A DNA stretch of 64,000 bases from the NCBI RefSeq assembly GCF_003315175.1, contig NZ_QNRQ01000010.1:1-64000 (forward strand), read 5' to 3'. Shown in pieces: positions 1-64,000 of the stretch (the stretch's first letter is position 1; each line of letters opens with the position of its first letter). The notes under the pieces were generated by a model, which saw only the letters and a program-made list of their open reading frames with translations, made no database searches and was not told the DNA's origin. The stretch comes from Eoetvoesiella caeni. Its GTDB lineage: Bacteria; Pseudomonadota; Gammaproteobacteria; Burkholderiales; Burkholderiaceae_B. The position numbers and the translations under genes were made by a program.

Positions 1-81
1 GAGGCCAAGCAGCCAGAGCCACATCAGGCTCTGCACCACCACGGCGGCGGTTGAACGCTGGGCGGGTTGTGGGGCGCTCAT
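1..81 (-). CDS. N-terminus of an ICE conjugation gene (cut by window edge)
   Basis: Only the first 27 codons are present, reading leftward out of the window. The start codon overlaps the pilL stop by 4 nt (ATGA), so the two are translationally coupled. The visible residues begin MSAPQPAQRST and continue into a hydrophobic stretch (VVVQSLMWLWLLGL), which looks like a signal peptide or membrane anchor. In PFGI-1-type ICEs the gene after pilL is often a TIGR03759-type secreted conjugation protein; that identity is inferred from position only. Confidence 0.6.
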   Translation of the reverse strand, partial: MSAPQPAQRSTAAVVVQSLMWLWLLGL

Positions 82-677
82 GGCTGGCTTCCCGATGCTG
101 CGGGCACCAGCGGGCCCGTCTGCACGGTCTCGGTGGCGGGCGGCGTGGGTGCGTTGTCGGCGGCCATGCTGTCGCCGGGACGCTGGAAGCAGATTTGCCG
201 TGCGCGGTCATCCGCGTGCATTTCCCAGGCCGGGCCAGCCAGAGTGAGCAGCGCATCGCGCAAGGTCATGGGGCCGAGGTGCAGGTGCGCCGCCGGCAGC
301 GGCAGTGCGTACAGCTCAATCACCGCGTGCGCCGTCTGACACAAACCGTAGCCACTGCGCTTGAGCACATGCCGCAGCCCGTCGCCAACCGTGGCGCGGG
401 CGTCCTCTGGCATGGCGACATCGATGGTCTGCAGCAGCAGGTCGCGCTGCGCTGCCGTGGGTGCGAGTTCCACGAGGGTGTAGCGGCCATAGCGCACGAC
501 GGGGATGTACTCGGGCGCCTCGGGTTCGGGCGCGACCGAGACTTCCTCGATGGTGTCGGGTACCACCGGCGCGTTCGTCGTCGCGCAGCCGCCAGCCAGC
601 ACCGACCAAAGCAGGCCGAGAAATCCCGCCAGCAGACGGCGTTCGGGATGGTGAAACCAGGGTGGAGAGGGGCACAT
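78..677 (-). CDS. pilL: PilL-like ICE lipoprotein (PFGI-1 conjugation family)
   Basis: A 199-aa protein with a cationic N-terminus, a hydrophobic segment and a lipobox (LAGGC, Cys31), so it should be a lipoprotein. The rest carries the sequence style of the PilL N-terminal domain of PFGI-1-class ICEs (RYGRYTLVEL near residue 63, then a VGDGLRHVLKRSGYGLC segment). PilL proteins belong to the pilus/type IV secretion module of these elements and normally open its operon. The stop overlaps the next gene by 4 nt. The gene lies downstream of an intrinsic terminator, which suggests its own promoter between about 690 and 780; I could not pick out a clear one. Confidence 0.75.
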   Translation of the reverse strand: MCPSPPWFHHPERRLLAGFLGLLWSVLAGGCATTNAPVVPDTIEEVSVAPEPEAPEYIPVVRYGRYTLVELAPTAAQRDLLLQTIDVAMPEDARATVGDGLRHVLKRSGYGLCQTAHAVIELYALPLPAAHLHLGPMTLRDALLTLAGPAWEMHADDRARQICFQRPGDSMAADNAPTPPATETVQTGPLVPAASGSQP

Positions 678-785
678 GGCGCGTCGTCCTGAAACATCGA
701 GCCCTCACCATCGCCGCTCGGGCCACGAGCGGCAGCAAACAATGCGAACCACGCAGCGCCCGATTTCCCGACCGCCTTCCTCCAA

Positions 786-808
786 AGAAAAAGGCCCCCG
801 AAGGGGCC
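786..808 (-). terminator. Intrinsic terminator between gene 837-1706 and pilL
   Basis: On the minus strand a GGCCCC-TTCG-GGGGCC hairpin is followed directly by TTTTTC. It lies just past the stop of the 289-aa gene and upstream of pilL. Confidence 0.8.
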
Positions 809-836
809 AGTGAAAGCACACGTCGAACGCGCCGGA

Positions 837-1706
837 TCAATCCCGGCCCAACTTCAGGCCGGGATCGATCTGTGCCAGTTGGGTGTGCGCCCAACAGCGG
901 ACAAACTCGCCGTTCTCGCCGAGCGGCCGAACCGCCACCGCCGCCGAATACTCATCGGTGTCGCTGGTGTCGTAGCAGATGACCTTGATCTCGCCGCTGT
1001 CGCAGCGGATCGAGTGGATCTGGCCGTCGGTCATATCGACCACGACGACCTGCGGAACAAGACCCAGTTCGCGGGCGGTCGACAGGATGGGGCCATGTTC
1101 GGCAGCGTCGTAGCAGACGAACGGCCCTTCATACCGGGCTTCTTCGGCCAAGTCCTTGGCCTTGTCGTAGTGGATACCCAGGTCGTATTCCTCCTGGGTG
1201 ATGCTGATCTTGAAGACCGGCAGTTCGGGACTGCCGGAGGCATCGATGCAGGCAACTGCGACTTGCATCTCGATCTCACTGCCGCCGGCAGGTTCGGTCG
1301 AGGGGATGACGGCTTGGCCCGTGGGGGCGTCGTCGGCCATGCCCATGCGCTCGCGCATCTCGTCGGTGAATGCCTCTGGGGCCATCAGGCCATAGCGCGC
1401 CAGGCGCACGGGGATGTCCTCTGCACCGAGGTTGCCGTCCTCGATGCGCTGCCGCATGAAGGCGGCGATCTCGGCTTCCAGTGTTTCGCGGTCGGCCGCC
1501 GACGGCACCTCGGACACATCGATCGACCACGTGTCCACCTCCGCAGCGGTTTCGCCGGTCAGCAGACCCTCGCCGATGGCGCGTTCGCACATGTGCTGCA
1601 GGCGTGCCAGCATTTCTGGTGCGGCCTCGCCGTTGAGCAGATAGGTCACGTCCAGGGTCAGGCGCGCATTGACGGTTTCGGGCGTGGCTTGGGTATTAGC
1701 GTTCAT
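837..1706 (-). CDS. Conserved ICE protein of unknown function (289 aa)
   Basis: The start MNANTQATPETV is chosen because an AAGGAGA ribosome site lies 7-8 nt upstream. The protein is acidic and soluble with no membrane segment. The N-terminal half (about 1-130) is helical and ends in an EMRERMGM segment. The C-terminal half (about 150-289) is beta-rich, with phrases such as FVCYDAAEHGP and EIKVICYDTSD. No catalytic motif is recognisable. It sits between the helicase gene and pilL with a terminator on each side, so it may be expressed as a single-gene unit. Confidence 0.75.
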   Translation of the reverse strand: MNANTQATPETVNARLTLDVTYLLNGEAAPEMLARLQHMCERAIGEGLLTGETAAEVDTWSIDVSEVPSAADRETLEAEIAAFMRQRIEDGNLGAEDIPVRLARYGLMAPEAFTDEMRERMGMADDAPTGQAVIPSTEPAGGSEIEMQVAVACIDASGSPELPVFKISITQEEYDLGIHYDKAKDLAEEARYEGPFVCYDAAEHGPILSTARELGLVPQVVVVDMTDGQIHSIRCDSGEIKVICYDTSDTDEYSAAVAVRPLGENGEFVRCWAHTQLAQIDPGLKLGRD

Positions 1707-1723
1707 GGAAATCTCCTTGGGAT

Positions 1724-1766
1724 GAAAAAAAGCGCAGCCACGTCCACGGAGACCGTGGGCGTGGCT
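1724..1766 (-). terminator. Intrinsic terminator after the helicase gene
   Basis: Minus-strand stem GCAGCCACG...CGTGGCTGC with an inner CCACG/CGTGG part, followed by GCTTTTTTT. It lies after the helicase stop and immediately before the ribosome site of the next gene, so it could act as an attenuator as well as a terminator. Confidence 0.85.
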
Positions 1767-1820
1767 GCAAGGTGAGAACAACAGAAAGCCGGCGGCGCTA
1801 GGCCGGCGTTGGCGTGGGGA

Positions 1821-4103
1821 TCAGGCGGCGACCAACTGGCGGGCCAGCGCCACTTCGACGGAATCACCGTCCTGGTTGAGCACATCCAGGCCGGATTCGG
1901 GCACGTCGCCCGAAGTGCTTTGGGACACTAGGATCTTCTTGGCCATCAGTGCGAGGCACGCCATCTGCGAAGAGGCGGCGTAGCCCAGGTAGATCACCTT
2001 CACGGCGAGCTTCTGGCCGATCCGCCACGAGCGGCGCGCAGCCTGCTGCAGCGTGTACACGTTCCACCCCGATTGCAGGAACACGATCGTGGGGAATTCG
2101 AGCAGGTCCAACCCCGTCTTGACGAGTTCGGGGTTCGTGATGAGCACGTCGATGCCGCGGTCAATCTGCTCGGCAATCCAGTCCTCGCGCTGGCTGGCAT
2201 CCACGCTTGCGCGCAACACCGCCGTCTTGAAGCCTTCTTGCTCCAGCAGCATCTTCAGCCGGCTCGTGGTGTCCCGCGTGCCGGTATAGACCGAATACAC
2301 CAGGGTCTTGCGACCCGCTTCCTTCTCCTGGCGGCAGATGTTGATCAACTCGCGTTCTTTGGGCATCACCTCCAGCTCGTTGAACTGGGCCGGGGTGAAT
2401 GCCAACACCTCGCGCGTGCGCGGATGACGGACCGTCTCTGCCCTGAAGCAGCAGTCGGGCCACGCCAGCAGCGTGTTGAGGACCACGCCCAGCAAGGTGG
2501 TGTCCCGCTTGCGCAGGGCCTCCTTGAGCTGTTGCGTGAGGCTGGAAGCCAGCTTCTGATACGCCTCGCCTTGCTCGGCGCTCATCGCCACGTCCCGGAA
2601 CTCCTCCTCATACGGCGGCAGCACGCCACCGATGTCTCGCAGCTTCAGGAAGATGGTGTACGGCAGGATGCACCGCAGCACACCCTTGGGGCCGAAGCCC
2701 GGGGCCTTGACCGTTCTGACCGTGACCTTGCTGCCCTTGGCCGTCTTGTGCGCCGGACCGTCGGACTCGGAATAGATGTCCTTGAGGACCCCGTGATCCC
2801 TCATATAGGCCATCGCGGCTGCGTTCATGCTGCCGTTGCGGCCGGGGATGTAGCCGTCCTCGATCATGCGGCCCGGAAGCGCCCGGAACAGCAAGTGGAA
2901 AAGATCGTCCGCGTAGCCGCCCATCAACGTGCCCGTGAGCGAGACCGTCTTGCGAACCTTGGACGCGATGACGCCCATGGCCTGGCCTTGCGCGGAGCCC
3001 CCGGTCTTGTACTCGTGGGCCTCGTCTGCGATGAGTAAGTCGAACGTGCTGCGCGGCAGATACCGCTTCACATATTCGCTGGGCTGATAACCACCTTCGC
3101 CAAAGCCGAACTCCATGTTCGCCATGGACCGCTCCATGCGGTGTGCCTGGCGGTCGGAGAACACCAGCTTCCCGCTCGCGTCCATCAGGTTGATGAAGTT
3201 GTGCAGGTTGTCGCCGAGCATCGAGGCCAGGAAGCTGTCCCCGAAGGTCTTCATGAGGCGTTGCGCCGTGGCTTCGCCGATGGTGGGAATCCGCTTCAAG
3301 GCACGCAGCACGGCCGAGGACTGGTCGTTGCCGGACAGTGACCGCGGACGCATCAGCGTCCACAGCGCGCCGCCGCAACCATTGCACTTGCGGCGGAACT
3401 CTTCCGCCTCCAGCTCCTGAACAGGGATCGGCTCGCCGTCGAGGTTGGTGACGACCTCCCCGCAGTGCGGGCAGGCCCCAACGTCGCCGTGGCGGGTGCG
3501 CTTGCGCGCGAAGGCGGGCTTCCAGTGGAACCCCATCCTCATGCGGACACGACCGAGGACGAAAAACTCCTGCGCCGGCGAAGGCACGCCAAGCTGCTCG
3601 CGCAACTTGATCAGTTTGAGCAGCGTATCCGGGCCATTGAGCACCCAGACCTTAGCGCCTGCGACGGTTTCGAGGATTTCCCGGCGCCACTTGTAGACCA
3701 GGTGCGGCGGGCTCAGGACGAGCGTGCGGCGATAGCCTTCTGCGTACAGGACCGCGGCCAGCGCGATGCCGATCGTGGTCTTGCCGGTGCCCATCTCGCC
3801 GTTGACGAAGACGGCCCGCTCGCCCTGATTGACGAGCAGTTCCGAGGCCGCATGCACGACCTCGGCCTGGGCGGGGAACAACTGGCGTTTCAGCCCGGCC
3901 AGCACCAGTTGCCGGTGCGGGCGCGGCGTGCCGCCATAGACGGGCGGGTTCGCCCGGTTGAGGGATTCCAGCAGCTCGTCGCCGAACTCGGAAACGAAGT
4001 CCTGCAGGCTCATGGACAGCTCGGACGGTTCCTGTTCGAGCAGGTCGTCCATCGGGGACGAGGTATCAGCGGCCGGGGCCGCGTCGATGACTTGTGCGTT
4101 CAT
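1821..4103 (-). CDS. SNF2/DEAH-type helicase with internal zinc-finger insert
   Basis: A 760-aa superfamily 2 ATPase. Walker A (GEMGTGKTT) is at about residues 102-110 and the DEAH box (IADEAHEY) at about 375. The C-terminal RecA-like domain ends in a SNF2 motif VI (SWRIGQ). Between motifs I and II is an insert with two cysteine pairs (CPHC near 217 and CNGC near 247) that probably bind zinc. The start MNAQVIDAAP was chosen over an upstream in-frame Met because the upstream part lies in a hairpin-rich leader. Helicases of this layout are standard members of the accessory core of PFGI-1/ICEclc elements; their substrate is not established. No nuclease domain is visible. Confidence 0.85.
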   Translation of the reverse strand: MNAQVIDAAPAADTSSPMDDLLEQEPSELSMSLQDFVSEFGDELLESLNRANPPVYGGTPRPHRQLVLAGLKRQLFPAQAEVVHAASELLVNQGERAVFVNGEMGTGKTTIGIALAAVLYAEGYRRTLVLSPPHLVYKWRREILETVAGAKVWVLNGPDTLLKLIKLREQLGVPSPAQEFFVLGRVRMRMGFHWKPAFARKRTRHGDVGACPHCGEVVTNLDGEPIPVQELEAEEFRRKCNGCGGALWTLMRPRSLSGNDQSSAVLRALKRIPTIGEATAQRLMKTFGDSFLASMLGDNLHNFINLMDASGKLVFSDRQAHRMERSMANMEFGFGEGGYQPSEYVKRYLPRSTFDLLIADEAHEYKTGGSAQGQAMGVIASKVRKTVSLTGTLMGGYADDLFHLLFRALPGRMIEDGYIPGRNGSMNAAAMAYMRDHGVLKDIYSESDGPAHKTAKGSKVTVRTVKAPGFGPKGVLRCILPYTIFLKLRDIGGVLPPYEEEFRDVAMSAEQGEAYQKLASSLTQQLKEALRKRDTTLLGVVLNTLLAWPDCCFRAETVRHPRTREVLAFTPAQFNELEVMPKERELINICRQEKEAGRKTLVYSVYTGTRDTTSRLKMLLEQEGFKTAVLRASVDASQREDWIAEQIDRGIDVLITNPELVKTGLDLLEFPTIVFLQSGWNVYTLQQAARRSWRIGQKLAVKVIYLGYAASSQMACLALMAKKILVSQSTSGDVPESGLDVLNQDGDSVEVALARQLVAA

Positions 4104-4215
4104 GGTGATGCTCCGAAAAAAGGAACGGGGCATGCACCACTCCCCAGGGGGCGGTGACATGCCCCAGGGTGGGAAAGGCCGGCCGGATTCGGGATCTGGC
4201 CGGTGGTGAAGACGA

Positions 4216-4527
4216 TCAGTACTCGCTGGGCAGCAGCACCGTGGTGACGCTGCGATCCCATTCGGTGATGACCCAGACCTTCAGGCTCGGGCCGACCTCG
4301 TAGGATGAAAACAGGCGGTCCTCACCCGACTTCAACGCGGCGTCGTTCTGGCGCCGGTCGCTGTCGTCGAGGTCGCCCCAGTCGCCACCGAGATGGCGGC
4401 GCAGATAGACGTTGGGATTGAGGCGGCCTTGCTGGACCAGCGCTGACACGCCATGGGTCATGACGACCTGGCCCGGATCAAACCGAACATTCGGAACCAG
4501 GCTGATGAAAACGGCTTCGGGTGCCAT
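4216..4527 (-). CDS. Small ICE protein, paralogue of the next gene (103 aa)
   Basis: The start MAPEAVFISL has an AAGGAGTT site 6 nt upstream. The protein is soluble. It shares a clear core with the 105-aa product of 4627-4944: R-x-H-x-x-GDWG, then an ER/DRRQN-like helix, then L-x-V-x-VIT...TVV/LLP near the C-terminus. The pair therefore arose by tandem duplication. The GDWG core is widespread in small ICE proteins of this family; the function is unknown. Confidence 0.75.
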   Translation of the reverse strand: MAPEAVFISLVPNVRFDPGQVVMTHGVSALVQQGRLNPNVYLRRHLGGDWGDLDDSDRRQNDAALKSGEDRLFSSYEVGPSLKVWVITEWDRSVTTVLLPSEY

Positions 4528-4626
4528 GGAGAACTCCTTGAAGATGGAGGGGCCATGGCGCCCCATCGGGGCGGCAGACCCCGGTGGGTGGAAAGAATGA
4601 ACGCCGCGGTTGCGGACGTTCTGCGG

Positions 4627-4944
4627 TCAGATCAGAGCCCTTTCCTCGGGCAGTTGCACGACCGTGGTCAGTTGGTCGTCGCTGGTGATGACGACCAGGT
4701 ACAGCCGCGGTGTGATCGGAAAGCGCGAGGTCAATGGCGCGCCTTGTTCCAGCGCGACGTTGTTCGCCTGGCGCTCGGCCTCGCTGATCTCGCCCCAGTC
4801 GCCGCGCACGTGGCGCTGCACATAGGGCAAGGGGTCGATGAGGCTCTTGCTCGCCAGCCAATGCACCTTCTCACTCAGCTTGAGCGTGCCCGGTGAGAAC
4901 AGTGGTTGAACCTGGGGCTTGCGCCCTTGGAAGATGGACAACAT
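4627..4944 (-). CDS. Small ICE protein, paralogue of the previous gene (105 aa)
   Basis: Product begins MLSIFQGRKPQ and carries RHVRGDWGEIS in the middle and LYLVVITSDDQLTTVVQLPEE at the end, matching the 103-aa neighbour at the same spacing. The best match is confined to the last 60-65 residues; the N-termini differ. The gap between the two genes is about 100 nt and contains a GC-rich hairpin leader like those before other small genes here. Function unknown. Confidence 0.75.
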   Translation of the reverse strand: MLSIFQGRKPQVQPLFSPGTLKLSEKVHWLASKSLIDPLPYVQRHVRGDWGEISEAERQANNVALEQGAPLTSRFPITPRLYLVVITSDDQLTTVVQLPEERALI

Positions 4945-4995
4945 GGGGATACTCCTTGCGGGTGATGAAGAGCAGGCGGGAGGCCGCCTGCAGGA

Positions 4996-6105
4996 TCAGT
5001 GGATGGTGAGTACCTGGCCCAGCGTGGCCGAGCCGGGTGTCAAGTCCCAGGCCCGGATCACCGGCACGAACTTGTCCGTGAGGATGCGGGTCTCGGCCAT
5101 GGAGCCGTCGTCGCGCTCGCGGTACTCCACGGCGGAAGACTTCTGCTTGAACGTGTCGCCCTTGACGGCCAGGGTGCGGCCGGCGGGGGACTGCACGACA
5201 CCCGAGATCGCGCCGGCCGCGAGGGCCAGTGCCAGGTGCCATTGGGACAAGGCGCGTGCCGGGGCACGCAAGGTCTGCTGGGTCGCGCCCAGATGGGTCT
5301 CGAACGCGGGCCACAGGCCTTTGAGGCGCCGCACTTCGTCGGCGAACTGCTCCGGCTCCATGCTGATCCGGTAGAAATGCTCCGGCTCGGCCTGGGCCGT
5401 GGGGACCACATACGGCAGCAGCGTCCAATCGGGCGGCAACTCGTCTGGCTCTAACTCGGCCAAGCCGATTTGCAGCAGCCGGGCGCGCGACGCTTTCACG
5501 TCATCGCCCGTCTGGTCGCGCTGCCGGACACGACGCCCGAACACCACGACCTGCTTGAACTGCTTGTCCACCGCTTGGAACACGGACAGGTCCGCGAAAT
5601 GGCGTGTGAGCCAGCCGACCATCTCCTGATCCAACACGTAGGACGGCAGGATGAAGACCAGGATGCCGCCGTACTGCAACAGAGGCAGCGTGCGCTGGTA
5701 GAAGAGCTTCTCCAGACGGGCGCGGCCCTTGCCTTCGTAGCCCAGGTTGCCGCTGGTGTCCCTTGCGAGATCGCCATAGGGCGGGTTGAGCCACAGGAGG
5801 CCGAAGGCCTGCCGCGAGATCATGGTGTCCATCAGGTCACCGTGGATACAGTGATCGACCAGCAGCCGGGCGTGGGTGGCCCGCTCCTGATCGAACTCGA
5901 CGGCATAGGCGCTGGCCAGCTCAGGCCCGAGGGCATGGGCGGCTTCGGCGATGGCAACGCCTTCGCCAGCGCAGGGATCACAAATGCACATGGACCCATC
6001 GCTGGGCGCGAGCGCGCTGAGGGTTCTTTCGAGGGTGGCTTCGTCGGTCGGGTAGTACCCGTTCTTGGCGAAATTCCGAGCGAGCCTGGGGAACATGAGT
6101 GCCAT
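4996..6105 (-). CDS. DUF6094-type SAM-dependent methyltransferase
   Basis: A 369-aa protein starting MALMFPRLARNFAKNGYYPTD, with a good ribosome site upstream (AGGAGACTTCCC). The SAM-binding region shows DPCAGEG near residue 43 and the NPPYGD motif near 108, the arrangement of N6-adenine DNA methyltransferases. A long C-terminal domain has no recognised motif. These proteins are common in ICE accessory cores and may protect or mark the element's DNA. No restriction partner is adjacent, so an orphan methyltransferase is the best reading. Confidence 0.75.
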   Translation of the reverse strand: MALMFPRLARNFAKNGYYPTDEATLERTLSALAPSDGSMCICDPCAGEGVAIAEAAHALGPELASAYAVEFDQERATHARLLVDHCIHGDLMDTMISRQAFGLLWLNPPYGDLARDTSGNLGYEGKGRARLEKLFYQRTLPLLQYGGILVFILPSYVLDQEMVGWLTRHFADLSVFQAVDKQFKQVVVFGRRVRQRDQTGDDVKASRARLLQIGLAELEPDELPPDWTLLPYVVPTAQAEPEHFYRISMEPEQFADEVRRLKGLWPAFETHLGATQQTLRAPARALSQWHLALALAAGAISGVVQSPAGRTLAVKGDTFKQKSSAVEYRERDDGSMAETRILTDKFVPVIRAWDLTPGSATLGQVLTIH

Positions 6106-6169
6106 GGGAAGTCTCCTGTCTGGCGGGGATGAAGGACGGAAGCACGCCAAGGCATGCCTCCGCGGTGGG

Positions 6170-6820
6170 TCAAACCGATTCCACTTCCGGCGTCCAAATC
6201 CTGGCCGGATAGGGATAGGCGGTGAGCACGCCCTGGCGGATGAGGTCGCCCAGCGCTTCGGTGAGCGCGGGCACGTCGATGGCGAGCCGGAACCCTTGCA
6301 GCAGCCCGAGGGCCATGCGCAGGGAGCACAGCATTTCGCGCTCGCGCAGCAGCGCCAGGACTGGTGATTGCCAGTGGTCCAGCAGCGGCAGCGGGCACGT
6401 GTCCTTGACCAGGTGCCACAGGCGTGACGTGGGATCAGCCGCGGAGCGCGGCAGCAGCGCCAAGGCGCTGGCCGAACTCTTGTCGGGCCGGATGCAGCGC
6501 CGGTCGAACAGCCAGAGATTGACCATCGAGCCGAACAGCGTGCGGCGATAGCTGCGGGTCAGGCGCTTTTCCAGGCGCTCGACCGAGCCGACGAACACGG
6601 GCAGCGAGCCGCCCTGGTCCGTGATGACGTGGAACTGGTCCAGGCCGTCCTCGCTGCGGCCCAGGGTGAGCCGCCCGATGAACTGCTGGATGGCGGTGTC
6701 GCGCGCCCAGACCGAGAGAAAGATCAGGTCGCCCTGGTCCCCGCAAACGCAGGCATCGGCCATGAGGTCGCTGCATTCGTCGATGCGGTACAGGGGCTGG
6801 TCGGATGAAGTTGCAGGCAT
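6170..6820 (-). CDS. Conserved ICE protein of unknown function (216 aa)
   Basis: Soluble protein starting MPATSSDQPLYRIDECSD. The first 110 residues are mixed alpha/beta with two vicinal cysteines (CVCG near 25); the rest is leucine-rich helical (LALLREREMLCSLRMALGLL). No membrane segment and no catalytic motif that I recognise. It lies in the run of small leftward genes between the methyltransferase and the STY4534-type gene and probably shares their transcript. Confidence 0.7.
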   Translation of the reverse strand: MPATSSDQPLYRIDECSDLMADACVCGDQGDLIFLSVWARDTAIQQFIGRLTLGRSEDGLDQFHVITDQGGSLPVFVGSVERLEKRLTRSYRRTLFGSMVNLWLFDRRCIRPDKSSASALALLPRSAADPTSRLWHLVKDTCPLPLLDHWQSPVLALLREREMLCSLRMALGLLQGFRLAIDVPALTEALGDLIRQGVLTAYPYPARIWTPEVESV

Positions 6821-6931
6821 GGTGGTTTCCTCGATGTGAGGGGCGCACCGCCCGCAGGGGCAGTGATTGCCCCGTTAGGGATGAAAACGCGCAGCGCCAG
6901 GGCGAATGCCTCGGCTGCGTCGCAGGTGACG

Positions 6932-7273
6932 TCAGACTCCCAGTTCGGTGAACGAACCATCGGCCTCATGCTTGACGACGCGATTGCCGACGTTCCCCGC
7001 ATAGTCCTTCTGGACCTCGGTGAACATGCTGCTCGGCACGTCGATGTGGAAATGGCCCAGGACCGCACGGTAGTAGTCCAGGCCGTGGCCGAACGGGTCT
7101 TCCTCGTGCAGGTTGCTGTAGAGGAAATCCTCGTCCTCGACCTTCATGGCGCTGTCGATCAACTCGGCAGGCTTCTGAATGGACAGGAAGAAGTAACGCA
7201 GCGGCCGATCCCAGCCGAGCATGACGGTGATGGGAAATCCCTTGTGATGGGTCTCGAAGTAGTGCTGGCTCAT
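6932..7273 (-). CDS. Conserved ICE protein of unknown function (113 aa)
   Basis: Product starts MSQHYFETHHKGFPITVMLGWDRPLRYFFLSI. It is acidic and soluble, with aromatic-rich beta segments at the N-terminus and a helical middle. A ribosome site (AAGGACACC) precedes the ATG. I do not recognise the family; similar-sized proteins fill this position in related elements. Confidence 0.7.
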   Translation of the reverse strand: MSQHYFETHHKGFPITVMLGWDRPLRYFFLSIQKPAELIDSAMKVEDEDFLYSNLHEEDPFGHGLDYYRAVLGHFHIDVPSSMFTEVQKDYAGNVGNRVVKHEADGSFTELGV

Positions 7274-7349
7274 GGTGGTGTCCTTGGATGAGCTGGAACA
7301 GCGCCGCCCGCATGGGCAAGTGCTGCCCTGGCGGGTGGGAGGAAGAGAT

Positions 7350-7739
7350 TCAGGCCTCGGCGGATGCCGGGTTCAGATGCCGATGTGCGTGGTAGGTGCG
7401 AACGCCTGCACGCCAGGCTGCGGACTGCTCCGGTGCGAGATCCAGATAGGACAGCGGGCACGAGTAGTAGTACGGGTGCATGGATTCGTCCAGCGGCTTG
7501 TAGCCCCACTGGCCGCCGCTGCATTCGAGCAGATCGCAGCGGATGTAGCGCAGGGACTGACCCGGCGAGAGATCACGATGCACGCCTTCGACCTTGGCGG
7601 TCATTTCGACCACGGACCACAGCACGTTGCCGCGCAGGGTGTGGGCGATGACCTTCGCGCTAACGCGCTCGGTCTCCTGGGGTGCGACCAGTTCCGCGAT
7701 CAACTCGGATCGCGATTGGGAAGAGAAATACCAGCCCAT
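7350..7739 (-). CDS. Conserved ICE protein of unknown function (129 aa)
   Basis: Product starts MGWYFSSQSRSELIAELV and has a beta-rich middle (LWSVVEMTAK, RYIRCDLLE) with WGYKPLDESMHPYYYSCPL near residue 80. The opening resembles small ICE proteins annotated only as domain of unknown function. An AGGAGGCCTCTC ribosome site overlaps the leader just before ATG. No catalytic motif seen. Confidence 0.7.
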   Translation of the reverse strand: MGWYFSSQSRSELIAELVAPQETERVSAKVIAHTLRGNVLWSVVEMTAKVEGVHRDLSPGQSLRYIRCDLLECSGGQWGYKPLDESMHPYYYSCPLSYLDLAPEQSAAWRAGVRTYHAHRHLNPASAEA

Positions 7740-7838
7740 GAGAGGCCTCCTGGAAAGTGGCGCCGGAGGCCTCCCCGTGGGGAAGACCCCCAGCGGGTGA
7801 TGGAATGCCGCGTGTGCGGCGATGGAACTCAGTGCGGA

Positions 7839-8162
7839 CTAGGAACCGTAACCGGCTGGGCAACAGCCGAGGGTGATTCCGTGCGAGCAGCAGCCGTTTT
7901 CAGCAAGCCACTCCTGGGTTTCCTGCCGTTCGACAGGTGTTGCGTAATCCCATCCCTGGGCTGCGATTTCCAGGGCATGAACGCGCTGGCTTTCGGGCAA
8001 TCGACTGACTTGCGCGTCGATCTCGGAACTGAAAAGCGTGACCCAGTGCTCCCAGGACAGGCCGCAACCACGCTGGGCGTGTTCGGCAGCCGTCTTGCAG
8101 ACAGCTTGCCACGCGGATTCGTCCAACGTGGAACGGGGTGTATCGCAAGCGATGGTAGACAT
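7839..8162 (-). CDS. Small cysteine-containing ICE protein (107 aa)
   Basis: Start MSTIACDTPRSTLDE was chosen because of the GGAGGTCTTCGTC leader. The protein is helical and ends in a cysteine-rich tail (GCCSHGITLGCCPAGYGS) that could bind a metal, though the spacing is not a standard zinc finger. It includes a WEHWVTLF segment near residue 37. Unknown function. Confidence 0.65.
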   Translation of the reverse strand: MSTIACDTPRSTLDESAWQAVCKTAAEHAQRGCGLSWEHWVTLFSSEIDAQVSRLPESQRVHALEIAAQGWDYATPVERQETQEWLAENGCCSHGITLGCCPAGYGS

Positions 8163-8254
8163 GACGAAGACCTCCAAAAAACCCGAGGCCTCTCCCGCGT
8201 GGGGAAAGGACCCCGGCGGGTGGATGAAGAGCACCGCGGATGCGGCGTCTGCGA

Positions 8255-8944
8255 TCACGCAGGTTGCAGTTCGGCCTCGCGGCTCCACTCCTGCGTCTTG
8301 AAGTCCAGCGCGTAGCCCAATTCGCCTAGGCGGGCGATCTGCGCACGCAAGGCGCGACGGTCGATGGTCGAATCCAGCTTCACGGACTCGCCCAGCGGCC
8401 ACAGGATGCCGAACAGCGCGGCGTCGCCATCTTCGGTGCTGCCAGGGGCAGCAGCCGCAGCGGGCGGCGGCGCATCCACGCCGAAAGGCGTGGTATCGAC
8501 CAGCGGGTCCGCGGATGCCTGCACGGGTGCGGGCTTGGCGGGTCTGGATGCTTTGGCGGGCTTGGCCGGCGTCGCCGCTGGCTGCGCCCCCAGTTCTTCA
8601 TCGAGCGGATCGACTTCCTGCGTGGCGAAGCTGCGAGCCTCGTCACGGCTCAGTTTGTCGGTTTCGTTGAGCGTCATCCCGTCCAGGCTGGCACGGACTT
8701 CAAACCGCGCGCCACCTGCGACCGGATAGGACTTGGCGAAGATGTAGCGGATGACGAATTCCCCGTCGTACTTGCCTTCGGGGTATTGCTCCAGTTCCGC
8801 GTCCTTGACGGCGAACTCGCCGATGGGAGTGGTCAGGCGACCGACCGTGAACGGGCCGTTCTTGCCGCGGATGGTCCGCAACGTGAGCTGGCCCGGGACG
8901 ACGATGGGCAGGACTGATCTCGTAGGTGCCGATGTGGCTGACAT
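8255..8944 (-). CDS. DUF3275 family ICE protein
   Basis: A 229-aa protein starting MSATSAPTRSVLPIVVPGQLTLRTIRGKNGPF. The N-terminal 100 residues are an all-beta domain (TVGRLTTPIGEFAVKD, then EGKYDGEFVIRYIF) typical of DUF3275. A low-complexity Ala/Pro/Lys linker follows (about 120-165) and then a short C-terminal domain. Members occur almost only in ICEs of this family, commonly beside the DUF3577/STY4534 gene as here. Role unknown; the beta domain plus linker layout would suit a nucleic-acid-binding accessory protein (inference). Confidence 0.8.
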   Translation of the reverse strand: MSATSAPTRSVLPIVVPGQLTLRTIRGKNGPFTVGRLTTPIGEFAVKDAELEQYPEGKYDGEFVIRYIFAKSYPVAGGARFEVRASLDGMTLNETDKLSRDEARSFATQEVDPLDEELGAQPAATPAKPAKASRPAKPAPVQASADPLVDTTPFGVDAPPPAAAAAPGSTEDGDAALFGILWPLGESVKLDSTIDRRALRAQIARLGELGYALDFKTQEWSREAELQPA

Positions 8945-8963
8945 GATGGTTCTCCTTGGGGAA

Positions 8964-8998
8964 TAGGAAAAAGGCAAGGCCCCGTGAGGGGCCATGCC
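8964..8998 (-). terminator. Intrinsic terminator after the STY4534-type gene
   Basis: Minus-strand stem GGCATGGCCCC-TCAC-GGGGCCTTGCC followed by TTTTTCC. It lies between the DUF3577 stop and the DUF3275 ribosome site. Confidence 0.85.
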
Positions 8999-9001
8999 GG
9001 A

Positions 9002-9919
9002 TCAGTACGAAGCAGCCAATGCCGGCTCCTGCTGCTCGCCTTCACCTGCGGGCTCGCGCTCGGCGGGCTCGACAGGCCGGTCGGCAGCGGTGTCGGCGGC
9101 AACCTCGGCTTCGGGCGCGGGTGCGTCCTCGGCTTGCGGTGCCTCGGCTTGCGCCTGGCTCGTCGGATAGACCTGGGTGCCGTCGATCTTGATGAGACCG
9201 ATGTGGACCAGCGTCGATTCCAGGCTCGCTCCCGGTTCCCCGGCGCGCTCGCCCTTGGTGCGGATGTACGGATCGATCTTCATGTCGTTCAGACGGAAGG
9301 CGATCAGCACCTTGCGGTCCCCTTCGATGGCCTGCACGCACCGGCGAACCAGGTGCTCGGCTTCAGGGGTGGCGACGATGGTGTCGAAGTACCGATATTC
9401 CGGTTCACCGACAGGCCCGGCCAGTGCCGCGACGCAGCACGACAGGAACGGATCGCCATCCTTGGGGGAGACGTCCTTCGGACGGCTGAGGTAGCCGATG
9501 CCGCGGGTGATCAGCTCGTGCTGCTTGATCGAAGCCAGTTCGGCCCGGTCAAGTGGCTCGGCCTTCAGCAGTCGCGCCTTCAGAGACGCGGCGGCCTGGC
9601 CCTTGTGCTCACCCTTGTCGCGGATGTACGCATCGCCCCAGAGGTCGCCGAGGCGGAAGCGCACCAGCGGCCGCTGCTTGGGATCGTCAACGCCGATGTA
9701 GCGCTCGACCAGTTTCTTGGCCTCGGCACCCGAGACCTTGACGTCGAAGTAGCGGTAGCTGGGGTCCTTGGCGGGGCCGACCAGTGCGGCGATGGTGCAT
9801 GCCAGAAAGGGCTGCGCGCGGCGGCCGCCCCGGACGGGAACCTCGCGGGCTCGCTGGATGTAGCCGATGCCCGAGGTGTGGAGGTCGAAATACGATTTCT
9901 CGTTGGACGTGGTGCTCAT
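9002..9919 (-). CDS. STY4534-type ICE protein with two DUF3577 domains
   Basis: A 305-aa protein starting MSTTSNEKSYFDLHTSGIGYI, with a GGAGATTCACC ribosome site. Two homologous halves are visible: residues about 8-120 (GIGYIQRAREV...FLACTIAALVG...YRYFDVKV) and about 125-235 (GIGYLSRPKDV...FLSCCVAALAG...YRYFDTIV). The family normally has one such unit, so this member carries a fused duplication. The last 70 residues are a disordered Ala/Glu/Pro tail. STY4534-type proteins are annotated as ICE replication proteins; direct functional evidence is thin. Confidence 0.8.
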   Translation of the reverse strand: MSTTSNEKSYFDLHTSGIGYIQRAREVPVRGGRRAQPFLACTIAALVGPAKDPSYRYFDVKVSGAEAKKLVERYIGVDDPKQRPLVRFRLGDLWGDAYIRDKGEHKGQAAASLKARLLKAEPLDRAELASIKQHELITRGIGYLSRPKDVSPKDGDPFLSCCVAALAGPVGEPEYRYFDTIVATPEAEHLVRRCVQAIEGDRKVLIAFRLNDMKIDPYIRTKGERAGEPGASLESTLVHIGLIKIDGTQVYPTSQAQAEAPQAEDAPAPEAEVAADTAADRPVEPAEREPAGEGEQQEPALAASY

Positions 9920-10071
9920 GGTGAATCTCCATTGGGATGAAGCGGAGACACACCGGCCCCACGCATGCGGGGAAAGGTGCGTAACCCCGCGGTGGGTTGA
10001 TAAGGCGAAAGCATCCGCCACCAGAGACTGGTGGCCGCTCGCGGACGGATGCGGTGCGAGCTGGCTCGGTC

Positions 10072-10146
10072 ACGCAGTGGGAACTGCGTCGCAACCTCGA
10101 AGACCGATGGTTGCCTGGCATGTCGCTGACAACGTCAGCAGGCATG
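10072..10146 (-). ncRNA. Three-hairpin leader element, copy 1
   Basis: In the 264-nt gap upstream of the STY4534-type gene, the minus strand reads CATG - hairpin GCTGAC/GTCAGC - CATG - hairpin GCAACC/GGTTGC - hairpin ACGCAGT/ACTGCGT. Three other ICE leaders (13023, 20457, 21352) show the same order of elements with different paired bases, so base changes are compensated. Candidate structured RNA or a regulator-binding DNA element. Confidence 0.55.
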
Positions 10147-10183
10147 GGGGCAGCATGTCCGGGCCTCGCGCGCGCGGCAGCAA

Positions 10184-10702
10184 TCAATCTGCATCCGGGC
10201 GTTTCCCTTTGTCCGCACCGCCCGGTGCTTGCCACAAGCACTTAGGGCCGCGCAGGTGGTCGGGGGTGTCAGCGCGAGGACGGCTGGGGCGACTCCAGGC
10301 ACCGCCGCCGCGCGTTCCGAGCAAATGCCAGCCGGCGGCGCGCAGGCTGGCACCACCTTCATCGAGCAAGGTGTAGGTGATCAGCCGCGTGTAGCCCAAG
10401 GCCTTGGCCGCCTTCCAGGCCGCGCCGTAGAGCTTGCTGCAGGCGTTCGGTGCGCCATCGGTGCAGAGCCGGGTGACTTCGAACGTCCAGCCGTCATCCA
10501 GGTGGCGGGCGACCGGGCGGCCGACGATGGCCACGCCGCAGATGCCATCGGTGGCGGACAGCGTGACCGCCAGGGCGAACTTCGCTCCCTGAACCGGACG
10601 GTGGTGGCGGTGGTGCTTCTGCACGAAGGCATTGGCACAGCGCAGGGATACCGGCAGCAGTCGCAGCGATGGCGAGGTCGATGGCCCGGCCATGGCCGTC
10701 AA
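10184..10702 (-). CDS. XF1762 family ICE protein
   Basis: A 172-aa protein with the family hallmark CANAFVQKHHRHHRPVQGAKFA near residues 22-43, followed by a GNAT-like region (GVAIVGRPVAR, then ACSKLYGAAWKAAKALGY and YTLLDEGGASLRAAGW). XF1762 proteins resemble an acetyltransferase fold and are common in this class of element and in phages. The start overlaps the stop of the PAPS-reductase-like gene by 4 nt, so the two are co-translated. Substrate unknown. Confidence 0.8.
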   Translation of the reverse strand: MTAMAGPSTSPSLRLLPVSLRCANAFVQKHHRHHRPVQGAKFALAVTLSATDGICGVAIVGRPVARHLDDGWTFEVTRLCTDGAPNACSKLYGAAWKAAKALGYTRLITYTLLDEGGASLRAAGWHLLGTRGGGAWSRPSRPRADTPDHLRGPKCLWQAPGGADKGKRPDAD

Positions 10703-11541
10703 TCACCGCAGAAGCAGGCGATCGGTTCCTCGGCGTCGTCGAACAGGTCGCCCTGGTCGGCGGCGAAGCGTGCCAGGTCGGCGTAGCTCGGGCCATCGGC
10801 GCGAAACCGGGCGCCGCTGGGCTTGCTCGCCAGGTTCAGCGATTCCATGCGAATCCACCACACCGCGGCCTCGGGTCGAGCCTTGATGAGGGCCAGGCGC
10901 TGCCCGCGCGGCTTCAGGAAACACAGGTCGCAGTTGCCTTCGAGCGTGCGCCCGTTCACCGTCAGCAGGTCGAGGTCGAACGCTTGCGCCTGCCAGAACG
11001 CGCCCACGTCGCGCACGGTGACGCCTGCGTCCGCCAGGGGCATGCACATGGTCTCGTGGATCGATTCGGTGGAATGGCCGCGCGCGCGAATCTTGGCGAC
11101 GCGACGCTGCTCGTCGGCGCGGATGCCGATCATCTGGTCCCAGTCCGTCCAGCCCAGATGCCGCAGGTAGCGGTGCATCGGTCGAATCTTCAGGCTGGTC
11201 GTGCAGCCGCGCGCGACGGGATTGGGCAGGTACTGACGCTTGCGGATCAGCGCCTCGAACGGCTCGCCCTGACGGCTGGCCCGATCGAAGTCCACCAGCG
11301 TGAAGCCTGGCTCCGTGGGCAGATATTCCAGCCAGCGTATCGGCACCTGCCAGTGCCCGGCGCAGTCGCGCACAAAGCGCAGGGTCGCTTCCACCTCCTT
11401 GCCGGTGTTGGCGAAGCAGACCACGGTGTCGGCAGGCAGGCCGCCATTGGCCTGCAATACGCGCCAGAGCATGTAGGCGCTGGTGCGCCCGCCCGAGAAG
11501 CTGATGCAGGTCGGTTGGGTGATCTTGAACGGGTCGTGCAT
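10699..11541 (-). CDS. PAPS-reductase-like PP-loop protein
   Basis: A 280-aa protein starting MHDPFKITQPTCISFSGGRTSAYML. The SFSGGRTS P-loop at about residues 14-21 is that of the adenosine-phosphosulfate reductase/N-type ATP pyrophosphatase family. Cysteines near 112 (ARGCTTSLKIRPMHR) and in GNCDLCFLK (about 208-216) could coordinate a metal or Fe-S cluster. Such phage/ICE-borne PP-loop proteins resemble DndC, but no dndBDE genes are present, so DNA phosphorothioation is unlikely to be complete here. It overlaps the XF1762 gene by 4 nt. Confidence 0.75.
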   Translation of the reverse strand: MHDPFKITQPTCISFSGGRTSAYMLWRVLQANGGLPADTVVCFANTGKEVEATLRFVRDCAGHWQVPIRWLEYLPTEPGFTLVDFDRASRQGEPFEALIRKRQYLPNPVARGCTTSLKIRPMHRYLRHLGWTDWDQMIGIRADEQRRVAKIRARGHSTESIHETMCMPLADAGVTVRDVGAFWQAQAFDLDLLTVNGRTLEGNCDLCFLKPRGQRLALIKARPEAAVWWIRMESLNLASKPSGARFRADGPSYADLARFAADQGDLFDDAEEPIACFCGD

Positions 11542-11634
11542 GCGGTCGTCTCCGTGGGTAGGTCGGCGGGCGAGCCGACGCGGCGGGCCATGGCGGCCGG
11601 AGACGAGCACGCACGCGGCGAAGGCCGCAGTGCG

Positions 11635-11663
11635 GAAAAAAGGAAGCCCCCAAGAAGGGGGCC
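11635..11663 (-). terminator. Intrinsic terminator after the DUF3085-like gene
   Basis: Minus-strand GGCCCCC-TTCTT-GGGGGC stem followed by TTCCTTTTTT. Lies between the 117-aa gene and the PP-loop gene. Confidence 0.8.
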
Positions 11664-11689
11664 GTGAGGGGATGGTGGTAGTCGTTGCG

Positions 11690-12043
11690 CTACACCGATG
11701 GCACCACCTCCAGCGACAGGTGCGTCGTGGTGGCAGACAGCATCAGATCGTCCGTGCCGTGCAGGATGCGTGCGAAGACGTCTTCCTTCGGGTCGAAGAA
11801 CTCGCCGAAGTCGTCGCCACCCAGCTCGGCGCGCGCCAGTTCCCACCAGTCGTCAAACGGGTCGGTATCCGGGTTGCAGCCGACGGCATAGGCCAGCAGC
11901 TTCACGCGGCCATCGGGACGGCGCTCTCCCTGCTCGGCGAGGAAGTACACGCCCTGGTCCTTGGCGAGGACGACGCGGCATTGGTTGGCAACGGCCTCGG
12001 CCAGCACGGGGCGCAGGTCGGAGCCTTTGAATCGCAGTGACAT
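11690..12043 (-). CDS. DUF3085-like ICE protein
   Basis: A 117-aa protein starting MSLRFKGSDLRPVLAEAVANQCRVVLAKDQGVYFLAE with an AGGAGATCAACC leader. The opening LRFKGSDLRPVLAEA and the later DDWWELARAELGGDDFGEF match my memory of DUF3085 proteins, which occur in ICE accessory regions. Acidic and soluble; no enzymatic motif. Confidence 0.65.
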   Translation of the reverse strand: MSLRFKGSDLRPVLAEAVANQCRVVLAKDQGVYFLAEQGERRPDGRVKLLAYAVGCNPDTDPFDDWWELARAELGGDDFGEFFDPKEDVFARILHGTDDLMLSATTTHLSLEVVPSV

Positions 12044-12059
12044 GGTTGATCTCCTGAAG

Positions 12060-12093
12060 AAAAAGGCCCTCCACCCGAATAGATGGAAGGCCC
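12060..12093 (-). terminator. Intrinsic terminator after gene 12122-12925
   Basis: Minus-strand GGGCCTTCCA / TGGAGGGCC stem followed by TTTTTC, just upstream of the DUF3085-like ribosome site. Confidence 0.8.
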
Positions 12094-12121
12094 ATGGGGG
12101 CAAGTCGCCGGTAGGCTGCGA

Positions 12122-12925
12122 TCAGCCGTAGCGCCGCTTGGTTGCCTTGGCGTCGATGACGCTCACGTCGATCAGACGCCAGCGTCCGTCGTCGATAAGC
12201 CGCTCCAACACTTCACCGAGCATGTCGAAATACACCTCGTCGTGCCGATCGACCAGTTCACCGTCGCGGCGCATCTCCACCACGTAGGTGTCGCCGCCGC
12301 GGTCGTAGAGGATCGTCACCTGGCCCTCGAACTTCGCGGTCGAAACCGTGAAGCTGATTGCCGGGGGCGTCTCGATGATCTTGGACGGCTTCGGATCGAC
12401 CCAGGTGAAGTCGCGGGCGCCCGCATCGACCAGCATGTGGGTGATGCGCCGGAACCCGTCGGGAGCCGGCATTTCCTCCAACTGCTGGATGAGCTGCCCC
12501 AGTTCCATGCACTGCGGCTCGGGGATGGGCAGCTTGGCAGGCGCGGAGCCGAGGATGTGCCTGGTGATGGTGTAGGGAACACCGTCCGCGGTCTTCTCGG
12601 TGATCACTTCCGGGGTGTCCGCGCGCAGGCCGTCGAAGCGGCGGCGGGCATACGGTTGGACATGCACCTTGGCGCCTTCGCTGGGAACGGTAGTCACCAG
12701 GTTGGGATCGAGCACCGCGAACTCGCTGGGCTTGAGCTTGACGACGATGGCGTCGTCGTTGGCCGCGACCACCTTGCCGTCGAAGGGCTTGGGATCGATG
12801 GCAAAGCCCAGCGTCGAGGATTGCGGCTGATCATCGAAAAAGCGGTACTTGATCGACCGCACGTTGCGGGGCACATGGCCTGCGACAAGCGAAGGCATCA
12901 TGGTTTTGATGAGGGAACGGTCCAT
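12122..12925 (-). CDS. Conserved ICE protein of unknown function (267 aa)
   Basis: Starts MDRSLIKTMMPSLVAGHVPRNVRSIKYRF with an AAGGAGATTCCC ribosome site. The sequence is mostly beta-rich: a possible SH3-like segment at about 40-75 (GKVVAANDDAIVVKLKPSEF) and a second beta region after residue 170. No membrane segment. The ATP/GTP motifs are absent. It is preceded by copy 2 of the three-hairpin leader element. Confidence 0.7.
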   Translation of the reverse strand: MDRSLIKTMMPSLVAGHVPRNVRSIKYRFFDDQPQSSTLGFAIDPKPFDGKVVAANDDAIVVKLKPSEFAVLDPNLVTTVPSEGAKVHVQPYARRRFDGLRADTPEVITEKTADGVPYTITRHILGSAPAKLPIPEPQCMELGQLIQQLEEMPAPDGFRRITHMLVDAGARDFTWVDPKPSKIIETPPAISFTVSTAKFEGQVTILYDRGGDTYVVEMRRDGELVDRHDEVYFDMLGEVLERLIDDGRWRLIDVSVIDAKATKRRYG

Positions 12926-13022
12926 GGGAATCTCCTTGAGGAAGAACAAGGGATTCCCCGCCCGCAAGGGAGAGGTCCCTTGTGGGTAGATGGACGCGGT
13001 GCGTCCGTAGGAAGAAACGACC

Positions 13023-13096
13023 AGCACGGCTTCCCGTGCTTGCAGCCTCGAAGGTCTCGGCTGCCTGGGCATGTGTCGGCAACACCGACGAACATG
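13023..13096 (-). ncRNA. Three-hairpin leader element, copy 2
   Basis: Minus strand reads CATG - hairpin GTCGG/CCGAC - CATG - hairpin GCAGCC/GGCTGC around GAGACCTTCGA - hairpin AGCACGG/CCGTGCT, the same order and spacing as copy 1 with different stem bases. It sits about 100 nt upstream of the 267-aa gene, inside a 272-nt gap that otherwise holds only the downstream ribosome site and a GC hairpin. Confidence 0.55.
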
Positions 13097-13197
13097 GGGT
13101 AAGGATGGCCCTAGAGTGCTCGGCCGGCCTGCATGAAACGGCACCACACCGCACCCGGTTTCTTCCTATGGTCTATGCCATTTGCTTCCTCAGGATT

Positions 13198-13818
13198 TCA
13201 TGATGCTGTCTTCTGGAACAGGCAGAAAACGAACTGCTGCACTGTCCCGAAGGGCGTGTGATGCGCCTGGCGCTCCTGCCGCAGCATCGTGAAGGCATCG
13301 CCGAACTGCGCATGCAGCTCGTCCGGGCTGTAGCGCGTCACCGGCAAGCCGCTGCACTGCTGCGGCCCGTCGTCCGCGAAGGTGGCGATGATGGCGAAGC
13401 CGCCCGGCCGCAGGGCATGCAGCATCGTCCGCACATAGGCTTGGCGCTCCTGCGGCGCCGTCAGGAAGTGGAATACCGCCCGGTCGTGCCACAGGTCGTA
13501 GGCCAGCGCGGGCAACTCGACCTTTGTAATGTCCCCGACCATCCAGGCCACCGCCTGGGCGCGCTCGCCCAGCCGCGCCTGGGATGCCGCCAGCGCGGCA
13601 CCCGACAGATCCAGCACGGTGAGGCTGGTATGGCCCTTGTCCAGCAGGTCGTCCACCAGCGTCGAGGCACCGCCGCCCACGTCGATGATCGGCACATCGA
13701 GCGGCACGCCGGTTTCCCGGATCAGCACCAGTGAGTGGCTGGCGTGCGGCTGGAACCAGCTCACGCCGGTCGGCTCCTTGGTCCGATAGACGTGATCCCA
13801 ATGCTCTCTGGATGGCAT
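13198..13818 (-). CDS. Class I SAM-dependent methyltransferase
   Basis: A 206-aa protein starting MPSREHWDHVYRTKEPTGVSWFQPHASHSLVLI. Motif I is IIDVGGGAS near residue 44 and motif II VLDLSG near 68; DLWHDRAVFHFL near 108 is typical of the small-molecule methyltransferases related to thiopurine/tellurite methyltransferases. It is the last gene of the divergent operon that starts with the DsrE gene; only 25 nt separate it from the ProX gene. A substrate cannot be deduced; in context a sulfur, selenium or metalloid compound is plausible. Confidence 0.8.
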   Translation of the reverse strand: MPSREHWDHVYRTKEPTGVSWFQPHASHSLVLIRETGVPLDVPIIDVGGGASTLVDDLLDKGHTSLTVLDLSGAALAASQARLGERAQAVAWMVGDITKVELPALAYDLWHDRAVFHFLTAPQERQAYVRTMLHALRPGGFAIIATFADDGPQQCSGLPVTRYSPDELHAQFGDAFTMLRQERQAHHTPFGTVQQFVFCLFQKTAS

Positions 13819-13843
13819 TTCCTGTTCTCCCGCGCCGCAGGCG

Positions 13844-14374
13844 CTACGCGGCCGGTGGCGAAGTGTCGAAGTCCACCACCAGCGGCTCGCGCCCGCACGA
13901 GCGCATGAAGGCCACCAGTTCCTGCGGCGCCAGCCCGACGCTCTCGGTCTGCCGCAGCGGATGGAAGTTCAATTGCGCATCGCCCATCAGCGAGGCATCG
14001 ATCACCACCGTCACCACGCCTTCCTCGTCCTGCATCAGGCCCAGCGGCGTCAGCGCGCCCGGCTGCACGCCCAGCAGCGCCTGCATGCGCTCGCCGGCCA
14101 CGAAACTCAGGTGCCCCTTGCCGCCCACCAGCGCGGAAGCCGCCTTCAGATCCAGCGTCCGGTCCTCATGGATCGCCAGCAGGAAGTGCCGGCCCTTCTT
14201 GTCCTTGAGCAGCAGGTTCTTGGTGAATGTCCCGGCCATGGCGCCGCGCAGCGCCTTGCCTTCCTCGACGGTCGCGTGTTCGGGATATGGCACCACCTTC
14301 GCGCCGATGCCCAAAGATGCGAAGCGCTCGAACAGGCAGCGGTATGCGGTTTCATCGGTCGTTTCCCGGTTCAT
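13844..14374 (-). CDS. ProX/YbaK-type aminoacyl-tRNA deacylase
   Basis: A 176-aa protein of the YbaK/ProX editing-domain family. Diagnostic features are MAGTFTKNLLLKDKKGRHFLLAI near residues 45-67 (conserved K of KNL/LLKD), GGKGHLSF near 88 and GVQPGALTPLGLM near 103. The family hydrolyses mischarged Ala- or Cys-tRNA. The start overlaps the MFS stop by 4 nt. Its presence next to a cysteine desulfurase could mean a link to cysteine levels or misacylation (inference). Confidence 0.85.
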   Translation of the reverse strand: MNRETTDETAYRCLFERFASLGIGAKVVPYPEHATVEEGKALRGAMAGTFTKNLLLKDKKGRHFLLAIHEDRTLDLKAASALVGGKGHLSFVAGERMQALLGVQPGALTPLGLMQDEEGVVTVVIDASLMGDAQLNFHPLRQTESVGLAPQELVAFMRSCGREPLVVDFDTSPPAA

Positions 14375-15567
14375 GCGCCCACCTTCGCGGCTTTAGACCG
14401 CTGACGCATCCCCAGCCACAGCAGCGACAGCGCCGCCAGCGCCAGCCACGGGATCAGCGCCAGGTTCATGGTCTGCCAGCCCAGGGCTTGCAGCAGCCCG
14501 CCCGCGCTGAAAGAGCAGGTCAGTCCCACGGCGAAGATCGTCATGTCGTTGATCGCCTGCGCACGCCCCTTCTCGGCGGTGGTATAGGTGTCGGTCAACA
14601 GCGTGGTGCCGCCGATGTACATGAAGTTCCAGCCCACACCCAGCAGCACGAGCGCGCTGGCGAAGGAGCCGAAGCCCGTGCCGGTGAGCGTCGTCAGGAT
14701 GTGCGCGATGAACAGCACCACGCCCGTGAGCATGATGCGCAGCACGCCGAAGCGCGCGATCAGCGAGCCGGTGAAGAACGACGGCAGGAACATGCCCAGC
14801 ACGTGCAACTGGATCACCGTGGCCGCCGCACCCAGTTCGTGGTGATGCAGCCGCATGGCGATGGGCGTCGCCGTCATCGCCAGGATCATGATGCCGTAGC
14901 CCGTGGCAGCGCCGAACAGCGCCACGAGATAGGCGGGCTGCGCGACGATCTGCTGCCAGGATCGGCCCTTGTCCACCGGGCCGGTAGACGCGGCAGGCGC
15001 AGGGATGTGCAGGTTCAGCAGCACGCCCGCCGCCACCATCGACACCACGGCCAGGATCAGGAAGGAACCCAGGTACTCGGGCGAGAGCAGCGGCCCGCCC
15101 AGCCTTGCCAGCAACGGCCCGGCCAGCGCTGCGACCACGCCGCCGGCCATCACCAGCGAGATCGCGCGTGGGCGGAAAGCCGCGTCCGCCACTTCGCTGG
15201 CCGCGAAACGGTAGAACTGCGCGAACGCCTGGTAGCAGCCCACCAGGAAGGTGCCGAAGGACAGCAGCGGCAGCGAAGCCTGATGGATGCCCCAGGCACC
15301 CACCAGGCCCCCCGCCACGCCCAGCGTCGTGCCGATCAGGAACCCGGCCCGGCGGCCGGCGCGGGCCATCCACATCGAGGCCGGAAACATCATCGTGGCC
15401 GTGCCGAGGAACATGGTGGCGATGGGCAGCGTGGCCCAGCGCGGCGATGCGGCGATCTGCCCGCCGGCCAGGCCGCCAACGGTCATCACCATCACCGACA
15501 CGATCTGGAACAGGGCCTGCGCGCAGGCCAGGATCAGCACCTGGCGGTGCATGGGGTTCTTGAGCAT
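14371..15567 (-). CDS. Major facilitator superfamily transporter
   Basis: A 398-aa integral membrane protein with about 12 predicted hydrophobic helices, split 6+6 by a cytoplasmic loop around residues 190-205 (GPVDKGRSWQQIV). It begins MLKNPMHRQVLILACAQALFQIVSVMVMTVGGLAGG; the MARAGRRAGFLIG segment near 68 is the loop 2-3 motif A region. Belongs to the operon desulfurase-MFS-ProX-methyltransferase. The family is found in sulfur/metalloid gene clusters but the substrate is unknown. Confidence 0.8.
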   Translation of the reverse strand: MLKNPMHRQVLILACAQALFQIVSVMVMTVGGLAGGQIAASPRWATLPIATMFLGTATMMFPASMWMARAGRRAGFLIGTTLGVAGGLVGAWGIHQASLPLLSFGTFLVGCYQAFAQFYRFAASEVADAAFRPRAISLVMAGGVVAALAGPLLARLGGPLLSPEYLGSFLILAVVSMVAAGVLLNLHIPAPAASTGPVDKGRSWQQIVAQPAYLVALFGAATGYGIMILAMTATPIAMRLHHHELGAAATVIQLHVLGMFLPSFFTGSLIARFGVLRIMLTGVVLFIAHILTTLTGTGFGSFASALVLLGVGWNFMYIGGTTLLTDTYTTAEKGRAQAINDMTIFAVGLTCSFSAGGLLQALGWQTMNLALIPWLALAALSLLWLGMRQRSKAAKVGA

Positions 15568-15592
15568 GAGTTTCTTCGCGTTGTTGTTCTAT

Positions 15593-16723
15593 TCATCGAC
15601 TCGCGATGGCGCGCAAGCGCTCGGCCACGGCGTCGATCTCTGCTTGCGTGGTGCCGCGCCCCAGGCTGAAGCGCACTGCGCCCATGCCGACCTGCTCGGG
15701 CACGCCCATGGCGGCCAGCACGGGCGAGAGTTCCACGCGGCCCGCATGGCAGGCCGAGCCGGTGGAGGCGGCCACGCCGTCCAGATCGGCCAGTACCTCG
15801 GCGCCGATGCGGCCGGCGAAATTCACGTTCAGCGTGTTGGGCAGCCGGTGCTCGGCGTGGCCGTTGAGCACCACGCGCTCACCGAAGATCGCTTGCAGCG
15901 CTTGCCAGAAGTGATCGCGCAAGGCGCGCAAGCGCTCCGGCTCACCAACATCGAGATTCGTTCTCGCCAGTTCGCAGGCCGCGCCCAGCGCCGCAGCCAT
16001 CAGCACGCTCTCGGTGCCGGCGCGGCGGCCCGCCTCGTGGCCGGCGCCGTGGATCAGCGGCTCCAGCGCCGTGCCGCGCCGCACGTACAGCGCGCCTATA
16101 CCCTTAGGCGCGTAGAGCTTGTGCCCGGCGATGCTCAGCAGGTCCACGCCGAGGTCGTCCACCTTCGTCGGCAGCTTGCCGACGGACTGCGCCGCATCGG
16201 TGTGGAAGCGGATGCCGTGTTCGCGAGCGATGGTGCCGATGACCTTGATGGGTTGCAGCGTGCCCGTCTCGTTGTTCGCGTGCATGACGCTGACGAGCAC
16301 AGTGCGCGGTGTGATGGCGCGGCGCACCGCCTCGGGATCGACCCGGCCCGTGCCATCCACCGGCAGCCGCGTGACGCTCGCCCCCAGTCGCTCCAGAAAG
16401 GCCAGTGGCTGCAACACCGCCGGATGCTCCGTGGCCTCGGTGATGATGTGCTCGCCGCACTCGCGCAGCGCGAAGAAGCTGCCCTTGAGCGCGAGGTTGT
16501 TGGCCTCGCTGCCGCCGCTGGTGAAGACGATCTCATCCGGCGACGCGCCCAGCAGCCCCGCCACCTGGGCGCGGGCATGTTCCAGGGCCGCCTTGGCTGG
16601 GGTACTGGCCCAATGGCCGCTGGATGGGTTCCCGTAGGCCGTCTCCAGCAGCGGCAGCATGGCCGCCTGCACTTCCGGCGCGATGGGCGTGCTGGCGTTG
16701 TAGTCGAGGTAGATGCCGGCCAT
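15593..16723 (-). CDS. NifS/IscS-like cysteine desulfurase
   Basis: A 376-aa PLP-dependent class V aminotransferase-fold enzyme. The N-terminus GIYLDYNASTPI and the YGNPSSGHW segment are family hallmarks; SIAGHKLYAPKGIGALYV near residue 200 holds the PLP lysine (GHK), and STGSACHAG near 323 holds the catalytic cysteine. It releases sulfur from cysteine as a persulfide. The start overlaps the DsrE gene by one base, so the two are co-translated; a DsrE partner suggests sulfur relay rather than general Fe-S assembly. Confidence 0.9.
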   Translation of the reverse strand: MAGIYLDYNASTPIAPEVQAAMLPLLETAYGNPSSGHWASTPAKAALEHARAQVAGLLGASPDEIVFTSGGSEANNLALKGSFFALRECGEHIITEATEHPAVLQPLAFLERLGASVTRLPVDGTGRVDPEAVRRAITPRTVLVSVMHANNETGTLQPIKVIGTIAREHGIRFHTDAAQSVGKLPTKVDDLGVDLLSIAGHKLYAPKGIGALYVRRGTALEPLIHGAGHEAGRRAGTESVLMAAALGAACELARTNLDVGEPERLRALRDHFWQALQAIFGERVVLNGHAEHRLPNTLNVNFAGRIGAEVLADLDGVAASTGSACHAGRVELSPVLAAMGVPEQVGMGAVRFSLGRGTTQAEIDAVAERLRAIASR

Positions 16724-17076
16724 CAGAACACCAGCACCTTGTCGGCGGCCACGGTGGCGGCGGCCAGTTCATCCATCGTGCTGCGGCGTGCGCCGGGCAT
16801 CACTTCCTCGTCCTTGATGCCGCGCGCATCCAGGCAGGTGCCGCACAGGAGCACCTCGCCCTGGGCATTGTTCGTCACGCGGCGCAGCATGCGTTCAACG
16901 TTGTAGTAGCCGTCGGGGGTCTTCTGACCGGCCTTGCAGCCGGAGACGGCATCGGCCATCAGGAACACGCTGACGTGGTTGGCGGCGTCCTTGAGCAGCG
17001 CGGAAGCCAAGCGCAAGGCGTTGTACATGCGCTCGGTGCCGTAGGGCGGGTCGTTGATGATCAGGAGGGTTTTCAT
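16723..17076 (-). CDS. DsrE/DsrF-like sulfur carrier protein
   Basis: A 117-aa protein starting MKTLLIINDPPYGTERMYNALRLASALL, the usual DsrE N-terminus. The putative persulfide cysteines lie in GCKAGQ near residue 45 and in VLLCGTCLDARG near 76. DsrE-like proteins pass sulfane sulfur between partners. It is the first gene of the leftward operon and shares a 104-nt divergent promoter region with the ArsR-rhodanese regulator. Confidence 0.85.
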   Translation of the reverse strand: MKTLLIINDPPYGTERMYNALRLASALLKDAANHVSVFLMADAVSGCKAGQKTPDGYYNVERMLRRVTNNAQGEVLLCGTCLDARGIKDEEVMPGARRSTMDELAAATVAADKVLVF

Positions 17077-17146
17077 GGAGTCTCCAGCGGAGAAAATGGC
17101 TTTTGTCCCGGATGGCTTGATGCTGGGCAGCAATCATGCCATCATT

Positions 17147-17164
17147 CAATCAATGTGTTGATTG
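17147..17164. promoter_or_regulatory. Inverted-repeat operator of the ArsR-type regulator
   Basis: A perfect inverted repeat, CAATCAA-TGTG-TTGATTG, lies between the divergent DsrE and ArsR-rhodanese genes. AT-rich imperfect palindromes of this type are typical ArsR/SmtB operators, so the regulator probably controls both operons here. Confidence 0.7.
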
Positions 17165-17180
17165 TGTAATTGTGAAATCC

Positions 17181-17852
17181 ATGTTGTCAACCTCATCCGA
17201 AAGCCCCAAGCACGTGGTGTTCGAGAACCTGGCCGCCGTGGCGCAAGCGCTGGGCCATGCGCATCGGCTCGAACTGCTCGAAGGCATGGCGCAGGGGCCG
17301 CGCAGCGTCGAAGACCTGGCCGGACTGGTCGGCCTGTCGATGGCCAACGCCTCACGCCACCTGCAACTGCTGCGGCGCGCGCGGCTGGTGGAGGCCGAAC
17401 GCCAGGGCAAGCGGGTCTTCTATCGCCTGGCGGGCGATGTGGAGGTGGTGGCGCTGCTCAAGGCGCTGGGCCGCGTGGGCGAGCGCAACATCGCAGAGGT
17501 ACGCGGCGTGATGCGCGACTTCTTCCATGACCGTGACGCGCTGGAAGCCGTTTCGCGCGAAGAACTGGCCGAGCGCCTGAATGCCGGCCAGGTGACGGTG
17601 CTGGACGTGCGCCCGGAAGCGGAATACGCGCTGGGCCACGTGGCGGGTGCCATCAACATCCCGGCCGACGAGCTGGAGCGTCGCCTGGCGGACTTGCCCA
17701 AGGGCCACGAAATCATTGCCTACTGCCGTGGGCCGTACTGCGTGATGTCCTTCGAGGCCGTGGCGGCGCTGCGCGCCAAGGGCTTCAAGGTGCGACGGCT
17801 CGAAGACGGCTTCCCGGAGTGGAAGGCGGCCGGGCTGGCCGTGGAGGCTTGA
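17181..17852 (+). CDS. ArsR-family regulator fused to a rhodanese domain
   Basis: A 223-aa protein. The start MLSTSSESPKHVVF was chosen just downstream of the operator. Residues about 10-95 are a winged helix (HRLELLEGM...LAGLVGLSMANASRHLQLLRRARLV). Residues about 125-220 are a rhodanese domain with VLDVRPEAEYALGHVAGAINIP and the active-site loop CRGPYC. Regulators of this build sense persulfide or other reactive sulfur through the rhodanese cysteine. It faces the DsrE-desulfurase operon, consistent with sulfur-responsive control. Confidence 0.9.
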   Translation: MLSTSSESPKHVVFENLAAVAQALGHAHRLELLEGMAQGPRSVEDLAGLVGLSMANASRHLQLLRRARLVEAERQGKRVFYRLAGDVEVVALLKALGRVGERNIAEVRGVMRDFFHDRDALEAVSREELAERLNAGQVTVLDVRPEAEYALGHVAGAINIPADELERRLADLPKGHEIIAYCRGPYCVMSFEAVAALRAKGFKVRRLEDGFPEWKAAGLAVEA

Positions 17853-17881
17853 GCCTCGCCGTTGTGCAATCAAGGATCGAC

Positions 17882-18343
17882 ATGCAAGCCATCCAAGATC
17901 ATTACCCGGCCGAATTCGCGCACTGCTACGGCTGCGGGCCAGCCAACCCCCAGGGGCTCCATCTCAAGAGCTTCATCGAGGGCGAGCGCACCCATGCGCG
18001 CTTCTCGCCGGCGACGATGTACAGCGGCGGCTATCCGGGCAACGTCTATGGCGGCATGCTGGCCTCGCTGCTGGACTGCCACGGCACCGCCAGCGCGGCG
18101 GCCTTCGCATACCGGGTGCAAGGTCGCGTCATGGGGGATGGTGGCCCGCCGATCCGCTTTGTCACCGGCTCGCTGAAAGTGGACTACCGGCGGCCCACGC
18201 CGCTGGGCGTCGAATTGCTCATCGAGGGCACGCTACGTTCGCTGGAGGGGCGCAAGGCCATCATCGATTTGACACTCAGCGCCGGCGGCGAGGTGTGCGT
18301 CACAGGCGAGATGGTGGCCGTGCAGTTCGCGGCGAAAGCCTGA
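17882..18343 (+). CDS. PaaI-like hotdog-fold thioesterase
   Basis: A 153-aa protein starting MQAIQDHYPAEFAHCYGCGPANPQGLHLK. The motif GNVYGGMLASLLDCHGT near residues 57-73 is the HGG-x(n)-D-type active-site region of hotdog thioesterases (here YGGMLASLLD). A CYGCGP motif near the N-terminus is common in this subgroup. It lies 29 nt after the regulator gene on the same strand with an AAGGATCGAC ribosome site. Probably hydrolyses an acyl-CoA; the link to the sulfur genes is unclear. Confidence 0.8.
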   Translation: MQAIQDHYPAEFAHCYGCGPANPQGLHLKSFIEGERTHARFSPATMYSGGYPGNVYGGMLASLLDCHGTASAAAFAYRVQGRVMGDGGPPIRFVTGSLKVDYRRPTPLGVELLIEGTLRSLEGRKAIIDLTLSAGGEVCVTGEMVAVQFAAKA

Positions 18344-18348
18344 AAACA

Positions 18349-18371
18349 AGCAGCCCCTCGGATGAGGGGCT
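18349..18371. terminator. Hairpin between convergent genes
   Basis: AGCCCCTC-GGAT-GAGGGGCT lies between the convergent thioesterase and 92-aa genes. On the minus strand it is followed by GCTTGTTTTC, so it more likely ends leftward transcripts than rightward ones. Confidence 0.6.
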
Positions 18372-18377
18372 GGCAGG

Positions 18378-18656
18378 TCAGGCTTCGTACACGAAGTAGT
18401 GCTCGCGCTGACGAGGGAAGAAGACATGCTTCCATGTGTCGCCGCTGGTGTTGCCACCGTCGAAGACGACCATTTCGTAGTCATCAATGTCGGTGTCCAT
18501 CAGGTCGGCGCTGACGATATGGCGCATGTGCAGCGCGCCGTGCGTGCGCTCGAATACCAGGATCTGGCCGATGGCGTCGTCCTGGCTCATGGCGTTGACG
18601 CAGGCTCCAAGCTGATGCTCGAAGTCGGCTGCGGGCGAGATGAGGTCGGGGAACAT
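18378..18656 (-). CDS. Small acidic ICE protein (92 aa)
   Basis: Start MFPDLISPAADFEHQLGACVN. Soluble and acidic, with an IGQILVFERTHGALHMRHIVSADLMDTDIDDYEMVVFDGG core. No motif recognised. It resumes the leftward series of ICE genes on the far side of the sulfur cargo. Confidence 0.65.
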   Translation of the reverse strand: MFPDLISPAADFEHQLGACVNAMSQDDAIGQILVFERTHGALHMRHIVSADLMDTDIDDYEMVVFDGGNTSGDTWKHVFFPRQREHYFVYEA

Positions 18657-18750
18657 GAGGTTGCGCCTATGAAAATGGACCAGCCCGGCTCCTGGGGGAA
18701 ACGGGCTGGCATGGGGGGACAATGAGGAAGGCCGGCGTGTCGCGCGGCTG

Positions 18751-19488
18751 CTAGGACTCGGCCAGCGGCAGGCCCAGCAGCGCGGGTGCGTCGGCGTCGA
18801 GGATCAGAATGCGCACATCGGCCTGGCCGGCCAGTTCAAGGATGTTTGCCAGGTCCTCCGGCATGCCCTTGTTCCGGTGCTCCTGCCGAAGCTGCTCGGC
18901 GGTGATGCCCTCGGCGTGCTCCAGGTTCTGGTCCGTCCAGGGCGTGGAGATCAGCTTGACGCCGATCGCCGGGCTGTACGGCACACGGAAGGCGATGAAC
19001 AGCATGGCCTCCGGCGTGGCGATGTCCGCCAGGTCGGCGAGGTAGTGCCAGGTATCGACCGTGATGTGCTCGCGGCTGATCTCCCAGCACCGGCTGTAGT
19101 AGCCGGTCTCGAAAGTCAGGCGCTGCACCACTTCCCGCGCAGCCTCGGCCGAATAGGCATCGCCGACGTGGACTGGGCGACCGTCGAAGTCCTCGCCATG
19201 GATGGCATAGACCACGGCACCAATCACGCCTTCGCCGCTGACGCCTTCACCGGCGTCGCATTCGGCCAGCACGTCGTCGCTCAAGGGTTCAGGGCCGTTG
19301 CTGACCACGGCGAAATCGTTGGTGACGATGCAGGACGATGAAACCAGTTCTTCGTCGGAAAGGAATTGCTGGCTCGCGTGGATGTTGCGCCAGACATGCG
19401 GGCTTCCATCGTCGTAGCTGATGCACAGCGTGCGGACGATTTTCAGATTCCAGTAGCCGCGAAGGAAGGGATTAGGATTCTGGGACAT
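18751..19488 (-). CDS. Conserved ICE protein of unknown function (245 aa)
   Basis: Starts MSQNPNPFLRGYWNLKIVRTLCISYDDGSPHVWRNI with a GGAGAGATCCC ribosome site. Soluble, acidic, mixed alpha/beta. No membrane segments or catalytic motif. It is flanked by GC-rich leader hairpins like the neighbours and likely belongs to the same accessory set. Confidence 0.7.
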   Translation of the reverse strand: MSQNPNPFLRGYWNLKIVRTLCISYDDGSPHVWRNIHASQQFLSDEELVSSSCIVTNDFAVVSNGPEPLSDDVLAECDAGEGVSGEGVIGAVVYAIHGEDFDGRPVHVGDAYSAEAAREVVQRLTFETGYYSRCWEISREHITVDTWHYLADLADIATPEAMLFIAFRVPYSPAIGVKLISTPWTDQNLEHAEGITAEQLRQEHRNKGMPEDLANILELAGQADVRILILDADAPALLGLPLAES

Positions 19489-19618
19489 GGGATCTCTCCA
19501 GATTGAATAATGGAGCCAATCCCCGCCACCGGGAATTGGACCCGGTGGGTTGAAAAATGGAAAAAGCGTCAGGCAGCGCCGACCATGGCGTTGTCAGCAC
19601 TGCGCTGGACTACGGGAA

Positions 19619-19657
19619 ACAAAATGAGGGGCACGGCCTCGTGGGCGCGTGCCCCTC
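19619..19657 (-). terminator. Intrinsic terminator after gene 19700-20092
   Basis: Minus-strand GAGGGGCACG...CGTGCCCCTC stem followed by ATTTTGTTT. Confidence 0.75.
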
Positions 19658-19699
19658 GTGGGGAGTGAACGAAGACGTGGTGGTGTGCCGGAGACCGGC

Positions 19700-20092
19700 T
19701 CACCAGCCGTTGTAGTTCACGAGCAGGTCGGCGAGGACCTTACGGCGTTGCAGGTCGAGACCGTCGAAGTCCGACAGTCCGTTGAAGTGGCAGCGCTTGA
19801 GCATGGCACCGCCCTCGCGCGCGTTGTAGAAGCTGACCATGGCGGACAGGAACATGCGTTCGCCGCTGCTCAGGACGCCGAGGGCATCGTTGAGCCGCAG
19901 CATGTTGGGACGCAGATCCCACTTGCTCTTGGCCTGGTTCAGACCTTCACGGGTGCCGTCACCGAACCATTCGGGGCCAGCGATCTCGACACCGCGCTTC
20001 CAGGCCTCGAAGAAGGCTTGGGGCGCGGCCGCGAAATGCTGTTCTTCCCGCATGATCTGATCGACGACTTCCCGTGGCAGTAGCTGGTTCAT
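19700..20092 (-). CDS. Conserved ICE protein of unknown function (130 aa)
   Basis: Starts MNQLLPREVVDQIMREEQHFAAAP; almost entirely helical by composition, ending LQRRKVLADLLVNYNGW. A GGAGGAATCACGTC ribosome site precedes the ATG. Similar short helical proteins occur in the accessory core of related ICEs. Function unknown. Confidence 0.7.
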   Translation of the reverse strand: MNQLLPREVVDQIMREEQHFAAAPQAFFEAWKRGVEIAGPEWFGDGTREGLNQAKSKWDLRPNMLRLNDALGVLSSGERMFLSAMVSFYNAREGGAMLKRCHFNGLSDFDGLDLQRRKVLADLLVNYNGW

Positions 20093-20113
20093 GACGTGAT
20101 TCCTCCAGTTGGA

Positions 20114-20326
20114 TCAGGGAATGGCGAGCTGGGACCAGCCGCCTCTTTCGAGGGCACGTTGAGCCGCGGCATGGCTGCGGAAGTACTCGCGGGATTCCCG
20201 CGAAACGGGCCCTTCGGTATCGCGCGTGCCGATGTAGTGACCGGCGGCGCTTTGCAGGACTTCGAGCGGCAGGAACTTGCCGCAGTAGGTCGAGGCCAAT
20301 TGGCCGAAAGAGGCTTGCTGGGACAT
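20114..20326 (-). CDS. Small ICE protein (70 aa)
   Basis: Starts MSQQASFGQLASTYCGKFLPLEVLQSAAGHYIGT; an AAGGAGCCCGTCC leader supports this start over upstream in-frame Mets. It contains a GTRDTEGPVSRESREYFRSHAAAQ segment typical of small proteins in these elements. Preceded by copy 3 of the three-hairpin element. Function unknown. Confidence 0.65.
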   Translation of the reverse strand: MSQQASFGQLASTYCGKFLPLEVLQSAAGHYIGTRDTEGPVSRESREYFRSHAAAQRALERGGWSQLAIP

Positions 20327-20456
20327 GGACGGGCTCCTTGGAAAAGCGGGGCCTCGTCCCTCACGGGATGGCAGCTCCCGCACGCGGTTGAAAAAATGCA
20401 TCAGCGTCATGGGGACGCGCGTCCGCAGACTTGATGCGATGCGGACTGGTGGGCAA

Positions 20457-20523
20457 CGCGGGAGAGACCCGCGGCAGCTTGAAACCCTGGCTGCTGGCAT
20501 GTGCTGACGAATCAGCGAACATG
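20457..20523 (-). ncRNA. Three-hairpin leader element, copy 3
   Basis: Minus strand reads CATG - hairpin GCTGA/TCAGC - CATG - hairpin GCAGC/GCTGC - hairpin CGCGGG/CCCGCG. It occupies the 330-nt gap upstream of the 70-aa gene, which otherwise holds only that gene's leader and the terminator at 20601. Confidence 0.55.
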
Positions 20524-20600
20524 CGGGCAGCTTCGTGCGCGGGCCGCGTCGCGTCAGTTGGAAAACGGCATCCGGCCCACCCCCGATTGATGCGCGCAGA

Positions 20601-20631
20601 GAAAAAGAAACCCCGCATCGAGTGCGGGGCT
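20601..20631 (-). terminator. Intrinsic terminator after gene 20657-21214
   Basis: Minus-strand CCCCGCA-CTCGA-TGCGGGG stem followed by TTTCTTTTTCTC. Confidence 0.85.
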
Positions 20632-20656
20632 GCCAGGAGAGTGCGTCGGTGCTGGG

Positions 20657-21214
20657 TCAGTCGGGCTTGTCGCCCAGGACATGCTGCTTCCACAGGTCGA
20701 ATGCCTGCTCGGGCGCAAGCTCGGCGAGGATGACGATGGGCTGGGCCTGCCGAGCGCGCAGCGAAGCGAAGTACGCCTTGCGGTCAGCAATGGCCTTGAG
20801 CTTGATGCCCTTGATGAACAGCAATTTGCCGTCCTTGATGAACAGCACCTTGTTGCCGATGTCGCGGTTGAACGCGGCTCGCACCTTGCGTTCCGCGTGC
20901 ATGGCGTCGGCAAGTTCATCGACCAGGAAGTCGAGCGTCATGTCGATGTAGTGAGGGTCTTCGCCCTCCTGGCCGAGGTTGAGCGGCGCAGGCGGCAGGC
21001 CCTTGGCGAAGGCTTCGGCCTGAGCCAGCAACGCCGCCTTGCCGCTGAGCGCGCGCAGGAACGTCGAGCCGCCGTGGCCGTCGTTGCGGGCCTCGGCGAT
21101 GGGAGTGCCGTCGAACACGACGGTGGCGCTGAAGCACAGCGTTTCCTCGCTGGCGAAATCTGCCACCTTGAGGCTCTTCAGCGTGATGCGGTTTTGCTTG
21201 GTGATGTTGTCCAT
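20657..21214 (-). CDS. Conserved ICE protein of unknown function (185 aa)
   Basis: Starts MDNITKQNRITLKSLKVADFASEETLCFSATVVFDG. The N-terminal half is beta-rich; the second half is helical and basic (HAERKVRAAFNRDIGNKVLFIKDGKLLFIKGIKLK). Soluble, no catalytic motif. Homologues accompany ICE core genes. The upstream leader carries copy 4 of the three-hairpin element. Confidence 0.7.
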   Translation of the reverse strand: MDNITKQNRITLKSLKVADFASEETLCFSATVVFDGTPIAEARNDGHGGSTFLRALSGKAALLAQAEAFAKGLPPAPLNLGQEGEDPHYIDMTLDFLVDELADAMHAERKVRAAFNRDIGNKVLFIKDGKLLFIKGIKLKAIADRKAYFASLRARQAQPIVILAELAPEQAFDLWKQHVLGDKPD

Positions 21215-21351
21215 GGGAAGTCCTGAAATCGACCGGGTGGCGACATGCCCCTGACGGGACGTGGCGGCCATCCCGTGGGTTGGAGAAAGAGGCATCGGTG
21301 CCCCGGTGGGCAGCGTTCGCCGGTGAGATGCCGAGGCGAACTGGCGGGTGG

Positions 21352-21419
21352 CGCGGGTGGAACCCGCGGCAGCCTTGACACCCTGGCTGCGGGCTGCTGC
21401 CAATACATCGGCAATGCAG
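21352..21419 (-). ncRNA. Three-hairpin leader element, copy 4
   Basis: Minus strand: hairpin TGCC/GGCA, hairpin GCAGCC/GGCTGC around AGGGTGTCAA, hairpin CGCGGG/CCCGCG. The outer CATG pair of the other copies is degenerate here. Same position relative to the downstream gene as copies 1-3. Confidence 0.5.
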
Positions 21420-21456
21420 GAGGGAGAATGGCGCGGCCCGCAGGCTGCGTCGCCGA

Positions 21457-23073
21457 TCAATCCGAAGCGGTCGAGCCCGTCTTGTGCAGGTACTGCACCA
21501 GGCGCTGGCCCAGCCATGCCATGCACGGTACAGCCATGGAGTTGCCGATCGCCTTGTAGCGTGGAGCGTCGGCGGCGGGCTTGCCGCGGTAGGTGATCAG
21601 CGTGTAGTCGTCGGGCATGCCTTGCAGCCGCTCGCACTCCACGGGCATCAGCCGCCGCACCCGCCAGTGCGACCAGTCGCCGGGGCCAGGGCCGTTCCAG
21701 TCGTAGCGGAAATGCGCCTCGAAGTCGGGAGCCAGCACATGGGGCTTGTCCGCGCCGCCGCCGCTGGTGCGAAGTGCGCCCGCTACGGTGCCGCCCAACT
21801 CGGCGGCAAGGCCGTTCTCGCGGCCACGCAGAGATACGCAGGCTACCATCGGCACGCCGTAGCCCGGCTTGCCGTTGGACAGCACGGTGCAAGCCACCTG
21901 TCCATGGCCGGATTCGTAGCGCACTTCACCGCGGTTGTTCTGCGCGAAAGCGATGGCGGGCACGACACCGGCGTTCGCATGGCTGTTGCGATGGCCGCCA
22001 GCGCGCAGCGTCGGCGTCAGGTCGAACGTGGCATCGGCGCCGCTGCCCTGGGCAGTAAAGGCGATGATCGGAACACCCTTGCCGGTGCCATCCTCGCTGC
22101 TGCCCCTGCCGTTGTTGGCGGTGTCGAGGGTGTGGGCGATGCTGCCGACGACCGACTGCACCATGAACGTCTCGGTGCGAATGTCGTGCTTGGGGCCAGC
22201 GGCCATCAGGCACGCCGCCACATCGACGGGGCCAATGCCGCCGCTGAATCCGAACGTCGTCGTGACCTTGCCGTAGGGCTGCTTCAGCCCTGCGAATCCT
22301 GCAAGTCCTGCGCATGCGCCTGCTGCTTCAGCACCCGGTCCAGCATCGTGGGCAGCTTCTTGCCACGGCGCGCGGCCCGCACAAGAATCCCCGAGCAGGC
22401 CTGCGCGCTCAAAAAGTACTTCTGCGGGATCGAGGTCATCTCCACCACTTGCCACAAGAAACACGCGCTTGCGGCGTTGGGCGACACCGAAATATTGAGC
22501 GTCGAGCACGCGCCACGCGATGCGGCGGCGGGGTCCAGACACACAACCAGCGTGCGCCCACCGATCCCCTGGCGGCTGGAGCGCACGGCTTTCCCCGACC
22601 AGTGCCCCCAGGAAATGCCCGAAGGCATTGCTGCGGTCGTTGAGGACGCCGGGGACGTTTTCCCAGACGAGCGTGGCCGCCGGGCGGCGGTCTTGTTGGC
22701 GGGTTTGGTCGATGGCATTGGCAAGCTCCACATAGGCAAGGGAAAGGGCTCCGCGCGGGTCATCCAGCCCGCGCCGGCTACCTGCAACGCTGAACGACTG
22801 GCACGGCGTGCCGCCGACCAGGATGTCGGGCGCCGGCACGGTGCCGGCGCGCACCTGGCGGGCGATCGCGGTCATGTCGCCCAGGTTGGGCACGTGGGGG
22901 TAACGGTGGGCGAGCACGGCGCTCGGGAACGGCTCGATTTCGGCGAACCACACGGCTTCGAGGCCGAGGGGTTGCCAGGCGAGGCTCGCGGCCTCGATGC
23001 CGCTGCACACGCTGCCGTACAGCAGTGGCGCGGCCTGGGGCGCACCGCGTGAGGTGCGAGGTTGCGGGTTCAT
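21457..23073 (-). CDS. C5 cytosine DNA methyltransferase
   Basis: A 538-aa phage/ICE-type m5C methyltransferase. Motif I is YGSVCSGIEAASLA near residues 19-32, the catalytic Cys91 lies in GGTPCQSFSVAG, ENV motif VI is near 140 and QRRKRVF (motif VIII) near 200. The target-recognition region spans about 225-455. Motifs IX/X are MPVECERLQGMPDDY and AIGNSMAVP near the C-terminus. No restriction endonuclease is adjacent, so it may serve in anti-restriction of the transferred element. Starts MNPQPRTSRGAP with an AGGAGACCCGAC site. Confidence 0.9.
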   Translation of the reverse strand: MNPQPRTSRGAPQAAPLLYGSVCSGIEAASLAWQPLGLEAVWFAEIEPFPSAVLAHRYPHVPNLGDMTAIARQVRAGTVPAPDILVGGTPCQSFSVAGSRRGLDDPRGALSLAYVELANAIDQTRQQDRRPAATLVWENVPGVLNDRSNAFGHFLGALVGESRALQPPGDRWAHAGCVSGPRRRIAWRVLDAQYFGVAQRRKRVFLVASGGDDLDPAEVLFERAGLLGDSCAGRAPWQEAAHDAGPGAEAAGACAGLAGFAGLKQPYGKVTTTFGFSGGIGPVDVAACLMAAGPKHDIRTETFMVQSVVGSIAHTLDTANNGRGSSEDGTGKGVPIIAFTAQGSGADATFDLTPTLRAGGHRNSHANAGVVPAIAFAQNNRGEVRYESGHGQVACTVLSNGKPGYGVPMVACVSLRGRENGLAAELGGTVAGALRTSGGGADKPHVLAPDFEAHFRYDWNGPGPGDWSHWRVRRLMPVECERLQGMPDDYTLITYRGKPAADAPRYKAIGNSMAVPCMAWLGQRLVQYLHKTGSTASD

Positions 23074-23345
23074 GTCGGGTCTCCTGTTCGTGTGGCCCTG
23101 GACCGTGTGGCCGGGCCGGGACGTTGATCGGCAGGAGAAAGGCGCCGAAGGCCGTGTGGCCTTCGGCTCGGGAGGACGGAACCACCCGTGGGCTGTTGCA
23201 GGCCCGGTCGTCGCTAGAACCGTCTGCTGTCAGCAATCGCACCCGGCGCATGTCGTGGTTGGCGCCGGCATCTTCTGGCGCACATCCGCGCACAAAAGGA
23301 GCCCAGTTTTTCGCCGTTGGGCACGGCATCGAATACCGCTGACCA

Positions 23346-23397
23346 CGAAGGGTCTCCGGGTGGCTCGCAGGCCGGCAAGCCACCGGGGGACCCTTCG
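23346..23397. repeat. Long perfect-stem hairpin in a 535-nt gene-free gap
   Basis: The gap 23074-23608 between topB and the methyltransferase has no supported gene. Its main feature is a 20-bp stem (CGAAGGGTC...GACCCTTCG outer part, GGTGGCT/AGCCACC inner part) with one mismatch, one G-T pair and a 12-nt loop. A second, shorter hairpin (GTCCCGC/GCGGGAC) lies near 23550. No T-run follows, so it is not a classical terminator. Confidence 0.6.
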
Positions 23398-23608
23398 CAG
23401 AGGCGGAAAATGCTGATCAGCAGAACGCGCCGGGAAACCCCGGACATGGTTCGTGGAGAAGATACCTTCAGGTCCCGCGGCTGGGGGACGGCTGGGCGGG
23501 ACGCGCACACGGACAAGAGAAGGCGTTGCGCGCTGGGCGTCCCGCAGGGCGTGCGGGACATGGGCCACGCCGCCGATGGCGGGCACGGCTCTCGGGGAGC
23601 GGGGTCGG

Positions 23609-25621
23609 TCAGGAGCCCTTGCGGCCGCTACTGCGCGGGCGCGAGGCACCGCGCTTGGACGTGCCGGGATCGACCGGCAGCGTGCCTTTGCAGTCGGGGT
23701 AGCGACTGCACGACCAGAAGGGGCCGGTCTTGCCGGTGCGCTGGCGCGTCGGTGCGCCGCACTGCGGACAAGCAGGCCCCTGGGGAACCTCGATGGACAG
23801 CGAGGTGCTGCCGTACTGCACGATCAGTTGCGAAATCCATGCGGCCTGCTTGCCGATGAACACATCCAGTGTGAGTTGTCCGGCCTCGATCATGTCGAGC
23901 GCCTGCTCCCACACGGCGGTGGTTCCGGGGTCGGCAATCGCCGCGGGTACGGCATCGATCAAGGTGAACGCCGCATCCGATGCGCGAATGGAGCGCCCCT
24001 TCTTCACGATGTAGCCGCGGGTGATCAGCCCGCTGATGATGTTGGCCCGTGTCGCCTCGGTGCCGATGCCGACCGTATCCTTGAGCTTCTGCTTCAGGCG
24101 CGGGTCCGTCACCAGCTTGGCGACCCCCTTCATGGACTTGACCAGTTCGCCCTGCGTGTACGGCTTGGGCGGCATCGTCTTGAGCGCCTTGATCTCGGCC
24201 TCGGCCACCTGGCACGCCATGCCCTCGCGCAGCGGGGGGAGTACCTGGCTGCGCGCCGTGGCTTCACCGTCCTCATCCGCTTGCGGTTCGGCCAGCACCA
24301 GGCGCCAACCCTGGGCGACCATCTGCTTTCCGGTGGCCGCCAACTTCTGTTGGCCGCAGGACAGCTCGGCGACAGTGCGGTCGAACTCGTGGTGAGGGAG
24401 GAACTGCGCCAGGTAGTGCGCCCGGATGAGCCGGTACACGGCCAGCTCCTTCTCGCTCATCGCAGAGAGGTTCGCGGGTTCGAGCGTCGGGATGATGCCG
24501 TGGTGGGCTGTCACTTTGCCGTCGTTCCAGGCGCGCGAGCGCTGGTAGCGGTCGAGTTGGCCCATGATCGGGCGCAGCGAGGGATCGGTCTTGAGCAGGC
24601 TGTCAAGGACAGTCGGCACTTCCGCGAACATGCTTTCGGGCAGGTAGCCGGAATCCGAACGCGGGTACGTTGTGGCCTTGTGTGTCTCGTACAAGGCCTG
24701 CGCGATTTCGAGGGTCTCTTGAACATCCAGCCCAAGCTGCTTGGAACAAACCTCCTGAAGCGTTCCCAGGTCGAACAGCAGCGGCGGACCTTCGCGCACG
24801 CGCTCGGTCTCGACTAATAGGACCTGGGCGCTGCCCGCAGCGCGGATCTGCTGCGCGGCCTGCTGGGCGATCGGCTGCTGCAGGCAGCGACCGGCGTCGT
24901 CGGTGCAGCCATCGGGCGGAACCCACTGCGCGCTGAAAGCCTGTCCACCTGCGGACAGGGACACGTCGATGGCCCAGAACGGCACCGACTTGAAGGCCGC
25001 GATCTCGCGGTCGCGGTCCACGACGAGCTTCAAGGTCGGCGTCTGGACGCGACCGACGGACAGCACGCCGTCGTAGCCGGCCTGACGCCCGAGCACCGTG
25101 AACAACCGGCTGAGGTTCATGCCCACGAGCCAGTCTGCGCGTGAGCGCGCAAGCGCCGAGTAGTACATCGGCAGCGTGTCGGATGAGGGCCGCAACTTGC
25201 CGAGCGCGGTGCGGATCGACGCATCGTTGAGCGCCGACAGCCATAGCCGCTCGATGGGGCCGCGGTAGCCGCACAGGTCGATGATCTCGCGGGCGATCAG
25301 CTCGCCCTCGCGGTCGGCATCGGTGGCGATGACCAGATGAGTCGCCTTCGCCAGAAGCGCTTTGACGACCTTGAATTGCGTGGCGGTCTTCGGTTTGACC
25401 TCGACCCGCCACTGCTGGGGAATGATGGGCAACTGCTCCAGCGACCAGCGCTTGAGCGCCGCGTCATAGACCTCGGGAGCTGCCGCTTCTACGAGATGGC
25501 CGATGCACCAGGTGACGGTGACGCCGGAGCCGCTGAGACAGCCTTCACCGCGCTGCGTCGCGCCGAGGATTCGACCAATGTCTTTGCCTTGCGATGGCTT
25601 CTCGCACAAGAACAGCCGCAT
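23609..25621 (-). CDS. topB: DNA topoisomerase III (ICE type)
   Basis: A 670-aa type IA topoisomerase. The Toprim domain starts MRLFLCEKPSQGKDIGRIL and has the acidic DADREGE motif near residue 100. The active-site Tyr lies in TTYPRSDSGYLP near 315. A four-cysteine zinc ribbon (CPQC...CSRYPDC) lies near the C-terminus at about 625-650, followed by a basic tail. Plasmid/ICE TopB proteins resolve intermediates during element replication or transfer. A palindrome at 25827 and SSB lie upstream. Confidence 0.95.
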   Translation of the reverse strand: MRLFLCEKPSQGKDIGRILGATQRGEGCLSGSGVTVTWCIGHLVEAAAPEVYDAALKRWSLEQLPIIPQQWRVEVKPKTATQFKVVKALLAKATHLVIATDADREGELIAREIIDLCGYRGPIERLWLSALNDASIRTALGKLRPSSDTLPMYYSALARSRADWLVGMNLSRLFTVLGRQAGYDGVLSVGRVQTPTLKLVVDRDREIAAFKSVPFWAIDVSLSAGGQAFSAQWVPPDGCTDDAGRCLQQPIAQQAAQQIRAAGSAQVLLVETERVREGPPLLFDLGTLQEVCSKQLGLDVQETLEIAQALYETHKATTYPRSDSGYLPESMFAEVPTVLDSLLKTDPSLRPIMGQLDRYQRSRAWNDGKVTAHHGIIPTLEPANLSAMSEKELAVYRLIRAHYLAQFLPHHEFDRTVAELSCGQQKLAATGKQMVAQGWRLVLAEPQADEDGEATARSQVLPPLREGMACQVAEAEIKALKTMPPKPYTQGELVKSMKGVAKLVTDPRLKQKLKDTVGIGTEATRANIISGLITRGYIVKKGRSIRASDAAFTLIDAVPAAIADPGTTAVWEQALDMIEAGQLTLDVFIGKQAAWISQLIVQYGSTSLSIEVPQGPACPQCGAPTRQRTGKTGPFWSCSRYPDCKGTLPVDPGTSKRGASRPRSSGRKGS

Positions 25622-25683
25622 GTCCGTCCATCCGAATTCCGTGGTTCATTGAGTTGCTGGAATCGAGGATGCCGAGCATCACC

Positions 25684-25729
25684 AGGGGCAGCAGCAAACA
25701 AGCCGCATGCGGTGGCGACCACTTTCATG
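25684..25729 (-). ncRNA. Possible divergent fifth copy of the hairpin leader element
   Basis: Upstream of topB the minus strand reads CATG - GTGG/CCAC hairpin - CATG - GCGGC/GCTGC hairpin, similar in order to the four better copies. The third hairpin is weak. Only tentative. Confidence 0.3.
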
Positions 25730-25826
25730 GGATGGAATGGCCGGGACGGAAGTGGCGTGCGGCCGGGGGTGTGCGGGCCGGGAGCCACGATTTTTTGGAG
25801 CGCGCGGACGCCGGTGGACGTTGATG

Positions 25827-25849
25827 GAGCTATCCCCTGGGGATAGCTC
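25827..25849. repeat. Palindrome with core CTATCCCC-T-GGGGATAG, copy 1
   Basis: A perfect 11+1+11 palindrome between ssb and topB. Three more copies of the same core occur at 27847, 27976 and 28111, between the PFL_4669-type and STY4528-type genes. The 273-nt gap 25622-25894 has no gene. Confidence 0.75.
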
Positions 25850-25894
25850 GCGAGGGCGTGGGGCGACGGACGACTGCCGCCGCCCCATGCTGCA

Positions 25895-26347
25895 TCACTT
25901 CCTGCGCTTCGGCTCCTTCGGCGCGGTCGGTTCCTGGGCGGCCTGGGAATTCGGCTGCGTGTCCTGCGCGGTCTCCTGCTGCCTGGGGCTGAGGGTCACC
26001 GACTCGATGCGGAACGGCAGGATGCCGACGCTGCGCGCGTTGATCTGCCAGGTCTCGCGCGGCTGATCCTCGTTGTCCGTCCAGGGTTCGCGCTCCATGC
26101 GGCCGACGACCAGCACGCGCATGCCTTTCTGGTACAGGTCCTTCCAGTGCGCGGCGTCGCGGTGCCAGATTTCCACCGGCGCCCAGAAGCCGCCGCGATC
26201 CTCGAAGTCGCCGCCCTTGGTGGGGACGGGGTTGTCGAAATACACGTTCAGCCGCAGCAAGCGCCGCGGTTCGTCGTTGCCGTTGGGAAACTCCCGGTAC
26301 TCGGGGGGCGAACCGATGTTGCCTTCGCCAGAAAAATGCGTGCTCAT
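25895..26347 (-). CDS. ssb: Single-stranded DNA-binding protein
   Basis: A 150-aa protein starting MSTHFSGEGNIGSPPEYREFP, the usual start of ICE-type SSB. The OB-fold region includes RLLRLNVYFDNPVP and FWAPVEIWHRDAAHW, with VLVVGRMEREPW near residue 78. The C-terminal tail is Gln/Pro-rich and ends in KEPKRRK rather than the acidic DDDIPF tip of housekeeping SSB, so its partner recruitment probably differs. It belongs to the ssb-DUF3158-PFL_4669 group next to topB. Confidence 0.85.
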   Translation of the reverse strand: MSTHFSGEGNIGSPPEYREFPNGNDEPRRLLRLNVYFDNPVPTKGGDFEDRGGFWAPVEIWHRDAAHWKDLYQKGMRVLVVGRMEREPWTDNEDQPRETWQINARSVGILPFRIESVTLSPRQQETAQDTQPNSQAAQEPTAPKEPKRRK

Positions 26348-26420
26348 GTTGCAATCTCCGTGGTGGTTGAAATACCCGCACCTGGTCGGCGGCGGGCGCG
26401 TGCTGGGGTGCCTGGCGCGA

Positions 26421-26948
26421 TCACCGATCACGCATGGCGGATGGCATGGACTTGAGCCGGCGCAGGTAGGCGTCTTCCGCGTCGGCGGCCTTGCTGGCGC
26501 ACTCCTGGGCCTGCCTGCCCAAGGTGTGCAACAGGCTGATCTGCATGTTCAGCGTGATGCGCTGAAGCTCGATCGCGTGCAGGTCGGCCAGGAGGTTGAC
26601 CGGCGTGCTGGTGCTCGCCATCAGCTCCTGCCACAAGGCGACGCCCATGGCCGAGCGGTCGTGCTTGCGCCAGCGAAGAAACGCCGTGCCTGCGCCAGTG
26701 GTCTGCTGGGCCAGCTCGATTGAGAGCAGGTGGAAGGGATGCCCGACGGCCTGTGGCAGCACCTGTCGCTGCGCCAAGCCAATCAACTCGTCGCGCATGG
26801 CGAAGCACTGGCTGGCCCAGGCCTCCAAGTCCCCTTTACCCTTAAAAGGCCTTAAAAGGCCTTTTTGAGAGCCTGCGTGTTCCAGCCGCATGAAGGCGGT
26901 CTGTTGCAGCGGGCGGAAGTAGCGGGTTTCGCAGTTCGGGTCGCTCAT
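26421..26948 (-). CDS. DUF3158 family ICE protein
   Basis: A 175-aa helical protein starting MSDPNCETRYFRPLQQTAFMRLEHAGSQKGLLRPFKGKGDLEAWA, which fits DUF3158. The start overlaps the stop of the PFL_4669-type gene by 4 nt. Family members lie next to ssb in PFGI-1-type ICEs and are thought to serve element maintenance; no biochemical role is known. A short TTAAAAGGCC repeat occurs inside the gene near 26840. Confidence 0.8.
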   Translation of the reverse strand: MSDPNCETRYFRPLQQTAFMRLEHAGSQKGLLRPFKGKGDLEAWASQCFAMRDELIGLAQRQVLPQAVGHPFHLLSIELAQQTTGAGTAFLRWRKHDRSAMGVALWQELMASTSTPVNLLADLHAIELQRITLNMQISLLHTLGRQAQECASKAADAEDAYLRRLKSMPSAMRDR

Positions 26949-27727
26949 GCCTGCTCGTCCTCGCCGGCCGTCGCTTCGGGGGCCTCGGTGGCGGCGGCTT
27001 CGTCACTGGCGGATTGTGTTGCGGCAGGACCGTCACCGCGCTGCTGCAGGCCACGGCGCACGATGGGCGGCGCGAACTTCGAGCGGCGCGTGCCTTCCAG
27101 CACGTCCTGCGGCAGCTCGCCGAACTTCTCCAGTGCCGCCCGTGCTGCGGCATTCTTGGCGGCGAAGTCATCGCGGGTGCAGCCCGAGTATCGGTACTGC
27201 TGGGCCAGTGAGAACAGGCTGCGCAGTGCATGGGCGCCTTCGTTGAGCCAGCGTTCGAGCGTCGAGCGATCGATCAGCGCTGTATGGTGCGCGAGGATCA
27301 GCTTGCGGGCGATGTCGTCGTAGTCGGCGAGCAGATAAACGGCGGCAAAGCCGAGCTGCGCATTGACGAACAGCGGCAGCTTGACGGGTTGAACATTGAG
27401 GTTCTCGCCCAGGGTGAGTGCCGGCGGCACGCTCGCCAGGGCCTGGTCCACCTGCTCGCGCAGCGATTGCAGCGTGGCCTTCGTCTGTTCGAGCTTGTCC
27501 TCGATGCGCAGCATCCAGAAGTCGCTGTACGGGTCGTCCTGCTCCGAGCCGCGCCGCATCTTGTTCATCTGGGCGATGTAGCCGTTCAGGCCGACGATGC
27601 CCGGTCGTCCCTCGGCGGCGGCGCGGCCGTGCCAGATGCGCGAGGCGTGGTGCGTGTGCAGCGTCAGCGACATCGCGCTGCGCAAGGAGCCGAGATTCAG
27701 TTGCAGGGGTTCGTTGGTGGTTGCCAT
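26945..27727 (-). CDS. PFL_4669-type ICE protein (TIGR03761 family)
   Basis: A 260-aa protein starting MATTNEPLQLNLGSLRSAMSLTLHTHHASRIWHGR. The LHTHHASRIWHGR segment and PGIVGLNGYIAQMNKMRRGSEQDDPYSDFWMLRIEDKL are features of the TIGR03761 family, found almost only in ICEs. The C-terminus is a low-complexity Ala/Glu tail. It lies upstream of and overlaps the DUF3158 gene; both belong to the ssb-topB group. Confidence 0.8.
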   Translation of the reverse strand: MATTNEPLQLNLGSLRSAMSLTLHTHHASRIWHGRAAAEGRPGIVGLNGYIAQMNKMRRGSEQDDPYSDFWMLRIEDKLEQTKATLQSLREQVDQALASVPPALTLGENLNVQPVKLPLFVNAQLGFAAVYLLADYDDIARKLILAHHTALIDRSTLERWLNEGAHALRSLFSLAQQYRYSGCTRDDFAAKNAAARAALEKFGELPQDVLEGTRRSKFAPPIVRRGLQQRGDGPAATQSASDEAAATEAPEATAGEDEQA

Positions 27728-27846
27728 GGTGTCCGCTCGTTGTTGGAAAAGAGCGGACAGCTTCGGCAGGTGGCGGAAGGCAGTCAGTCAACAAACCGAA
27801 ACCCGCCCGTCCCGGGTTCAGGGCGCGGCGGTCGAATGCGGCGCGA

Positions 27847-28134
27847 GCTATCCCCAGGGGATAGCGCCATGGAGCGCCAAGGAACGCTGCACGCCTGGAT
27901 CAACGTGGACAGGACCGATCCCGCGGCAGGCGATCGAGGCCTGGCGTGCAGCGGTTCGACGTCGTAGCTGTCAGTGGAACTATCCCCTGGGGATAGTTCC
28001 ATGGAGCGCCAAGGAACGCTGCACGCCTGGATCAGCGTGGACAGGGCCGATCCCACGGCGGGCGATCGAGGCCTGGCGTGCAGCGGTTCGACGTGTAGCC
28101 GTCAGTGGAACTATCCCCTGGGGATAGCTCTACT
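27847..28134. repeat. Two 131-132-bp direct repeats bounded by three palindromes
   Basis: In the gene-free gap 27728-28177 the core CTATCCCC-N-GGGGATAG occurs at 27849, 27980 and 28111. Between successive palindromes is a near-identical unit that begins ATGGAGCGCC and carries an inner inverted repeat, CTGCACGCC...GGCGTGCAG. Period 131-132 bp. The middle palindrome extends to 12+1+12 (GGAACTATCCCC and its complement). Candidates are a centromere-like ParB site, a replication origin or a transfer origin. Confidence 0.75.
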
Positions 28135-28177
28135 GGAAGCCACTGGCATCCACTTCACCGCCTCCTTGCAGGCCCGC

Positions 28178-29440
28178 TCACTTGCTGGCGAGCAGGTTGC
28201 GCAGCCGCTCGATGTGCTGCCTGGCGACTTCTGGTGGCACCGGCTTGCCCTGCGGCTGGGATGGTGGCGGTGCTGGTGGTGGCCGCTCATTCGGCGGAGC
28301 GTGTGCCGATGGCGCGTCTTTCTTGGCCCAGGCGTTGAACTCGCCATGGATGGCCCGCTGGATGATGCCGAACAGATACCCCGCAGGATTGCGGATGCCA
28401 TGGCTGCTGCATCGTGCGGCCCATTCGTCCAGCACGGCCTGCCTCAGCGCGGCATCGACCTGCTGCAATGCCACCCGCGCACCTGTCTGCTGCTCTGCCT
28501 TCAGTTCCGCGAAGCGTTTGGGCCATTGCAGGTCGCCCAGCGCGCGCGCCTGCGCCTGTGCATGCGCGGTAGTACGTACTTCATTCATACGACTACTACG
28601 TACTGTACGGGCCTGCTTCGGATTCCGAAGAGAGGCGTCTGGCGCGGGTTTCGACCTTGCTTCGGATTCCGAAGTGGGGTCATCAGGATTCCGAAGAAGG
28701 CTCGCAGCCCCTTCTTCGGATTCGTGCGTGGCGTCCTCCTGTGGATAACTTTCGTGCGCCCCGACGCCCTGGCTGGCGAGGCGTTCGGCCAGGACTTGCA
28801 GCCTCGATGGCAGGGTGCGCCCGGCCAGCATCGGGTCTTCGCCGATTTCCTTGAGGGTGTGCAGGCCTACGATCTGCACGGCTTTGGCCGAGTGGCCGAG
28901 CGCCTGGCTGACGAGCTGCAGGTAGTCCGGGTCGAGCTGCATCGCTTCAAAGGGGGTCAGCGGCTCGTCGTGCAGGACATAGAGGTTGCCGAGGATGCGG
29001 CCGGTCTTGGCGTCGCGCCGTCGCCGCACCAGGCTCAGCCACCGGGTCAGCCGCAGCAGCGTCAGGGCTCGCGCCACGGTTTCGTGCGAGGCCTGCCCGG
29101 CGCAGGGCATCGAGGCCAGCCAGGGCCGCAACTGCTCATACGTGGGGAATGCGGTCACGCCGTCGTCGTTGAGCATCAGCCGGAACACCTGCCAGGCGTT
29201 GCGCTCCAGCGGCGTCAGGCGGCGGTCGAGGAACAGCCGCCGCGGTACGGTCTCGTGCCGGTTGCCGCTGAAGAGGAACGCATCGCCGGAGGCAGTCGGT
29301 GTCGCAGGTGACGGCGCAGGTATAGGCGTGGGCGTGGGCGTGGGCGGGCTGGGCCTGGGCGCAAGGTCTTTCAGCGCCGCGTCGAACAGGTCAGCGAGTG
29401 CGACGGGGCCATGGCGTGGTGCGGTGTCGTCCACGGCCAT
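28178..29440 (-). CDS. STY4528-type ICE replication-associated protein
   Basis: A 420-aa protein. After a Pro/Thr-rich linker (about 28-52), residues 60-200 match the helix-turn-helix region of STY4528-type ICE proteins (RRLFLDRRLTPLERNAWQVFRLML, then TYEQLRPWL and HETVARALTLLRLTRWL). The C-terminal half holds RNPAGYLFGIIQRAIHGEFNAW. Related proteins were linked by annotation to pathogenicity-island replication. The downstream palindromic repeat array could be its target (inference). The start is 3 nt from the DUF2857 stop. Confidence 0.8.
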   Translation of the reverse strand: MAVDDTAPRHGPVALADLFDAALKDLAPRPSPPTPTPTPIPAPSPATPTASGDAFLFSGNRHETVPRRLFLDRRLTPLERNAWQVFRLMLNDDGVTAFPTYEQLRPWLASMPCAGQASHETVARALTLLRLTRWLSLVRRRRDAKTGRILGNLYVLHDEPLTPFEAMQLDPDYLQLVSQALGHSAKAVQIVGLHTLKEIGEDPMLAGRTLPSRLQVLAERLASQGVGAHESYPQEDATHESEEGAASLLRNPDDPTSESEARSKPAPDASLRNPKQARTVRSSRMNEVRTTAHAQAQARALGDLQWPKRFAELKAEQQTGARVALQQVDAALRQAVLDEWAARCSSHGIRNPAGYLFGIIQRAIHGEFNAWAKKDAPSAHAPPNERPPPAPPPSQPQGKPVPPEVARQHIERLRNLLASK

Positions 29441-29443
29441 GGC

Positions 29444-30004
29444 TTAACCCAGTCCCTGATCGACCCACGACTTGATCGCGGCCCAGACCACCGACAGCGG
29501 CAAATCCATGCCTTCGGCGAGATCCATGGCCGCGTCGAGAATCGAGGTCTCGTCCTCCAAGTCCACATTCCTGCTGCTGGTGATGGCTTTCCAGCGCCGC
29601 CACAGTTCGACGTCCTGCTTCTCGTCCAGGACAGGGTGACGCCCCTTGCGCTTGGGCAGGCCCAGCACCTCACGGCGCAGGGCGACTTCCTGATGGGTCA
29701 GGCCATAGAAGCGGCTGACCATCTCCGTGCTGGCCCCCAGGCGCAACATGCGATCGACGGTCGCGATTTCCTTCTCCACGTCCTGCGCCTGCGAGAGCAG
29801 ACGCCGGAGCACCTCGCGGTTCACGGACACGGAACACCACGAGACATTGGCGTTGGCCAGCACGCTCACCATGGCGGGATGCTTGAGCGCATCCAGCTCG
29901 GCCTCGCTGAAGCCCATCGCCTTGCAGCGGCGCAGTTGGCCGTTGCGCAGGTCGTAGAGCGCCTGGGCGATGACGGCTTGATTGAGCGGGTGCGGGGCGG
30001 ACAT
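29444..30004 (-). CDS. DUF2857 family protein, InrR-like
   Basis: A 186-aa protein starting MSAPHPLNQAVIAQALYDLRNGQLRRCKAMGFSEAELDALKHP, with a helix-turn-helix-like segment MVSRFYGLTHQEVALRREVLGLPKRKGRHP near residues 96-126. DUF2857 proteins are found in this slot next to parB. In ICEclc the protein encoded here, InrR, promotes integrase expression and transfer competence; I recall InrR as DUF2857 but cannot check the identity. Tightly linked to parB and the STY4528-type gene. Confidence 0.7.
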   Translation of the reverse strand: MSAPHPLNQAVIAQALYDLRNGQLRRCKAMGFSEAELDALKHPAMVSVLANANVSWCSVSVNREVLRRLLSQAQDVEKEIATVDRMLRLGASTEMVSRFYGLTHQEVALRREVLGLPKRKGRHPVLDEKQDVELWRRWKAITSSRNVDLEDETSILDAAMDLAEGMDLPLSVVWAAIKSWVDQGLG

Positions 30005-30019
30005 GCGGGTCTCCTTCCT

Positions 30020-31654
30020 TCATGCCCCAGGGCTTGCGACACCGGATTCCAGGTCCAGCAGGCGCCGGGCCAGGCGCAGCAATCGGAACAGCTTGACCAG
30101 CGCGGTGTCGCTCAAGCGGCGTGTCGCATCGCCTTGGCCGTGCAGCAGCGCCGGCAGCTCGGCGGCAAGCTGCCCGCCGTCCAGATCGGCATCGGCGAAG
30201 CCCTGGCCTGCCAGGCTCGCCAGCAATGCCAGCACGGCGCGGCCCTGCTGTGATGGGGGCTGCGCGCTGGCATGGCATGCGAAGCCCACGCCGTCCGCGC
30301 GTTCCTCGATGCACTGATCGATTCCTGCCTCGCCCGCGATCTCGCGTGCGAACTGCGCGATGTGGATGCGCAGGCGATCGGGCGTGTCCAGGCCCGCGTC
30401 GATGTGCCAGACGTCGGAAATCGGGTAGAGACCGCCCGCCTGGACTGGAATGGACTGCAGGACATTGGCCGAGAAATCGGGCAGCGCATCCCCCAGCTCG
30501 TCGGCGACCATCCGCTGAATGGATTGCAGCCGCTCCGTCGTCGGGGCCGGCGAAACGATGTGGCCCTGCAGCAGATCGCCGGGCGCGGCCACCGAATTCC
30601 CGGCGGGCGAGCCGTTCGTTCCCGAATCGGTTTCGCGTTCACGCGACGGGGGCGCGACTGCCGGCGTCAGTGCCGATGGCGCCGGCGTGGCGGACGGACT
30701 TGCAATGGTGTCGGGCTCGGGCAATGCGGGCGGTGCTAATGGCGGGGTCGGATCGCTGACCAAGGCGCGGTGGCGGCTTTCGGATTCGGTGAGATCAAGC
30801 GCCAGCACGTCGTAGTCGATGCCGAGCAGCTCGGACATCTGGCCGATCAGCTCGTCCTGCACGCGCTGGGGGGCGAACTCGTCGGCCTGCGTGTCGAACT
30901 GCGACAGCACCTCCTGAAAGAAGTCGTCGAAGTCCTGCACCAGCGTGCGGCCTTTGGCGTAGCGCTCCCACGCGAGCATGCAGGCCTTGCGCATGACCGA
31001 CAGGCGTTCGACCTGGTGGCGGCCGAGCCCGCCATAGAGCACGGTCGGGATCGCCGGCAGGAGGTAGCGCACCGCGTCGTTCATCCGGCTGATGTGCGAT
31101 TGCTGGACCGGGAAGCCATCGGCGGCGAGGCGGCGGGCCAGCTCGGACTGGCTCAGCGCGGCGCCGCTTTCCTGCTCGTAGAACTCGCGCGCCTTCTCGA
31201 CGCCGAGGGCGCGCTCGATGAACGTCAGGCCCCCGCGCAATTCGTTCTCGGCCAGGTGGCCGGTCAGCATCACGACTTCGCCGCGGCTAGGCCACGGTCG
31301 GAACAGGCACGATATGCGGAAGAACCGCTCGTCCTTGGTCTCCGACCACAGTTCGCGCAGGATCGCCAGGCGCGTGTTGCCGCCGTTGCGGATGATGTAG
31401 TGGTCCTCGCCCGGGCGCCGGGTGATCGCCGGCGCTGCGTCAAGGCCGCGCTCCCGGATGGACGCCTTGATGTCCTCGTAGGCCGGGTTGCGCTTCTTCC
31501 TGGGATCGTGGTCGTAGGGGCGCAACTGGTCCAGGGTCACGACCATGGGCGTGTCGGCGATGGGGTCGCTCAAGGCCGAGGTGGACGGGCCGCTGCGCTC
31601 GAACCCGGCCGCGAGCAGCTTGCCGGCCATCTGCTGGGAGGTCATCTCAGCCAT
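30020..31654 (-). CDS. parB: ParB-family protein of PFGI-1-type ICE
   Basis: A 544-aa protein. Residues about 35-150 are the ParB/sulfiredoxin-like domain (LDQLRPYDHDPRKKRNPAY, then YIIRNGGNTRLAIL with an RNGGN variant of the usual box). A KorB/HTH-like region follows (SQSELARRLAADGFPVQQSHISRMNDAV). The long C-terminal half is low-complexity, then helical. This length and layout match the TIGR03764 ICE ParB group rather than the 300-aa chromosomal ParB. The start was set at MAEMTSQQMAGKLL, 8 nt inside the preceding short gene. Confidence 0.85.
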   Translation of the reverse strand: MAEMTSQQMAGKLLAAGFERSGPSTSALSDPIADTPMVVTLDQLRPYDHDPRKKRNPAYEDIKASIRERGLDAAPAITRRPGEDHYIIRNGGNTRLAILRELWSETKDERFFRISCLFRPWPSRGEVVMLTGHLAENELRGGLTFIERALGVEKAREFYEQESGAALSQSELARRLAADGFPVQQSHISRMNDAVRYLLPAIPTVLYGGLGRHQVERLSVMRKACMLAWERYAKGRTLVQDFDDFFQEVLSQFDTQADEFAPQRVQDELIGQMSELLGIDYDVLALDLTESESRHRALVSDPTPPLAPPALPEPDTIASPSATPAPSALTPAVAPPSRERETDSGTNGSPAGNSVAAPGDLLQGHIVSPAPTTERLQSIQRMVADELGDALPDFSANVLQSIPVQAGGLYPISDVWHIDAGLDTPDRLRIHIAQFAREIAGEAGIDQCIEERADGVGFACHASAQPPSQQGRAVLALLASLAGQGFADADLDGGQLAAELPALLHGQGDATRRLSDTALVKLFRLLRLARRLLDLESGVASPGA

Positions 31655-31895
31655 GGCGGCCTCCCTGCGCTGGAGACCGGGCCTCGCGTTCGGCGCGGCG
31701 GATCTGCGCCCGGGCATTGAGAGCCGCCCGGTGGTCGCTGGCGGTCGAACTGGTGTAGATCGCGGCGCAGCCTGCCTTGGTGAATTTGAGATGGCCGCCC
31801 GGCGTGCGCTTGACGTGCCAGCCCTCGCCGACGGCGAACTCGATCAGGGCGCGCAGCCGTTTGTGGCCTCGGGCTAGTTCATGCGCGTTCGCCAT
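31647..31895 (-). CDS. Short HicA-like protein between parA and parB (Shi-like)
   Basis: An 82-aa protein starting MANAHELARGHKRLRALIEFAVGEGWHVKRTPGGHLKFTK. The GW-x-VKRTPGGHLKF pattern and the following beta strand are those of the HicA double-stranded-RNA-binding fold. A HicB antitoxin is not encoded beside it, so it is probably not a toxin-antitoxin pair. ICEclc has a short gene, shi, at this place between parA and parB. Overlaps parA by 17 nt and parB by 8 nt. Confidence 0.75.
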   Translation of the reverse strand: MANAHELARGHKRLRALIEFAVGEGWHVKRTPGGHLKFTKAGCAAIYTSSTASDHRAALNARAQIRRAEREARSPAQGGRHG

Positions 31896-32754
31896 GGTGC
31901 CTCCCGGTATTGAGAGGGAATGGCGGGCGGCCGGACGCCGTGGCAAATCGGTTCTGCCATTGCGGGAACAGTTCGCCAGCGAGGCCGCGCATGGTGTCGA
32001 GCGCGGCGGGGGCGACTCTGCCCGGTGGCTGGCGGTACTCGACCCGATGCACCGGCAGGCCGCGCGTCGCGGCGCGCGGATAGGCTTCGATGGCCGGCAC
32101 GTCGGTGGCCAGCACGCGGATGCCAGTGTGGTCCTGGAACAGAGCGCGCAGGGCCTGCTGGATCAGCCGGGCGTTCGCCGACACCGGGTGGACCCGGTTG
32201 ATGAGCAGATGCAGCGGCGGCGGCTCGATGCCCAGGTGCCGGTACGGCGCGATGTCCTCCAGCAACTGCATGGTGCCGCGCCGCAGTTCTCGGGCGGCGA
32301 GGATTTCCGGGGTCACGGGAGACAGCGCGAGATCGGAGGCCAGCACCGCCATCTCCAGCATCACCGAGCGTGCTCCCTGGGTATCGATCAGCACCAGGTC
32401 GTAGAGGGGGGCCAGCACGGGCAGCAGGTGCCGCAGCCGCAGGCGCCCGTCTGGCGCGTGCAGCAGCAAGGTGTTCAGCTCGCCCCGGTGGTCGTTGGAC
32501 AGCACCAGGTCCAGGCCCGTGATGATCGTGCGGGACACGAGCTGGCCGAGGTCGCGCTCGTTGAAGGCCAGCAATTCATAGATGCCACCGGGCGCGCGGT
32601 GGGCCAGCTCGTAGTACGAGGACAAGGTGGGCTGCACGTCGAGATCGAGCAGCAGCACGCGCAGCCCCGCATCGGCGGCGAGCCCGCCCAGGTTGGCGGC
32701 CGTGGTCGTTTTACCGACGCCCCCTTTGGTCGAGACAATGGATACAACCTTCAT
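31879..32754 (-). CDS. parA: ParA-family ATPase
   Basis: A 291-aa Walker-type ATPase starting MKVVSIVSTKGGVGKTTTAANLGGLA, with the deviant Walker A KGGVGKTT at about 10-17, LLLDLDVQPT near 35 and LVLIDTQGA near 122. It lacks an N-terminal DNA-binding domain. With ParB it should help segregate the excised or replicating element. The operon order alpA-parA-shi-parB-inrR matches the right-end regulatory operon of ICEclc. Confidence 0.9.
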   Translation of the reverse strand: MKVVSIVSTKGGVGKTTTAANLGGLAADAGLRVLLLDLDVQPTLSSYYELAHRAPGGIYELLAFNERDLGQLVSRTIITGLDLVLSNDHRGELNTLLLHAPDGRLRLRHLLPVLAPLYDLVLIDTQGARSVMLEMAVLASDLALSPVTPEILAARELRRGTMQLLEDIAPYRHLGIEPPPLHLLINRVHPVSANARLIQQALRALFQDHTGIRVLATDVPAIEAYPRAATRGLPVHRVEYRQPPGRVAPAALDTMRGLAGELFPQWQNRFATASGRPPFPLNTGRHHGERA

Positions 32755-32796
32755 GGCGTTCTCCGGGTGAGGATGGGAAATCCGTGGGAGAACGGG

Positions 32797-33009
32797 TCAG
32801 GCGCGGCTGTTGACGCGCTCGGCGATCCACTGGTCGATTTCGATGGAATCCCAGCCGACCGCGCGCACGCCCAGGCGCAACGCTTTGGGGAACTTGCCGG
32901 CGCGCATCAGGTTGTAGAGGTGGGCGCGCTTGAAGCCGGACTTCGCTTCGACTTCTTCCAGGCGCAGGATGCGGCGCTCGTTGGGCGGCAGTACAGGTGT
33001 TTGCGACAT
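32797..33009 (-). CDS. alpA: AlpA-family transcriptional regulator
   Basis: A 70-aa excisionase-like winged helix: RILRLEEVEAKSGFKRAHLYNLMRAGKFPKALRLGVRAVGWDSIEIDQWIAERVNSR. The ATG was chosen over a GTG three codons upstream because of the GGAGTG site 6 nt before it. In ICEclc the alpA promoter opens the bistably expressed operon at the right end; the same gene order here suggests the same role. The alpA promoter should lie in 33010-33127. Confidence 0.85.
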   Translation of the reverse strand: MSQTPVLPPNERRILRLEEVEAKSGFKRAHLYNLMRAGKFPKALRLGVRAVGWDSIEIDQWIAERVNSRA

Positions 33010-33127
33010 GGCGGTCACTCCTGAACGCTCAGTGGCGTTTGTTGGCGTGACCTCTATTCAATAGACACGGCTGCGGAAAGACATTGCAAATGCAATCTCC
33101 GCGACTGCACATACAAACTGGAAAAAC

Positions 33128-33874
33128 TCAGAGGGTGGCGCTATGCAGCCGGCGCCTGGCCGTGGCGAACTTGCCGTTCAATGTCCGCTCCGCGATCCCC
33201 ATGACGCCACTGTGATGGGCGACCAATGCGTTGACGACGGCCTCCTGCGTCTTGAAGCTGGAGTACGGTGTGCCCGAGGGCGACTGGCCTAGCATCAGCT
33301 CCAGCATGCCCCCGATGATGTTCAAGTAGGTGGCTTCGGCCCGATCGCTGATCGAGCATTGCGCGCATGCGGGGATCACCGAGGACTGCTTGAGCAGCGC
33401 GTCGTGCTTTTCCTGCAACTCGCGAAGCTGACGCTTGGACTGCTCCAAGGCGGATTTGAGGGCCAGCCTTTCGACCAGCATGGCTTGCCCGGTTTCCAGT
33501 GAGATGAAGGGATGGGTGATGCGCTCGCTGCGGGAGAAGAGGAAGCCAGGCCGCTGCTCGGGGTAGTGCTGGCACATCCAGCGCTTCAGATCAACGTGGC
33601 GAACCGTCAGATCAGGAGAGTCGATCAGTGCGGTATCGCGCGTCGTGATGCCATTCCTCCCGAAAGGAAGTTCCCCATTGAGGATGCCGTCGTAGATGCG
33701 TTCGGTGTACAGCCTCAGCTCACCCCAACGGGGGCAGTCCAACGACTGTGGCAGGTTCCGTGACGAAGAGATCGAAGCCAGGATGACATGCTCGAACCGC
33801 AGAAGCCCGGCCCAACGCAGGGAGGCTTCAATCGGACGATAGAACACCTTCGATGTTGGTGCATTGTTGTTCAT
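33128..33874 (-). CDS. Conserved ICE right-end protein of unknown function (248 aa)
   Basis: Start MNNNAPTSKVFYRPIEASLRWAGL is supported by a GGAGATGGGAGC site. The first 130 residues are alpha/beta with RPIEASLRWAGLLRFE and KRWMCQHYPEQRPGFLF; the second half is a coiled-coil (LVERLALKSALEQSKRQLRELQEKHDALLK near 150-180), followed by a short CAQC motif. Function unknown. It lies upstream of alpA near the end of the element, where regulators often sit. Confidence 0.65.
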   Translation of the reverse strand: MNNNAPTSKVFYRPIEASLRWAGLLRFEHVILASISSSRNLPQSLDCPRWGELRLYTERIYDGILNGELPFGRNGITTRDTALIDSPDLTVRHVDLKRWMCQHYPEQRPGFLFSRSERITHPFISLETGQAMLVERLALKSALEQSKRQLRELQEKHDALLKQSSVIPACAQCSISDRAEATYLNIIGGMLELMLGQSPSGTPYSSFKTQEAVVNALVAHHSGVMGIAERTLNGKFATARRRLHSATL

Positions 33875-33901
33875 GCTCCCATCTCCTTCCAGGAGAACTA
33901 C

Positions 33902-34042
33902 ATGGCCGACTCCTTTGGCGCCAACCTCATGGTCGGCCTGTTGTCTGTGCATGAAGCGAGTTCCAAGACCCGCTTCTTCGTGAGCCCTGAGCACTTCTCA
34001 CCACCTCATGTCGCTGGTAGCCGCCATGTGCTCAATGTGTAA
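33902..34042 (+). CDS. Possible small outward-facing ORF at the ICE end (46 aa)
   Basis: MADSFGANLMVGLLSVHEASSKTRF... follows a good ribosome site (CAGGAGAACTAC). It is divergent from the 248-aa gene and reads towards the att site. No homology recognised; short length makes it uncertain. Confidence 0.35.
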   Translation: MADSFGANLMVGLLSVHEASSKTRFFVSPEHFSPPHVAGSRHVLNV

Positions 34043-34526
34043 GAATCTGTGAATCGCAAGCTGGTCGATCCTGCTGCTGATCGGCTCGAATAGTGGCGCT
34101 CACACTGGCAGCGTCATGAGCGGCGGCGATCGCCGCAAAACCGTTTCGGTATGGCCTGATATGCCAGCGGTTTCACAAGGCGCGAGAGGATGGCAATCGT
34201 TGCACGACGTCCAGCAGGACATAGCGAAGCCCGAGCCTGTCATGCTTGCCCGGCATCCTGATATAGCGACAAAGAATCGTGCGCGGACGCGCGATGGAGG
34301 ATGCACGAGCAGCGAACGCAGAGGTCTGTGGTGAGTTCGAGTCCGTCGTGGACGGAGACGTACCGTGTGCGGCTCCGGTGTGCGGAGTGGGGGTCTATGG
34401 CCGTCGGTGGATTTCTTTAGACGGACTTGTTGCCGAGGGCTAAAAACAAGGCTACAATTGAGGTCTTCGCTGGCCACCTCGGTGAAGAAAGTGTTCGGGA
34501 AACAACGACTTACGCGCCTAGTACAG
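34043..34526. other. Gene-poor end region of the ICE
   Basis: No supported coding sequence. It contains a perfect palindrome, GCGGCGATCGCCGC, at 34123-34136 and several short inverted repeats. In ICEclc an outward promoter (Pcirc) for int in the circular form lies in the equivalent end; I cannot place such a promoter here by eye. Confidence 0.5.
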
Positions 34527-34544
34527 GTCTCGTTTCCCGCTCCA
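34527..34544 (+). other. Attachment site: 3' end of tRNA-Gly (ICEclc-type att core)
   Basis: The 18 bp GTCTCGTTTCCCGCTCCA equal the 3' end of the tRNA-Gly gene used as attB by ICEclc/PAGI-2-type elements. The preceding bases (TACGCGCCTAGTACAG) do not make a tRNA, so this is the end of an element, not an intact gene. It lies 225 nt upstream of the integrase start. Confidence 0.85.
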
Positions 34545-34589
34545 AATTATGATCTACAGACATCCACTGACGTCTGTAAGTTCTTGATT

Positions 34590-34612
34590 AAAGGGGCTTT
34601 CGCCCCTTTTTT
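34590..34612 (+). terminator. Intrinsic terminator between att and int
   Basis: AAAGGGGC-TTTC-GCCCC followed by TTTTTT. It would stop rightward transcripts crossing att before they reach int, unless the int promoter lies beyond 34613 or antitermination occurs. Confidence 0.85.
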
Positions 34613-34769
34613 CATTCCAGCGAACGCCACTGGAATCCACCTACAGCCAACGTTTTTGAGTCCCCAAATGAGGCATCAAAATACGGGTGGAACAGATGCC
34701 GGATAGTTGCTGGAGCCAGGCGGGAGTCACGACGAGCATTGGCCCTAAGTCGCAACTTGGGAGCTCGAA

Positions 34770-36632
34770 ATGGCACTCTCCGACCTGACCGTCAGGCAAG
34801 CCAAGACGATTGGCAAGATCTACACCCTCACCGACACCTGCGGACTTGGCCTCAGGATTTCAGCCGCTGGCGGAAAATCGTGGCAGCTGCGCTACTACTG
34901 GCTAGGTACGCAAAAACGCATCATACTGGGGCGCTATCCACAGGTCAGTCTCCGTGAAGCGCGCATCCTGCGTGACCAAGCCCTGGCCCTCGTGGCTAAA
35001 GGCATCAATCCTTACGTCGACCGCAAGCAAAAGCAGCACGCGATCAAGCTTGCTTCCAATTACTCCTTCAAGGCCGTCTTCGATGCCTGGTTCACCCATC
35101 GCAGTAAAGAACTGAAGGAAGGCAGGAATACCACTCTCTCGCAGATCAAACGCATCTTCAAAAAGGACGTACTGCCCAGCCTTGAGAAGATGTCGATCTA
35201 CGACATCCGCCGCCCCCAACTCCTGGGCGTCGTAGCAAGAATCGAACAACGGAAGGCTCTCACCACTGCGGAAAAGGTGCGCACTTGGTTGAGACAGCTG
35301 TTCCGCTATGCGCTCGTCACCGTAGAGGGGCTGGAGACCAACCCAGCCACGGATCTGAGCGTGGTGGCTGAACCCAAACTGCCGGTGGCCCACAATCCAT
35401 ATCTACTGCTGCCAGAAATACCGTACTTTCTCCAAAAACTCAGGCAATACAATCCGCGCGGTTGGCAAACCCAGCTCGGGATCAGGCTACTGTTTCTGAC
35501 TGGCGTACGTACTGGCGAGTTACGCCTGGCGACACCAGATCAATTTGATCTGGATCGTGGCCTATGGGTCATTCCCCCTGAAATCGTCAAGCAGCTTCAA
35601 CGCAAATTGCGCAAGGCCAGCAAACACCCGCAAGACATACCGCCCTACATCGTGCCGCTGTCCATCCAGGCCATCGAGATCGTGCGCTACATCTTGGGCG
35701 CTATGCGGCCCACACAACACTACCTGCTGGCACACCGCAGTGACCTCAACAAACGCATTAGCGAAAATACGCTCAATAGCGCCTTGCGTCGGATGGGTTA
35801 CGCGGAGCAGCTGACCGGCCACGGCATCCGAGCCACCCTTTCAACAGCCCTGAACGAGATCGGTTATCCACCAAAATGGGTAGATGGCCAGCTATCCCAT
35901 GCCGATCCAGACAAGGTAAGTTCCGCCTACAACCATGCCAGATATGTGGAACCGCGCCGCCGCATGATGCAAGACTGGGCTGACCGCCTAGACCTGCTCG
36001 AACAGGGCGAAGTGCAAGCCGCGAGCGCACATCTGACCATTCGCATTGACGGAGTGCCAGCGATGGCGGAAACAGGGAACGAGGCTCTCCTACCCATCGG
36101 ACCTATTCCATCCAGCACCCCACCCATAGCCGCTACGCCTATTATCGTGACCACGAACAATGGCGGAAATACATTCCAGCGACTACCGCAGGTGCCGCCG
36201 GCTCCAACTCATACCCCCGAACCGAAAGTCTCCACAATCCAGCGTGAACGTGAGGAAATGCTGGCGATCTATGAGTCACCGAATAATCTGCCGGTTCCAC
36301 TGTTCGGCAGGCTGGCCGGGAAGTCCAAGGATCAGATCAACCGCGAGTTGAAGGCCGGCAAGCTGCTGGCCGTCAGCTTGGGCAACCGGGGACAACGCGT
36401 TCCCGACTGGCAGTTGGTGCCGCTCAAGCACAATCTGGCTCAGACACTCATGAACCTGTGCCCACACGCAGACTCGTGGGATCTGTACCGCATGCTGACG
36501 ACTCCGCTTTCTGACCTGGGCGACCGCGCGGCAATTGATGCGGTCACGCCGACCAACGTGCCCGCCACCATCCAGACCATCCTGGGTGTGTACCTTCATA
36601 CAGCGAAGCCCATCGAGGCCGCTGTCATGTGA
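34770..36632 (+). CDS. int: P4/ICEclc-type tyrosine recombinase (integrase)
   Basis: A 620-aa integrase. Residues 1-90 form the DUF4102 arm-binding domain (LTDTCGLGLRI...LGRYPQVSLREARILRDQA). The catalytic set is visible: Arg247 (TGVRTGELR), His351 and Arg354 (TGHGIRATLS), His377 (LSHADP) and Tyr387 (SSAYNHARY). Unlike the 400-aa P4 integrase it has a 210-aa C-terminal extension, as in ICEclc IntB13-type enzymes. Start MALSDLTVRQAK follows a GGGAGCTCGAA site. It should act on the att core at 34527. Confidence 0.93.
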   Translation: MALSDLTVRQAKTIGKIYTLTDTCGLGLRISAAGGKSWQLRYYWLGTQKRIILGRYPQVSLREARILRDQALALVAKGINPYVDRKQKQHAIKLASNYSFKAVFDAWFTHRSKELKEGRNTTLSQIKRIFKKDVLPSLEKMSIYDIRRPQLLGVVARIEQRKALTTAEKVRTWLRQLFRYALVTVEGLETNPATDLSVVAEPKLPVAHNPYLLLPEIPYFLQKLRQYNPRGWQTQLGIRLLFLTGVRTGELRLATPDQFDLDRGLWVIPPEIVKQLQRKLRKASKHPQDIPPYIVPLSIQAIEIVRYILGAMRPTQHYLLAHRSDLNKRISENTLNSALRRMGYAEQLTGHGIRATLSTALNEIGYPPKWVDGQLSHADPDKVSSAYNHARYVEPRRRMMQDWADRLDLLEQGEVQAASAHLTIRIDGVPAMAETGNEALLPIGPIPSSTPPIAATPIIVTTNNGGNTFQRLPQVPPAPTHTPEPKVSTIQREREEMLAIYESPNNLPVPLFGRLAGKSKDQINRELKAGKLLAVSLGNRGQRVPDWQLVPLKHNLAQTLMNLCPHADSWDLYRMLTTPLSDLGDRAAIDAVTPTNVPATIQTILGVYLHTAKPIEAAVM

Positions 36633-36808
36633 CCTATGCACGGAGAGCCATGCGGAGCAGTCGGCGGGAGGATACCGTAGCGCTAACCACGGTATTTGCC
36701 TTTACCTCTCCTGAGCAAAGTGGCCCCGCGCGGTTCCCGGCATTGTACTCCTGCCTGCACGATCAACTTTCGCGCCAGCCGCATCCTGGAGGTTGCTATA
36801 CTTCGCAC

Positions 36809-36884
36809 AAGGAGATGGCATACCTCCACCCCAGATGCAAGGTCTGGGAAAACTGCACTTCCAAGATGCTGATGATGCCTGCAG
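36809..36884 (+). promoter_or_regulatory. Fluoride riboswitch 1 (GTPase operon)
   Basis: P1 hairpin GGAGATGGCATACCTCC, an extra inserted hairpin (CCCCAGA/TCTGGG), P3 (GCA/TGC) and the signature GCTGATGATGCC. The P1-loop GGCAT can pair with ATGCC (pseudoknot). An extended -10 (TGC-TATACT, 36794-36802) places the RNA start at the 5' edge. GCCTGC (36877) can instead pair with GCAGGC (36903), a competing hairpin. It lies in the 433-nt gap after int. Confidence 0.85.
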
Positions 36885-37065
36885 ATCCTGATCAAGGACG
36901 TTGCAGGCCGTCGCCCGCCGCGCCCGCTGATCTGTGTACTCCACTTGCAGGTCGCGTAGATGCATACGGAAAAAATCTTCTGGTCAACCGAGACCAGGTG
37001 CCTTCGCCTTTCATGTGGGCGTCGTGCATCTATCGGACATCACGAGCAGAGCGGGTGTGGCGGCG

Positions 37066-39027
37066 ATGCATGACCATGTACCGGCTTCACGCCATGACCA
37101 GTTGGACGGCGGTACCGGGCAGCGTCTGCTGTCCACGTTGATGCAGCTGGATGATCACCTTGGCCGACTGACGTATCTCCTGGCTCTACAGTCGCAGAAG
37201 TCGCCCCTGCAGACGTGGTATGCAGATATTACGCCCCTTCAGCAGCGCAGGCTGGCGCAAGATATCCAACGTCTGCATGGTGCCATGAGCGATATCCTTG
37301 GCCGCCACGGACTAGCCATTCCGCCTCCTTCAGGAAGCGTTCTACAGGCGTGCTGTGAAGCCGTACACCAGGCAGTAGCCGCGGTGGAAGCACTAACGCC
37401 CGGGAGTCAGGCCGCAAGAGTTCGATCGTCTGATGATACTGAGGCGGAATTACGCCGCATTATTGCGCACTTGCTAGCACCGCTGGACGAGATGCTGCGC
37501 CCGTTGGAACAGCACGACGCAAACTTCCACTCGGATGACCGCAATCTCGAATACCTATTCAGTATCGCGCGAGCACACGGCCTGTCCGACTTTTATGCAC
37601 CCTTGACGGCTCTTGCTGATCACGAGTCGGCACCTGGCCTGGTCATCGCCATGCTCGGCTTGTCCAACGCGGGCAAGTCTTCGCTGATCAACCGCCTGGT
37701 CGGGGTGCAACTGCTGCCGGTGGGTGTGATGCCCACCAGTGTCGTTCCCGTTCATATCTCCTATGGGGCCCGCGCTTGCGGAGTGGTGCGTCTGTCTAAT
37801 TCCGTGTCGGAGCCGGTCATGCCAGGCAGGCTGGCGGCATTCGCATCCGATCGCTACAACCCCGGCAATGAGAAGCTGGTGGAGCGGCTGTCCTTCGAGC
37901 TGCCGTCGCAGCACCTTGCCGACGGCATCGTTCTGATTGATTCGCCGCCCTGGGCACCTGGAATGGATCCTCCCTTGTGCGACGTCGCACTGGTGGTAAT
38001 TGACGCCACCGGGCCGCTGACCATGAGCGAGATCCCATTGGTAGACGCATTGACTGAGCAGGGCTCCCAGGCGATCGTGCTACTGAACAAAGCTGACCGA
38101 CTGACCGACCAGCAGCGCTGGGACATTCTTGGCTATGTCCTGGAGCATCTTGGAACGCGGCACGAGCAGCAGCCTACGGTTTTCCTGACCAGTGCTGGCG
38201 ATGAGGACTCCGCGCTTTGGCACGATTGGCTGCAGCGAGGATTTGCCCCCTGCCTCGAGCGCCGCGAGGCGCTGCGGCAGACATCACTCCATACCAAGAG
38301 AGCACATCTGTCGAGGGCCATGGCCCTCCGCTTGGCGCGACTCAACCGCACGGACTCCAGCCCCAACACAGAGACATCGCATGAAAACGAGGCCATCTTG
38401 CTGGCGCAGCGCGAAGGTCTCGATCTACTCGCCACTGCATCACAATCAATGGGTGATTGCGACCTGGAAGCACACATACAAGCCGCTCGCATCATCCGCC
38501 AAGTGGTGAATAACGCTGCAGAGCTGGCATGGAGCAGTGGAGAGACCACGCTTGAGCTCGCACCGATGTTTGCAGCATCTGCTGAAGCGCGCATGACGAG
38601 CGTGTGCCATGAAGTTATGAGAGAACTGGAGCTTCTCGCCCTGCAATGTAGCGACTTGCTGGCACGAACTCCGGGCCCCCAGTTCCGCTGGCATGTGGCA
38701 GACCTGGATACGGCGCCGACCTTCGATCCGGGGAACTTGCCACAGACTGAAGCTATTGCTCGTCCTTGGTCAGCAAGCCTGGGACCATGGGCGTTTCGGT
38801 GGCACCTGCGATGGTCCTTGTCTCGCGATCAGCGCCTACTCATTGGGCTGGAGGCGGCACTGGGCGAGGATCTGAAGCAGCTCCAAGACTGGCGCCAACG
38901 GGCACTGGTGGATTTGTCCAACGCCTTTTCCCAAGCCTGCGCCGGCCGTTGCGAGGGAGCGGCACGGATCGGCATTGATCTGGCTGGCCTCCAGGCGCGT
39001 TATCACTCGATTGCAAGCAATGCCTGA
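37066..39027 (+). CDS. Dynamin/Era-like GTPase, fluoride-riboswitch controlled
   Basis: A 653-aa protein. G1 is GLSNAGKSS at about 198-206, G2 is the MPTSVVP region near 223, G3 is degenerate (VLIDSPPW near 285, DSPP instead of DxxG) and G4 is LLNKADRL near 331. About 190 helical residues precede and 270 helical residues follow the G domain, without clear membrane spans, the layout of dynamin-like or 'GTPase with helical arms' proteins. The start is uncertain: MHDHVPASRHDQ is used; an upstream in-frame Met at 36934 overlaps the riboswitch's expression platform. The stop overlaps the next gene by 8 nt. Role in fluoride response unknown. Confidence 0.75.
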   Translation: MHDHVPASRHDQLDGGTGQRLLSTLMQLDDHLGRLTYLLALQSQKSPLQTWYADITPLQQRRLAQDIQRLHGAMSDILGRHGLAIPPPSGSVLQACCEAVHQAVAAVEALTPGSQAARVRSSDDTEAELRRIIAHLLAPLDEMLRPLEQHDANFHSDDRNLEYLFSIARAHGLSDFYAPLTALADHESAPGLVIAMLGLSNAGKSSLINRLVGVQLLPVGVMPTSVVPVHISYGARACGVVRLSNSVSEPVMPGRLAAFASDRYNPGNEKLVERLSFELPSQHLADGIVLIDSPPWAPGMDPPLCDVALVVIDATGPLTMSEIPLVDALTEQGSQAIVLLNKADRLTDQQRWDILGYVLEHLGTRHEQQPTVFLTSAGDEDSALWHDWLQRGFAPCLERREALRQTSLHTKRAHLSRAMALRLARLNRTDSSPNTETSHENEAILLAQREGLDLLATASQSMGDCDLEAHIQAARIIRQVVNNAAELAWSSGETTLELAPMFAASAEARMTSVCHEVMRELELLALQCSDLLARTPGPQFRWHVADLDTAPTFDPGNLPQTEAIARPWSASLGPWAFRWHLRWSLSRDQRLLIGLEAALGEDLKQLQDWRQRALVDLSNAFSQACAGRCEGAARIGIDLAGLQARYHSIASNA

Positions 39028-40381
39028 AGGACTGCCGGTACACCATCGTGCGGTGAATGTAGACGGAAGCGTGCTGGAAACGCTTTGGCCTTCGGCAAAC
39101 CCTCACTGTCCAGCTTGCATTGCGGCGCAAGGTGCTGGCGCACACTATTTCGACAAGGTCTTTGCCCCAAACGCACCGACCGCCACAATCGCAAAATTGA
39201 TCTCTGAAGATCTGGGGTTTTGCAGCCGACATGGCCGTGTATTGGCGGCGGATGCGAAGCACGCGAAGGCCGTCGCACAGAGTTTTCGCGCAGCTACCGA
39301 AAGGATACTGCCGCTGCTTCACCAGTCGGTAACCGACGAACGCTGCGAGCGCCTGTTCTTTCGCTCTGCCCGCCGCTGCCCGGCTTGCTCGGCGGAAGAA
39401 GCCGCAGCGGCCAAGGCATTGACACCTATCCGCAAGCGGTGGATGCAGACGATGGAGCCCCTCGGCACAGTAGCACTGCTATGCGAACCGCACTTCCAGA
39501 TGTTTACTGCGCAGCTGCCGGTAGAACCGCGTGGACATGCCATTCGGCAGTACCTTGATGTACTGGCGATAGCCAATCAGGATATGGAACGCGCGCCGGA
39601 TGCGGGATTGCCTCGCGCTCTAGCCCTCCTGGGCTATGCCTCCGTCCCGCATCAGACGGACGCGCTCCAGCGCGTCAACGGCGGTGATGCTCACATGCCG
39701 ATTGAGGATATCCTGGACAATCCGGATGTTTGTCCGATCTGCGAAGCGATGGGCGCGGCGCACACCCACTGGCTGGAAGGGCTTCGGTGGGCGGTCGAGA
39801 ACGAGGCGGCGGGATGCTTGTGGCTATTCGCACCATGCTGCAAACACCATGTGTTCGACGCGAGTCAACTAGGGCGACCCGATTGGCTCGCACGCATTGC
39901 AGCCCTTGCGCTTTCGGGAATGGCTGAGCAGTCGCGCCAGCAACTGGCGAACATCATCCGCATATTGGCCCTTGCGGATCAGCCCCGGCCAAGCTGGTAC
40001 AAACCGCGCCACCGACGCCGCAAGGCCTCAAACTCAACCGGGTTGCATCTCGCCAAGGACAAGCGTTTTGTCTTACGTTGTCAAGGGTGCGAGGCAGAGG
40101 CCGTCGCCCTGGAGCAAGCTTCGGCGGCCTTCCTCGACCTGATGCACCATACACGCTACCGCAACCTGTTGGCGCATGGATATGGCCTATGCCTGGATCA
40201 TCTGGTGCACGTCCTGCCGGTCGCATCGCCCAACCTGATTCGACCGTTCCTGGGCCAACTACACACGAATCGACTGGAGGCTTTGCGTAATGCTCTGGCG
40301 GATCCATCCGGCGCCCCTGGCCGCGAACGTGATGCCGTGCGGCGTTTCCGGGGTTGGTCCGTTGCCCATCAGCACGCATGA
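39020..40381 (+). CDS. CxxC/CxxH-repeat protein, partner of the GTPase (453 aa)
   Basis: I do not recognise a named family with certainty. The protein has at least three repeats of a CPxC...CxxH type: CPACIAAQ with CSRHGRVL; CPACSAEE with LLCEPHFQ; CPICEAMG with CCKHHVF; then CQGCEAEA with LCLDHLVH. Spacing within each repeat is about 55-100 residues, resembling DUF6062-like zinc-binding helical proteins. No membrane segment. It overlaps the GTPase gene by 8 nt, so the pair is co-translated and probably works as a unit. No catalytic motif. Confidence 0.75.
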   Translation: MPEGLPVHHRAVNVDGSVLETLWPSANPHCPACIAAQGAGAHYFDKVFAPNAPTATIAKLISEDLGFCSRHGRVLAADAKHAKAVAQSFRAATERILPLLHQSVTDERCERLFFRSARRCPACSAEEAAAAKALTPIRKRWMQTMEPLGTVALLCEPHFQMFTAQLPVEPRGHAIRQYLDVLAIANQDMERAPDAGLPRALALLGYASVPHQTDALQRVNGGDAHMPIEDILDNPDVCPICEAMGAAHTHWLEGLRWAVENEAAGCLWLFAPCCKHHVFDASQLGRPDWLARIAALALSGMAEQSRQQLANIIRILALADQPRPSWYKPRHRRRKASNSTGLHLAKDKRFVLRCQGCEAEAVALEQASAAFLDLMHHTRYRNLLAHGYGLCLDHLVHVLPVASPNLIRPFLGQLHTNRLEALRNALADPSGAPGRERDAVRRFRGWSVAHQHA

Positions 40382-40435
40382 ATAAAAGACATGCCGACAG
40401 CGATGAATACGTTTTGTGCAAGCTACAATGATCCA

Positions 40436-40506
40436 TAGGAGATGGCATTCCTCCGCTCTTGGCGCCATACCAAGGGAAATCGCCGGCCGGCTGATGATGC
40501 CTACAG
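40436..40506 (+). promoter_or_regulatory. Fluoride riboswitch 2 (cfa)
   Basis: P1 GGAGATGGCATTCCTCC, an inserted hairpin (CTTGG/CCAAG), AAATCGCC, P3 (GCC/GGC) and GGCTGATGATGCCTACA. The loop GGCAT pairs with ATGCC. A -10-like TACAAT lies at 40424. CTACA (40501) may pair with TGTAG (40524). The rest of the 308-nt gap up to cfa holds no gene. Confidence 0.9.
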
Positions 40507-40689
40507 ACCTGATGATCCGGGTGTGTAGCGCTGTCATGACAAGGTGCAACGTCTCTCGCATACCAGTCAACGCCACCGAATGCAGCTCGGGCACGTTAGC
40601 TGGCGAACTTGCGAGTGCAGTGCCAGGCGGTCTCTCTGCTTCCGGATCTTCCAACACACCGTAACCGGTTGTATTGCAAGAGGATTGCC

Positions 40690-41949
40690 ATGGGTTCATC
40701 TATCTCTTCTTCGTCTATTGTCGAGGCACTGCGCCCGCTTGTTGTAGATTGCGGCTCGACGCTGAATTTGCAGTTCTGGGACGGCCGCAGTGAAACTTTA
40801 GGCAGCGGCACTGCTGCCGTCACGTTGCACTTCCCCACGCCAAGCGCGGCACTGAGGCTGATTCCGCCCGATCTCGGAGCGCTCGCTCAAGCCTATATCC
40901 AAGGCGACATAGACGTTGAAGGGCCAGCACAGGATGTTGTTCGCACGGCGATCAAACTCGCAAGCGCGAGCAGCACAAAGCAGCGTGTCATCAGCCGCAT
41001 TATCGGCTGGCGCGTCCGGCGACATACCCCGGACAGCGACAAGAGGGCTATTGCCCACCATTACGACGTCTCCAACGAGTTCTATCGTCTGTGGCTCGAT
41101 AAGCAGATGGTCTATTCCTGCGCCTACTTTCCGACGGGCTCGGAAACCCTAGAGCAGGCCGAGGAAGCTAAGCTCGATCTCATCTGCCGCAAATTGCAAT
41201 TAAAGCCTGGCGATCGCTTCCTCGACATCGGATGTGGCTGGGGGGCATTACTGCTGTGGGCGCAGCGCCACTACGGCGTAAAAGCCACTGGCGTGACCCT
41301 CAGTGAGCGGCAGTTCGAGTATGTGCGCGAGCGTGTACGCGAACTAGGCCTGGAAGATTCGATCGATGTACGCCTACAGGACTATCGCCACATCCCGGGT
41401 GAAGGCATATTCGACAAGATCGCGTCAGTGGGCATGTTCGAGCACGTCGGTGTCCAAAATCTGCCCGTGTACTTCGGCACCATCCAGCGCCTGCTAGCCG
41501 ATGACGGCCTTGTGCTGAACCATGGTATCGCCACGCGCGCGGGGGATGAATCTGTGCGGGATAGCGCCAGTGAATTCATCGACCATTTCGTATTTCCCGA
41601 CGGAGAACTACCCACGATAGCCCAGGCCGTTGAGGCAATGGAGTCTCAGCAGCTTGAGGTGTTCGACGTCGAGGGCTTGCGCCCGCACTACGCTCGAACG
41701 CTGGCGCACTGGGTGGAGCGCCTTGAAGCAAACCGCGATGAAGCCATCAGGTTGGTCGGAGAACAGACCTACCGCGTCTGGCGAATCTACATGGCCGGCA
41801 GCGCCCAGGCGTTCGAACTCGGCTGGATCTCAGTTCACCAGCTGTTGGCCGCCAAGCGCACGGTCAGAGGGTTTTCACCTCAGCGCTGGGGCCGTAGCCA
41901 TATGCTCCCTGCTGCCACCGATGCCCTTCAGCATGAGCGGCATGCATGA
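40690..41949 (+). CDS. cfa: Cyclopropane-fatty-acyl-phospholipid synthase
   Basis: A 419-aa SAM-dependent synthase. SAM motif I is FLDIGCGWG at about 177-185; AIAHHYDVSNEFYRLWLDKQMVYSCAYF near 120-147 and the C-terminal ETYRVWRIYMAGSAQAF-like segment are typical of Cfa. It methylenates unsaturated acyl chains of membrane phospholipids at the inner membrane face. The start MGSSISSSSI follows an AGAGGATTGCC site. Under riboswitch 2, it would be made when fluoride is high; a less proton/HF-permeable membrane is a plausible benefit (inference). Confidence 0.92.
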   Translation: MGSSISSSSIVEALRPLVVDCGSTLNLQFWDGRSETLGSGTAAVTLHFPTPSAALRLIPPDLGALAQAYIQGDIDVEGPAQDVVRTAIKLASASSTKQRVISRIIGWRVRRHTPDSDKRAIAHHYDVSNEFYRLWLDKQMVYSCAYFPTGSETLEQAEEAKLDLICRKLQLKPGDRFLDIGCGWGALLLWAQRHYGVKATGVTLSERQFEYVRERVRELGLEDSIDVRLQDYRHIPGEGIFDKIASVGMFEHVGVQNLPVYFGTIQRLLADDGLVLNHGIATRAGDESVRDSASEFIDHFVFPDGELPTIAQAVEAMESQQLEVFDVEGLRPHYARTLAHWVERLEANRDEAIRLVGEQTYRVWRIYMAGSAQAFELGWISVHQLLAAKRTVRGFSPQRWGRSHMLPAATDALQHERHA

Positions 41950-41957
41950 CAAAGCAC

Positions 41958-41978
41958 GCCACCACACTGAGTGGTGGC
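41958..41978 (+). terminator. Hairpin after cfa
   Basis: GCCACCAC-ACTGA-GTGGTGGC directly downstream of the cfa stop. No T-run follows, so its role as a terminator is uncertain. Confidence 0.45.
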
Positions 41979-42177
41979 GGCCAACCAACGGCGGCACTTC
42001 ACCGGCACCCGATCTTGAGATGGATACCTTGCACGCACCTTCTTAAGTGGCGCGGGCCGGCGCGCATAGGAAGGGGATGGCGTAGTGGGCCTTGAGAGCC
42101 CCCTGCGCTGCCCATTCCTCAGATGCAGCCATGGCTGCGGAAAAATACCCCGAGCCCGTACAAAGTGCGAGGGATAC

Positions 42178-42804
42178 TCAGGAGGTAAATCGTCGCTTAT
42201 TCAACACAGTGGTATCAGGTCGTAACTCGTAGACGAGCAGCTCACCAGTGGCTATCTCAGTGCTGATAATGGCCTCGGGCGACAGCTGATCCAGAACCAT
42301 CACCAAAGCGCGCAGGCTGTTGCCGTGGGCCACGATCAGTGAAGCGTCATTGCGCATGACCGCCGGCAGGATCCTCTGGAGATAGAACGGCAGGACACGG
42401 GCAGCGGTATCCCGCAGGCTTTCACCCCCGGGCGGCGCCTCATCATAGCTGCGACGCCACCGTTGAACCTGTGACTCACCCCAGTGCGCACATGCCTGAT
42501 CTTTATTCAGCCCCGTCAACTCGCCGTAATCACGCTCATCGAGCGCCGCATCCGAGGTAATCGGTAAGTTAGGACGGCCAAGATCGTATGCAACACGCTC
42601 AGCCGTCTCGCGGGTGCGTATCAATGCCGAGCAAAAGATCCAATCGATGGGCAGCCCGATGTTGCGTAGGCGCACGGCGACTGCCGAGGCTTCAGCCAGG
42701 CCCCGAGCGGTCAGCGCCGGATCGCGCCAGCCGGTGAATCGGTTGTCAGCGTTGTATTGGCTTTGTCCGTGGCGGACGAGTGCAAGGTAGCGCCCCATAC
42801 TCAT
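42178..42804 (-). CDS. gpmA: 2,3-bisphosphoglycerate-dependent phosphoglycerate mutase
   Basis: A 208-aa enzyme with the phosphohistidine motif LVRHGQSQYN near residue 9, the ERDYGELTGLNK segment near 92, PPGGESLRDTAARV near 120 and the second catalytic histidine in IVAHGNSLRAL near 158. The start MSMGRYLAL is supported by GGAGATGGCGCA; the longer upstream reading frame overlaps another small ORF. It interconverts 3- and 2-phosphoglycerate just before enolase, the main fluoride-sensitive step. No fluoride riboswitch is visible upstream. Confidence 0.9.
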   Translation of the reverse strand: MSMGRYLALVRHGQSQYNADNRFTGWRDPALTARGLAEASAVAVRLRNIGLPIDWIFCSALIRTRETAERVAYDLGRPNLPITSDAALDERDYGELTGLNKDQACAHWGESQVQRWRRSYDEAPPGGESLRDTAARVLPFYLQRILPAVMRNDASLIVAHGNSLRALVMVLDQLSPEAIISTEIATGELLVYELRPDTTVLNKRRFTS

Positions 42805-42823
42805 TGCGCCATCTCCATACGCA

Positions 42824-42976
42824 TTAATGATGATCCCAATAGCCAGTATGACGAAGCAGGCGACTAACCTCTCCAACCACCCAACCACAGCAGGCATCGG
42901 CCAGCACCCAAGGCACGACAATGAGTATGGCCCCCAGCCCCTCCAGCAATACCGCTTTGAAGCAGTCACGTCCCAT
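42824..42976 (-). CDS. Small membrane ORF upstream of gpmA (50 aa)
   Basis: MGRDCFKAVLLEGLGAILIVVPWVLADACCG... ends ...GYWDHH and has one clear transmembrane stretch. Its start overlaps the stop of the remnant at 42966-43061. It could be a genuine small membrane protein co-transcribed with gpmA or the tail of a lost membrane protein. Confidence 0.4.
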   Translation of the reverse strand: MGRDCFKAVLLEGLGAILIVVPWVLADACCGWVVGEVSRLLRHTGYWDHH

Positions 42977-43061
42977 AGTCGTAGCCAATCTCGGCTTTGA
43001 TCTCGCTAATAGCCAAACCCCTCATACAGCTGTAGGTCTCGTAATTTCCACCAAGAAAGCC
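42966..43061 (-). pseudogene. Probable C-terminal remnant of a coding sequence
   Basis: An open stretch of 31 codons, GFLGGNYETYSCMRGLAISE onward to KAEIGYDYGT and a stop, with protein-like composition but no room for an N-terminus: an in-frame stop precedes it and the LysR gene ends just upstream. Looks like the tail of a gene truncated by recombination. Identity not recognised. Confidence 0.3.
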
Positions 43062-43087
43062 CTAATCAGGACTGTCCCTCGCAGAAC

Positions 43088-44002
43088 TCATGTTTGAGTC
43101 AGGGAATATCCCTGATCAGTTGCGCACGCGCGGAGGCGAAAAATGAACCGATCTAACAAAGCAGATAAATCTGTATTGGCGTGCCGCAATAGGTATGTCG
43201 TCATCACCGCGGAATCTCCGGCGAGCGGGCGAATCACCACTTCAGAACGCCTACATAGGCCAAACCTCGTTGACGTAGTGAAGCCAATACCATAGCCGGC
43301 GCTGACCAACGTGAGCATCATATCCAGAGAGGAAACATGCTCAACAACATTTGGCTCCACTTCCAACGGACGAAGCAGGCGCTCCAATTCACGACTATAC
43401 CCTTCACACATCTGGGGATCACATAGCACCAGCGGATAATGCTTCAACTCGTGTAGAGGTACGTCTCTATACACAAGTAGCGGATGTCGCGCAGGTACGA
43501 TCAGTACCAATGGTTCCCGCCAAACCGGCTCAGCAATTATGTCGCCACCAACATCTGCCGTATGCGCGAAACCAATCGCTACGTCACCGGATCGCAGTCC
43601 CCGTAGCTGTTCAGCCAGAGGCATCTCCGACATTCGTATCTCAACATCAGGATCCTCCTTCCGGCATAGTGCTAGAAACTCAGATAATTGCGGCCCCACT
43701 GCGCCATCAGATATCGCGATTCGTATGCTTCCTCGGAAGCCAGCCGCGACCGCTGTCACATTATCTCGCGCCTGTTCAAGAATAATGAATATCCTGCGGA
43801 CGTCTTGTAAAAATGTAGTTCCTGCGGACGTCAATAGAGTACCTCGTCTATTTCTGTCAAACAGAACTACTCCCAGTTCATCCTCTAGCTCTTTAATAGA
43901 TCTCGACAAGGGGGACTGTTCAATATGCAAGCGTTCAGCCGCCCGAGTGAAATGGAGTTCTTCTGCAAGCGCAATAAAGCAACGAAGATGTCGCAATTCC
44001 AT
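43088..44002 (-). CDS. LysR-type transcriptional regulator
   Basis: A 304-aa protein starting MELRHLRCFIALAEELHFTRAAERLHIEQSPLSRSIKELEDELGVVLFDRNRRG, a standard LysR winged helix; residues 90-300 form the effector domain. The subgroup resembles BenM/CatM-type regulators, so an aromatic or small organic effector is possible. The gene is more AT-rich than its neighbours. It could control the downstream gpmA transcript; no divergent target is present. The 220 nt upstream contain no riboswitch. Confidence 0.85.
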   Translation of the reverse strand: MELRHLRCFIALAEELHFTRAAERLHIEQSPLSRSIKELEDELGVVLFDRNRRGTLLTSAGTTFLQDVRRIFIILEQARDNVTAVAAGFRGSIRIAISDGAVGPQLSEFLALCRKEDPDVEIRMSEMPLAEQLRGLRSGDVAIGFAHTADVGGDIIAEPVWREPLVLIVPARHPLLVYRDVPLHELKHYPLVLCDPQMCEGYSRELERLLRPLEVEPNVVEHVSSLDMMLTLVSAGYGIGFTTSTRFGLCRRSEVVIRPLAGDSAVMTTYLLRHANTDLSALLDRFIFRLRACATDQGYSLTQT

Positions 44003-44225
44003 TAGAGCTTCCAAAATTTCGGGGCAAGGCCGCCGCTGCATCCCACCCTGCAACCTATGAGGAAAACTCGGGAGCCGCCACTCGCTGTGGAGGCAACTCA
44101 AGAATCAAACGCCCCACTAGCGAGTGACTGTTGCACCTATTTCCACACAAACCGCACGGAACCTTAATCTATAAAATCCACCACATCAGAAAACCGAATT
44201 CAGGCTTGACGCAAAGACTGAGACA

Positions 44226-44591
44226 TTAATCTTCCGTGACCCCGATCGTGCCGAATTCAATCGGCGTACGAGAATAGAAGACCCGTAAACCGGGCTCCAA
44301 GCGCAGCCTCTCCAAAAAATCATCACACTCACTCGCCGAAACGGCCATCACAACCTCGACCGGCTGATCGGCCAACTCGAAAAACCTCGCAGAATGCAGG
44401 CGGTGATGAGCGCCAATGCCTTCTTGGGCTGTAAGAACCGTCGCCCCCTGGATTTCCATGGACTTGGCAAGCTCTATTAACCACTGATGAACTGGACGAT
44501 GCTCGTGGGTGTAACTTTGGAGCGTATAGAAGGTCAGTTGATAGCCTTTCATGATGTCACCATCCCGAAGCGTTTTCCATTGCGTCGTCAT
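44226..44591 (-). CDS. DUF190 (PII-like) protein, partner of CrcB
   Basis: A 121-aa protein of the DUF190 family, a ferredoxin-like PII-type fold: KGYQLTFYTLQSYTHEHRPVHQWLIELAKSMEIQGATVLTAQEGIGAHHRLHSARFFELADQPVEVVMAVSA. DUF190 genes commonly follow crcB and are thought to modulate transport by sensing a ligand. An alternative start is the Met14 (MKGYQLT). It begins 6 nt after the crcB stop. Confidence 0.88.
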   Translation of the reverse strand: MTTQWKTLRDGDIMKGYQLTFYTLQSYTHEHRPVHQWLIELAKSMEIQGATVLTAQEGIGAHHRLHSARFFELADQPVEVVMAVSASECDDFLERLRLEPGLRVFYSRTPIEFGTIGVTED

Positions 44592-44597
44592 AGCGAT

Positions 44598-44981
44598 TCA
44601 CCCTTGAGTTAGATACTGAACGAGCCCAATACCGACCAGGACTAGGGCAATGGAACCTGCCACATGAAGGCCGATCTGCAGCGCCGCAAAAGCCAATTCT
44701 CGCTGCTGCAATAGCGTACTGACCTCAAGAGAGAACGTGGAGAACGTGGTCAACCCTCCCAAGAAGCCTGTGATAATCGTTAGGCGCCATACAGGGGGCA
44801 GACCACCGTGGCCGGCGAAAAATTCGTTCGCCAAGCCAATCAGTAGACCTCCCATCAGGTTCGCAGCCAAGGTCCCCAGCGGAATCGTTGGCCATATGCT
44901 GTTCATCTCCATACCCAATATCCAGCGCAATAAGGCACCCAGTGCCGCGCCGATCGAAATACCGATCACGGCGGGGATCAT
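44598..44981 (-). CDS. crcB: Fluoride channel FluC/CrcB
   Basis: A 127-aa membrane protein with four hydrophobic helices. Key Fluc features: GALLRW near residue 15-20, the conserved Asn41 (TLAANLMGG) and GFLGGLTTFSTFSLE at 72-86, which holds the Phe-box and central Na+ site region. It works as a dual-topology dimer exporting F- across the inner membrane. The start MIPAVIGISIG was preferred because it gives the normal family length. Controlled by riboswitch 3. Confidence 0.95.
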   Translation of the reverse strand: MIPAVIGISIGAALGALLRWILGMEMNSIWPTIPLGTLAANLMGGLLIGLANEFFAGHGGLPPVWRLTIITGFLGGLTTFSTFSLEVSTLLQQRELAFAALQIGLHVAGSIALVLVGIGLVQYLTQG

Positions 44982-45104
44982 GAATGACTCCACGCAAAAG
45001 GAAGGGACGGATACTCGTAGAATGAGGGAAAGGCATTGAAGCTGCAGATCGTTTTCATAAGGCCTGAAAATGTGGATTCGAGGCCTGAAACGGAATCCGA
45101 GCAT

Positions 45105-45137
45105 TGCCTGCGGTTCCCGTTCAGGAACTTGCAGGCA
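45105..45137 (-). promoter_or_regulatory. Expression-platform hairpin of the crcB riboswitch
   Basis: Minus-strand TGCCTGC-AAGTTCC...GGGAACC-GCAGGCA. The 5' arm is the pseudoknot strand of riboswitch 3, so hairpin and ligand-bound fold exclude each other. Same geometry as the eno terminator but no U-run follows. Confidence 0.7.
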
Positions 45138-45185
45138 TCATCAGCCGAAGAGGTTTCGGCGGTTTATGGAGAATGCCATCTCCGA
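45130..45185 (-). promoter_or_regulatory. Fluoride riboswitch 3 (crcB)
   Basis: Minus strand: GGAGATGGCATTCTCC (P1), ATAAACCGCC, P3 (CCGAA/TTCGG), GGCTGATGATGCCTGC; GGCAT/ATGCC pseudoknot. This is the textbook partner of crcB. It is divergent from riboswitch 4; both promoters share the 120 nt between them. The 462-nt gap 44982-45443 thus holds two riboswitches. Confidence 0.95.
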
Positions 45186-45289
45186 GAAAAAGCTACTGCC
45201 AGTACGGTATAGTTTAGCAATGGTGCTTCCTCCGCGCAATGTAAACATTCTCAGGCATCGTCACCAGTCTGGCCTCATCTCGGGAATGA

Positions 45290-45366
45290 TGTTACAGTGG
45301 TAATCAGACGGAGATGGCATTCTCCCCTAACTGTCAGCAGACAGGCTGACTAATAATGCCTACGCG
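45290..45366 (+). promoter_or_regulatory. Promoter and fluoride riboswitch 4 (eno-mutS-mutS)
   Basis: An extended -10 (TGT-TACAGT, 45290-45298) precedes P1 GGAGATGGCATTCTCC at 45310. Then come CCTAACTGTC, P3 (CTGTC/GACAG) and a variant 3' strand, GGCTGACTAATAATGCC, in place of the usual GGCTGATGATGCC. GGCAT still pairs with ATGCC. Confidence 0.88.
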
Positions 45367-45395
45367 TTCCTGAACCGGAACCCGTAGGCATTTTT
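45357..45395 (+). terminator. Riboswitch-controlled terminator before eno
   Basis: TGCCTACG-CGTTCC...GGAACC-CGTAGGCA followed by TTTTTG. The 5' arm includes the pseudoknot strand ATGCC of riboswitch 4, so fluoride binding should block the terminator and switch eno on. Confidence 0.9.
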
Positions 45396-45443
45396 GTGCG
45401 TGTTGCGGTTCGGGCATGAAGACCTTTCATGACAAGGTGACCC

Positions 45444-46820
45444 ATGCACAACAGCTCCTGCGCCATCACTGATCTGGCTGCCAACGAAATCCTAGATTCG
45501 CGCGGCAACCCCGCGCTACAAGTTACTCTCACGCTCGAAGATGGAACCACTGCCGTCGCAGGGGTACCTTCGGGGGCCTCTACCGGCGCCTTCGAAGCCC
45601 ACGAGTTGCGCGATGGTGATAACACGCGCTTCGGTGGCAAGGGTGTGTGGCAAGCCGCTGCCCACGTTACCGATACTATCCTCGAAGCCCTGCGGGGCAT
45701 GCGCGCTGACTCCCAGCGCGAGATCGACACTCGGTTGATCGAGTTGGACGGCACCGAGTCCAAGTCTCAGTTGGGTGCCAATGCAATTCTGGGTGTGTCG
45801 CTGGCGTGCGCGCGGGCCGCTGCGGCCTTCCACGGCCTGCCGCTCTTCCAGTACCTGGGCGGATCCGATGCCCACATACTGCCCGTCCCGATGTTCAACA
45901 TTCTCAACGGTGGTAAGCACGCCACGCACGGGCCGGATTTCCAAGAATTCAAGCTTGTGCCGCTGGGGGCGCCCACCTTCGCGCAAGCACTGCGATGCGG
46001 AGCTGAGGTCTACCACGCTCTGCACGACCTGCTGGTCGCCAAAGGGCTGTCCGCGAACGTAGGCGACGAGGGAGGCTTCGTACCGGAGCTGCCCAGCAAC
46101 GAAGCCGCCATGGGCCTGATGATGCAGGCAATCGAGCGCGCAGGATACAAGGCGGGGGAGGATGTCTGCCTGGGCCTGGATCCTGCAGCCACCTCGTTCT
46201 TTGCCGACGGGCGCTACCGCCTGGAACGCGACAAGCTCGATCTGGATTCGGCAGAAATGACGGCCTACTGGGCAGAGTGGGTGGATCGCTACCCGCTGGT
46301 CTCACTCGAAGACCCGCTCGCCGACAATGATTGGAGAGGATTTGCACACCTGACATCGGTGCTGGGCGAACGTGTGCAGGTCGTGGGCGACGATCTCTTC
46401 GTCACCAACCCGCGCTTCCTGTCCCGAGGGCTGGCCGAGCACTGCTGCAACAGCATCCTGATCAAGCCCAACCAGATCGGCACAATCACAGAGACCCAGG
46501 GCACCGCCCGCATGGCTCTGCGCGCAGGGTACACCTGCATGGTGTCACATCGCTCGGGCGAGACACTGGACACCAGCATCGCGGATCTCGCCGTCGCTCT
46601 GAACTGCGGCCAAATCAAGTCCGGCGCGCCGGCGCGCGGCGAGCGCGTCGCCAAATACAACCGGCTGATGGAAATCGAACGCCAACTGGGTGCAAGCGCC
46701 ACATTCGCGGGGAAGACGGCCTTTCCACGGTTTGGGCAGACACATGCAAATGCCGCGGTCTCCCGACCCGACAAGCTCCAAGGCCGAGAGAGCACTCCAT
46801 CACGGGGGCTACCAGCCTAA
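45444..46820 (+). CDS. eno: Enolase, fluoride-inducible extra copy
   Basis: A 458-aa enolase. The mobile loop SGASTG is at 43-48, acid/base Glu209 lies in GDEGGF, metal ligands are Asp246, Glu289 (LED) and Asp316 (VGDD), Lys341 is in ILIKPNQIGT and HRSGET is at 369-374. All catalytic residues appear intact. Enolase is strongly inhibited by fluoride plus phosphate and Mg, so an extra inducible copy is a direct remedy. The C-terminal 35 residues extend past the normal end and look non-homologous. First gene after riboswitch 4. Confidence 0.95.
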   Translation: MHNSSCAITDLAANEILDSRGNPALQVTLTLEDGTTAVAGVPSGASTGAFEAHELRDGDNTRFGGKGVWQAAAHVTDTILEALRGMRADSQREIDTRLIELDGTESKSQLGANAILGVSLACARAAAAFHGLPLFQYLGGSDAHILPVPMFNILNGGKHATHGPDFQEFKLVPLGAPTFAQALRCGAEVYHALHDLLVAKGLSANVGDEGGFVPELPSNEAAMGLMMQAIERAGYKAGEDVCLGLDPAATSFFADGRYRLERDKLDLDSAEMTAYWAEWVDRYPLVSLEDPLADNDWRGFAHLTSVLGERVQVVGDDLFVTNPRFLSRGLAEHCCNSILIKPNQIGTITETQGTARMALRAGYTCMVSHRSGETLDTSIADLAVALNCGQIKSGAPARGERVAKYNRLMEIERQLGASATFAGKTAFPRFGQTHANAAVSRPDKLQGRESTPSRGLPA

Positions 46821-46854
46821 ACCAACCTGGAAGAACAAGAAAAGGAGCACCATC

Positions 46855-48390
46855 ATGATCACTTTCAGCGTGCTGTATCCCGGGCCACAAGACGGCGTGT
46901 CCCGTGAACAGGCCGAGGTGCCAGAGTTCTTCACCGATCTGAATCTGGATCAGATCATCGGCCACATCACCGCAAAAAAAGGCGAATACAACCTGCAACC
47001 TTTCTTCTATCGCTCCCTGGATGAGGCGGATAGCGTGGCCTACCGGCAAGAAGTCATGCACGACCTGGAACGGCCCGCCCTGTATACCTCCTTGATGACT
47101 TTCGCCACACAACTGCAAGCGATGCGTGCACGCCTCACACAGGCTGCGAAGCTGTACTACCCCTTGCAGAAACAAGCGTGGTTTCTGTGCGCAACCGAAC
47201 AATACTACGAAGCCGTCCAGGCCCTGGCGCAAGACCTTGGAAAACTGGAATTTACCTCCCGCGGCATGCAAGCGCTAAAAGCCCATGCAGACAACTACAC
47301 GCAGGGCGCGAATTTCCAGACACTGGTGGCAGATGCAAAGGCCGCCCGCAGCGCCCTTGCATCGATCCGCTACTGCATCCACATCAAGGGCGACACCTTC
47401 ACAGTGCTTGAGTACCAAGGCGAAAGCGACTACAGCGCCGAGGTTTCCGCCACGTTCGAGAAATTCCGTCAAGGGGCAGCGAAAGATTACCGAGTTAAAT
47501 TTCACGATCTGCCGGATATGAACCACATCGAAGCCCAGGTGCTGGAATTCGTGTCCAAGCTGTTCCCGGAGGTGTTCACGCAACTGGATATCTTCTGCCA
47601 GCAGCATCAGGGCTACCTGGATGAAACGCTGGCTGTTTTTGATCGCGAAGTCCAGTTCTACACCGCCTACCTGGACTACATGAACACCTTGCGTGGCAAG
47701 GGGCTGGATTTCTGCTATCCCGAAGTGGGTCGTGTGAACAAGACTGTGTTTGCTCAAGACACCTACGATCTTGCCCTGGCCGACAAACTCCTGAACCAGG
47801 GCAAATCCATCGTGCGCAACGATTTCAGCCTGTGCGACAAAGAGCGCATCTTCATCGTGTCCGGGCCCAACCAAGGGGGCAAGACCACCTTCGCCCGGAC
47901 GTTCGGCCAGTTGCACTATCTGGCGAACCTGGGGCTGCCGGTGCCCGGCAACGCTGCCAGGCTGTTCCTCTATGACCGACTCTTCGCGCACTTCGAGCGC
48001 GAGGAAGACATCCGCAATCTGCGTGGCAAGCTGGAGGACGATCTCGTGCGCATCCACCGCATCCTGCAGGGCGCGACACCCGACAGCATCATCATTATGA
48101 ACGAGATCTTCACGTCCACGACCCTGCAGGACGCATTGTTCCTGGGTAGTCGGATCCTGGAGCGAATCGTCCAGCTGGATCTGCTGTGCGTCTGTGTCAC
48201 CTTCATCGACGAGCTCGCGCACCTGAGCGACACCACCGTCAGCATGGTGAGCACCATCGTGCCCGACGACCCCGCACAACGAACCTACAAGGTCGTTCGT
48301 CGGCCTGCGGACGGAAAGTCCTATGCGCTGTCGCTGGCCCATAAATACCGCATCGAAGCCCACGACCTGGAAGAGAGGCTGCCATCATGA
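46855..48390 (+). CDS. MutS-like ATPase 1 (no mismatch-binding domain)
   Basis: A 511-aa protein starting MITFSVLYPGPQDGV after an AAGGAG site. The C-terminal ABC-type domain carries Walker A GPNQGGKTT at 337-345, IIIMNEIF Walker B near 418 and a STTLQDA signature near 425. Residues 1-320 form helical lever/clamp-like domains (III/IV of MutS); the N-terminal mismatch-recognition domain I with its Phe-x-Glu is missing. Such MutS-like proteins were noted among fluoride-riboswitch-associated genes. The function in fluoride response is unknown. Confidence 0.88.
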   Translation: MITFSVLYPGPQDGVSREQAEVPEFFTDLNLDQIIGHITAKKGEYNLQPFFYRSLDEADSVAYRQEVMHDLERPALYTSLMTFATQLQAMRARLTQAAKLYYPLQKQAWFLCATEQYYEAVQALAQDLGKLEFTSRGMQALKAHADNYTQGANFQTLVADAKAARSALASIRYCIHIKGDTFTVLEYQGESDYSAEVSATFEKFRQGAAKDYRVKFHDLPDMNHIEAQVLEFVSKLFPEVFTQLDIFCQQHQGYLDETLAVFDREVQFYTAYLDYMNTLRGKGLDFCYPEVGRVNKTVFAQDTYDLALADKLLNQGKSIVRNDFSLCDKERIFIVSGPNQGGKTTFARTFGQLHYLANLGLPVPGNAARLFLYDRLFAHFEREEDIRNLRGKLEDDLVRIHRILQGATPDSIIIMNEIFTSTTLQDALFLGSRILERIVQLDLLCVCVTFIDELAHLSDTTVSMVSTIVPDDPAQRTYKVVRRPADGKSYALSLAHKYRIEAHDLEERLPS

Positions 48391-49967
48391 AAGCATTCCT
48401 CATGTATCGTGACCGCGATTTTGACCTACACACGCCCCTGCCATGGAATGAGCCAGACTTGGTGCAGGATCTAGAGCTGGAAACGCTGCTGCACGCGATG
48501 GCACAGGAAGACGAATTCCTGTACAAGGTCTCCCGCACCGCGTTGCTCGCGGGCTGTAGCGAACCGGACGAGGTCCTGTACCGGCAGGCCGTGCTGCAGG
48601 ACTGCCTGGATCATCCCGACGTCGCCCGCTCGCTATATCAGCTTGCCGTAGACACCATCGAAGCCGAGCATAAGAACTACTGGGGGCTGGCCCACTATCC
48701 AAGTGGCGTCCTGCATCACTCCGTCGAAGTCATGACGTTACTGGCGACGGCGCTCAAGCAGCTGCGCGCTATCGCTGATGCCCAGGCCAGTACGTTTTCC
48801 TCCGAGGGCTTTCGCCGGTTCTTCACCATGCTGCAGCACGAACTGGGAGACGACTACTTTGAGACCATCCAGACGCATCTGAATACACTGAAATTTCGCC
48901 ACGGCGTGCTGATCAGCGCCCGCTTGGCGGAAGACAACTGCGGGGAAGACTATGTCCTGTGCACACCAAAAGCCCCGCCACACAGCTGGTTGCTGCGCAC
49001 CTTCGGCAAGAAGCCGCCTTCCTACTCATTCACCCTGGCACCACGCGACGAGAATGGGGCAAGAGCCCTCTCGGAGCTGGGTGACCGGGGCGTGAACCTG
49101 GTGGCTAACGCACTGGCGCAATCGACCGAACACATTCTCAGCTTCCTTCTCATGATGCGCACGGAGTTCGCCTTCTACGTCTCGTGCCTGAACCTGCGCG
49201 AACAGCTGGCACAGAAGGACGAGCCGGTCTGCTTTCCACGGCCTTCACCCGCCGGGGAGCGAACCCTAACCTGTCGTGGCTTGTATGACGTCTGTCTGAC
49301 GCTGCATCTACCGCAGCGCGCAGTGGGCAACGATCTCAATGCCGATGGCAAGATCCTGTTCGTCATCACCGGCGCCAACCAGGGTGGAAAGTCCACGTTC
49401 CTGCGCAGTGTGGGACTCGCACAACTGATGATGGCCAGCGGCTTGTTTGTCCCGGCCGAATCGTACGCCGCCAACCTGTTCCGCGGCTTGTATACGCACT
49501 ACAAGCGCGAAGAGGACACCAGCATGAACAGTGGCAAGCTCGACGAGGAACTCGCACGCATGAGTGCCATCGTGGATCACATCCAGCCCGACGCCCTCAT
49601 CCTGTTCAACGAATCCTTTGCCGCCACCAACGAACGGGAAGGTTCGGAAATCTCCAGCCAGGTTACGCACGCCCTGCTGGCGCATCGGATCAAGGTGTTT
49701 TCAGTCTCGCACCTGTACGAATTCGCCCGCGTCCTGTACGAGGAACACCGGCCCGACGCGACGTTCCTGCGGGCGCACCGCGACGAAGGCGGCCAGCGCA
49801 CGTTCCGGCTGGAAGTGGCTGCGCCGCTTGCCACCAGCCACGGCGCGGATCTGTACGAAAAAATATTCGGCGCAACCACGCCTGGCGACGGTATCCCCCA
49901 GGGGCCAGCTGGGCAGGATGCGCCGCCAGCCGACCCCTTGCCCGAAGAAGCGATCAAGGGCGCCTGA
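48387..49967 (+). CDS. MutS-like ATPase 2 (no mismatch-binding domain)
   Basis: A 526-aa second MutS-like protein that overlaps the first by 4 nt (ATGA). Walker A is GANQGGKST at 329-337 and ALILFNESFAATNEREGSEIS near 402-422 holds Walker B and the signature. The lever region 30-320 is divergent from its partner. Overlap and similar size suggest an obligate heterodimer, as in MutSalpha-type pairs. The last 14 nt overlap the 3' end of the convergent MFS gene. Confidence 0.88.
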   Translation: MKAFLMYRDRDFDLHTPLPWNEPDLVQDLELETLLHAMAQEDEFLYKVSRTALLAGCSEPDEVLYRQAVLQDCLDHPDVARSLYQLAVDTIEAEHKNYWGLAHYPSGVLHHSVEVMTLLATALKQLRAIADAQASTFSSEGFRRFFTMLQHELGDDYFETIQTHLNTLKFRHGVLISARLAEDNCGEDYVLCTPKAPPHSWLLRTFGKKPPSYSFTLAPRDENGARALSELGDRGVNLVANALAQSTEHILSFLLMMRTEFAFYVSCLNLREQLAQKDEPVCFPRPSPAGERTLTCRGLYDVCLTLHLPQRAVGNDLNADGKILFVITGANQGGKSTFLRSVGLAQLMMASGLFVPAESYAANLFRGLYTHYKREEDTSMNSGKLDEELARMSAIVDHIQPDALILFNESFAATNEREGSEISSQVTHALLAHRIKVFSVSHLYEFARVLYEEHRPDATFLRAHRDEGGQRTFRLEVAAPLATSHGADLYEKIFGATTPGDGIPQGPAGQDAPPADPLPEEAIKGA

Positions 49968-51159
49968 TCCGGCGATCGACGGCCAGGAAAACCGGCACGG
50001 CGGCGAGCTGCACCGCCAGGCAAAACAGGACGGCCAAGTCGACGGACTGGCCGTATAGCGCTCCGATGGCGACGCTGCCGCAAAACCAGAACACGCCGTA
50101 GCCGGCTGTGAAGGCACCGAAGGCCGATGCCCGGATGCGCCCAGAAACCATGGGCGCCACCGCTGCCGGAATGATGGACTCGTGTACGCCCATACCCAGC
50201 CCCCAGAGGCAGGCCCCCAGCAGCGCGCCCCAGAACCCACCCAGGAAGACCAGTGGCGCAAAGCACGCGGCCGCCAGCGTCAGCACGATGAGCACGCGGA
50301 ATCCGTAACGGTCGAAAAGCCGCCCGCACACGGGCGCGGCAGCACCGCCCGTCCCCATGGCAACGGCATAGAAAACGGCGATCCACTGGCCGGGCACGGC
50401 GTGGCCGTGCGCGAAGTGATAGGCAATGAGGGGATAGTCGGCAAACCCCATCGCCACCAGCCCTGCACCTGCCAGATAGATCCAGAAGACCCGAGGCAGT
50501 TGGTCGGAGCCGGTGGAAGCGAATTGCCGCTCCATGTCCTCGGGCGAGGGATAAAGATGGTGCGCCAGGAACACGAAAGCGATATTCAAGGCCGCTGGAA
50601 TCACCAGCACAGCGAAGGCCTCGCGGTAGCTTCCCTGCAGACCAAGCACTGCGGCCACCGCCAGCGGACCGACGACGGCACCGAACTGATCCAGCATCTC
50701 GTGCAGCCCGAACACCCAGCCATAGCCGCCGCCAACCTGAGCCGCGGCATGCGACAGCATGGCGTCTCGCGGCGGGTTGCGGATGGCCTTGCCCACCCGT
50801 TCGAGGATGATGAGCACCGCCACCGCGGGCCATGTGTCGGCCAGCGCAAGCGCTGGCACAGCCGACATTTGCAGCAGATAGCCGATGATGGTGATGAGCC
50901 AGAACCGCTGGCTGGAATCGGCCAGCCAGCCCGAGAACAGACGTAGCCCGTACCCCAGCAGCTCGCCCAGCCCGGTGACGGTTCCCACCGCCAGCGCCGA
51001 GACCTGCAAACCCGCCAGATAGGGCCCCAGGATGCTGCGGGCCCCCTCGTAGGTAGAGTCCGCGAAAAAGCTGACGATACCGATGAGAAAAACGAAGCGG
51101 TAAGCGATACGGCTTGCGGATCCGGAGTGCCCTTCGCCGGGTCGTTCAAGTGGCCTCAT
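49954..51159 (-). CDS. MFS transporter in the DUF190-DUF211 operon
   Basis: A 401-aa membrane protein with about 12 helices, starting MRPLERPGEGHSGSASRIAYRFVFLIGIVSFFADSTYEGARSILGPYLAGL. The SFFADSTYEGARSI phrase near residue 30 marks a subgroup of proteobacterial MFS proteins of unknown substrate. Loop motif SGWLADSSQRFW lies near 80. Last gene of the leftward riboswitch-5 operon; export of an organofluorine or metal-fluoride compound would be speculative. Confidence 0.8.
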   Translation of the reverse strand: MRPLERPGEGHSGSASRIAYRFVFLIGIVSFFADSTYEGARSILGPYLAGLQVSALAVGTVTGLGELLGYGLRLFSGWLADSSQRFWLITIIGYLLQMSAVPALALADTWPAVAVLIILERVGKAIRNPPRDAMLSHAAAQVGGGYGWVFGLHEMLDQFGAVVGPLAVAAVLGLQGSYREAFAVLVIPAALNIAFVFLAHHLYPSPEDMERQFASTGSDQLPRVFWIYLAGAGLVAMGFADYPLIAYHFAHGHAVPGQWIAVFYAVAMGTGGAAAPVCGRLFDRYGFRVLIVLTLAAACFAPLVFLGGFWGALLGACLWGLGMGVHESIIPAAVAPMVSGRIRASAFGAFTAGYGVFWFCGSVAIGALYGQSVDLAVLFCLAVQLAAVPVFLAVDRRIRRP

Positions 51160-51173
51160 TGCGGCCCCCAATC

Positions 51174-51683
51174 TCAGACTATGTGAAGATAGACACCGAT
51201 CACGGTCACCACGAAACCGCCCGCCAGCATGGCGGCTGCCCATACGATCGGACGGCCATGCGCGGCCCGCGCAATCGAGATCCCAAGCACGCCAAGGCTT
51301 ACGACAGTCACCGCCAGGACCGGATACCCGCTCACCCCTGTCGCCGCCGCAAAAAACAGTGGCGCCCCCGCCCCCACGAACGAACACATGCCCGCAACTA
51401 ATGCCATGAACGCCGCCTCCAGGAGGGCGGCTCGCCCCTGGCGCGTTCTGGCCATGCGTCCTCGCACCAGGACGTTGAGCTGCCGGTCGGCGTGCACCAG
51501 TTCCCCACGCAGCTGCGCATAGCCAGCCACGAACAGCATGAATGCGCTTTCGACCGCGCTCGCTGCGGCAATGCGAAACGCAAGCGACAGCGTGACCGGC
51601 ACCACGTCGCCTTGCAGACGATTGGCCGCCAGCATGAGGGTGTTCAGGATCCCGTCGGACAGGCCAAGCGCCACTGGCAGCAA
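51174..51683 (-). CDS. VIT/CCC1-like membrane protein
   Basis: A 169-aa membrane protein with four to five helices, beginning LPVALGLSDGILNTLMLAAN. The opening LSDG-ILNTL and the later AGAGAPLFFA region suggest the VIT1/CCC1 Fe/Mn transporter family, but assignment is tentative. The start codon is TTG (51681-51683); an in-frame stop lies just upstream, so no ATG start is possible. It begins 20 nt after the DUF211 stop, so the two are linked. Could adjust a divalent metal that binds fluoride (inference). Confidence 0.6.
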   Translation of the reverse strand: MLPVALGLSDGILNTLMLAANRLQGDVVPVTLSLAFRIAAASAVESAFMLFVAGYAQLRGELVHADRQLNVLVRGRMARTRQGRAALLEAAFMALVAGMCSFVGAGAPLFFAAATGVSGYPVLAVTVVSLGVLGISIARAAHGRPIVWAAAMLAGGFVVTVIGVYLHIV

Positions 51684-51702
51684 CAGTTGTACCTATGCCG
51701 CT

Positions 51703-51987
51703 TCATCGCGCACGCGGCACATGCTCGACGATATGGGTACCTGCGACCATTTCGTCAGTGCTGTGGACCACCGCACCGGTATCGTTGATGGCAGTGATGA
51801 GCGCGTCGTAGTCGATGTGTTCTCCGACCACCGTCACCTCCATGCCGACCGTTTCCACGTCGATTTCCTTGACCGTGATGTTGACTGCCTGAACACCTGG
51901 AGAGGCCTCTATGGCGGCAGCAATTTCAATCATGTCGGGCCGTGCCCGGGCCTTATCGACATCAAGCATCACACGGCGCAAGTTCAT
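51703..51987 (-). CDS. DUF211 family protein
   Basis: A 94-aa protein: MNLRRVMLDVDKARARPDMIEIAAAIEASPGVQAVNITVKEIDVETVGMEVTVVGEHIDYDALITAINDTGAVVHSTDEMVAG. This matches DUF211, a ferredoxin-like small protein resembling PII or ACT regulators. The pairing DUF211 plus VIT-like membrane protein is seen elsewhere and parallels DUF190 plus CrcB: a small sensor next to a transporter. Confidence 0.8.
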   Translation of the reverse strand: MNLRRVMLDVDKARARPDMIEIAAAIEASPGVQAVNITVKEIDVETVGMEVTVVGEHIDYDALITAINDTGAVVHSTDEMVAGTHIVEHVPRAR

Positions 51988-52142
51988 GGTTTGACTCTCT
52001 TCTAGCTGAAATCTAATAAATGGCGCGGCGACAAATCGATCGCCCCCGCAACATCAGTGCCTACTGAAGCTACTGATGAGCTTGATCTGCGGAGAGCCAA
52101 CCATGTATCCACTGATGCACTATCCGCGTTCGTACGAAGTCG

Positions 52143-52478
52143 CTACGCGGGGTTTGCCGGTGCACTGGGGTTCAGTCGGAAGTATTCAACCGGCTGGCGA
52201 ATGCAAAACACCTGCAGGCCCGCAGCCTCGACCGCATGCATCAGCTCATCGCTCTTGCCATCTTCCAACATGAACGTCAGTTCTTCCGGTTCATCGGCAA
52301 GCTCAAAAAAATGCGCCGAATGCGAGCGATCATTCTCTCCCACACTCTCAGTATCGGTACGCCGGGTGTGGCGATTGATCCCCAATGTCTTGGCAATTCG
52401 CAGAACTGCGTCCAGCACAAGTTCCCCGTGATGGCGGCGTGAGCGCGGCGCCATAAACGTAATTTCATAGCCTTTCAT
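52143..52478 (-). CDS. Second DUF190 (PII-like) protein
   Basis: A 111-aa DUF190 protein starting MKGYEITFMAPRSRRHHGELVLDAVLRIAKTLG with a CTGGAGAGAAACG site. It shares SAHFFELADEP-E and the C-terminal QVFC-RQPVEYF pattern with the copy beside crcB (44226). No CrcB gene is next to it, so it may serve FluC in trans or one of the carriers in its own operon. First gene after riboswitch 5; a 155-nt gap separates it from DUF211. Confidence 0.85.
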   Translation of the reverse strand: MKGYEITFMAPRSRRHHGELVLDAVLRIAKTLGINRHTRRTDTESVGENDRSHSAHFFELADEPEELTFMLEDGKSDELMHAVEAAGLQVFCIRQPVEYFRLNPSAPANPA

Positions 52479-52707
52479 CGTTTCTCTCCAGAGGGCTGAC
52501 GCAATACCAGCGGCGGCCTGGTAACAGCAAGGTGCGACCAGGCAATATGGCAATGGCAGTAGATAAAAGAGAGACGGGACCGCTTAATGTTGCGGTTTCG
52601 CTTCGAAACGGCGAAAACCGGGAACCAAGCGCATCTGCTACCCAAGGGGTATTGACGGAAGGGTAGATCAAGATAGCTCACGAATCCTGTCTCCGAAAAC
52701 GGATCAT

Positions 52708-52762
52708 CCAGGAGTCATTGGCTTCAAATGCATGAAGCGGTCTATGGCGAACCCCACCGCCG
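52708..52762 (-). promoter_or_regulatory. Fluoride riboswitch 5 (DUF190-DUF211-VIT-MFS)
   Basis: Minus strand: GGCGGTGGGGTTCGCC (P1), ATAGACCGC, P3 (GCTTC/GAAGC), CCAATGACTCCTGG. Loop GGGGTT pairs with GACTCC, a compensatory version of the GGCAT/ATGCC pseudoknot. The CAA before TGACTCC deviates from the consensus CUGA. A competing hairpin (TCCTG/CAGGA with TCCG/CGGA) spans 52685-52713. Confidence 0.85.
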
Positions 52763-52775
52763 AGCTTTCTAAAGA

Positions 52776-52804
52776 ATTGTATCCAGCTACGCCCCACAAG
52801 GCAA
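52776..52804 (-). promoter_or_regulatory. Promoter of the riboswitch-5 operon
   Basis: Minus strand -35 TTGCCT (52804-52799), 17-nt spacer, -10 TACAAT (52781-52776), 14 nt upstream of P1. The rest of the 492-nt gap 52479-52970 holds no gene that I can support. Confidence 0.7.
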
Positions 52805-52970
52805 CACATACCTCCGGGGGAGGCCAGAGGAGAGCGTCGAACAGTAGTAGTCACGGTGGCGGGCTTCACGCACGCCATACCTCCGCATATGCGAGATCAG
52901 AATACCGAACAGGCGCCATAGGTAGCCGTATCAGCAAGGAGAAGCACGACCGGCCGCCAACGCCAGCAGA

Positions 52971-54068
52971 TCATGCCAGAGTCGTATTGACTTCTCGACG
53001 CGGCGCAGCCAGGTATTCCGGCGACTGCATTTCTGAAAGCCGCGAGACGGTGCGAGAAAACTCGGTCGAGAGTGGCCCACTGACGTACAACAACTCAGGG
53101 GCTACCTCTGCAGACAGGATCAACTTCACACACCGGTCATAGAGCACATCGATCAGCCATATGAAGCGCCGAGCCTCGGAGGTCAAATTATCCGGCATCT
53201 GAGGCACCCCCGACAGCAGCACGGTGCGGAACTGGCTGGCGATTTCCAGGTAGTCATCTTGTGAATGCAAGCCGCCACACAATTCTTGAAAATCGAACCA
53301 TACAACGCTACCTGCACGGCGCCGCGCAGGTAGATCGCGAGAATCAATACGCAGAATTGGATCTTCGTCCCTCTTCTCTGCCAAGCTGTCAAAGATCTTG
53401 ACCATTGCAGCATCCGCCTCGGGGCCAAGCGGCGTATGGTAGATCGTGGTGTCCTCCAGCACTTGGCGGCGGTAATCGACACCATTGTCGACGCAAATCA
53501 CTTCCAGCCGATCTTTCAATAAGTCGATCGCTGGCAAGAAGCGTTCCCGCTGCAACCCGTCTGGATACAAATCATCAGGCGCAAAATTGGACGTAGTGAC
53601 GAAACCGATATGATGGGAAAACAACGAATCGAGCAAACGATAAAGAATCATCGCATCGGCAATATCATTGACCACAAATTCATCGAAGCAGATAAGACCA
53701 TAGCGCTCAGCAATGCGCGCGCCCAGCACACTGAGTGGATCCTGGCTTCCGGACAGCTTATGCAAATCGTGTTGTACCTCACGCATGAATTCGTGAAAAT
53801 GAAGGCGCGTTTTCGACTCAAATGGAACCGCATTGAAAAAGCAATCCATCAGGAAACTCTTTCCCCTCCCTACGCCACCGTACATATATACGCCTCTCGG
53901 GGCATCAGCATGGTTGAGCAGTCTGTTCAGAATATTGGAGTGTTGCCGTTCATACGCCACCCATTCACGCGCACAACGCTCAAGCGATTCAACTGCTCGC
54001 AGCTGAGCCGGGTCGCTTGTAAAGCCTCGCGTTTCCAGGGCGCTCTCATAAACCTGCAAAACAGACAT
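52971..54068 (-). CDS. ZapE/AFG1-like ATPase
   Basis: A 365-aa P-loop ATPase of the ZapE/AFG1 family: RGVYMYGGVGRGKSFLMDCFF near residues 57-77 (Walker A GGVGRGKS), HFHEFMREVQHDLHKL near 92, LICFDEFVVNDIADAMIL (Walker B) near 128-145 and the family's RRFIWLIDVLYDRCVKL near the C-terminus. Chromosomal ZapE acts at the divisome under stress. This copy probably belongs to the riboswitch-6 operon (146 nt after DUF3579). The ATG at 54068 is used rather than an upstream TTG. Confidence 0.85.
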   Translation of the reverse strand: MSVLQVYESALETRGFTSDPAQLRAVESLERCAREWVAYERQHSNILNRLLNHADAPRGVYMYGGVGRGKSFLMDCFFNAVPFESKTRLHFHEFMREVQHDLHKLSGSQDPLSVLGARIAERYGLICFDEFVVNDIADAMILYRLLDSLFSHHIGFVTTSNFAPDDLYPDGLQRERFLPAIDLLKDRLEVICVDNGVDYRRQVLEDTTIYHTPLGPEADAAMVKIFDSLAEKRDEDPILRIDSRDLPARRRAGSVVWFDFQELCGGLHSQDDYLEIASQFRTVLLSGVPQMPDNLTSEARRFIWLIDVLYDRCVKLILSAEVAPELLYVSGPLSTEFSRTVSRLSEMQSPEYLAAPRREVNTTLA

Positions 54069-54214
54069 AATTTTTCCCAATGTATTTATCTATCTTTACC
54101 AACCTGCGATCGGCACTGGTGGAAACACTTTCATGTGCCATTACCCACCGATGGGTTGAGCACACCTACGGTTCAGAAGCCATAAATCGACCCCGCAACC
54201 TTCGGACTCAGCGA

Positions 54215-54511
54215 TCATCTCATTTGAGCATCATCCGTTATTTGGAGGCCATTGCTCCTTGCAAAATCAAAAGCAAACTTCCAGGCCAGCGGCTCCAACT
54301 GCCGCAACCGGTAGTCAATGAACACGCATGGAATGTCGTCCAGCATGCCTGGGATCGCATACGGCGAGTAGGAAAATGGATTCTCCGCCGCATGCGACGG
54401 ACGAAATCTAGACAGCACGCCCGCCAGTCGCTGCGCCCAGTCACTAGGTCGAAACCTTCGGCCATCCAAAGTCTCACCATGAATGATCATATAGCAGGCA
54501 GAATGATCCAT
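54215..54511 (-). CDS. DUF3579 family protein
   Basis: A 98-aa protein: SACYMIIHGETLDGRRFRPSDWAQRLAGVLSRFRP...YSPYAIPGMLDDIPCVFIDYRLRQLEPLAWKFAFDFARSNGLQI. This fits DUF3579, a small protein widespread in Betaproteobacteria, which supports a betaproteobacterial origin for the cargo. Often found with metabolic or ZapE-like genes; function unknown. Third gene of the leftward operon. Confidence 0.8.
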   Translation of the reverse strand: MDHSACYMIIHGETLDGRRFRPSDWAQRLAGVLSRFRPSHAAENPFSYSPYAIPGMLDDIPCVFIDYRLRQLEPLAWKFAFDFARSNGLQITDDAQMR

Positions 54512-54587
54512 TTAGATATTCCGAATCGGAGACACAACGATCTTTGGAACACATCCGAGCGTACCTGCCGTTGTTACTGCATGCGAG

Positions 54588-55061
54588 CTAATGACCGACT
54601 GACCACGGTGACCTGTGTCTTTTATGTGGAGAAAGGCGCTGGCTACCCGCCAATCCCCCATAGCGGTGATTTTTGGGCAGACACAAAACGTTATCAGGAG
54701 TGAACTGCGCCTCACCCAGCACAAATGCTGAGATGAACATATCCCCTCGTAATATGGCGGCCGCAAGCCTATGGTTTCCATCAGTCATGGGCCAGGCGCG
54801 TGAGCACGCTCTCAGATCGATCGTGATGGGCTCGTCCCAACCTGTAATGGCCAACGTAGCCACACGCGCGACGTGCATCGTGCGCGTATCAAAAATCTTG
54901 CCAAGAAACCGTTCCCCCGTCTTTATCTGACGTAACATCTCTTGTCGCACTTCCGATGGCTTAATGGGGGTGTAAAACCCAAAATGATTTCCGGAATATA
55001 GATCGAGGCGAAGTTTGACCAGTTTCTCAACTGGAATTCTGACGACAAGTTTTGGTGTCAT
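54588..55061 (-). CDS. ParB-like (DGNHR) protein of unknown function
   Basis: A 157-aa protein starting MTPKLVVRIPVEKLVKLRLDLYSGNHFGFYTPIKPSE. The segment WPMTDGNHRLAAAILRGDMF near residues 94-113 is the (D/E)GNHR box of ParB/sulfiredoxin-like folds, which can bind or hydrolyse nucleotides. The C-terminus is basic and poorly ordered. It overlaps the 111-aa gene by 4 nt. I do not recognise the family; candidate for a novel fluoride-induced nucleotide-binding protein (inference). Confidence 0.65.
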   Translation of the reverse strand: MTPKLVVRIPVEKLVKLRLDLYSGNHFGFYTPIKPSEVRQEMLRQIKTGERFLGKIFDTRTMHVARVATLAITGWDEPITIDLRACSRAWPMTDGNHRLAAAILRGDMFISAFVLGEAQFTPDNVLCLPKNHRYGGLAGSQRLSPHKRHRSPWSVGH

Positions 55062-55393
55062 GGCGCAGCCCCTTCCAAAGCCGGTATCCGTAAGACCTCC
55101 GTGGGCCACGTTCGGATGGAAGCAAACAAGGCTCCACCCGTACGGACAGCCCAATTCGGCAGTTGCACGCCTTTGCACAGATACAGTGGGCAGAGTGCCA
55201 CGACACGCGATGGAACCCGAAAAATAAACTTTCGAGCCCCACCAGGTGCGTAAGCCGAATTCGATGTCGGGAAAGTGTGACGCCTGGATGTGATCAGGGC
55301 ATCCGAGAGGCGGAGAACATCGTCTGCAGACGAGCCGTCGTGTACCTGGCGGTACAGATATCCTGCAATGCGCGTCGTTATTGTTAACATCAT
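55058..55393 (-). CDS. Riboswitch-controlled protein of unknown function (111 aa)
   Basis: First gene behind riboswitch 6. Starts MMLTITTRIAGYLYRQVHDGSSADDVLRLSDALITSRRHTFPTSN; the C-terminal half (FIFRVPSRVVALCPLYLCKGV) is beta-rich. A GGTGGC ribosome site sits directly before ATG. It overlaps the DGNHR gene by 4 nt, so the two are co-translated. No known motif. Confidence 0.6.
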   Translation of the reverse strand: MMLTITTRIAGYLYRQVHDGSSADDVLRLSDALITSRRHTFPTSNSAYAPGGARKFIFRVPSRVVALCPLYLCKGVQLPNWAVRTGGALFASIRTWPTEVLRIPALEGAAP

Positions 55394-55431
55394 GCCACCA
55401 ATTTCGATTCCGTAATACGGACGATGAAATC

Positions 55432-55484
55432 AGTAGGCATCATCAGCCATTGTCAGGCAATTTGAAGGAGGAATGCCATCTCCT
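55432..55484 (-). promoter_or_regulatory. Fluoride riboswitch 6 (unknown-DGNHR-DUF3579-ZapE operon)
   Basis: Minus strand: GGAGATGGCATTCCTCC (P1), TTCAAATTGCC, P3 (GCC/GGC), GGCTGATGATGCCTAC; GGCAT/ATGCC pseudoknot. Downstream, the ribosome site and start codon of the first gene read GGTGGCATG, whose GGCAT could pair with the same ATGCC strand, suggesting translational control. Confidence 0.9.
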
Positions 55485-55612
55485 TATCGATGTCATGTTA
55501 AGACATGACGCCCGCCTTGGCAATGCCTTACCACACCGTTGACACCAGATACAACCCTCGACCCGGCATGTACCACGCCTCCGGGCAGCTCCCCGCAATC
55601 GGCCGATGCCGG

Positions 55613-56218
55613 TCAAGGATGCTGGTGGTCTTGGGGTACCGCATTGAGCACGGCCAATACCCATCGATGCCCATTCCAATCGAGGCGATTCCAGCATCCA
55701 TTGTCTTGATGTATCCGACCCGCCTTTCCTTTGAGCTCGTTGACCAGGCCCGTCAACAGCACTCGATTCGTTGCATCGTGGCCGACCATGGCGAAAGCCG
55801 GACCAGTCGAGGTCTCCAGCATGGACCAGAACGCACGCATCACACGCCCGCACAGCGTATCCCAGGGCTCTACGCCCGGCGCGGCATCCACGGATCCGAA
55901 CTGCTGCAATACGGCTGCCCGCGACGCGCCCGTCCACCGGCCATAATCCCTGTCATTCAGGTCGTCGTCCATCTCGACGGGCACACCCGCCGCACACGCT
56001 ATGGGTCGCGCCGTGTCCAGTGCTCGGCGCAGCGGGCTGGACACTACACGAGACAACATCACACCGGCGAATATCCTGCCAAGTGCTTCGGCTTGCTCGT
56101 AACCAAGGTCGGTGAGTTCCGGATCGGCGTGACCTCGCAGACGATCATCGCGGTTGTAAGCCGTCTGGCCGTGCCGAATAAGATACAGTTTTGTAACGCG
56201 CTGGTGGCTGACGCTCAT
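55613..56218 (-). CDS. Histidine phosphatase (phosphoglycerate-mutase-like)
   Basis: A 201-aa protein starting MSVSHQRVTKLYLIRHGQTAYNRDDRLRGHADPELTDLG: the RHG phosphohistidine motif, then SPLRRALDTARPI, NDRDYGRWTG near 98 and the second histidine in AMVGHDATNRVLL near 155. The pattern is nearer to cobC/SixA/acid phosphatases than to GpmA. Substrate unknown; phosphoglycerate or a sugar phosphate is possible. Its ribosome site GGGAGTCA is complementary to the TGACTCC strand of riboswitch 7. Confidence 0.85.
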   Translation of the reverse strand: MSVSHQRVTKLYLIRHGQTAYNRDDRLRGHADPELTDLGYEQAEALGRIFAGVMLSRVVSSPLRRALDTARPIACAAGVPVEMDDDLNDRDYGRWTGASRAAVLQQFGSVDAAPGVEPWDTLCGRVMRAFWSMLETSTGPAFAMVGHDATNRVLLTGLVNELKGKAGRIHQDNGCWNRLDWNGHRWVLAVLNAVPQDHQHP

Positions 56219-56312
56219 GGTCTGACTCCCTGCCCAGTCACCCCGCACACGCTGCACAAATGGCGGCAGTGGGGGGCATTGCCCTAGACTTTCGTTCTCA
56301 GGAACGATCTCT

Positions 56313-56362
56313 CAGGAGTCATCGGCCTCAGTACGAGGCGGTTCCAGGTGAACCCCACCACC
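56313..56362 (-). promoter_or_regulatory. Fluoride riboswitch 7 (histidine phosphatase)
   Basis: Minus strand: GGTGGTGGGGTTCACC (P1), TGGAACCGCC, P3 (GCCTC/GAGGC), CGATGACTCCTG. GGGGTT pairs with GACTCC. The strand TGACTCC (56315-56321) can otherwise pair with the downstream ribosome site GGGAGTCA (56223-56230): an on-switch by Shine-Dalgarno release. Confidence 0.9.
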
Positions 56363-56455
56363 CACCGCGCCATTACATCATGTTTCGTCCCGGCGTGCAC
56401 ATCCAGGCCACGGGTATCGCGTAAACTCGACACGCCATCGGAAAGGACAATCTCC

Positions 56456-57076
56456 ATGCACAAAGAAATAGAACGGAAATTCCTGGTCCTGCGTACAGAT
56501 TTCCTCGGATCTCCCGAAATACCGCGCAAGCATTTCGAGCAGGCCTATCTTCTGCCAGAGGCCCTTCATTATGAATTCAATCGCGAGGATGCTGAATACA
56601 AGCTGGACATTTTCTTGAATGGGGAATTTGCCCGCTTGATGCTGTCATTGCGTGTATCGGCCGAAGACCGGATGGCGCTCGATCAGATTCTGTTCTCAGA
56701 TGATGGCACGCCAAAAGTAAAACCACGCATCCGCATCCTTGACGGCGAAGAGGCAGTGCTCACCCTCAAGGGTAAAGCCTGCGGATTGTCCAGAGACGAG
56801 TTCGAGGTTCCCCTACCGCTGGAAATGGCAAAGTTGGCCATCAGGCAGGCAAAATCCAGCTTGCAAAAAACCAGATACTTCGTGCCCATTGGTACCCGGA
56901 CCTTCGAAGTCGACGTCTACGAGGGCCCGCTGCAAGGCCTTGCAACCGCGGAGGTCGAATTCTCGGAAAGCGAAAATCCCATGGATCTGACACTGCCCGA
57001 CTGGGTGGGGCGCGACGTGAGCGAGGAGATAGAATATTCCAATGCATGGCTGGCCGAATTCGGGTCTTGTCATTGA
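56456..57076 (+). CDS. CYTH-domain (triphosphate tunnel) protein
   Basis: A 206-aa protein with the CYTH signature EIERKFLVL at residue 4, then KPRIRILDGEEAVLTLKGKACGLSRDEFEVPL near 82-115 and KTRYFVPIGTRTFEVDVYEGPLQGLATAEVEF near 140-172. CYTH proteins bind and hydrolyse inorganic triphosphate or make cAMP in a beta-barrel tunnel lined by Lys, Arg and Glu. Start MHKEIERKF follows AAAGGA. It is divergent from the phosphatase and just upstream of gltA; no riboswitch is visible in front. Confidence 0.85.
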   Translation: MHKEIERKFLVLRTDFLGSPEIPRKHFEQAYLLPEALHYEFNREDAEYKLDIFLNGEFARLMLSLRVSAEDRMALDQILFSDDGTPKVKPRIRILDGEEAVLTLKGKACGLSRDEFEVPLPLEMAKLAIRQAKSSLQKTRYFVPIGTRTFEVDVYEGPLQGLATAEVEFSESENPMDLTLPDWVGRDVSEEIEYSNAWLAEFGSCH

Positions 57077-57095
57077 CATAGGCTTCGTGTATTCT
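57067..57095 (+). promoter_or_regulatory. Promoter of gltA
   Basis: -35 TTGTCA (57067-57072), 17-nt spacer, -10 TATTCT (57090-57095). The -35 box overlaps the end of the CYTH gene. Predicted start near 57102, a few nt before riboswitch 8. Confidence 0.65.
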
Positions 57096-57108
57096 GCTGC
57101 TGCAGCAC

Positions 57109-57160
57109 CCGGAGATGACATCCTCCTGAACCGCCACAGTCTGGCTGATGATGTCTGGCA
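57109..57160 (+). promoter_or_regulatory. Fluoride riboswitch 8 (citrate synthase)
   Basis: GGAGATGACATCCTCC (P1), TGAACCGCC, P3 (GCC/GGC), GGCTGATGATGTCTGG. The loop GACAT pairs with ATGTC, a compensated change from GGCAT/ATGCC, which is strong support. No clear terminator follows; ATGTC could weakly pair with the GACAT that overlaps the gltA start codon. Confidence 0.92.
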
Positions 57161-57285
57161 CTACCTGGATCGGCCCCTTGACACCAGCGGGAGCGACTTC
57201 AGGAAAGGTGGCCACCGGGGCTTCGTTTTGCTTCATCGCGCGGTTCTCCGGCGGTCCTCCATAGCTGGAACATCTGAGGATCGAC

Positions 57286-58593
57286 ATGGATTTCAAGCAG
57301 CCTGCTACGGCAACCCTCAACTTTCCCGATTCGTCTCAAGCCATCGTGCTGCCTGTCTACAAAGGTACTCGGGGCCCGGACGTCATCGACATCCGAAAAC
57401 TCTACAGCCAAACCGGCATGTTCACCTACGACCCGGGGTTCATGTCAACCGCCTCCTGCAAATCGGACATCACATTCATAGACGGCGATAGGGGTGAGCT
57501 GGCATACCGCGGCTACTCCATCGAAGACCTCGCGCAAAACGCGGATTTCCTGGAAACCTGCTACCTGCTGCTCAACGGAGAACTCCCCAATACGCAGCAA
57601 AAGGCAGAGTTCGTCCGTACGGTCACGATGCACACGATGGTGCAAGAGCAAATGCATGCCTTCTTCAGGGGATTCCGGCGGGATGCTCACCCGATGGCAA
57701 TCCTCGTGGCAGCTGTCGGGGCACTGTCGGCCTTCTATCACGACTCGCTGGATATCAACAATCCCCGGCATCGCGAGATATCGGCCATCCGCATGATCGC
57801 CAAGCTGCCCACTTTGGTGGCAATGGCCTACAAATATAGCCTGGGGCAGCCGTTCGTCTACCCGCGCAACGACCTGTCGTATAGCGCGAACTTCATGCAC
57901 ATGATGTTCTCGACGCCCTGTGAACCCTACGTCGGAAATGAGGTCCTGGTGCGGGCGCTCGACCGTATCCTGATACTGCACGCGGATCACGAACAGAACG
58001 CCTCGACCTCGACGGTTCGTCTGGCGGGGTCGTCGGGCGCCAACCCATTTGCCTGCATCGCGGCGGGAATCGCCTGCCTGTGGGGCCCCGCGCACGGGGG
58101 AGCGAACGAGGCTGCGCTCAACATGCTGGAGCAAATCGGCTCTGCCGATCACATCGGGGAGTTCATCAAACGCGTGAAGGACAAGGATTCCGGCGTAAAG
58201 CTGATGGGGTTTGGTCACCGCGTGTACAAGAACTACGACCCGCGTGCCAAGCTGATGCGGCAGACGTGCCACGAAGTACTGAACGAACTGGGCCTGTATA
58301 ACGATCCACTGTTCAAGCTGGCGATGGCGCTGGAACGGATTGCGCTGGAGGACGAATATTTCGTGTCGCGCAAACTGTATCCGAACGTCGATTTCTATTC
58401 GGGCATCGTGCAGCGCGCACTGGGGATTCCAAAATCCATGTTCACATGCATCTTCGCAGCTGCAAGGACAATCGGCTGGATCGCGCAGTGGAACGAAATG
58501 ATCGCGGATCCGGAACAAAAAATAGGGCGCCCACGGCAGCTCTATACGGGCGAAGCACGCCACCAACTGATACCAATCGCAGAGCGTGCCTGA
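57286..58593 (+). CDS. gltA: Type II citrate synthase, riboswitch-controlled copy
   Basis: A 435-aa enzyme with intact catalytic residues: His270 ([12 protein letters not shown]), His311 ([15 protein letters not shown]) and Asp369 (PNVDFYSGI); [12 protein letters not shown] lies at 231-242. It condenses acetyl-CoA and oxaloacetate to citrate. The N-terminus and length match the hexameric gammaproteobacterial/betaproteobacterial type. TGAGGA ribosome site. Being under riboswitch 8 it should be made under fluoride. Fluorocitrate chemistry or aconitase stress are possible reasons for an extra copy (inference). Confidence 0.95.
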
Positions 58594-58645
58594 GCGGGAC
58601 CACATTCGGATTCTCTGCTTAACTTCTAAAGGCGAGGTCATTCAT

Positions 58646-58831
58646 ATGAGGCTATTCAAGATGCAGGACGTTCTCCACAGAATCTTGGCTGTCGCAAAAA
58701 TGGCGATGCACGGTCGAGAACGAAATCGCCAGATCATCATCACCCCTCGTTGGGATAGCAGATTCGAATACAAGGGTCTGCGAGGATCCCCAGCTGTCGC
58801 CAAGCGACGTAGCACACACCATCGGTACTAG
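58646..58831 (+). CDS. Doubtful small ORF after gltA (61 aa)
   Basis: MRLFKMQDVLHRILAVAKMA... follows a GGCGAGG site. Basic C-terminus, no known motif. The 561-nt gap 58594-59154 otherwise holds only the hyf promoter and riboswitch 9. Could be a small regulator or nothing. Confidence 0.25.
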   Translation: MRLFKMQDVLHRILAVAKMAMHGRERNRQIIITPRWDSRFEYKGLRGSPAVAKRRSTHHRY

Positions 58832-59019
58832 AACCAGCGGGTGCCACGGGCGGCCGAGTGCTGCCCCTTCTCAAGGCAGCCCAAACCGAGACACCGGCAG
58901 CCTGAAGACAGACTGATCCGATTGACCAGAAAGTCATCTCGCAAGAGATACATGCACCGCTGAAGTTGGCACTATGGTTTCGGGCTGATCTTCAACGGTG
59001 CATTTTCCGTCCCGGACTC

Positions 59020-59047
59020 TTGACACTGGCACCGCATGTAGTATGCT
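59020..59047 (+). promoter_or_regulatory. Promoter of the hyf-like operon
   Basis: -35 TTGACA (59020-59025), 16-nt spacer, -10 TATGCT (59042-59047), 9 nt before the riboswitch P1. Confidence 0.75.
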
Positions 59048-59056
59048 CATTCGTAA

Positions 59057-59115
59057 GGCGATGGGGTTCGCCACGGCGCTGGCCGGAACTGCCGCAAGGC
59101 TGATGACTCCTGACG
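59057..59115 (+). promoter_or_regulatory. Fluoride riboswitch 9 (hyf-like operon)
   Basis: GGCGATGGGGTTCGCC (P1), a small inserted hairpin, AACTGCC, P3 (GCC/GGC), GGCTGATGACTCCTG. GGGGTT pairs with GACTCC. The strand TCCTGACG (59108-59115) is perfectly complementary to CGTCAGGA (59141-59148), which contains the ribosome site of hyfC, so fluoride should free translation. Confidence 0.95.
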
Positions 59116-59154
59116 ATTCGAACAACAAGAAGTCAGAAACCGTCAGGAAGCCAT

Positions 59155-60117
59155 ATGCAGCCGCTCGCCCGGTTCATTGCTATCAATCTGATCCAGATTG
59201 CCTTTTTGCTGGCCTTCGCGCCATTGCTTGAAGGCGTCTTGGCGCGCCTGGAAGAAATCATCCAGGGCAAGCATGGGCCCAGCATCTTCCAGCCGTATTA
59301 CGATCTCTGGAAACTCTTTGGCAAAGACGAGATCGTCTCCAGGGAAAGCACCTGGATATTCCGCTTTGCCCCGATCGTCCATTTTGCAATGCCGATCTTC
59401 GTGGTGATGCTGATTCCGGCACTCACCGACTATCCCCTGTTTCTCGCCTTCGCGGGCGACATGATCGCCGTCGGATTCCTGTTTTCGGCCAGCGGCTTTT
59501 TCGTAGCGCTGGCCGCCATGGACACGGGCAACGTCTACGGGCCCATTGGCGCAAGCCGCACGCGCATGGTCGGGTTCCTCGCCGAACCCGTCTACATGGT
59601 GGCGTTCTTCGCGCTGTCCTTCGTGGCCAATTCCACCATCCCTTACACCGTGAACGCCAGCTGGGCGCTGTCCTGGGCCAGCATGCTGCAGCCCGCGCAC
59701 CTGCTGGTATTCGTCGCCTTCCTGCTGCTGGTGCTGGCCGACGAAAAGCGGCTGCCGGTCGACAACCCCGGCGGCAAGGCCGAAACCGCCATGATCGGGC
59801 ACTCCAACAACCTGGAATATTCGGGCACGGGCGCGGCACTCATGAAATGGGGCAGCGCGATGAAATTCATGGCGGTGCTGATCGTGTTCCTGAACGTCAT
59901 CCTCACGCCCTGGGGGCTGGCGGCCACGCCGCACTGGGGCGACGTGCTCATGGCGATCCCCAAGGTGCTGGGCAAGATGCTCATATTCCTCATCGTGCTC
60001 GCCGTGATCGAGACCACGCTTGCCAAGCTGCGGCTGTTTCGCATCAGCGAATTCCTGGCCTCGGCCTTCGTCATCTGCATCTTTGCCATGGGCGTGCGCC
60101 TGGTGGGGGTAGGCTGA
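59155..60117 (+). CDS. hyfC: Hydrogenase-4/complex I-like subunit HyfC (NuoH family)
   Basis: A 320-aa membrane protein with about eight helices. NuoH-family features: LLEGVLARLEEIIQGKHGPSIFQPYYDLWKLFGKDEIV near residues 24-61 and DEKRLPVDNPGGKAE near 196-210, the loop that contacts the catalytic arm in complex I. It anchors the peripheral subunits to the membrane arm. First gene of a tightly overlapping operon (stop and next start share TGATG). Confidence 0.9.
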   Translation: MQPLARFIAINLIQIAFLLAFAPLLEGVLARLEEIIQGKHGPSIFQPYYDLWKLFGKDEIVSRESTWIFRFAPIVHFAMPIFVVMLIPALTDYPLFLAFAGDMIAVGFLFSASGFFVALAAMDTGNVYGPIGASRTRMVGFLAEPVYMVAFFALSFVANSTIPYTVNASWALSWASMLQPAHLLVFVAFLLLVLADEKRLPVDNPGGKAETAMIGHSNNLEYSGTGAALMKWGSAMKFMAVLIVFLNVILTPWGLAATPHWGDVLMAIPKVLGKMLIFLIVLAVIETTLAKLRLFRISEFLASAFVICIFAMGVRLVGVG

Positions 60118-60785
60118 TGGATACCGCAATTGCCCTGAACGGCTTCATCGCGGCGCTGTTCGTGCTCTTCAGCCTGGGCGTCATCGTCCAGCGCCAGATG
60201 CTGAGCACCCTGTACCTGTTCATGCTGCACGCCGTGGCGTTGACCGCATCCGCCATCGTCCTTGGATTCGCCCTGGGCAGCGTGCACCTGTTCTGGGTCG
60301 CCGCCATTACCTTCACGACCAAAGTGATTGCCGTGCCCCTGGTGCTGCGCTATTCCGCCGGCAGCGAAATCTATGAACGCCGCGAGGTGGACCAGGTTCT
60401 CACCATTCCCACCTCGGTGCTCATTGCCGCGGTGCTCGCCCTCATCGCCTGGATCGTGGCGCAGCCGCTGGTGCAAGCGATCACGGATCGCCCCTTTGCC
60501 GCCATGAATCTGCCCACCGGGCTCATCGCCGTGTTCTTTGGCGCCTTCACGGTGGCCGTGCGCCGCGAGGCGGTGGCGCAGCTCATGGGCATCCTCGTCA
60601 TGGAAAGCGGCGCGTTCTTTGCCTCGATCGCCATCGTCAACGAGCTTTCCATCATCGCCGAAGTCGCCGCCGCCGTGGACGTCCCGATCGCCGCGCTCGT
60701 GATCGGCCTGCTGATCCGCAGCATCCACCATGTGACGGGCATGACCCGCGTGGGGCTGCTGGCCGAGCTCAAGGAGCGGCGGTGA
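60117..60785 (+). CDS. hyfE: HyfE-like small membrane subunit
   Basis: A 222-aa membrane protein with about seven helices: MDTAIALNGFIAALFVLFSLGVIVQRQMLSTLYLFMLHA, RYSAGSEIYERREVDQVL near 86 and MGILVMESGAFFASIAIVNELSIIAEVAAAVDV near 155-190. The last part resembles NuoK/MnhC-type subunits, with Glu residues inside helices that may carry protons. Overlaps neighbours by one base on each side. Confidence 0.88.
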   Translation: MDTAIALNGFIAALFVLFSLGVIVQRQMLSTLYLFMLHAVALTASAIVLGFALGSVHLFWVAAITFTTKVIAVPLVLRYSAGSEIYERREVDQVLTIPTSVLIAAVLALIAWIVAQPLVQAITDRPFAAMNLPTGLIAVFFGAFTVAVRREAVAQLMGILVMESGAFFASIAIVNELSIIAEVAAAVDVPIAALVIGLLIRSIHHVTGMTRVGLLAELKERR

Positions 60786-62239
60786 TGCTGACCTGGATCC
60801 TGCTCGTTCCGGCCATTGCCGCGGCGGTCACTCTGTCCAGCCGCCGGGCGGCGCCCTCGATCACGCTGGCGACGTCCCTCATCGTATTCATTCTTTCGTG
60901 GGCCGCTGCTGCACAAGTGGAACAAGGCACAGTGCTGCAATCCTTCTACGGCGGCCTCACGCTCGACGCCTTCTCGGCGGTGTATCTCGTGCTGGTGGCC
61001 TTCGTCGGGGTGACGGCCGCCCTGTATTCGATCGGCTACCTCCCCGCGCATTACTCAGAGCAGGAAGGAGCGTCGCCCCGCTATCGGGCGTACTGGCCGC
61101 TCTACAACCTGTTCATGATGTCCATGCTGGCCGTGCCGCTGCTGGCCAACCTCGCGGTCGTCTGGATCGCCATCGAACTTACCACGGTATTTTCGGCCTT
61201 CCTGGTCGCGTACGAAGACCGCACGACAGCGCTCGAAGCGGCGTGGAAGTACGTCGCGCTCACCAGCATGGGGGCCATGATCGCGCTCTTTGGCGTGCTG
61301 GTGCTGTACTACGCCGTGCACGATGCCGGCCAGCCCGTGACCTGGCCCGGACTCATCGCGGCGGCACCGTACCTGAAGCCCGCCCTGCTGTCGGTGAGCT
61401 TCGTGCTCTGGCTGGTGGGCTTCGGCACCAAGGCCGGGCTGGTGCCCATGCACACCTGGCTGCCCGATGCGCACAGCCAGGCGCCCGCCTCAATCTGCGG
61501 CCTGCTCTCGGGCGTGGAGGTGAGCGGCGCCCTCTACATGCTGCTGCGCATCCACCCCGCACTGCTGCGCAACCCCGGTGTTCTGCATCCGCAGGCCTGG
61601 TACCTGGTCGCCGGCCTGTTGAGTGTCGCAGCCGCCGCCTTTCTGCTCCTGCAGGTGCACGACTTCAAGCGCCTGTTCGCCTACTCGACCATCGAACACA
61701 TGGGCGTGATCCTCACCGCCTGCGGGCTGGGCGCCAACGCGCACGAGCTGGGCACCGTGTACCAGTTCTTCGCCCACGCCTTCACCAAGTCGTTCTGCTT
61801 CTATGTGGCAGGGCTCGCCACCATCGTCTACGGCACCCAGGAAATCGCCGCCGTGCGCGGACTGCTGCACCGCTCTCCGGTCGTCGGCTGGGCGCTGCTG
61901 CTGGGGGGCCTCGCCATCGCCGGTGCACCTCCCTTTGCGCTGTTCATATCCGAATTCCAGATCGTGGCCACCGGCTTCGCCGCGGGCGAGTATGTGGCGA
62001 CCGGCCTGCTCACGGCGCTGCTGGTGCTGGCCTTCGTGGCAATCCTGTACCAGATCGGCCGCATCGTCTTCGGCGAGCCGGCTCCAACCGAGGCCGAAGC
62101 GCACGCCAAGCTGCCTGCAACCAGCCTGGCGGCCGTCGGCATCGCCTTCGTCCCGATGTTCGTATTCGGTTTCTATGTGCCGCCGCCGCTGCTGTCTCTC
62201 TTGCGGCAGGCTGCAACGCTGCTGGGAGGTACGGCATGA
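60785..62239 (+). CDS. hyfF: HyfF-like ion-pumping subunit (NuoL/M/N family)
   Basis: A 484-aa membrane protein with about 13-14 helices. Family signatures: AIELTTVFSAFLVAYE near 118 (conserved Glu), GFGTKAGLVPMHTWLPDAHSQAPASICGLLSGV near 214-246 (conserved Lys) and HDFKRLFAYSTIEHMG near 286-301. These residues form the proton channel of Mrp-type antiporter-like subunits. The ATG following a GTG is used as start. Only one such subunit is visible here, as in reduced group-4 complexes. Confidence 0.9.
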   Translation: MLTWILLVPAIAAAVTLSSRRAAPSITLATSLIVFILSWAAAAQVEQGTVLQSFYGGLTLDAFSAVYLVLVAFVGVTAALYSIGYLPAHYSEQEGASPRYRAYWPLYNLFMMSMLAVPLLANLAVVWIAIELTTVFSAFLVAYEDRTTALEAAWKYVALTSMGAMIALFGVLVLYYAVHDAGQPVTWPGLIAAAPYLKPALLSVSFVLWLVGFGTKAGLVPMHTWLPDAHSQAPASICGLLSGVEVSGALYMLLRIHPALLRNPGVLHPQAWYLVAGLLSVAAAAFLLLQVHDFKRLFAYSTIEHMGVILTACGLGANAHELGTVYQFFAHAFTKSFCFYVAGLATIVYGTQEIAAVRGLLHRSPVVGWALLLGGLAIAGAPPFALFISEFQIVATGFAAGEYVATGLLTALLVLAFVAILYQIGRIVFGEPAPTEAEAHAKLPATSLAAVGIAFVPMFVFGFYVPPPLLSLLRQAATLLGGTA

Positions 62240-63813
62240 GTACGCGCACGGAACTGCTGGCCAGGCTGCGCACGCAGCTGCCCAAGGCGGGCATCTGGGA
62301 TGCCGGGCCCTGGATAGAACTGCGCCCGCCGCTGGCGGCATTGCGGAAGATCGCGGCCGCCCTGGTTGCAAACTTCGGATGCGAATTCGCCACGCTGGTC
62401 ACGGAGGCTCGTGACGCCGACGACTCGTACATGCTGCTCTATTTCTTCTACCAGCCGCAGGACAGCATCCTGATCGCGATCCGGCTGGCTGCAGGAGCCG
62501 ATACCCTGGTGCCCGCCATCGGCTCGCAGGTGCATGCGGCTGCATGGCACGAACGGGAGACCGAGGATCTGTTCGGCATTTCGTTCGAAGGCCACCCCTT
62601 CCTGGGCGACTACGTCCTGCACGACGCCCTCTGGCCCGAGCGCCTGGCCCCCATGCGCCGCTACTTCGATGCGCGCCTGCGCGTGGCGGGATCGGGCGCC
62701 GGCGCGGCCTGGCAGCCCCGGCGCATCCTGCAGCAGGAAGGGGCCATCACCTTCCCGGTGGGGCCGATCTGGGCGGACTACAACGAAGCCGGCTTGTGGC
62801 TGCTGGAGACTCCGGGCGAGCAGATCCTGGGTGGCCTGACCCGCTTGTTCTACAAATACCGCGCTGTGGAGAAGATCGCCGAGGGCCTGGTGCCGGATCA
62901 GGCGCTGCTGCTGGCCGAACGCTTCAGCGGCAGCGCCGCGTTCGCCCACGCATACGCCTTCTGCCGCGCGCTGGAAACCCTTGCCCATTGCCAGGTACCG
63001 CCGCGCGCCCACGTCCTGCGCGCGGTATTCGCCGAGCTGGAGCGCATCCGCTACCATGCCGCCACGATCGCGGAACTTGCCGGCTCCACCTCGCTTGCGG
63101 TCGGCAAATCCATGTCGCAGGAACTCGAAGAACAGGTCTTGCGCCTGTCCGGGCAGCTGTGCGGACACCGCTATCTGTTCGGGGTCTGCATCCCGGGCGG
63201 ACTGGCGCAGTCCCCCGATGCCGGCGCGCTTGCCGCGCTGGGCACGGGGATCGCGGATGCAGCCGACGAATTCGCCCGGCTGGAGCGGCTTTTCGTGCAC
63301 ACGTCCAGCTACCTGGACCGCATCGAGGAGATGGGCACGCTGCGCCCGGAGGTCGCCGACCTGTACGGCGTGGTCGGCCCGGTGGCACGCGCCTCGGGGC
63401 GCACGGTGGATCTGCGCCGCGCGCTTCCCTATGGGATTTACAAGACGCGCGCCCCCGAGATCCCGCGCGAGACGGAGGGTGACGGCTACGCCCGGCTGCG
63501 CGTGTATTTTGCCGAAATCCGCGCGAGCATGGCGCTCATCCAAACCCTGCTCACGCAGCTGCCCGACGGCCCGGTTGCCACCAGCTGCCCGCCCACCGCA
63601 GGCGCGGCGCTGGGCTGGACCGAGGCCCCCGCGGGCGGCACCTTCCATTGGCTGCGCCTGGACGAGAACGGGCGAGTCCGCCGCTGGCGTATCGCGCCGC
63701 CGGGGTTCCGCAACTGGCACGCCTTTCACCGGGCCCTGGAAGGCGCCGCCTTCCAGGATTTCCACATCATCATGGCGAGCTTCGGCTTGTCGGTCGCGGA
63801 GAGTGACCGCTGA
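62236..63813 (+). CDS. HyfG/HycE-like large subunit without nickel ligands
   Basis: A 525-aa fusion as in HycE/HyfG: residues 1-145 form the NuoC-like 30-kDa domain (HERETEDLFGISFEGHP near 105-121), and residues 155-525 the 49-kDa/NiFe-large-subunit fold. The N-terminal nickel motif (CGxC in hydrogenases) is SGSA at 231-234 and the C-terminal DPCxxC is replaced by ASFGLSVAESDR. It therefore cannot hold a [NiFe] centre and resembles NuoD or the Ehr (energy-converting hydrogenase-related) proteins. Overlaps hyfF by 4 nt. Likely a structural or conformational subunit coupling a redox or ion process. Confidence 0.88.
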   Translation: MSTRTELLARLRTQLPKAGIWDAGPWIELRPPLAALRKIAAALVANFGCEFATLVTEARDADDSYMLLYFFYQPQDSILIAIRLAAGADTLVPAIGSQVHAAAWHERETEDLFGISFEGHPFLGDYVLHDALWPERLAPMRRYFDARLRVAGSGAGAAWQPRRILQQEGAITFPVGPIWADYNEAGLWLLETPGEQILGGLTRLFYKYRAVEKIAEGLVPDQALLLAERFSGSAAFAHAYAFCRALETLAHCQVPPRAHVLRAVFAELERIRYHAATIAELAGSTSLAVGKSMSQELEEQVLRLSGQLCGHRYLFGVCIPGGLAQSPDAGALAALGTGIADAADEFARLERLFVHTSSYLDRIEEMGTLRPEVADLYGVVGPVARASGRTVDLRRALPYGIYKTRAPEIPRETEGDGYARLRVYFAEIRASMALIQTLLTQLPDGPVATSCPPTAGAALGWTEAPAGGTFHWLRLDENGRVRRWRIAPPGFRNWHAFHRALEGAAFQDFHIIMASFGLSVAESDR

Positions 63814-64000
63814 TGGCCAACTGGACACTGACCAGCCTCGCACGCGGCATCCGCACCCTGCACTGGCCGCGCAACGCCGATCTGCCGCCAGGGGCGGTAC
63901 CGGTGCGGCTGCACGGCCTGGCCGCCGCGCCGGCATGGGGCGAGAACGACGCATCCTGGGTGCTGCGCACGGAAGGCTCGCGCGGCCCGCTGCCGGCCCG
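63813..64000 (+). CDS. Next hyf-like subunit, N-terminal part (cut by window edge)
   Basis: ATG overlaps the previous stop (TGATG). The visible 62 residues, MANWTLTSLARGIRTLHWPRN..., resemble the N-terminal leader of HyfH/HyfI-type electron-transfer subunits (ferredoxin or NuoB-like), but the cluster-binding cysteines would lie beyond the window. Confidence 0.6.
   Translation, partial: MANWTLTSLARGIRTLHWPRNADLPPGAVPVRLHGLAAAPAWGENDASWVLRTEGSRGPLPA

Follow-up and report, generated by a model that had tools for sequence, protein, structure and literature searches.

A fluoride riboswitch-controlled relative of hydrogenase-4 and complex I without recognisable nickel or iron-sulfur ligand sets in Eoetvoesiella caeni

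The closest described systems to the complex reported here are the Hyf and Hyc complexes of Escherichia coli, the Ehr complexes, respiratory complex I (NuoB, NuoCD, NuoH, NuoL/M/N), and the Mrp cation/H+ antiporters. It resembles Hyf and Hyc in its membrane subunits C, E, F, and B, its fused NuoC/D-type large subunit, and its NuoB-type small subunit, but lacks their Ni ligands and iron-sulfur ligand sets, has none of the genes for formate dehydrogenase, HycB, HyfA, HyfD, or HyfH in its operon, and is encoded with the HyfB gene last and under fluoride control. Ehr complexes, to which the literature assigns no function, are similar in having Mrp-like membrane subunits and a group-4-like large subunit without Ni ligands; the Ehr loci sampled nonetheless retain proximal cluster ligands, have no fluoride riboswitch, and form a separate clade, and their small subunits have no ferredoxin domain. 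Complex I has homologous quinone-module and membrane-arm subunits, whereas the complex reported here has no NADH module, N2 cluster ligand set, or quinone-site His and Tyr. Mrp antiporters share antiporter-like subunits with conserved Glu and Lys residues, have no redox cofactor, and are proposed to work alike. Mrp is not known to contain a soluble arm resembling NuoB/NuoC/NuoD or a comparable NuoH-like subunit, whereas our complex retains a NuoH-like subunit and a NuoC/D-like and NuoB-like soluble arm that is under purifying selection.

Entry of HF reduces both the proton-motive force and the pH of the cytoplasm, and among genes controlled by fluoride riboswitches those for Na+/H+ antiporters come next in frequency after exporters (PMC11139923). 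On a genomic island of Enterobacter cloacae FRM, as in the organism studied here, riboswitches control enolase, phosphoglycerate mutase, pyrophosphatase, and CrcB, but the six-gene operon of FRM contains no Hyf-like complex.

Here, we describe an operon in Eoetvoesiella caeni (assembly GCF_003315175.1) at the end of a 64,000-nucleotide stretch, referred to as the window, which covers positions 1 to 64,000 of contig NZ_QNRQ01000010.1 on the forward strand. The operon, in the order C-E-F-G-I-B-ppa, has its first four genes whole inside the window, where the fifth also begins, and lies on an island rich in additional copies of fluoride-sensitive enzymes. A sequence-only reading had assigned the first four reading frames to C-, E-, F-, and G-like subunits, with which the family matches agree, and proposed extending the contig; beyond position 64,000 are the remaining subunits I and B, followed by an inorganic pyrophosphatase. 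The features are as follows.

34770..36632, + strand: phage-type integrase (PF00589 and Arm-DNA-bind_3), left edge of the fluoride island
44598..45104, - strand: CrcB (Fluc) fluoride channel (PF02537, E 9.4e-26)
45125-45192, - strand: fluoride riboswitch of CrcB (RF01734, 56.1 bits)
45301-45369, + strand: fluoride riboswitch of enolase (RF01734)
45444..46820, + strand: enolase (PF00113)
59048..59119, + strand: fluoride riboswitch aptamer in the operon leader (Rfam RF01734, 48.1 bits, E 3e-10)
59155..60117, + strand: HyfC/HycD/NuoH-like membrane subunit (C), 320 aa (PF00146, E 1.5e-30; NADHdh match)
60117..60785, + strand: HyfE-like membrane subunit (E), 222 aa (NCBIfam hydrogenase 4 membrane subunit E, 2.5e-15, under the curated cut-off)
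60782..62239, + strand: HyfF-like antiporter-like subunit (F), 485 aa (hydrogenase 4 subunit F, E 9.8e-102; Proton_antipo_M match)
62236..63813, + strand: HyfG-like NuoC/NuoD-fused large subunit (G), 525 aa (PF00346/PF00329; Complex1_49kDa and Complex1_30kDa)
63813..64511 on the contig (63813..64000 in the window), + strand: HyfI/NuoB-like small subunit (I), 232 aa
64508-66625 on the contig, past the window edge: HyfB-like subunit (B)
66717-67262 on the contig, past the window edge: inorganic pyrophosphatase (ppa)

The operon thus encodes a complete six-subunit hydrogenase-4/complex I relative behind a fluoride riboswitch. All six frames are open, and dN/dS values relative to Castellaniella caeni range from 0.06 to 0.32 across the six subunits, indicating purifying selection; the fold, the subunit set, and the membrane-arm charges are maintained by selection.

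The aptamer ends 35 nt before the first ATG of the HyfC-like gene, so that the earlier description of the operon as fluoride-induced was a sound inference. Its 3′ end (TCCTGACG) is complementary to CGTCAGGA, which contains the Shine-Dalgarno sequence of the first gene, and in a computation limited to one strand the Shine-Dalgarno is freed once the anti-SD strand is held; because of this complementarity the riboswitch is predicted to be a translational ON switch. Castellaniella L059 has the same arrangement of riboswitch and Shine-Dalgarno. We found 212 related loci and studied the best 80 of these, the family spanning at least ten phyla; 69 of the 80 have intact upstream regions, and in 60 of those the riboswitch, checked by sequence, lies no more than 900 nt upstream of the first gene. 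No Hyf-like gene is present among the recognisable neighbours of 29 other fluoride riboswitch loci sampled in the phylum, which include CrcB and DUF190.

Among solved chains, the one closest to the large subunit is HycE in the formate hydrogenlyase structure 7z0s (E 8.8e-49), to which the subunit's structure model aligns with a TM of 0.92. The SGSA and ESDR noticed in the sequence-only reading in place of nickel-binding CxxC motifs are borne out by alignment with E. coli HycE and HyfG, in which SGSA takes the place of CGIC and S-VA-E-SDR that of C-YS-C-TDR. At the four Ni-ligand columns, HycE and HyfG, the positive control, have C, C, C, C, and the window protein has S, A, S, E. The Ni site is absent from all of the approximately 100 large subunits checked, and every type-A large subunit aligned in full lacks all four ligands. 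At the quinone-site columns of NuoD, the window protein has Asn in the His column and Gly in the Tyr column; throughout type A the Tyr column is Gly or Ala, and His is retained in its column in one relative only. Sequencing error was ruled out as the source of the lost cysteines, because the loss is common to five genomes, including that of a strain in culture, Castellaniella caeni NBRC 101664. The large subunit of Castellaniella caeni is 86% identical to that of the window.

Most relatives have small subunits that retain two predicted iron-sulfur clusters – a ferredoxin domain and the proximal cluster – and redox coupling may therefore be ancestral in the family. The window small subunit lacks the ferredoxin domain, and of the proximal [4Fe-4S] ligands C78, C81, and C145 are replaced by D, L, and E, with C175 the sole survivor. 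None of the six proteins of the window complex contains a CxxC motif. Iron-sulfur-free small subunits are found in five species that form one clade (SH-aLRT 100) inside the iron-sulfur-bearing relatives, and all five have GD[ED]AIDGG where the others have G[AVTS]CA..G. As judged from these sequences, no recognisable iron-sulfur ligand set or electron path is left between the subunits of the window complex.

The membrane arm has charged residues that are approximately 100% conserved (72-75 relatives). In subunit C, E144, D203, E210, and E221 are invariant in 72 relatives and shared with HyfC, HycD, and NuoH of E. coli, and in subunit F residues E132, K156, K217, K336, and E391 are conserved. 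The earlier suggestion that proton-channel residues are kept is thus correct for E132, K217, K336, and E391 of F and for D203, E210, and E221 of C, but not for the central TM8 lysine of antiporter-like subunits, in place of which F has Glu246 and B has Asn. In the iron-sulfur-free clade, B has also lost D294 and K296 of the usual HDxKR motif, and any pumping by this distal subunit may therefore be atypical. The earlier proposals of a missing [NiFe] site, of a membrane arm predicted to translocate ions, and of control by fluoride are supported.

We regard it as about an even proposition that the window complex is a gradient-driven proton/ion exchanger, a putative Mrp-like machine on a complex I chassis. 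Fluoride would cause the riboswitch to release the ribosome binding site, and production of the complex would accompany that of CrcB. HF entry followed by exit of F- through CrcB would amount to proton import and depolarisation, which the complex would counter by moving protons against another ion, restoring pH and charge balance; its putative expulsion of protons against HF acidification is plausible. In that case the NuoB/NuoD-like soluble arm would serve as structure or as a gate rather than as an electron wire. A plain Na+/H+ antiporter working in its usual direction imports protons, which counts against an exchanger reading. More tentatively, the complex could be a complex I-superfamily machine with a NuoB/NuoD-like arm and zero electron transfer, driven by an ion gradient or by fluoride/proton binding; the fluoride 'formate hydrogenlyase' would then form a novel class of ion exchangers serving under fluoride stress, one spread across many phyla. 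If the cofactor-free member works, it would be a natural test of ion movement by a complex I-type membrane arm without electron transfer, and it bears on the open question of complex I coupling. The complex would also be a large putative addition to the means by which bacteria tolerate fluoride, which matters for acidophiles and for defluorinating strains.

A redox-driven pump like the FeS-bearing Ehr and Mbx complexes, with some electron donor and a quinone or other carrier as acceptor, would fit the ferredoxin domain and proximal cluster of the relatives; however, both clusters are lost in the window's clade, the quinone-site columns are altered as described above, and the operon contains no oxidoreductase gene, and we think such a pump improbable. 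The redox-driven transporter offered in the sequence-only reading is very unlikely for the window copy, since the small subunit beyond the window edge has no iron-sulfur ligand set. Direct export of fluoride by the complex I parts, coupled to protons (as an F-/H+ or HF transporter), is likewise unlikely. It would accord with riboswitch control and with 36 of the 80 genomes having no CrcB above the cut-off, eight of which also have no CLC; but many of the 80 are MAGs whose incompleteness can account for such absences. Moreover, the superfamily has no known anion path, and CrcB is present both on the window's island and, for 22 of the best 80 of the 212 loci, in the sequence retrieved around the complex, often in the same gene run, so the complex is not a CrcB substitute there.

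We also doubt that the lost cluster pocket has become a new metal or ion site through which the complex is gated, possibly as a sensor of Mg-F or pH. Such a site would involve the acidic residues D144, D/E145, and D148 in the small subunit and six cysteines of the large subunit retained across this clade (C318 being nearly clade-specific); given these cysteines, the large subunit may hold a putative metal site of an unrecognised kind. The motif shared by the five iron-sulfur-free small subunits speaks for the new site, but with only five sequences common descent could have produced the same pattern, and Asp at 144 occurs in some Ehr small subunits. Decay of a non-functional operon would explain the loss of several ligands together, but is scarcely credible with six open frames under purifying selection and the occurrence in five species.

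A genuine formate hydrogenlyase, making H2 and energy under fluoride, has next to no probability even though formate hydrogen lyase is listed among fluoride riboswitch genes (Weinberg 2010, PMC2864571; 2024 review, PMC11139923) and the E. coli enzyme is the closest solved structure to the large subunit, because with nickel and recognisable iron-sulfur ligands lost, and the formate dehydrogenase, HycB, and HyfH/HyfA genes missing from the operon, the window complex cannot be a hydrogenase or formate hydrogenlyase. The published reading fails for the loci checked because none of the approximately 100 large subunits has a Ni site; on ligand content, the fluoride-response 'formate hydrogenlyase' of these loci is not a hydrogenase, and in the window lineage has no recognisable electron carrier. 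On the sequences checked, its citation as a common fluoride riboswitch target explained as energy metabolism is a misassignment, and ion homeostasis is indicated instead.

The kinship to Ehr suggested earlier is sound for the group-4-like large subunit without Ni ligands, but the window protein falls outside the clade of sampled ordinary Ehr: a quick tree with long branches separates Ehr (99), type A (100), and type B (100), and the fluoride-linked type has the gene order C-E-F-G-I-B versus B-C-E-F-G-I in sampled Ehr loci. Searches of viral contigs gave no relative, and those of plasmids only distant relatives, at best approximately 37% identical. Within the same order, a homolog at E ≤ 1e-100 is present in only one of 398 other sampled genomes, and the operon therefore looks horizontally acquired.

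Weinberg 2010 (PMC2864571) reported the crcB motif ahead of formate hydrogen lyase genes, and a 2024 review still explains the same genes as oxidizing formate for ATP (PMC11139923); that fluoride riboswitches accompany genes of this kind is thus already known. The nickel-less Ehr relatives are, in the accessible portions of their descriptions, credited with an unknown or suspected redox function, and those portions make no mention of fluoride (PMC6349859, PMC10284858, PMC4378227). Within the open-licence literature no report joins Ehr-type complexes to fluoride or describes an iron-sulfur-free form, and in that scope the identity of the complex, its split from Ehr and the existence of a cofactor-free clade appear to be new.

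The sequence-only reading had recognized four open reading frames of a fluoride-induced, hydrogenase-4/complex I-like complex and called for extension to the remaining subunits. All four were found, each with the expected family match, and because the 179 kb contig, of which the window is bases 1-64000, continues beyond it, the whole operon could be followed. The order is HyfC/NuoH-like, HyfE-like, HyfF-like, a fused NuoC/D HyfG-like large subunit, and then, in contig coordinates:

63813-64511, NuoB/HyfI-like small subunit
64508-66625, HyfB-like subunit (8508-10625 of L004, the window's own locus)
66717-67262, inorganic pyrophosphatase, after the HyfB-like gene

Over this full length the operon has no genes for formate dehydrogenase, HyfA, HyfD or HyfH. 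The first gene follows a fluoride riboswitch at a distance of 35 nt. In the window, as in Castellaniella, the 3′ end of this riboswitch is complementary to the stretch holding the first gene's Shine-Dalgarno sequence; in a one-strand folding calculation AGGA opens once the complementary strand is held, and the riboswitch is predicted to be a translational ON switch. Fluoride control of the operon is highly likely.

The nickel site is missing from the large subunit, as previously claimed, with S, A, S and E at the four ligand columns when aligned to E. coli HycE and HyfG. This loss is common to every fully aligned large subunit of type A (the fluoride-linked clade including the window operon), to type B (a second fluoride-linked type) and to Ehr-like loci, with the last ligand column being Glu in type A and mostly Gly in type B and Ehr. 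The NuoD quinone-site His and Tyr columns are Asn and Gly in the window; across type A, Gly or Ala takes the place of Tyr, and only one relative has His in the His column. The large-subunit model (pLDDT 87.7, pTM 0.91) matches formate hydrogenlyase HycE (TM 0.92/0.91), so that on this model the fold is retained. The operon anatomy and the loss of nickel ligands are virtually beyond doubt.

What is new relative to the sequence-only reading is the loss of iron-sulfur ligands. The usual type-A small subunit has an N-terminal ferredoxin domain (CPTGAL...HCxHCxRCR) and a proximal cluster, CxxC...C...C. A single clean in-frame gap removes the ferredoxin domain from the small subunit of the window operon, and D78, L81 and E145 replace three of the four proximal cysteines, leaving only C175. 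The same loss is seen in Castellaniella caeni (L059), a Rhodanobacter MAG (L061) and two more proteobacterial MAGs (L060, L062), and a sequence scan of the six window proteins found no CxxC pair. C78 and C145 are kept in each of the remaining 72 type-A small subunits that align at these columns, and C81 in all except one gapped row. As fourth ligand, aligned with window residue 175, 28 of these 72 have N, H, Q or G, so the proximal cluster already seems to be under relaxed demands in iron-sulfur-bearing type A, and the substitutions suggest that it is unusual or weakened there.

In the large-subunit tree the five iron-sulfur-free members form one clade (support 100) within a 21-row clade (also 100), whose remaining members with a readable small subunit have the iron-sulfur ligands. 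Values of dN/dS against Castellaniella are 0.06-0.13 for the C, E, F, G and B subunits and 0.32 for the small subunit, showing that the genes are maintained, and the Castellaniella small-subunit model (pLDDT 80.6) still matches the formate hydrogenlyase HycG and complex I NuoB chains. All known iron-sulfur ligand sets have almost certainly been lost in a maintained clade. Six large-subunit cysteines are kept within this clade, C318 being almost clade-specific, and on the sequence evidence a metal site of an unrecognized kind is possible.

A single scan of the large-subunit alignment against 84,980 species genomes gave 212 relatives, of which the best 80 were studied. These span at least ten phyla, with many Acidithiobacillus and many MAGs; several record titles name bogs, sulfur caves and similar sites, although titles are not a habitat measure. 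Among these 80 the gene order C-E-F-G-I-B is near universal, and some relatives have two consecutive HyfB-like genes. Of the 69 loci whose contig includes the region upstream of the first gene, 60 have a riboswitch there, at a distance of up to 900 nt and with a score above or near the Rfam cut-off, with sequences inspected for a sample; several of the nine misses are short contigs, sub-threshold matches, or cases with another riboswitch-led run just upstream. In a class-level sample, riboswitches precede 10 of 11 fluoride-type operons, the eleventh being cut by its contig, and none lies near the remaining HyfG-like places. Type B, about 38% identical, is riboswitch-led like type A, and in Acidithiobacillus (L063-L071) the two types occur in tandem, one on either side of CrcB. 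CrcB is present in 22 of the 80 fetched loci, often on the same strand and within 2.5 kb.

HF enters the cell, dissociates, and lowers cytoplasmic pH and proton-motive force, and F- leaves passively through CrcB; among fluoride riboswitch genes, those for Na+/H+ antiporters rank second in frequency (PMC11139923). The complex may meet the same need. Either an ion-translocating machine or a redox-driven transporter had been suggested. A redox drive finds no recognizable means of electron powering in the iron-sulfur-free clade, for which an ion gradient would therefore be the most likely energy source, as in Mrp antiporters. Ion translocation fits the invariant charged residues of the C (D203, E210, E221), F and B subunits. 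The proton-channel residues described earlier thus hold for C and for the invariant charges of F, but F, like B, has no lysine at the central TM8 position, and in the iron-sulfur-free clade the HyfB-like subunit no longer carries D294 and K296, a pair belonging to the usual HDxKR motif; we accordingly assign no direction, ion or stoichiometry. We give the putative function of gradient-driven exchanger about an even chance.

All nine fluoride riboswitch matches in the genome, eight of them above the Rfam cut-off, lie at 36.8-59.1 kb of the contig. Spanning 36802-59119, nine in 22 kb with some divergent pairs, they form an unusually dense fluoride island, flanked on the left by a phage-type integrase. 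Its genes also encode CrcB, DUF190, enolase, citrate synthase, two histidine-phosphatase/phosphoglycerate mutase-like proteins, an AFG1 ATPase and a CYTH protein, together with:

36934-39027, dynamin-like GTPase led by a fluoride riboswitch
40609-41949, cyclopropane fatty acid synthase, likewise led by a fluoride riboswitch
46690-48390 and 48387-49967, two MutS domain V proteins in tandem, after the fluoride-controlled enolase
52143-52553, minus strand, protein with no Pfam match, inside the island
54588-55178, minus strand, protein with no Pfam match, with a riboswitch ahead at 55427-55492 (minus strand)

Sampling 398 other genomes of the order gave a close large-subunit homolog in only one, a rarity that fits horizontal acquisition of the operon. 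Among the best 80 of 212 loci, relatives of the dynamin-like GTPase are near the complex in 14 and cyclopropane fatty acid synthase in nine; the latter may reduce HF permeability of the membrane. Both MutS domain V proteins are also near the complex in the relatives' loci L060, L079, L103, L105 and L106. The neighboring mobile-element-like region contains four matches to radC RNA (RF01754), at 10011-10156, 12958-13106, 20398-20533 and 21292-21429 (minus strand).
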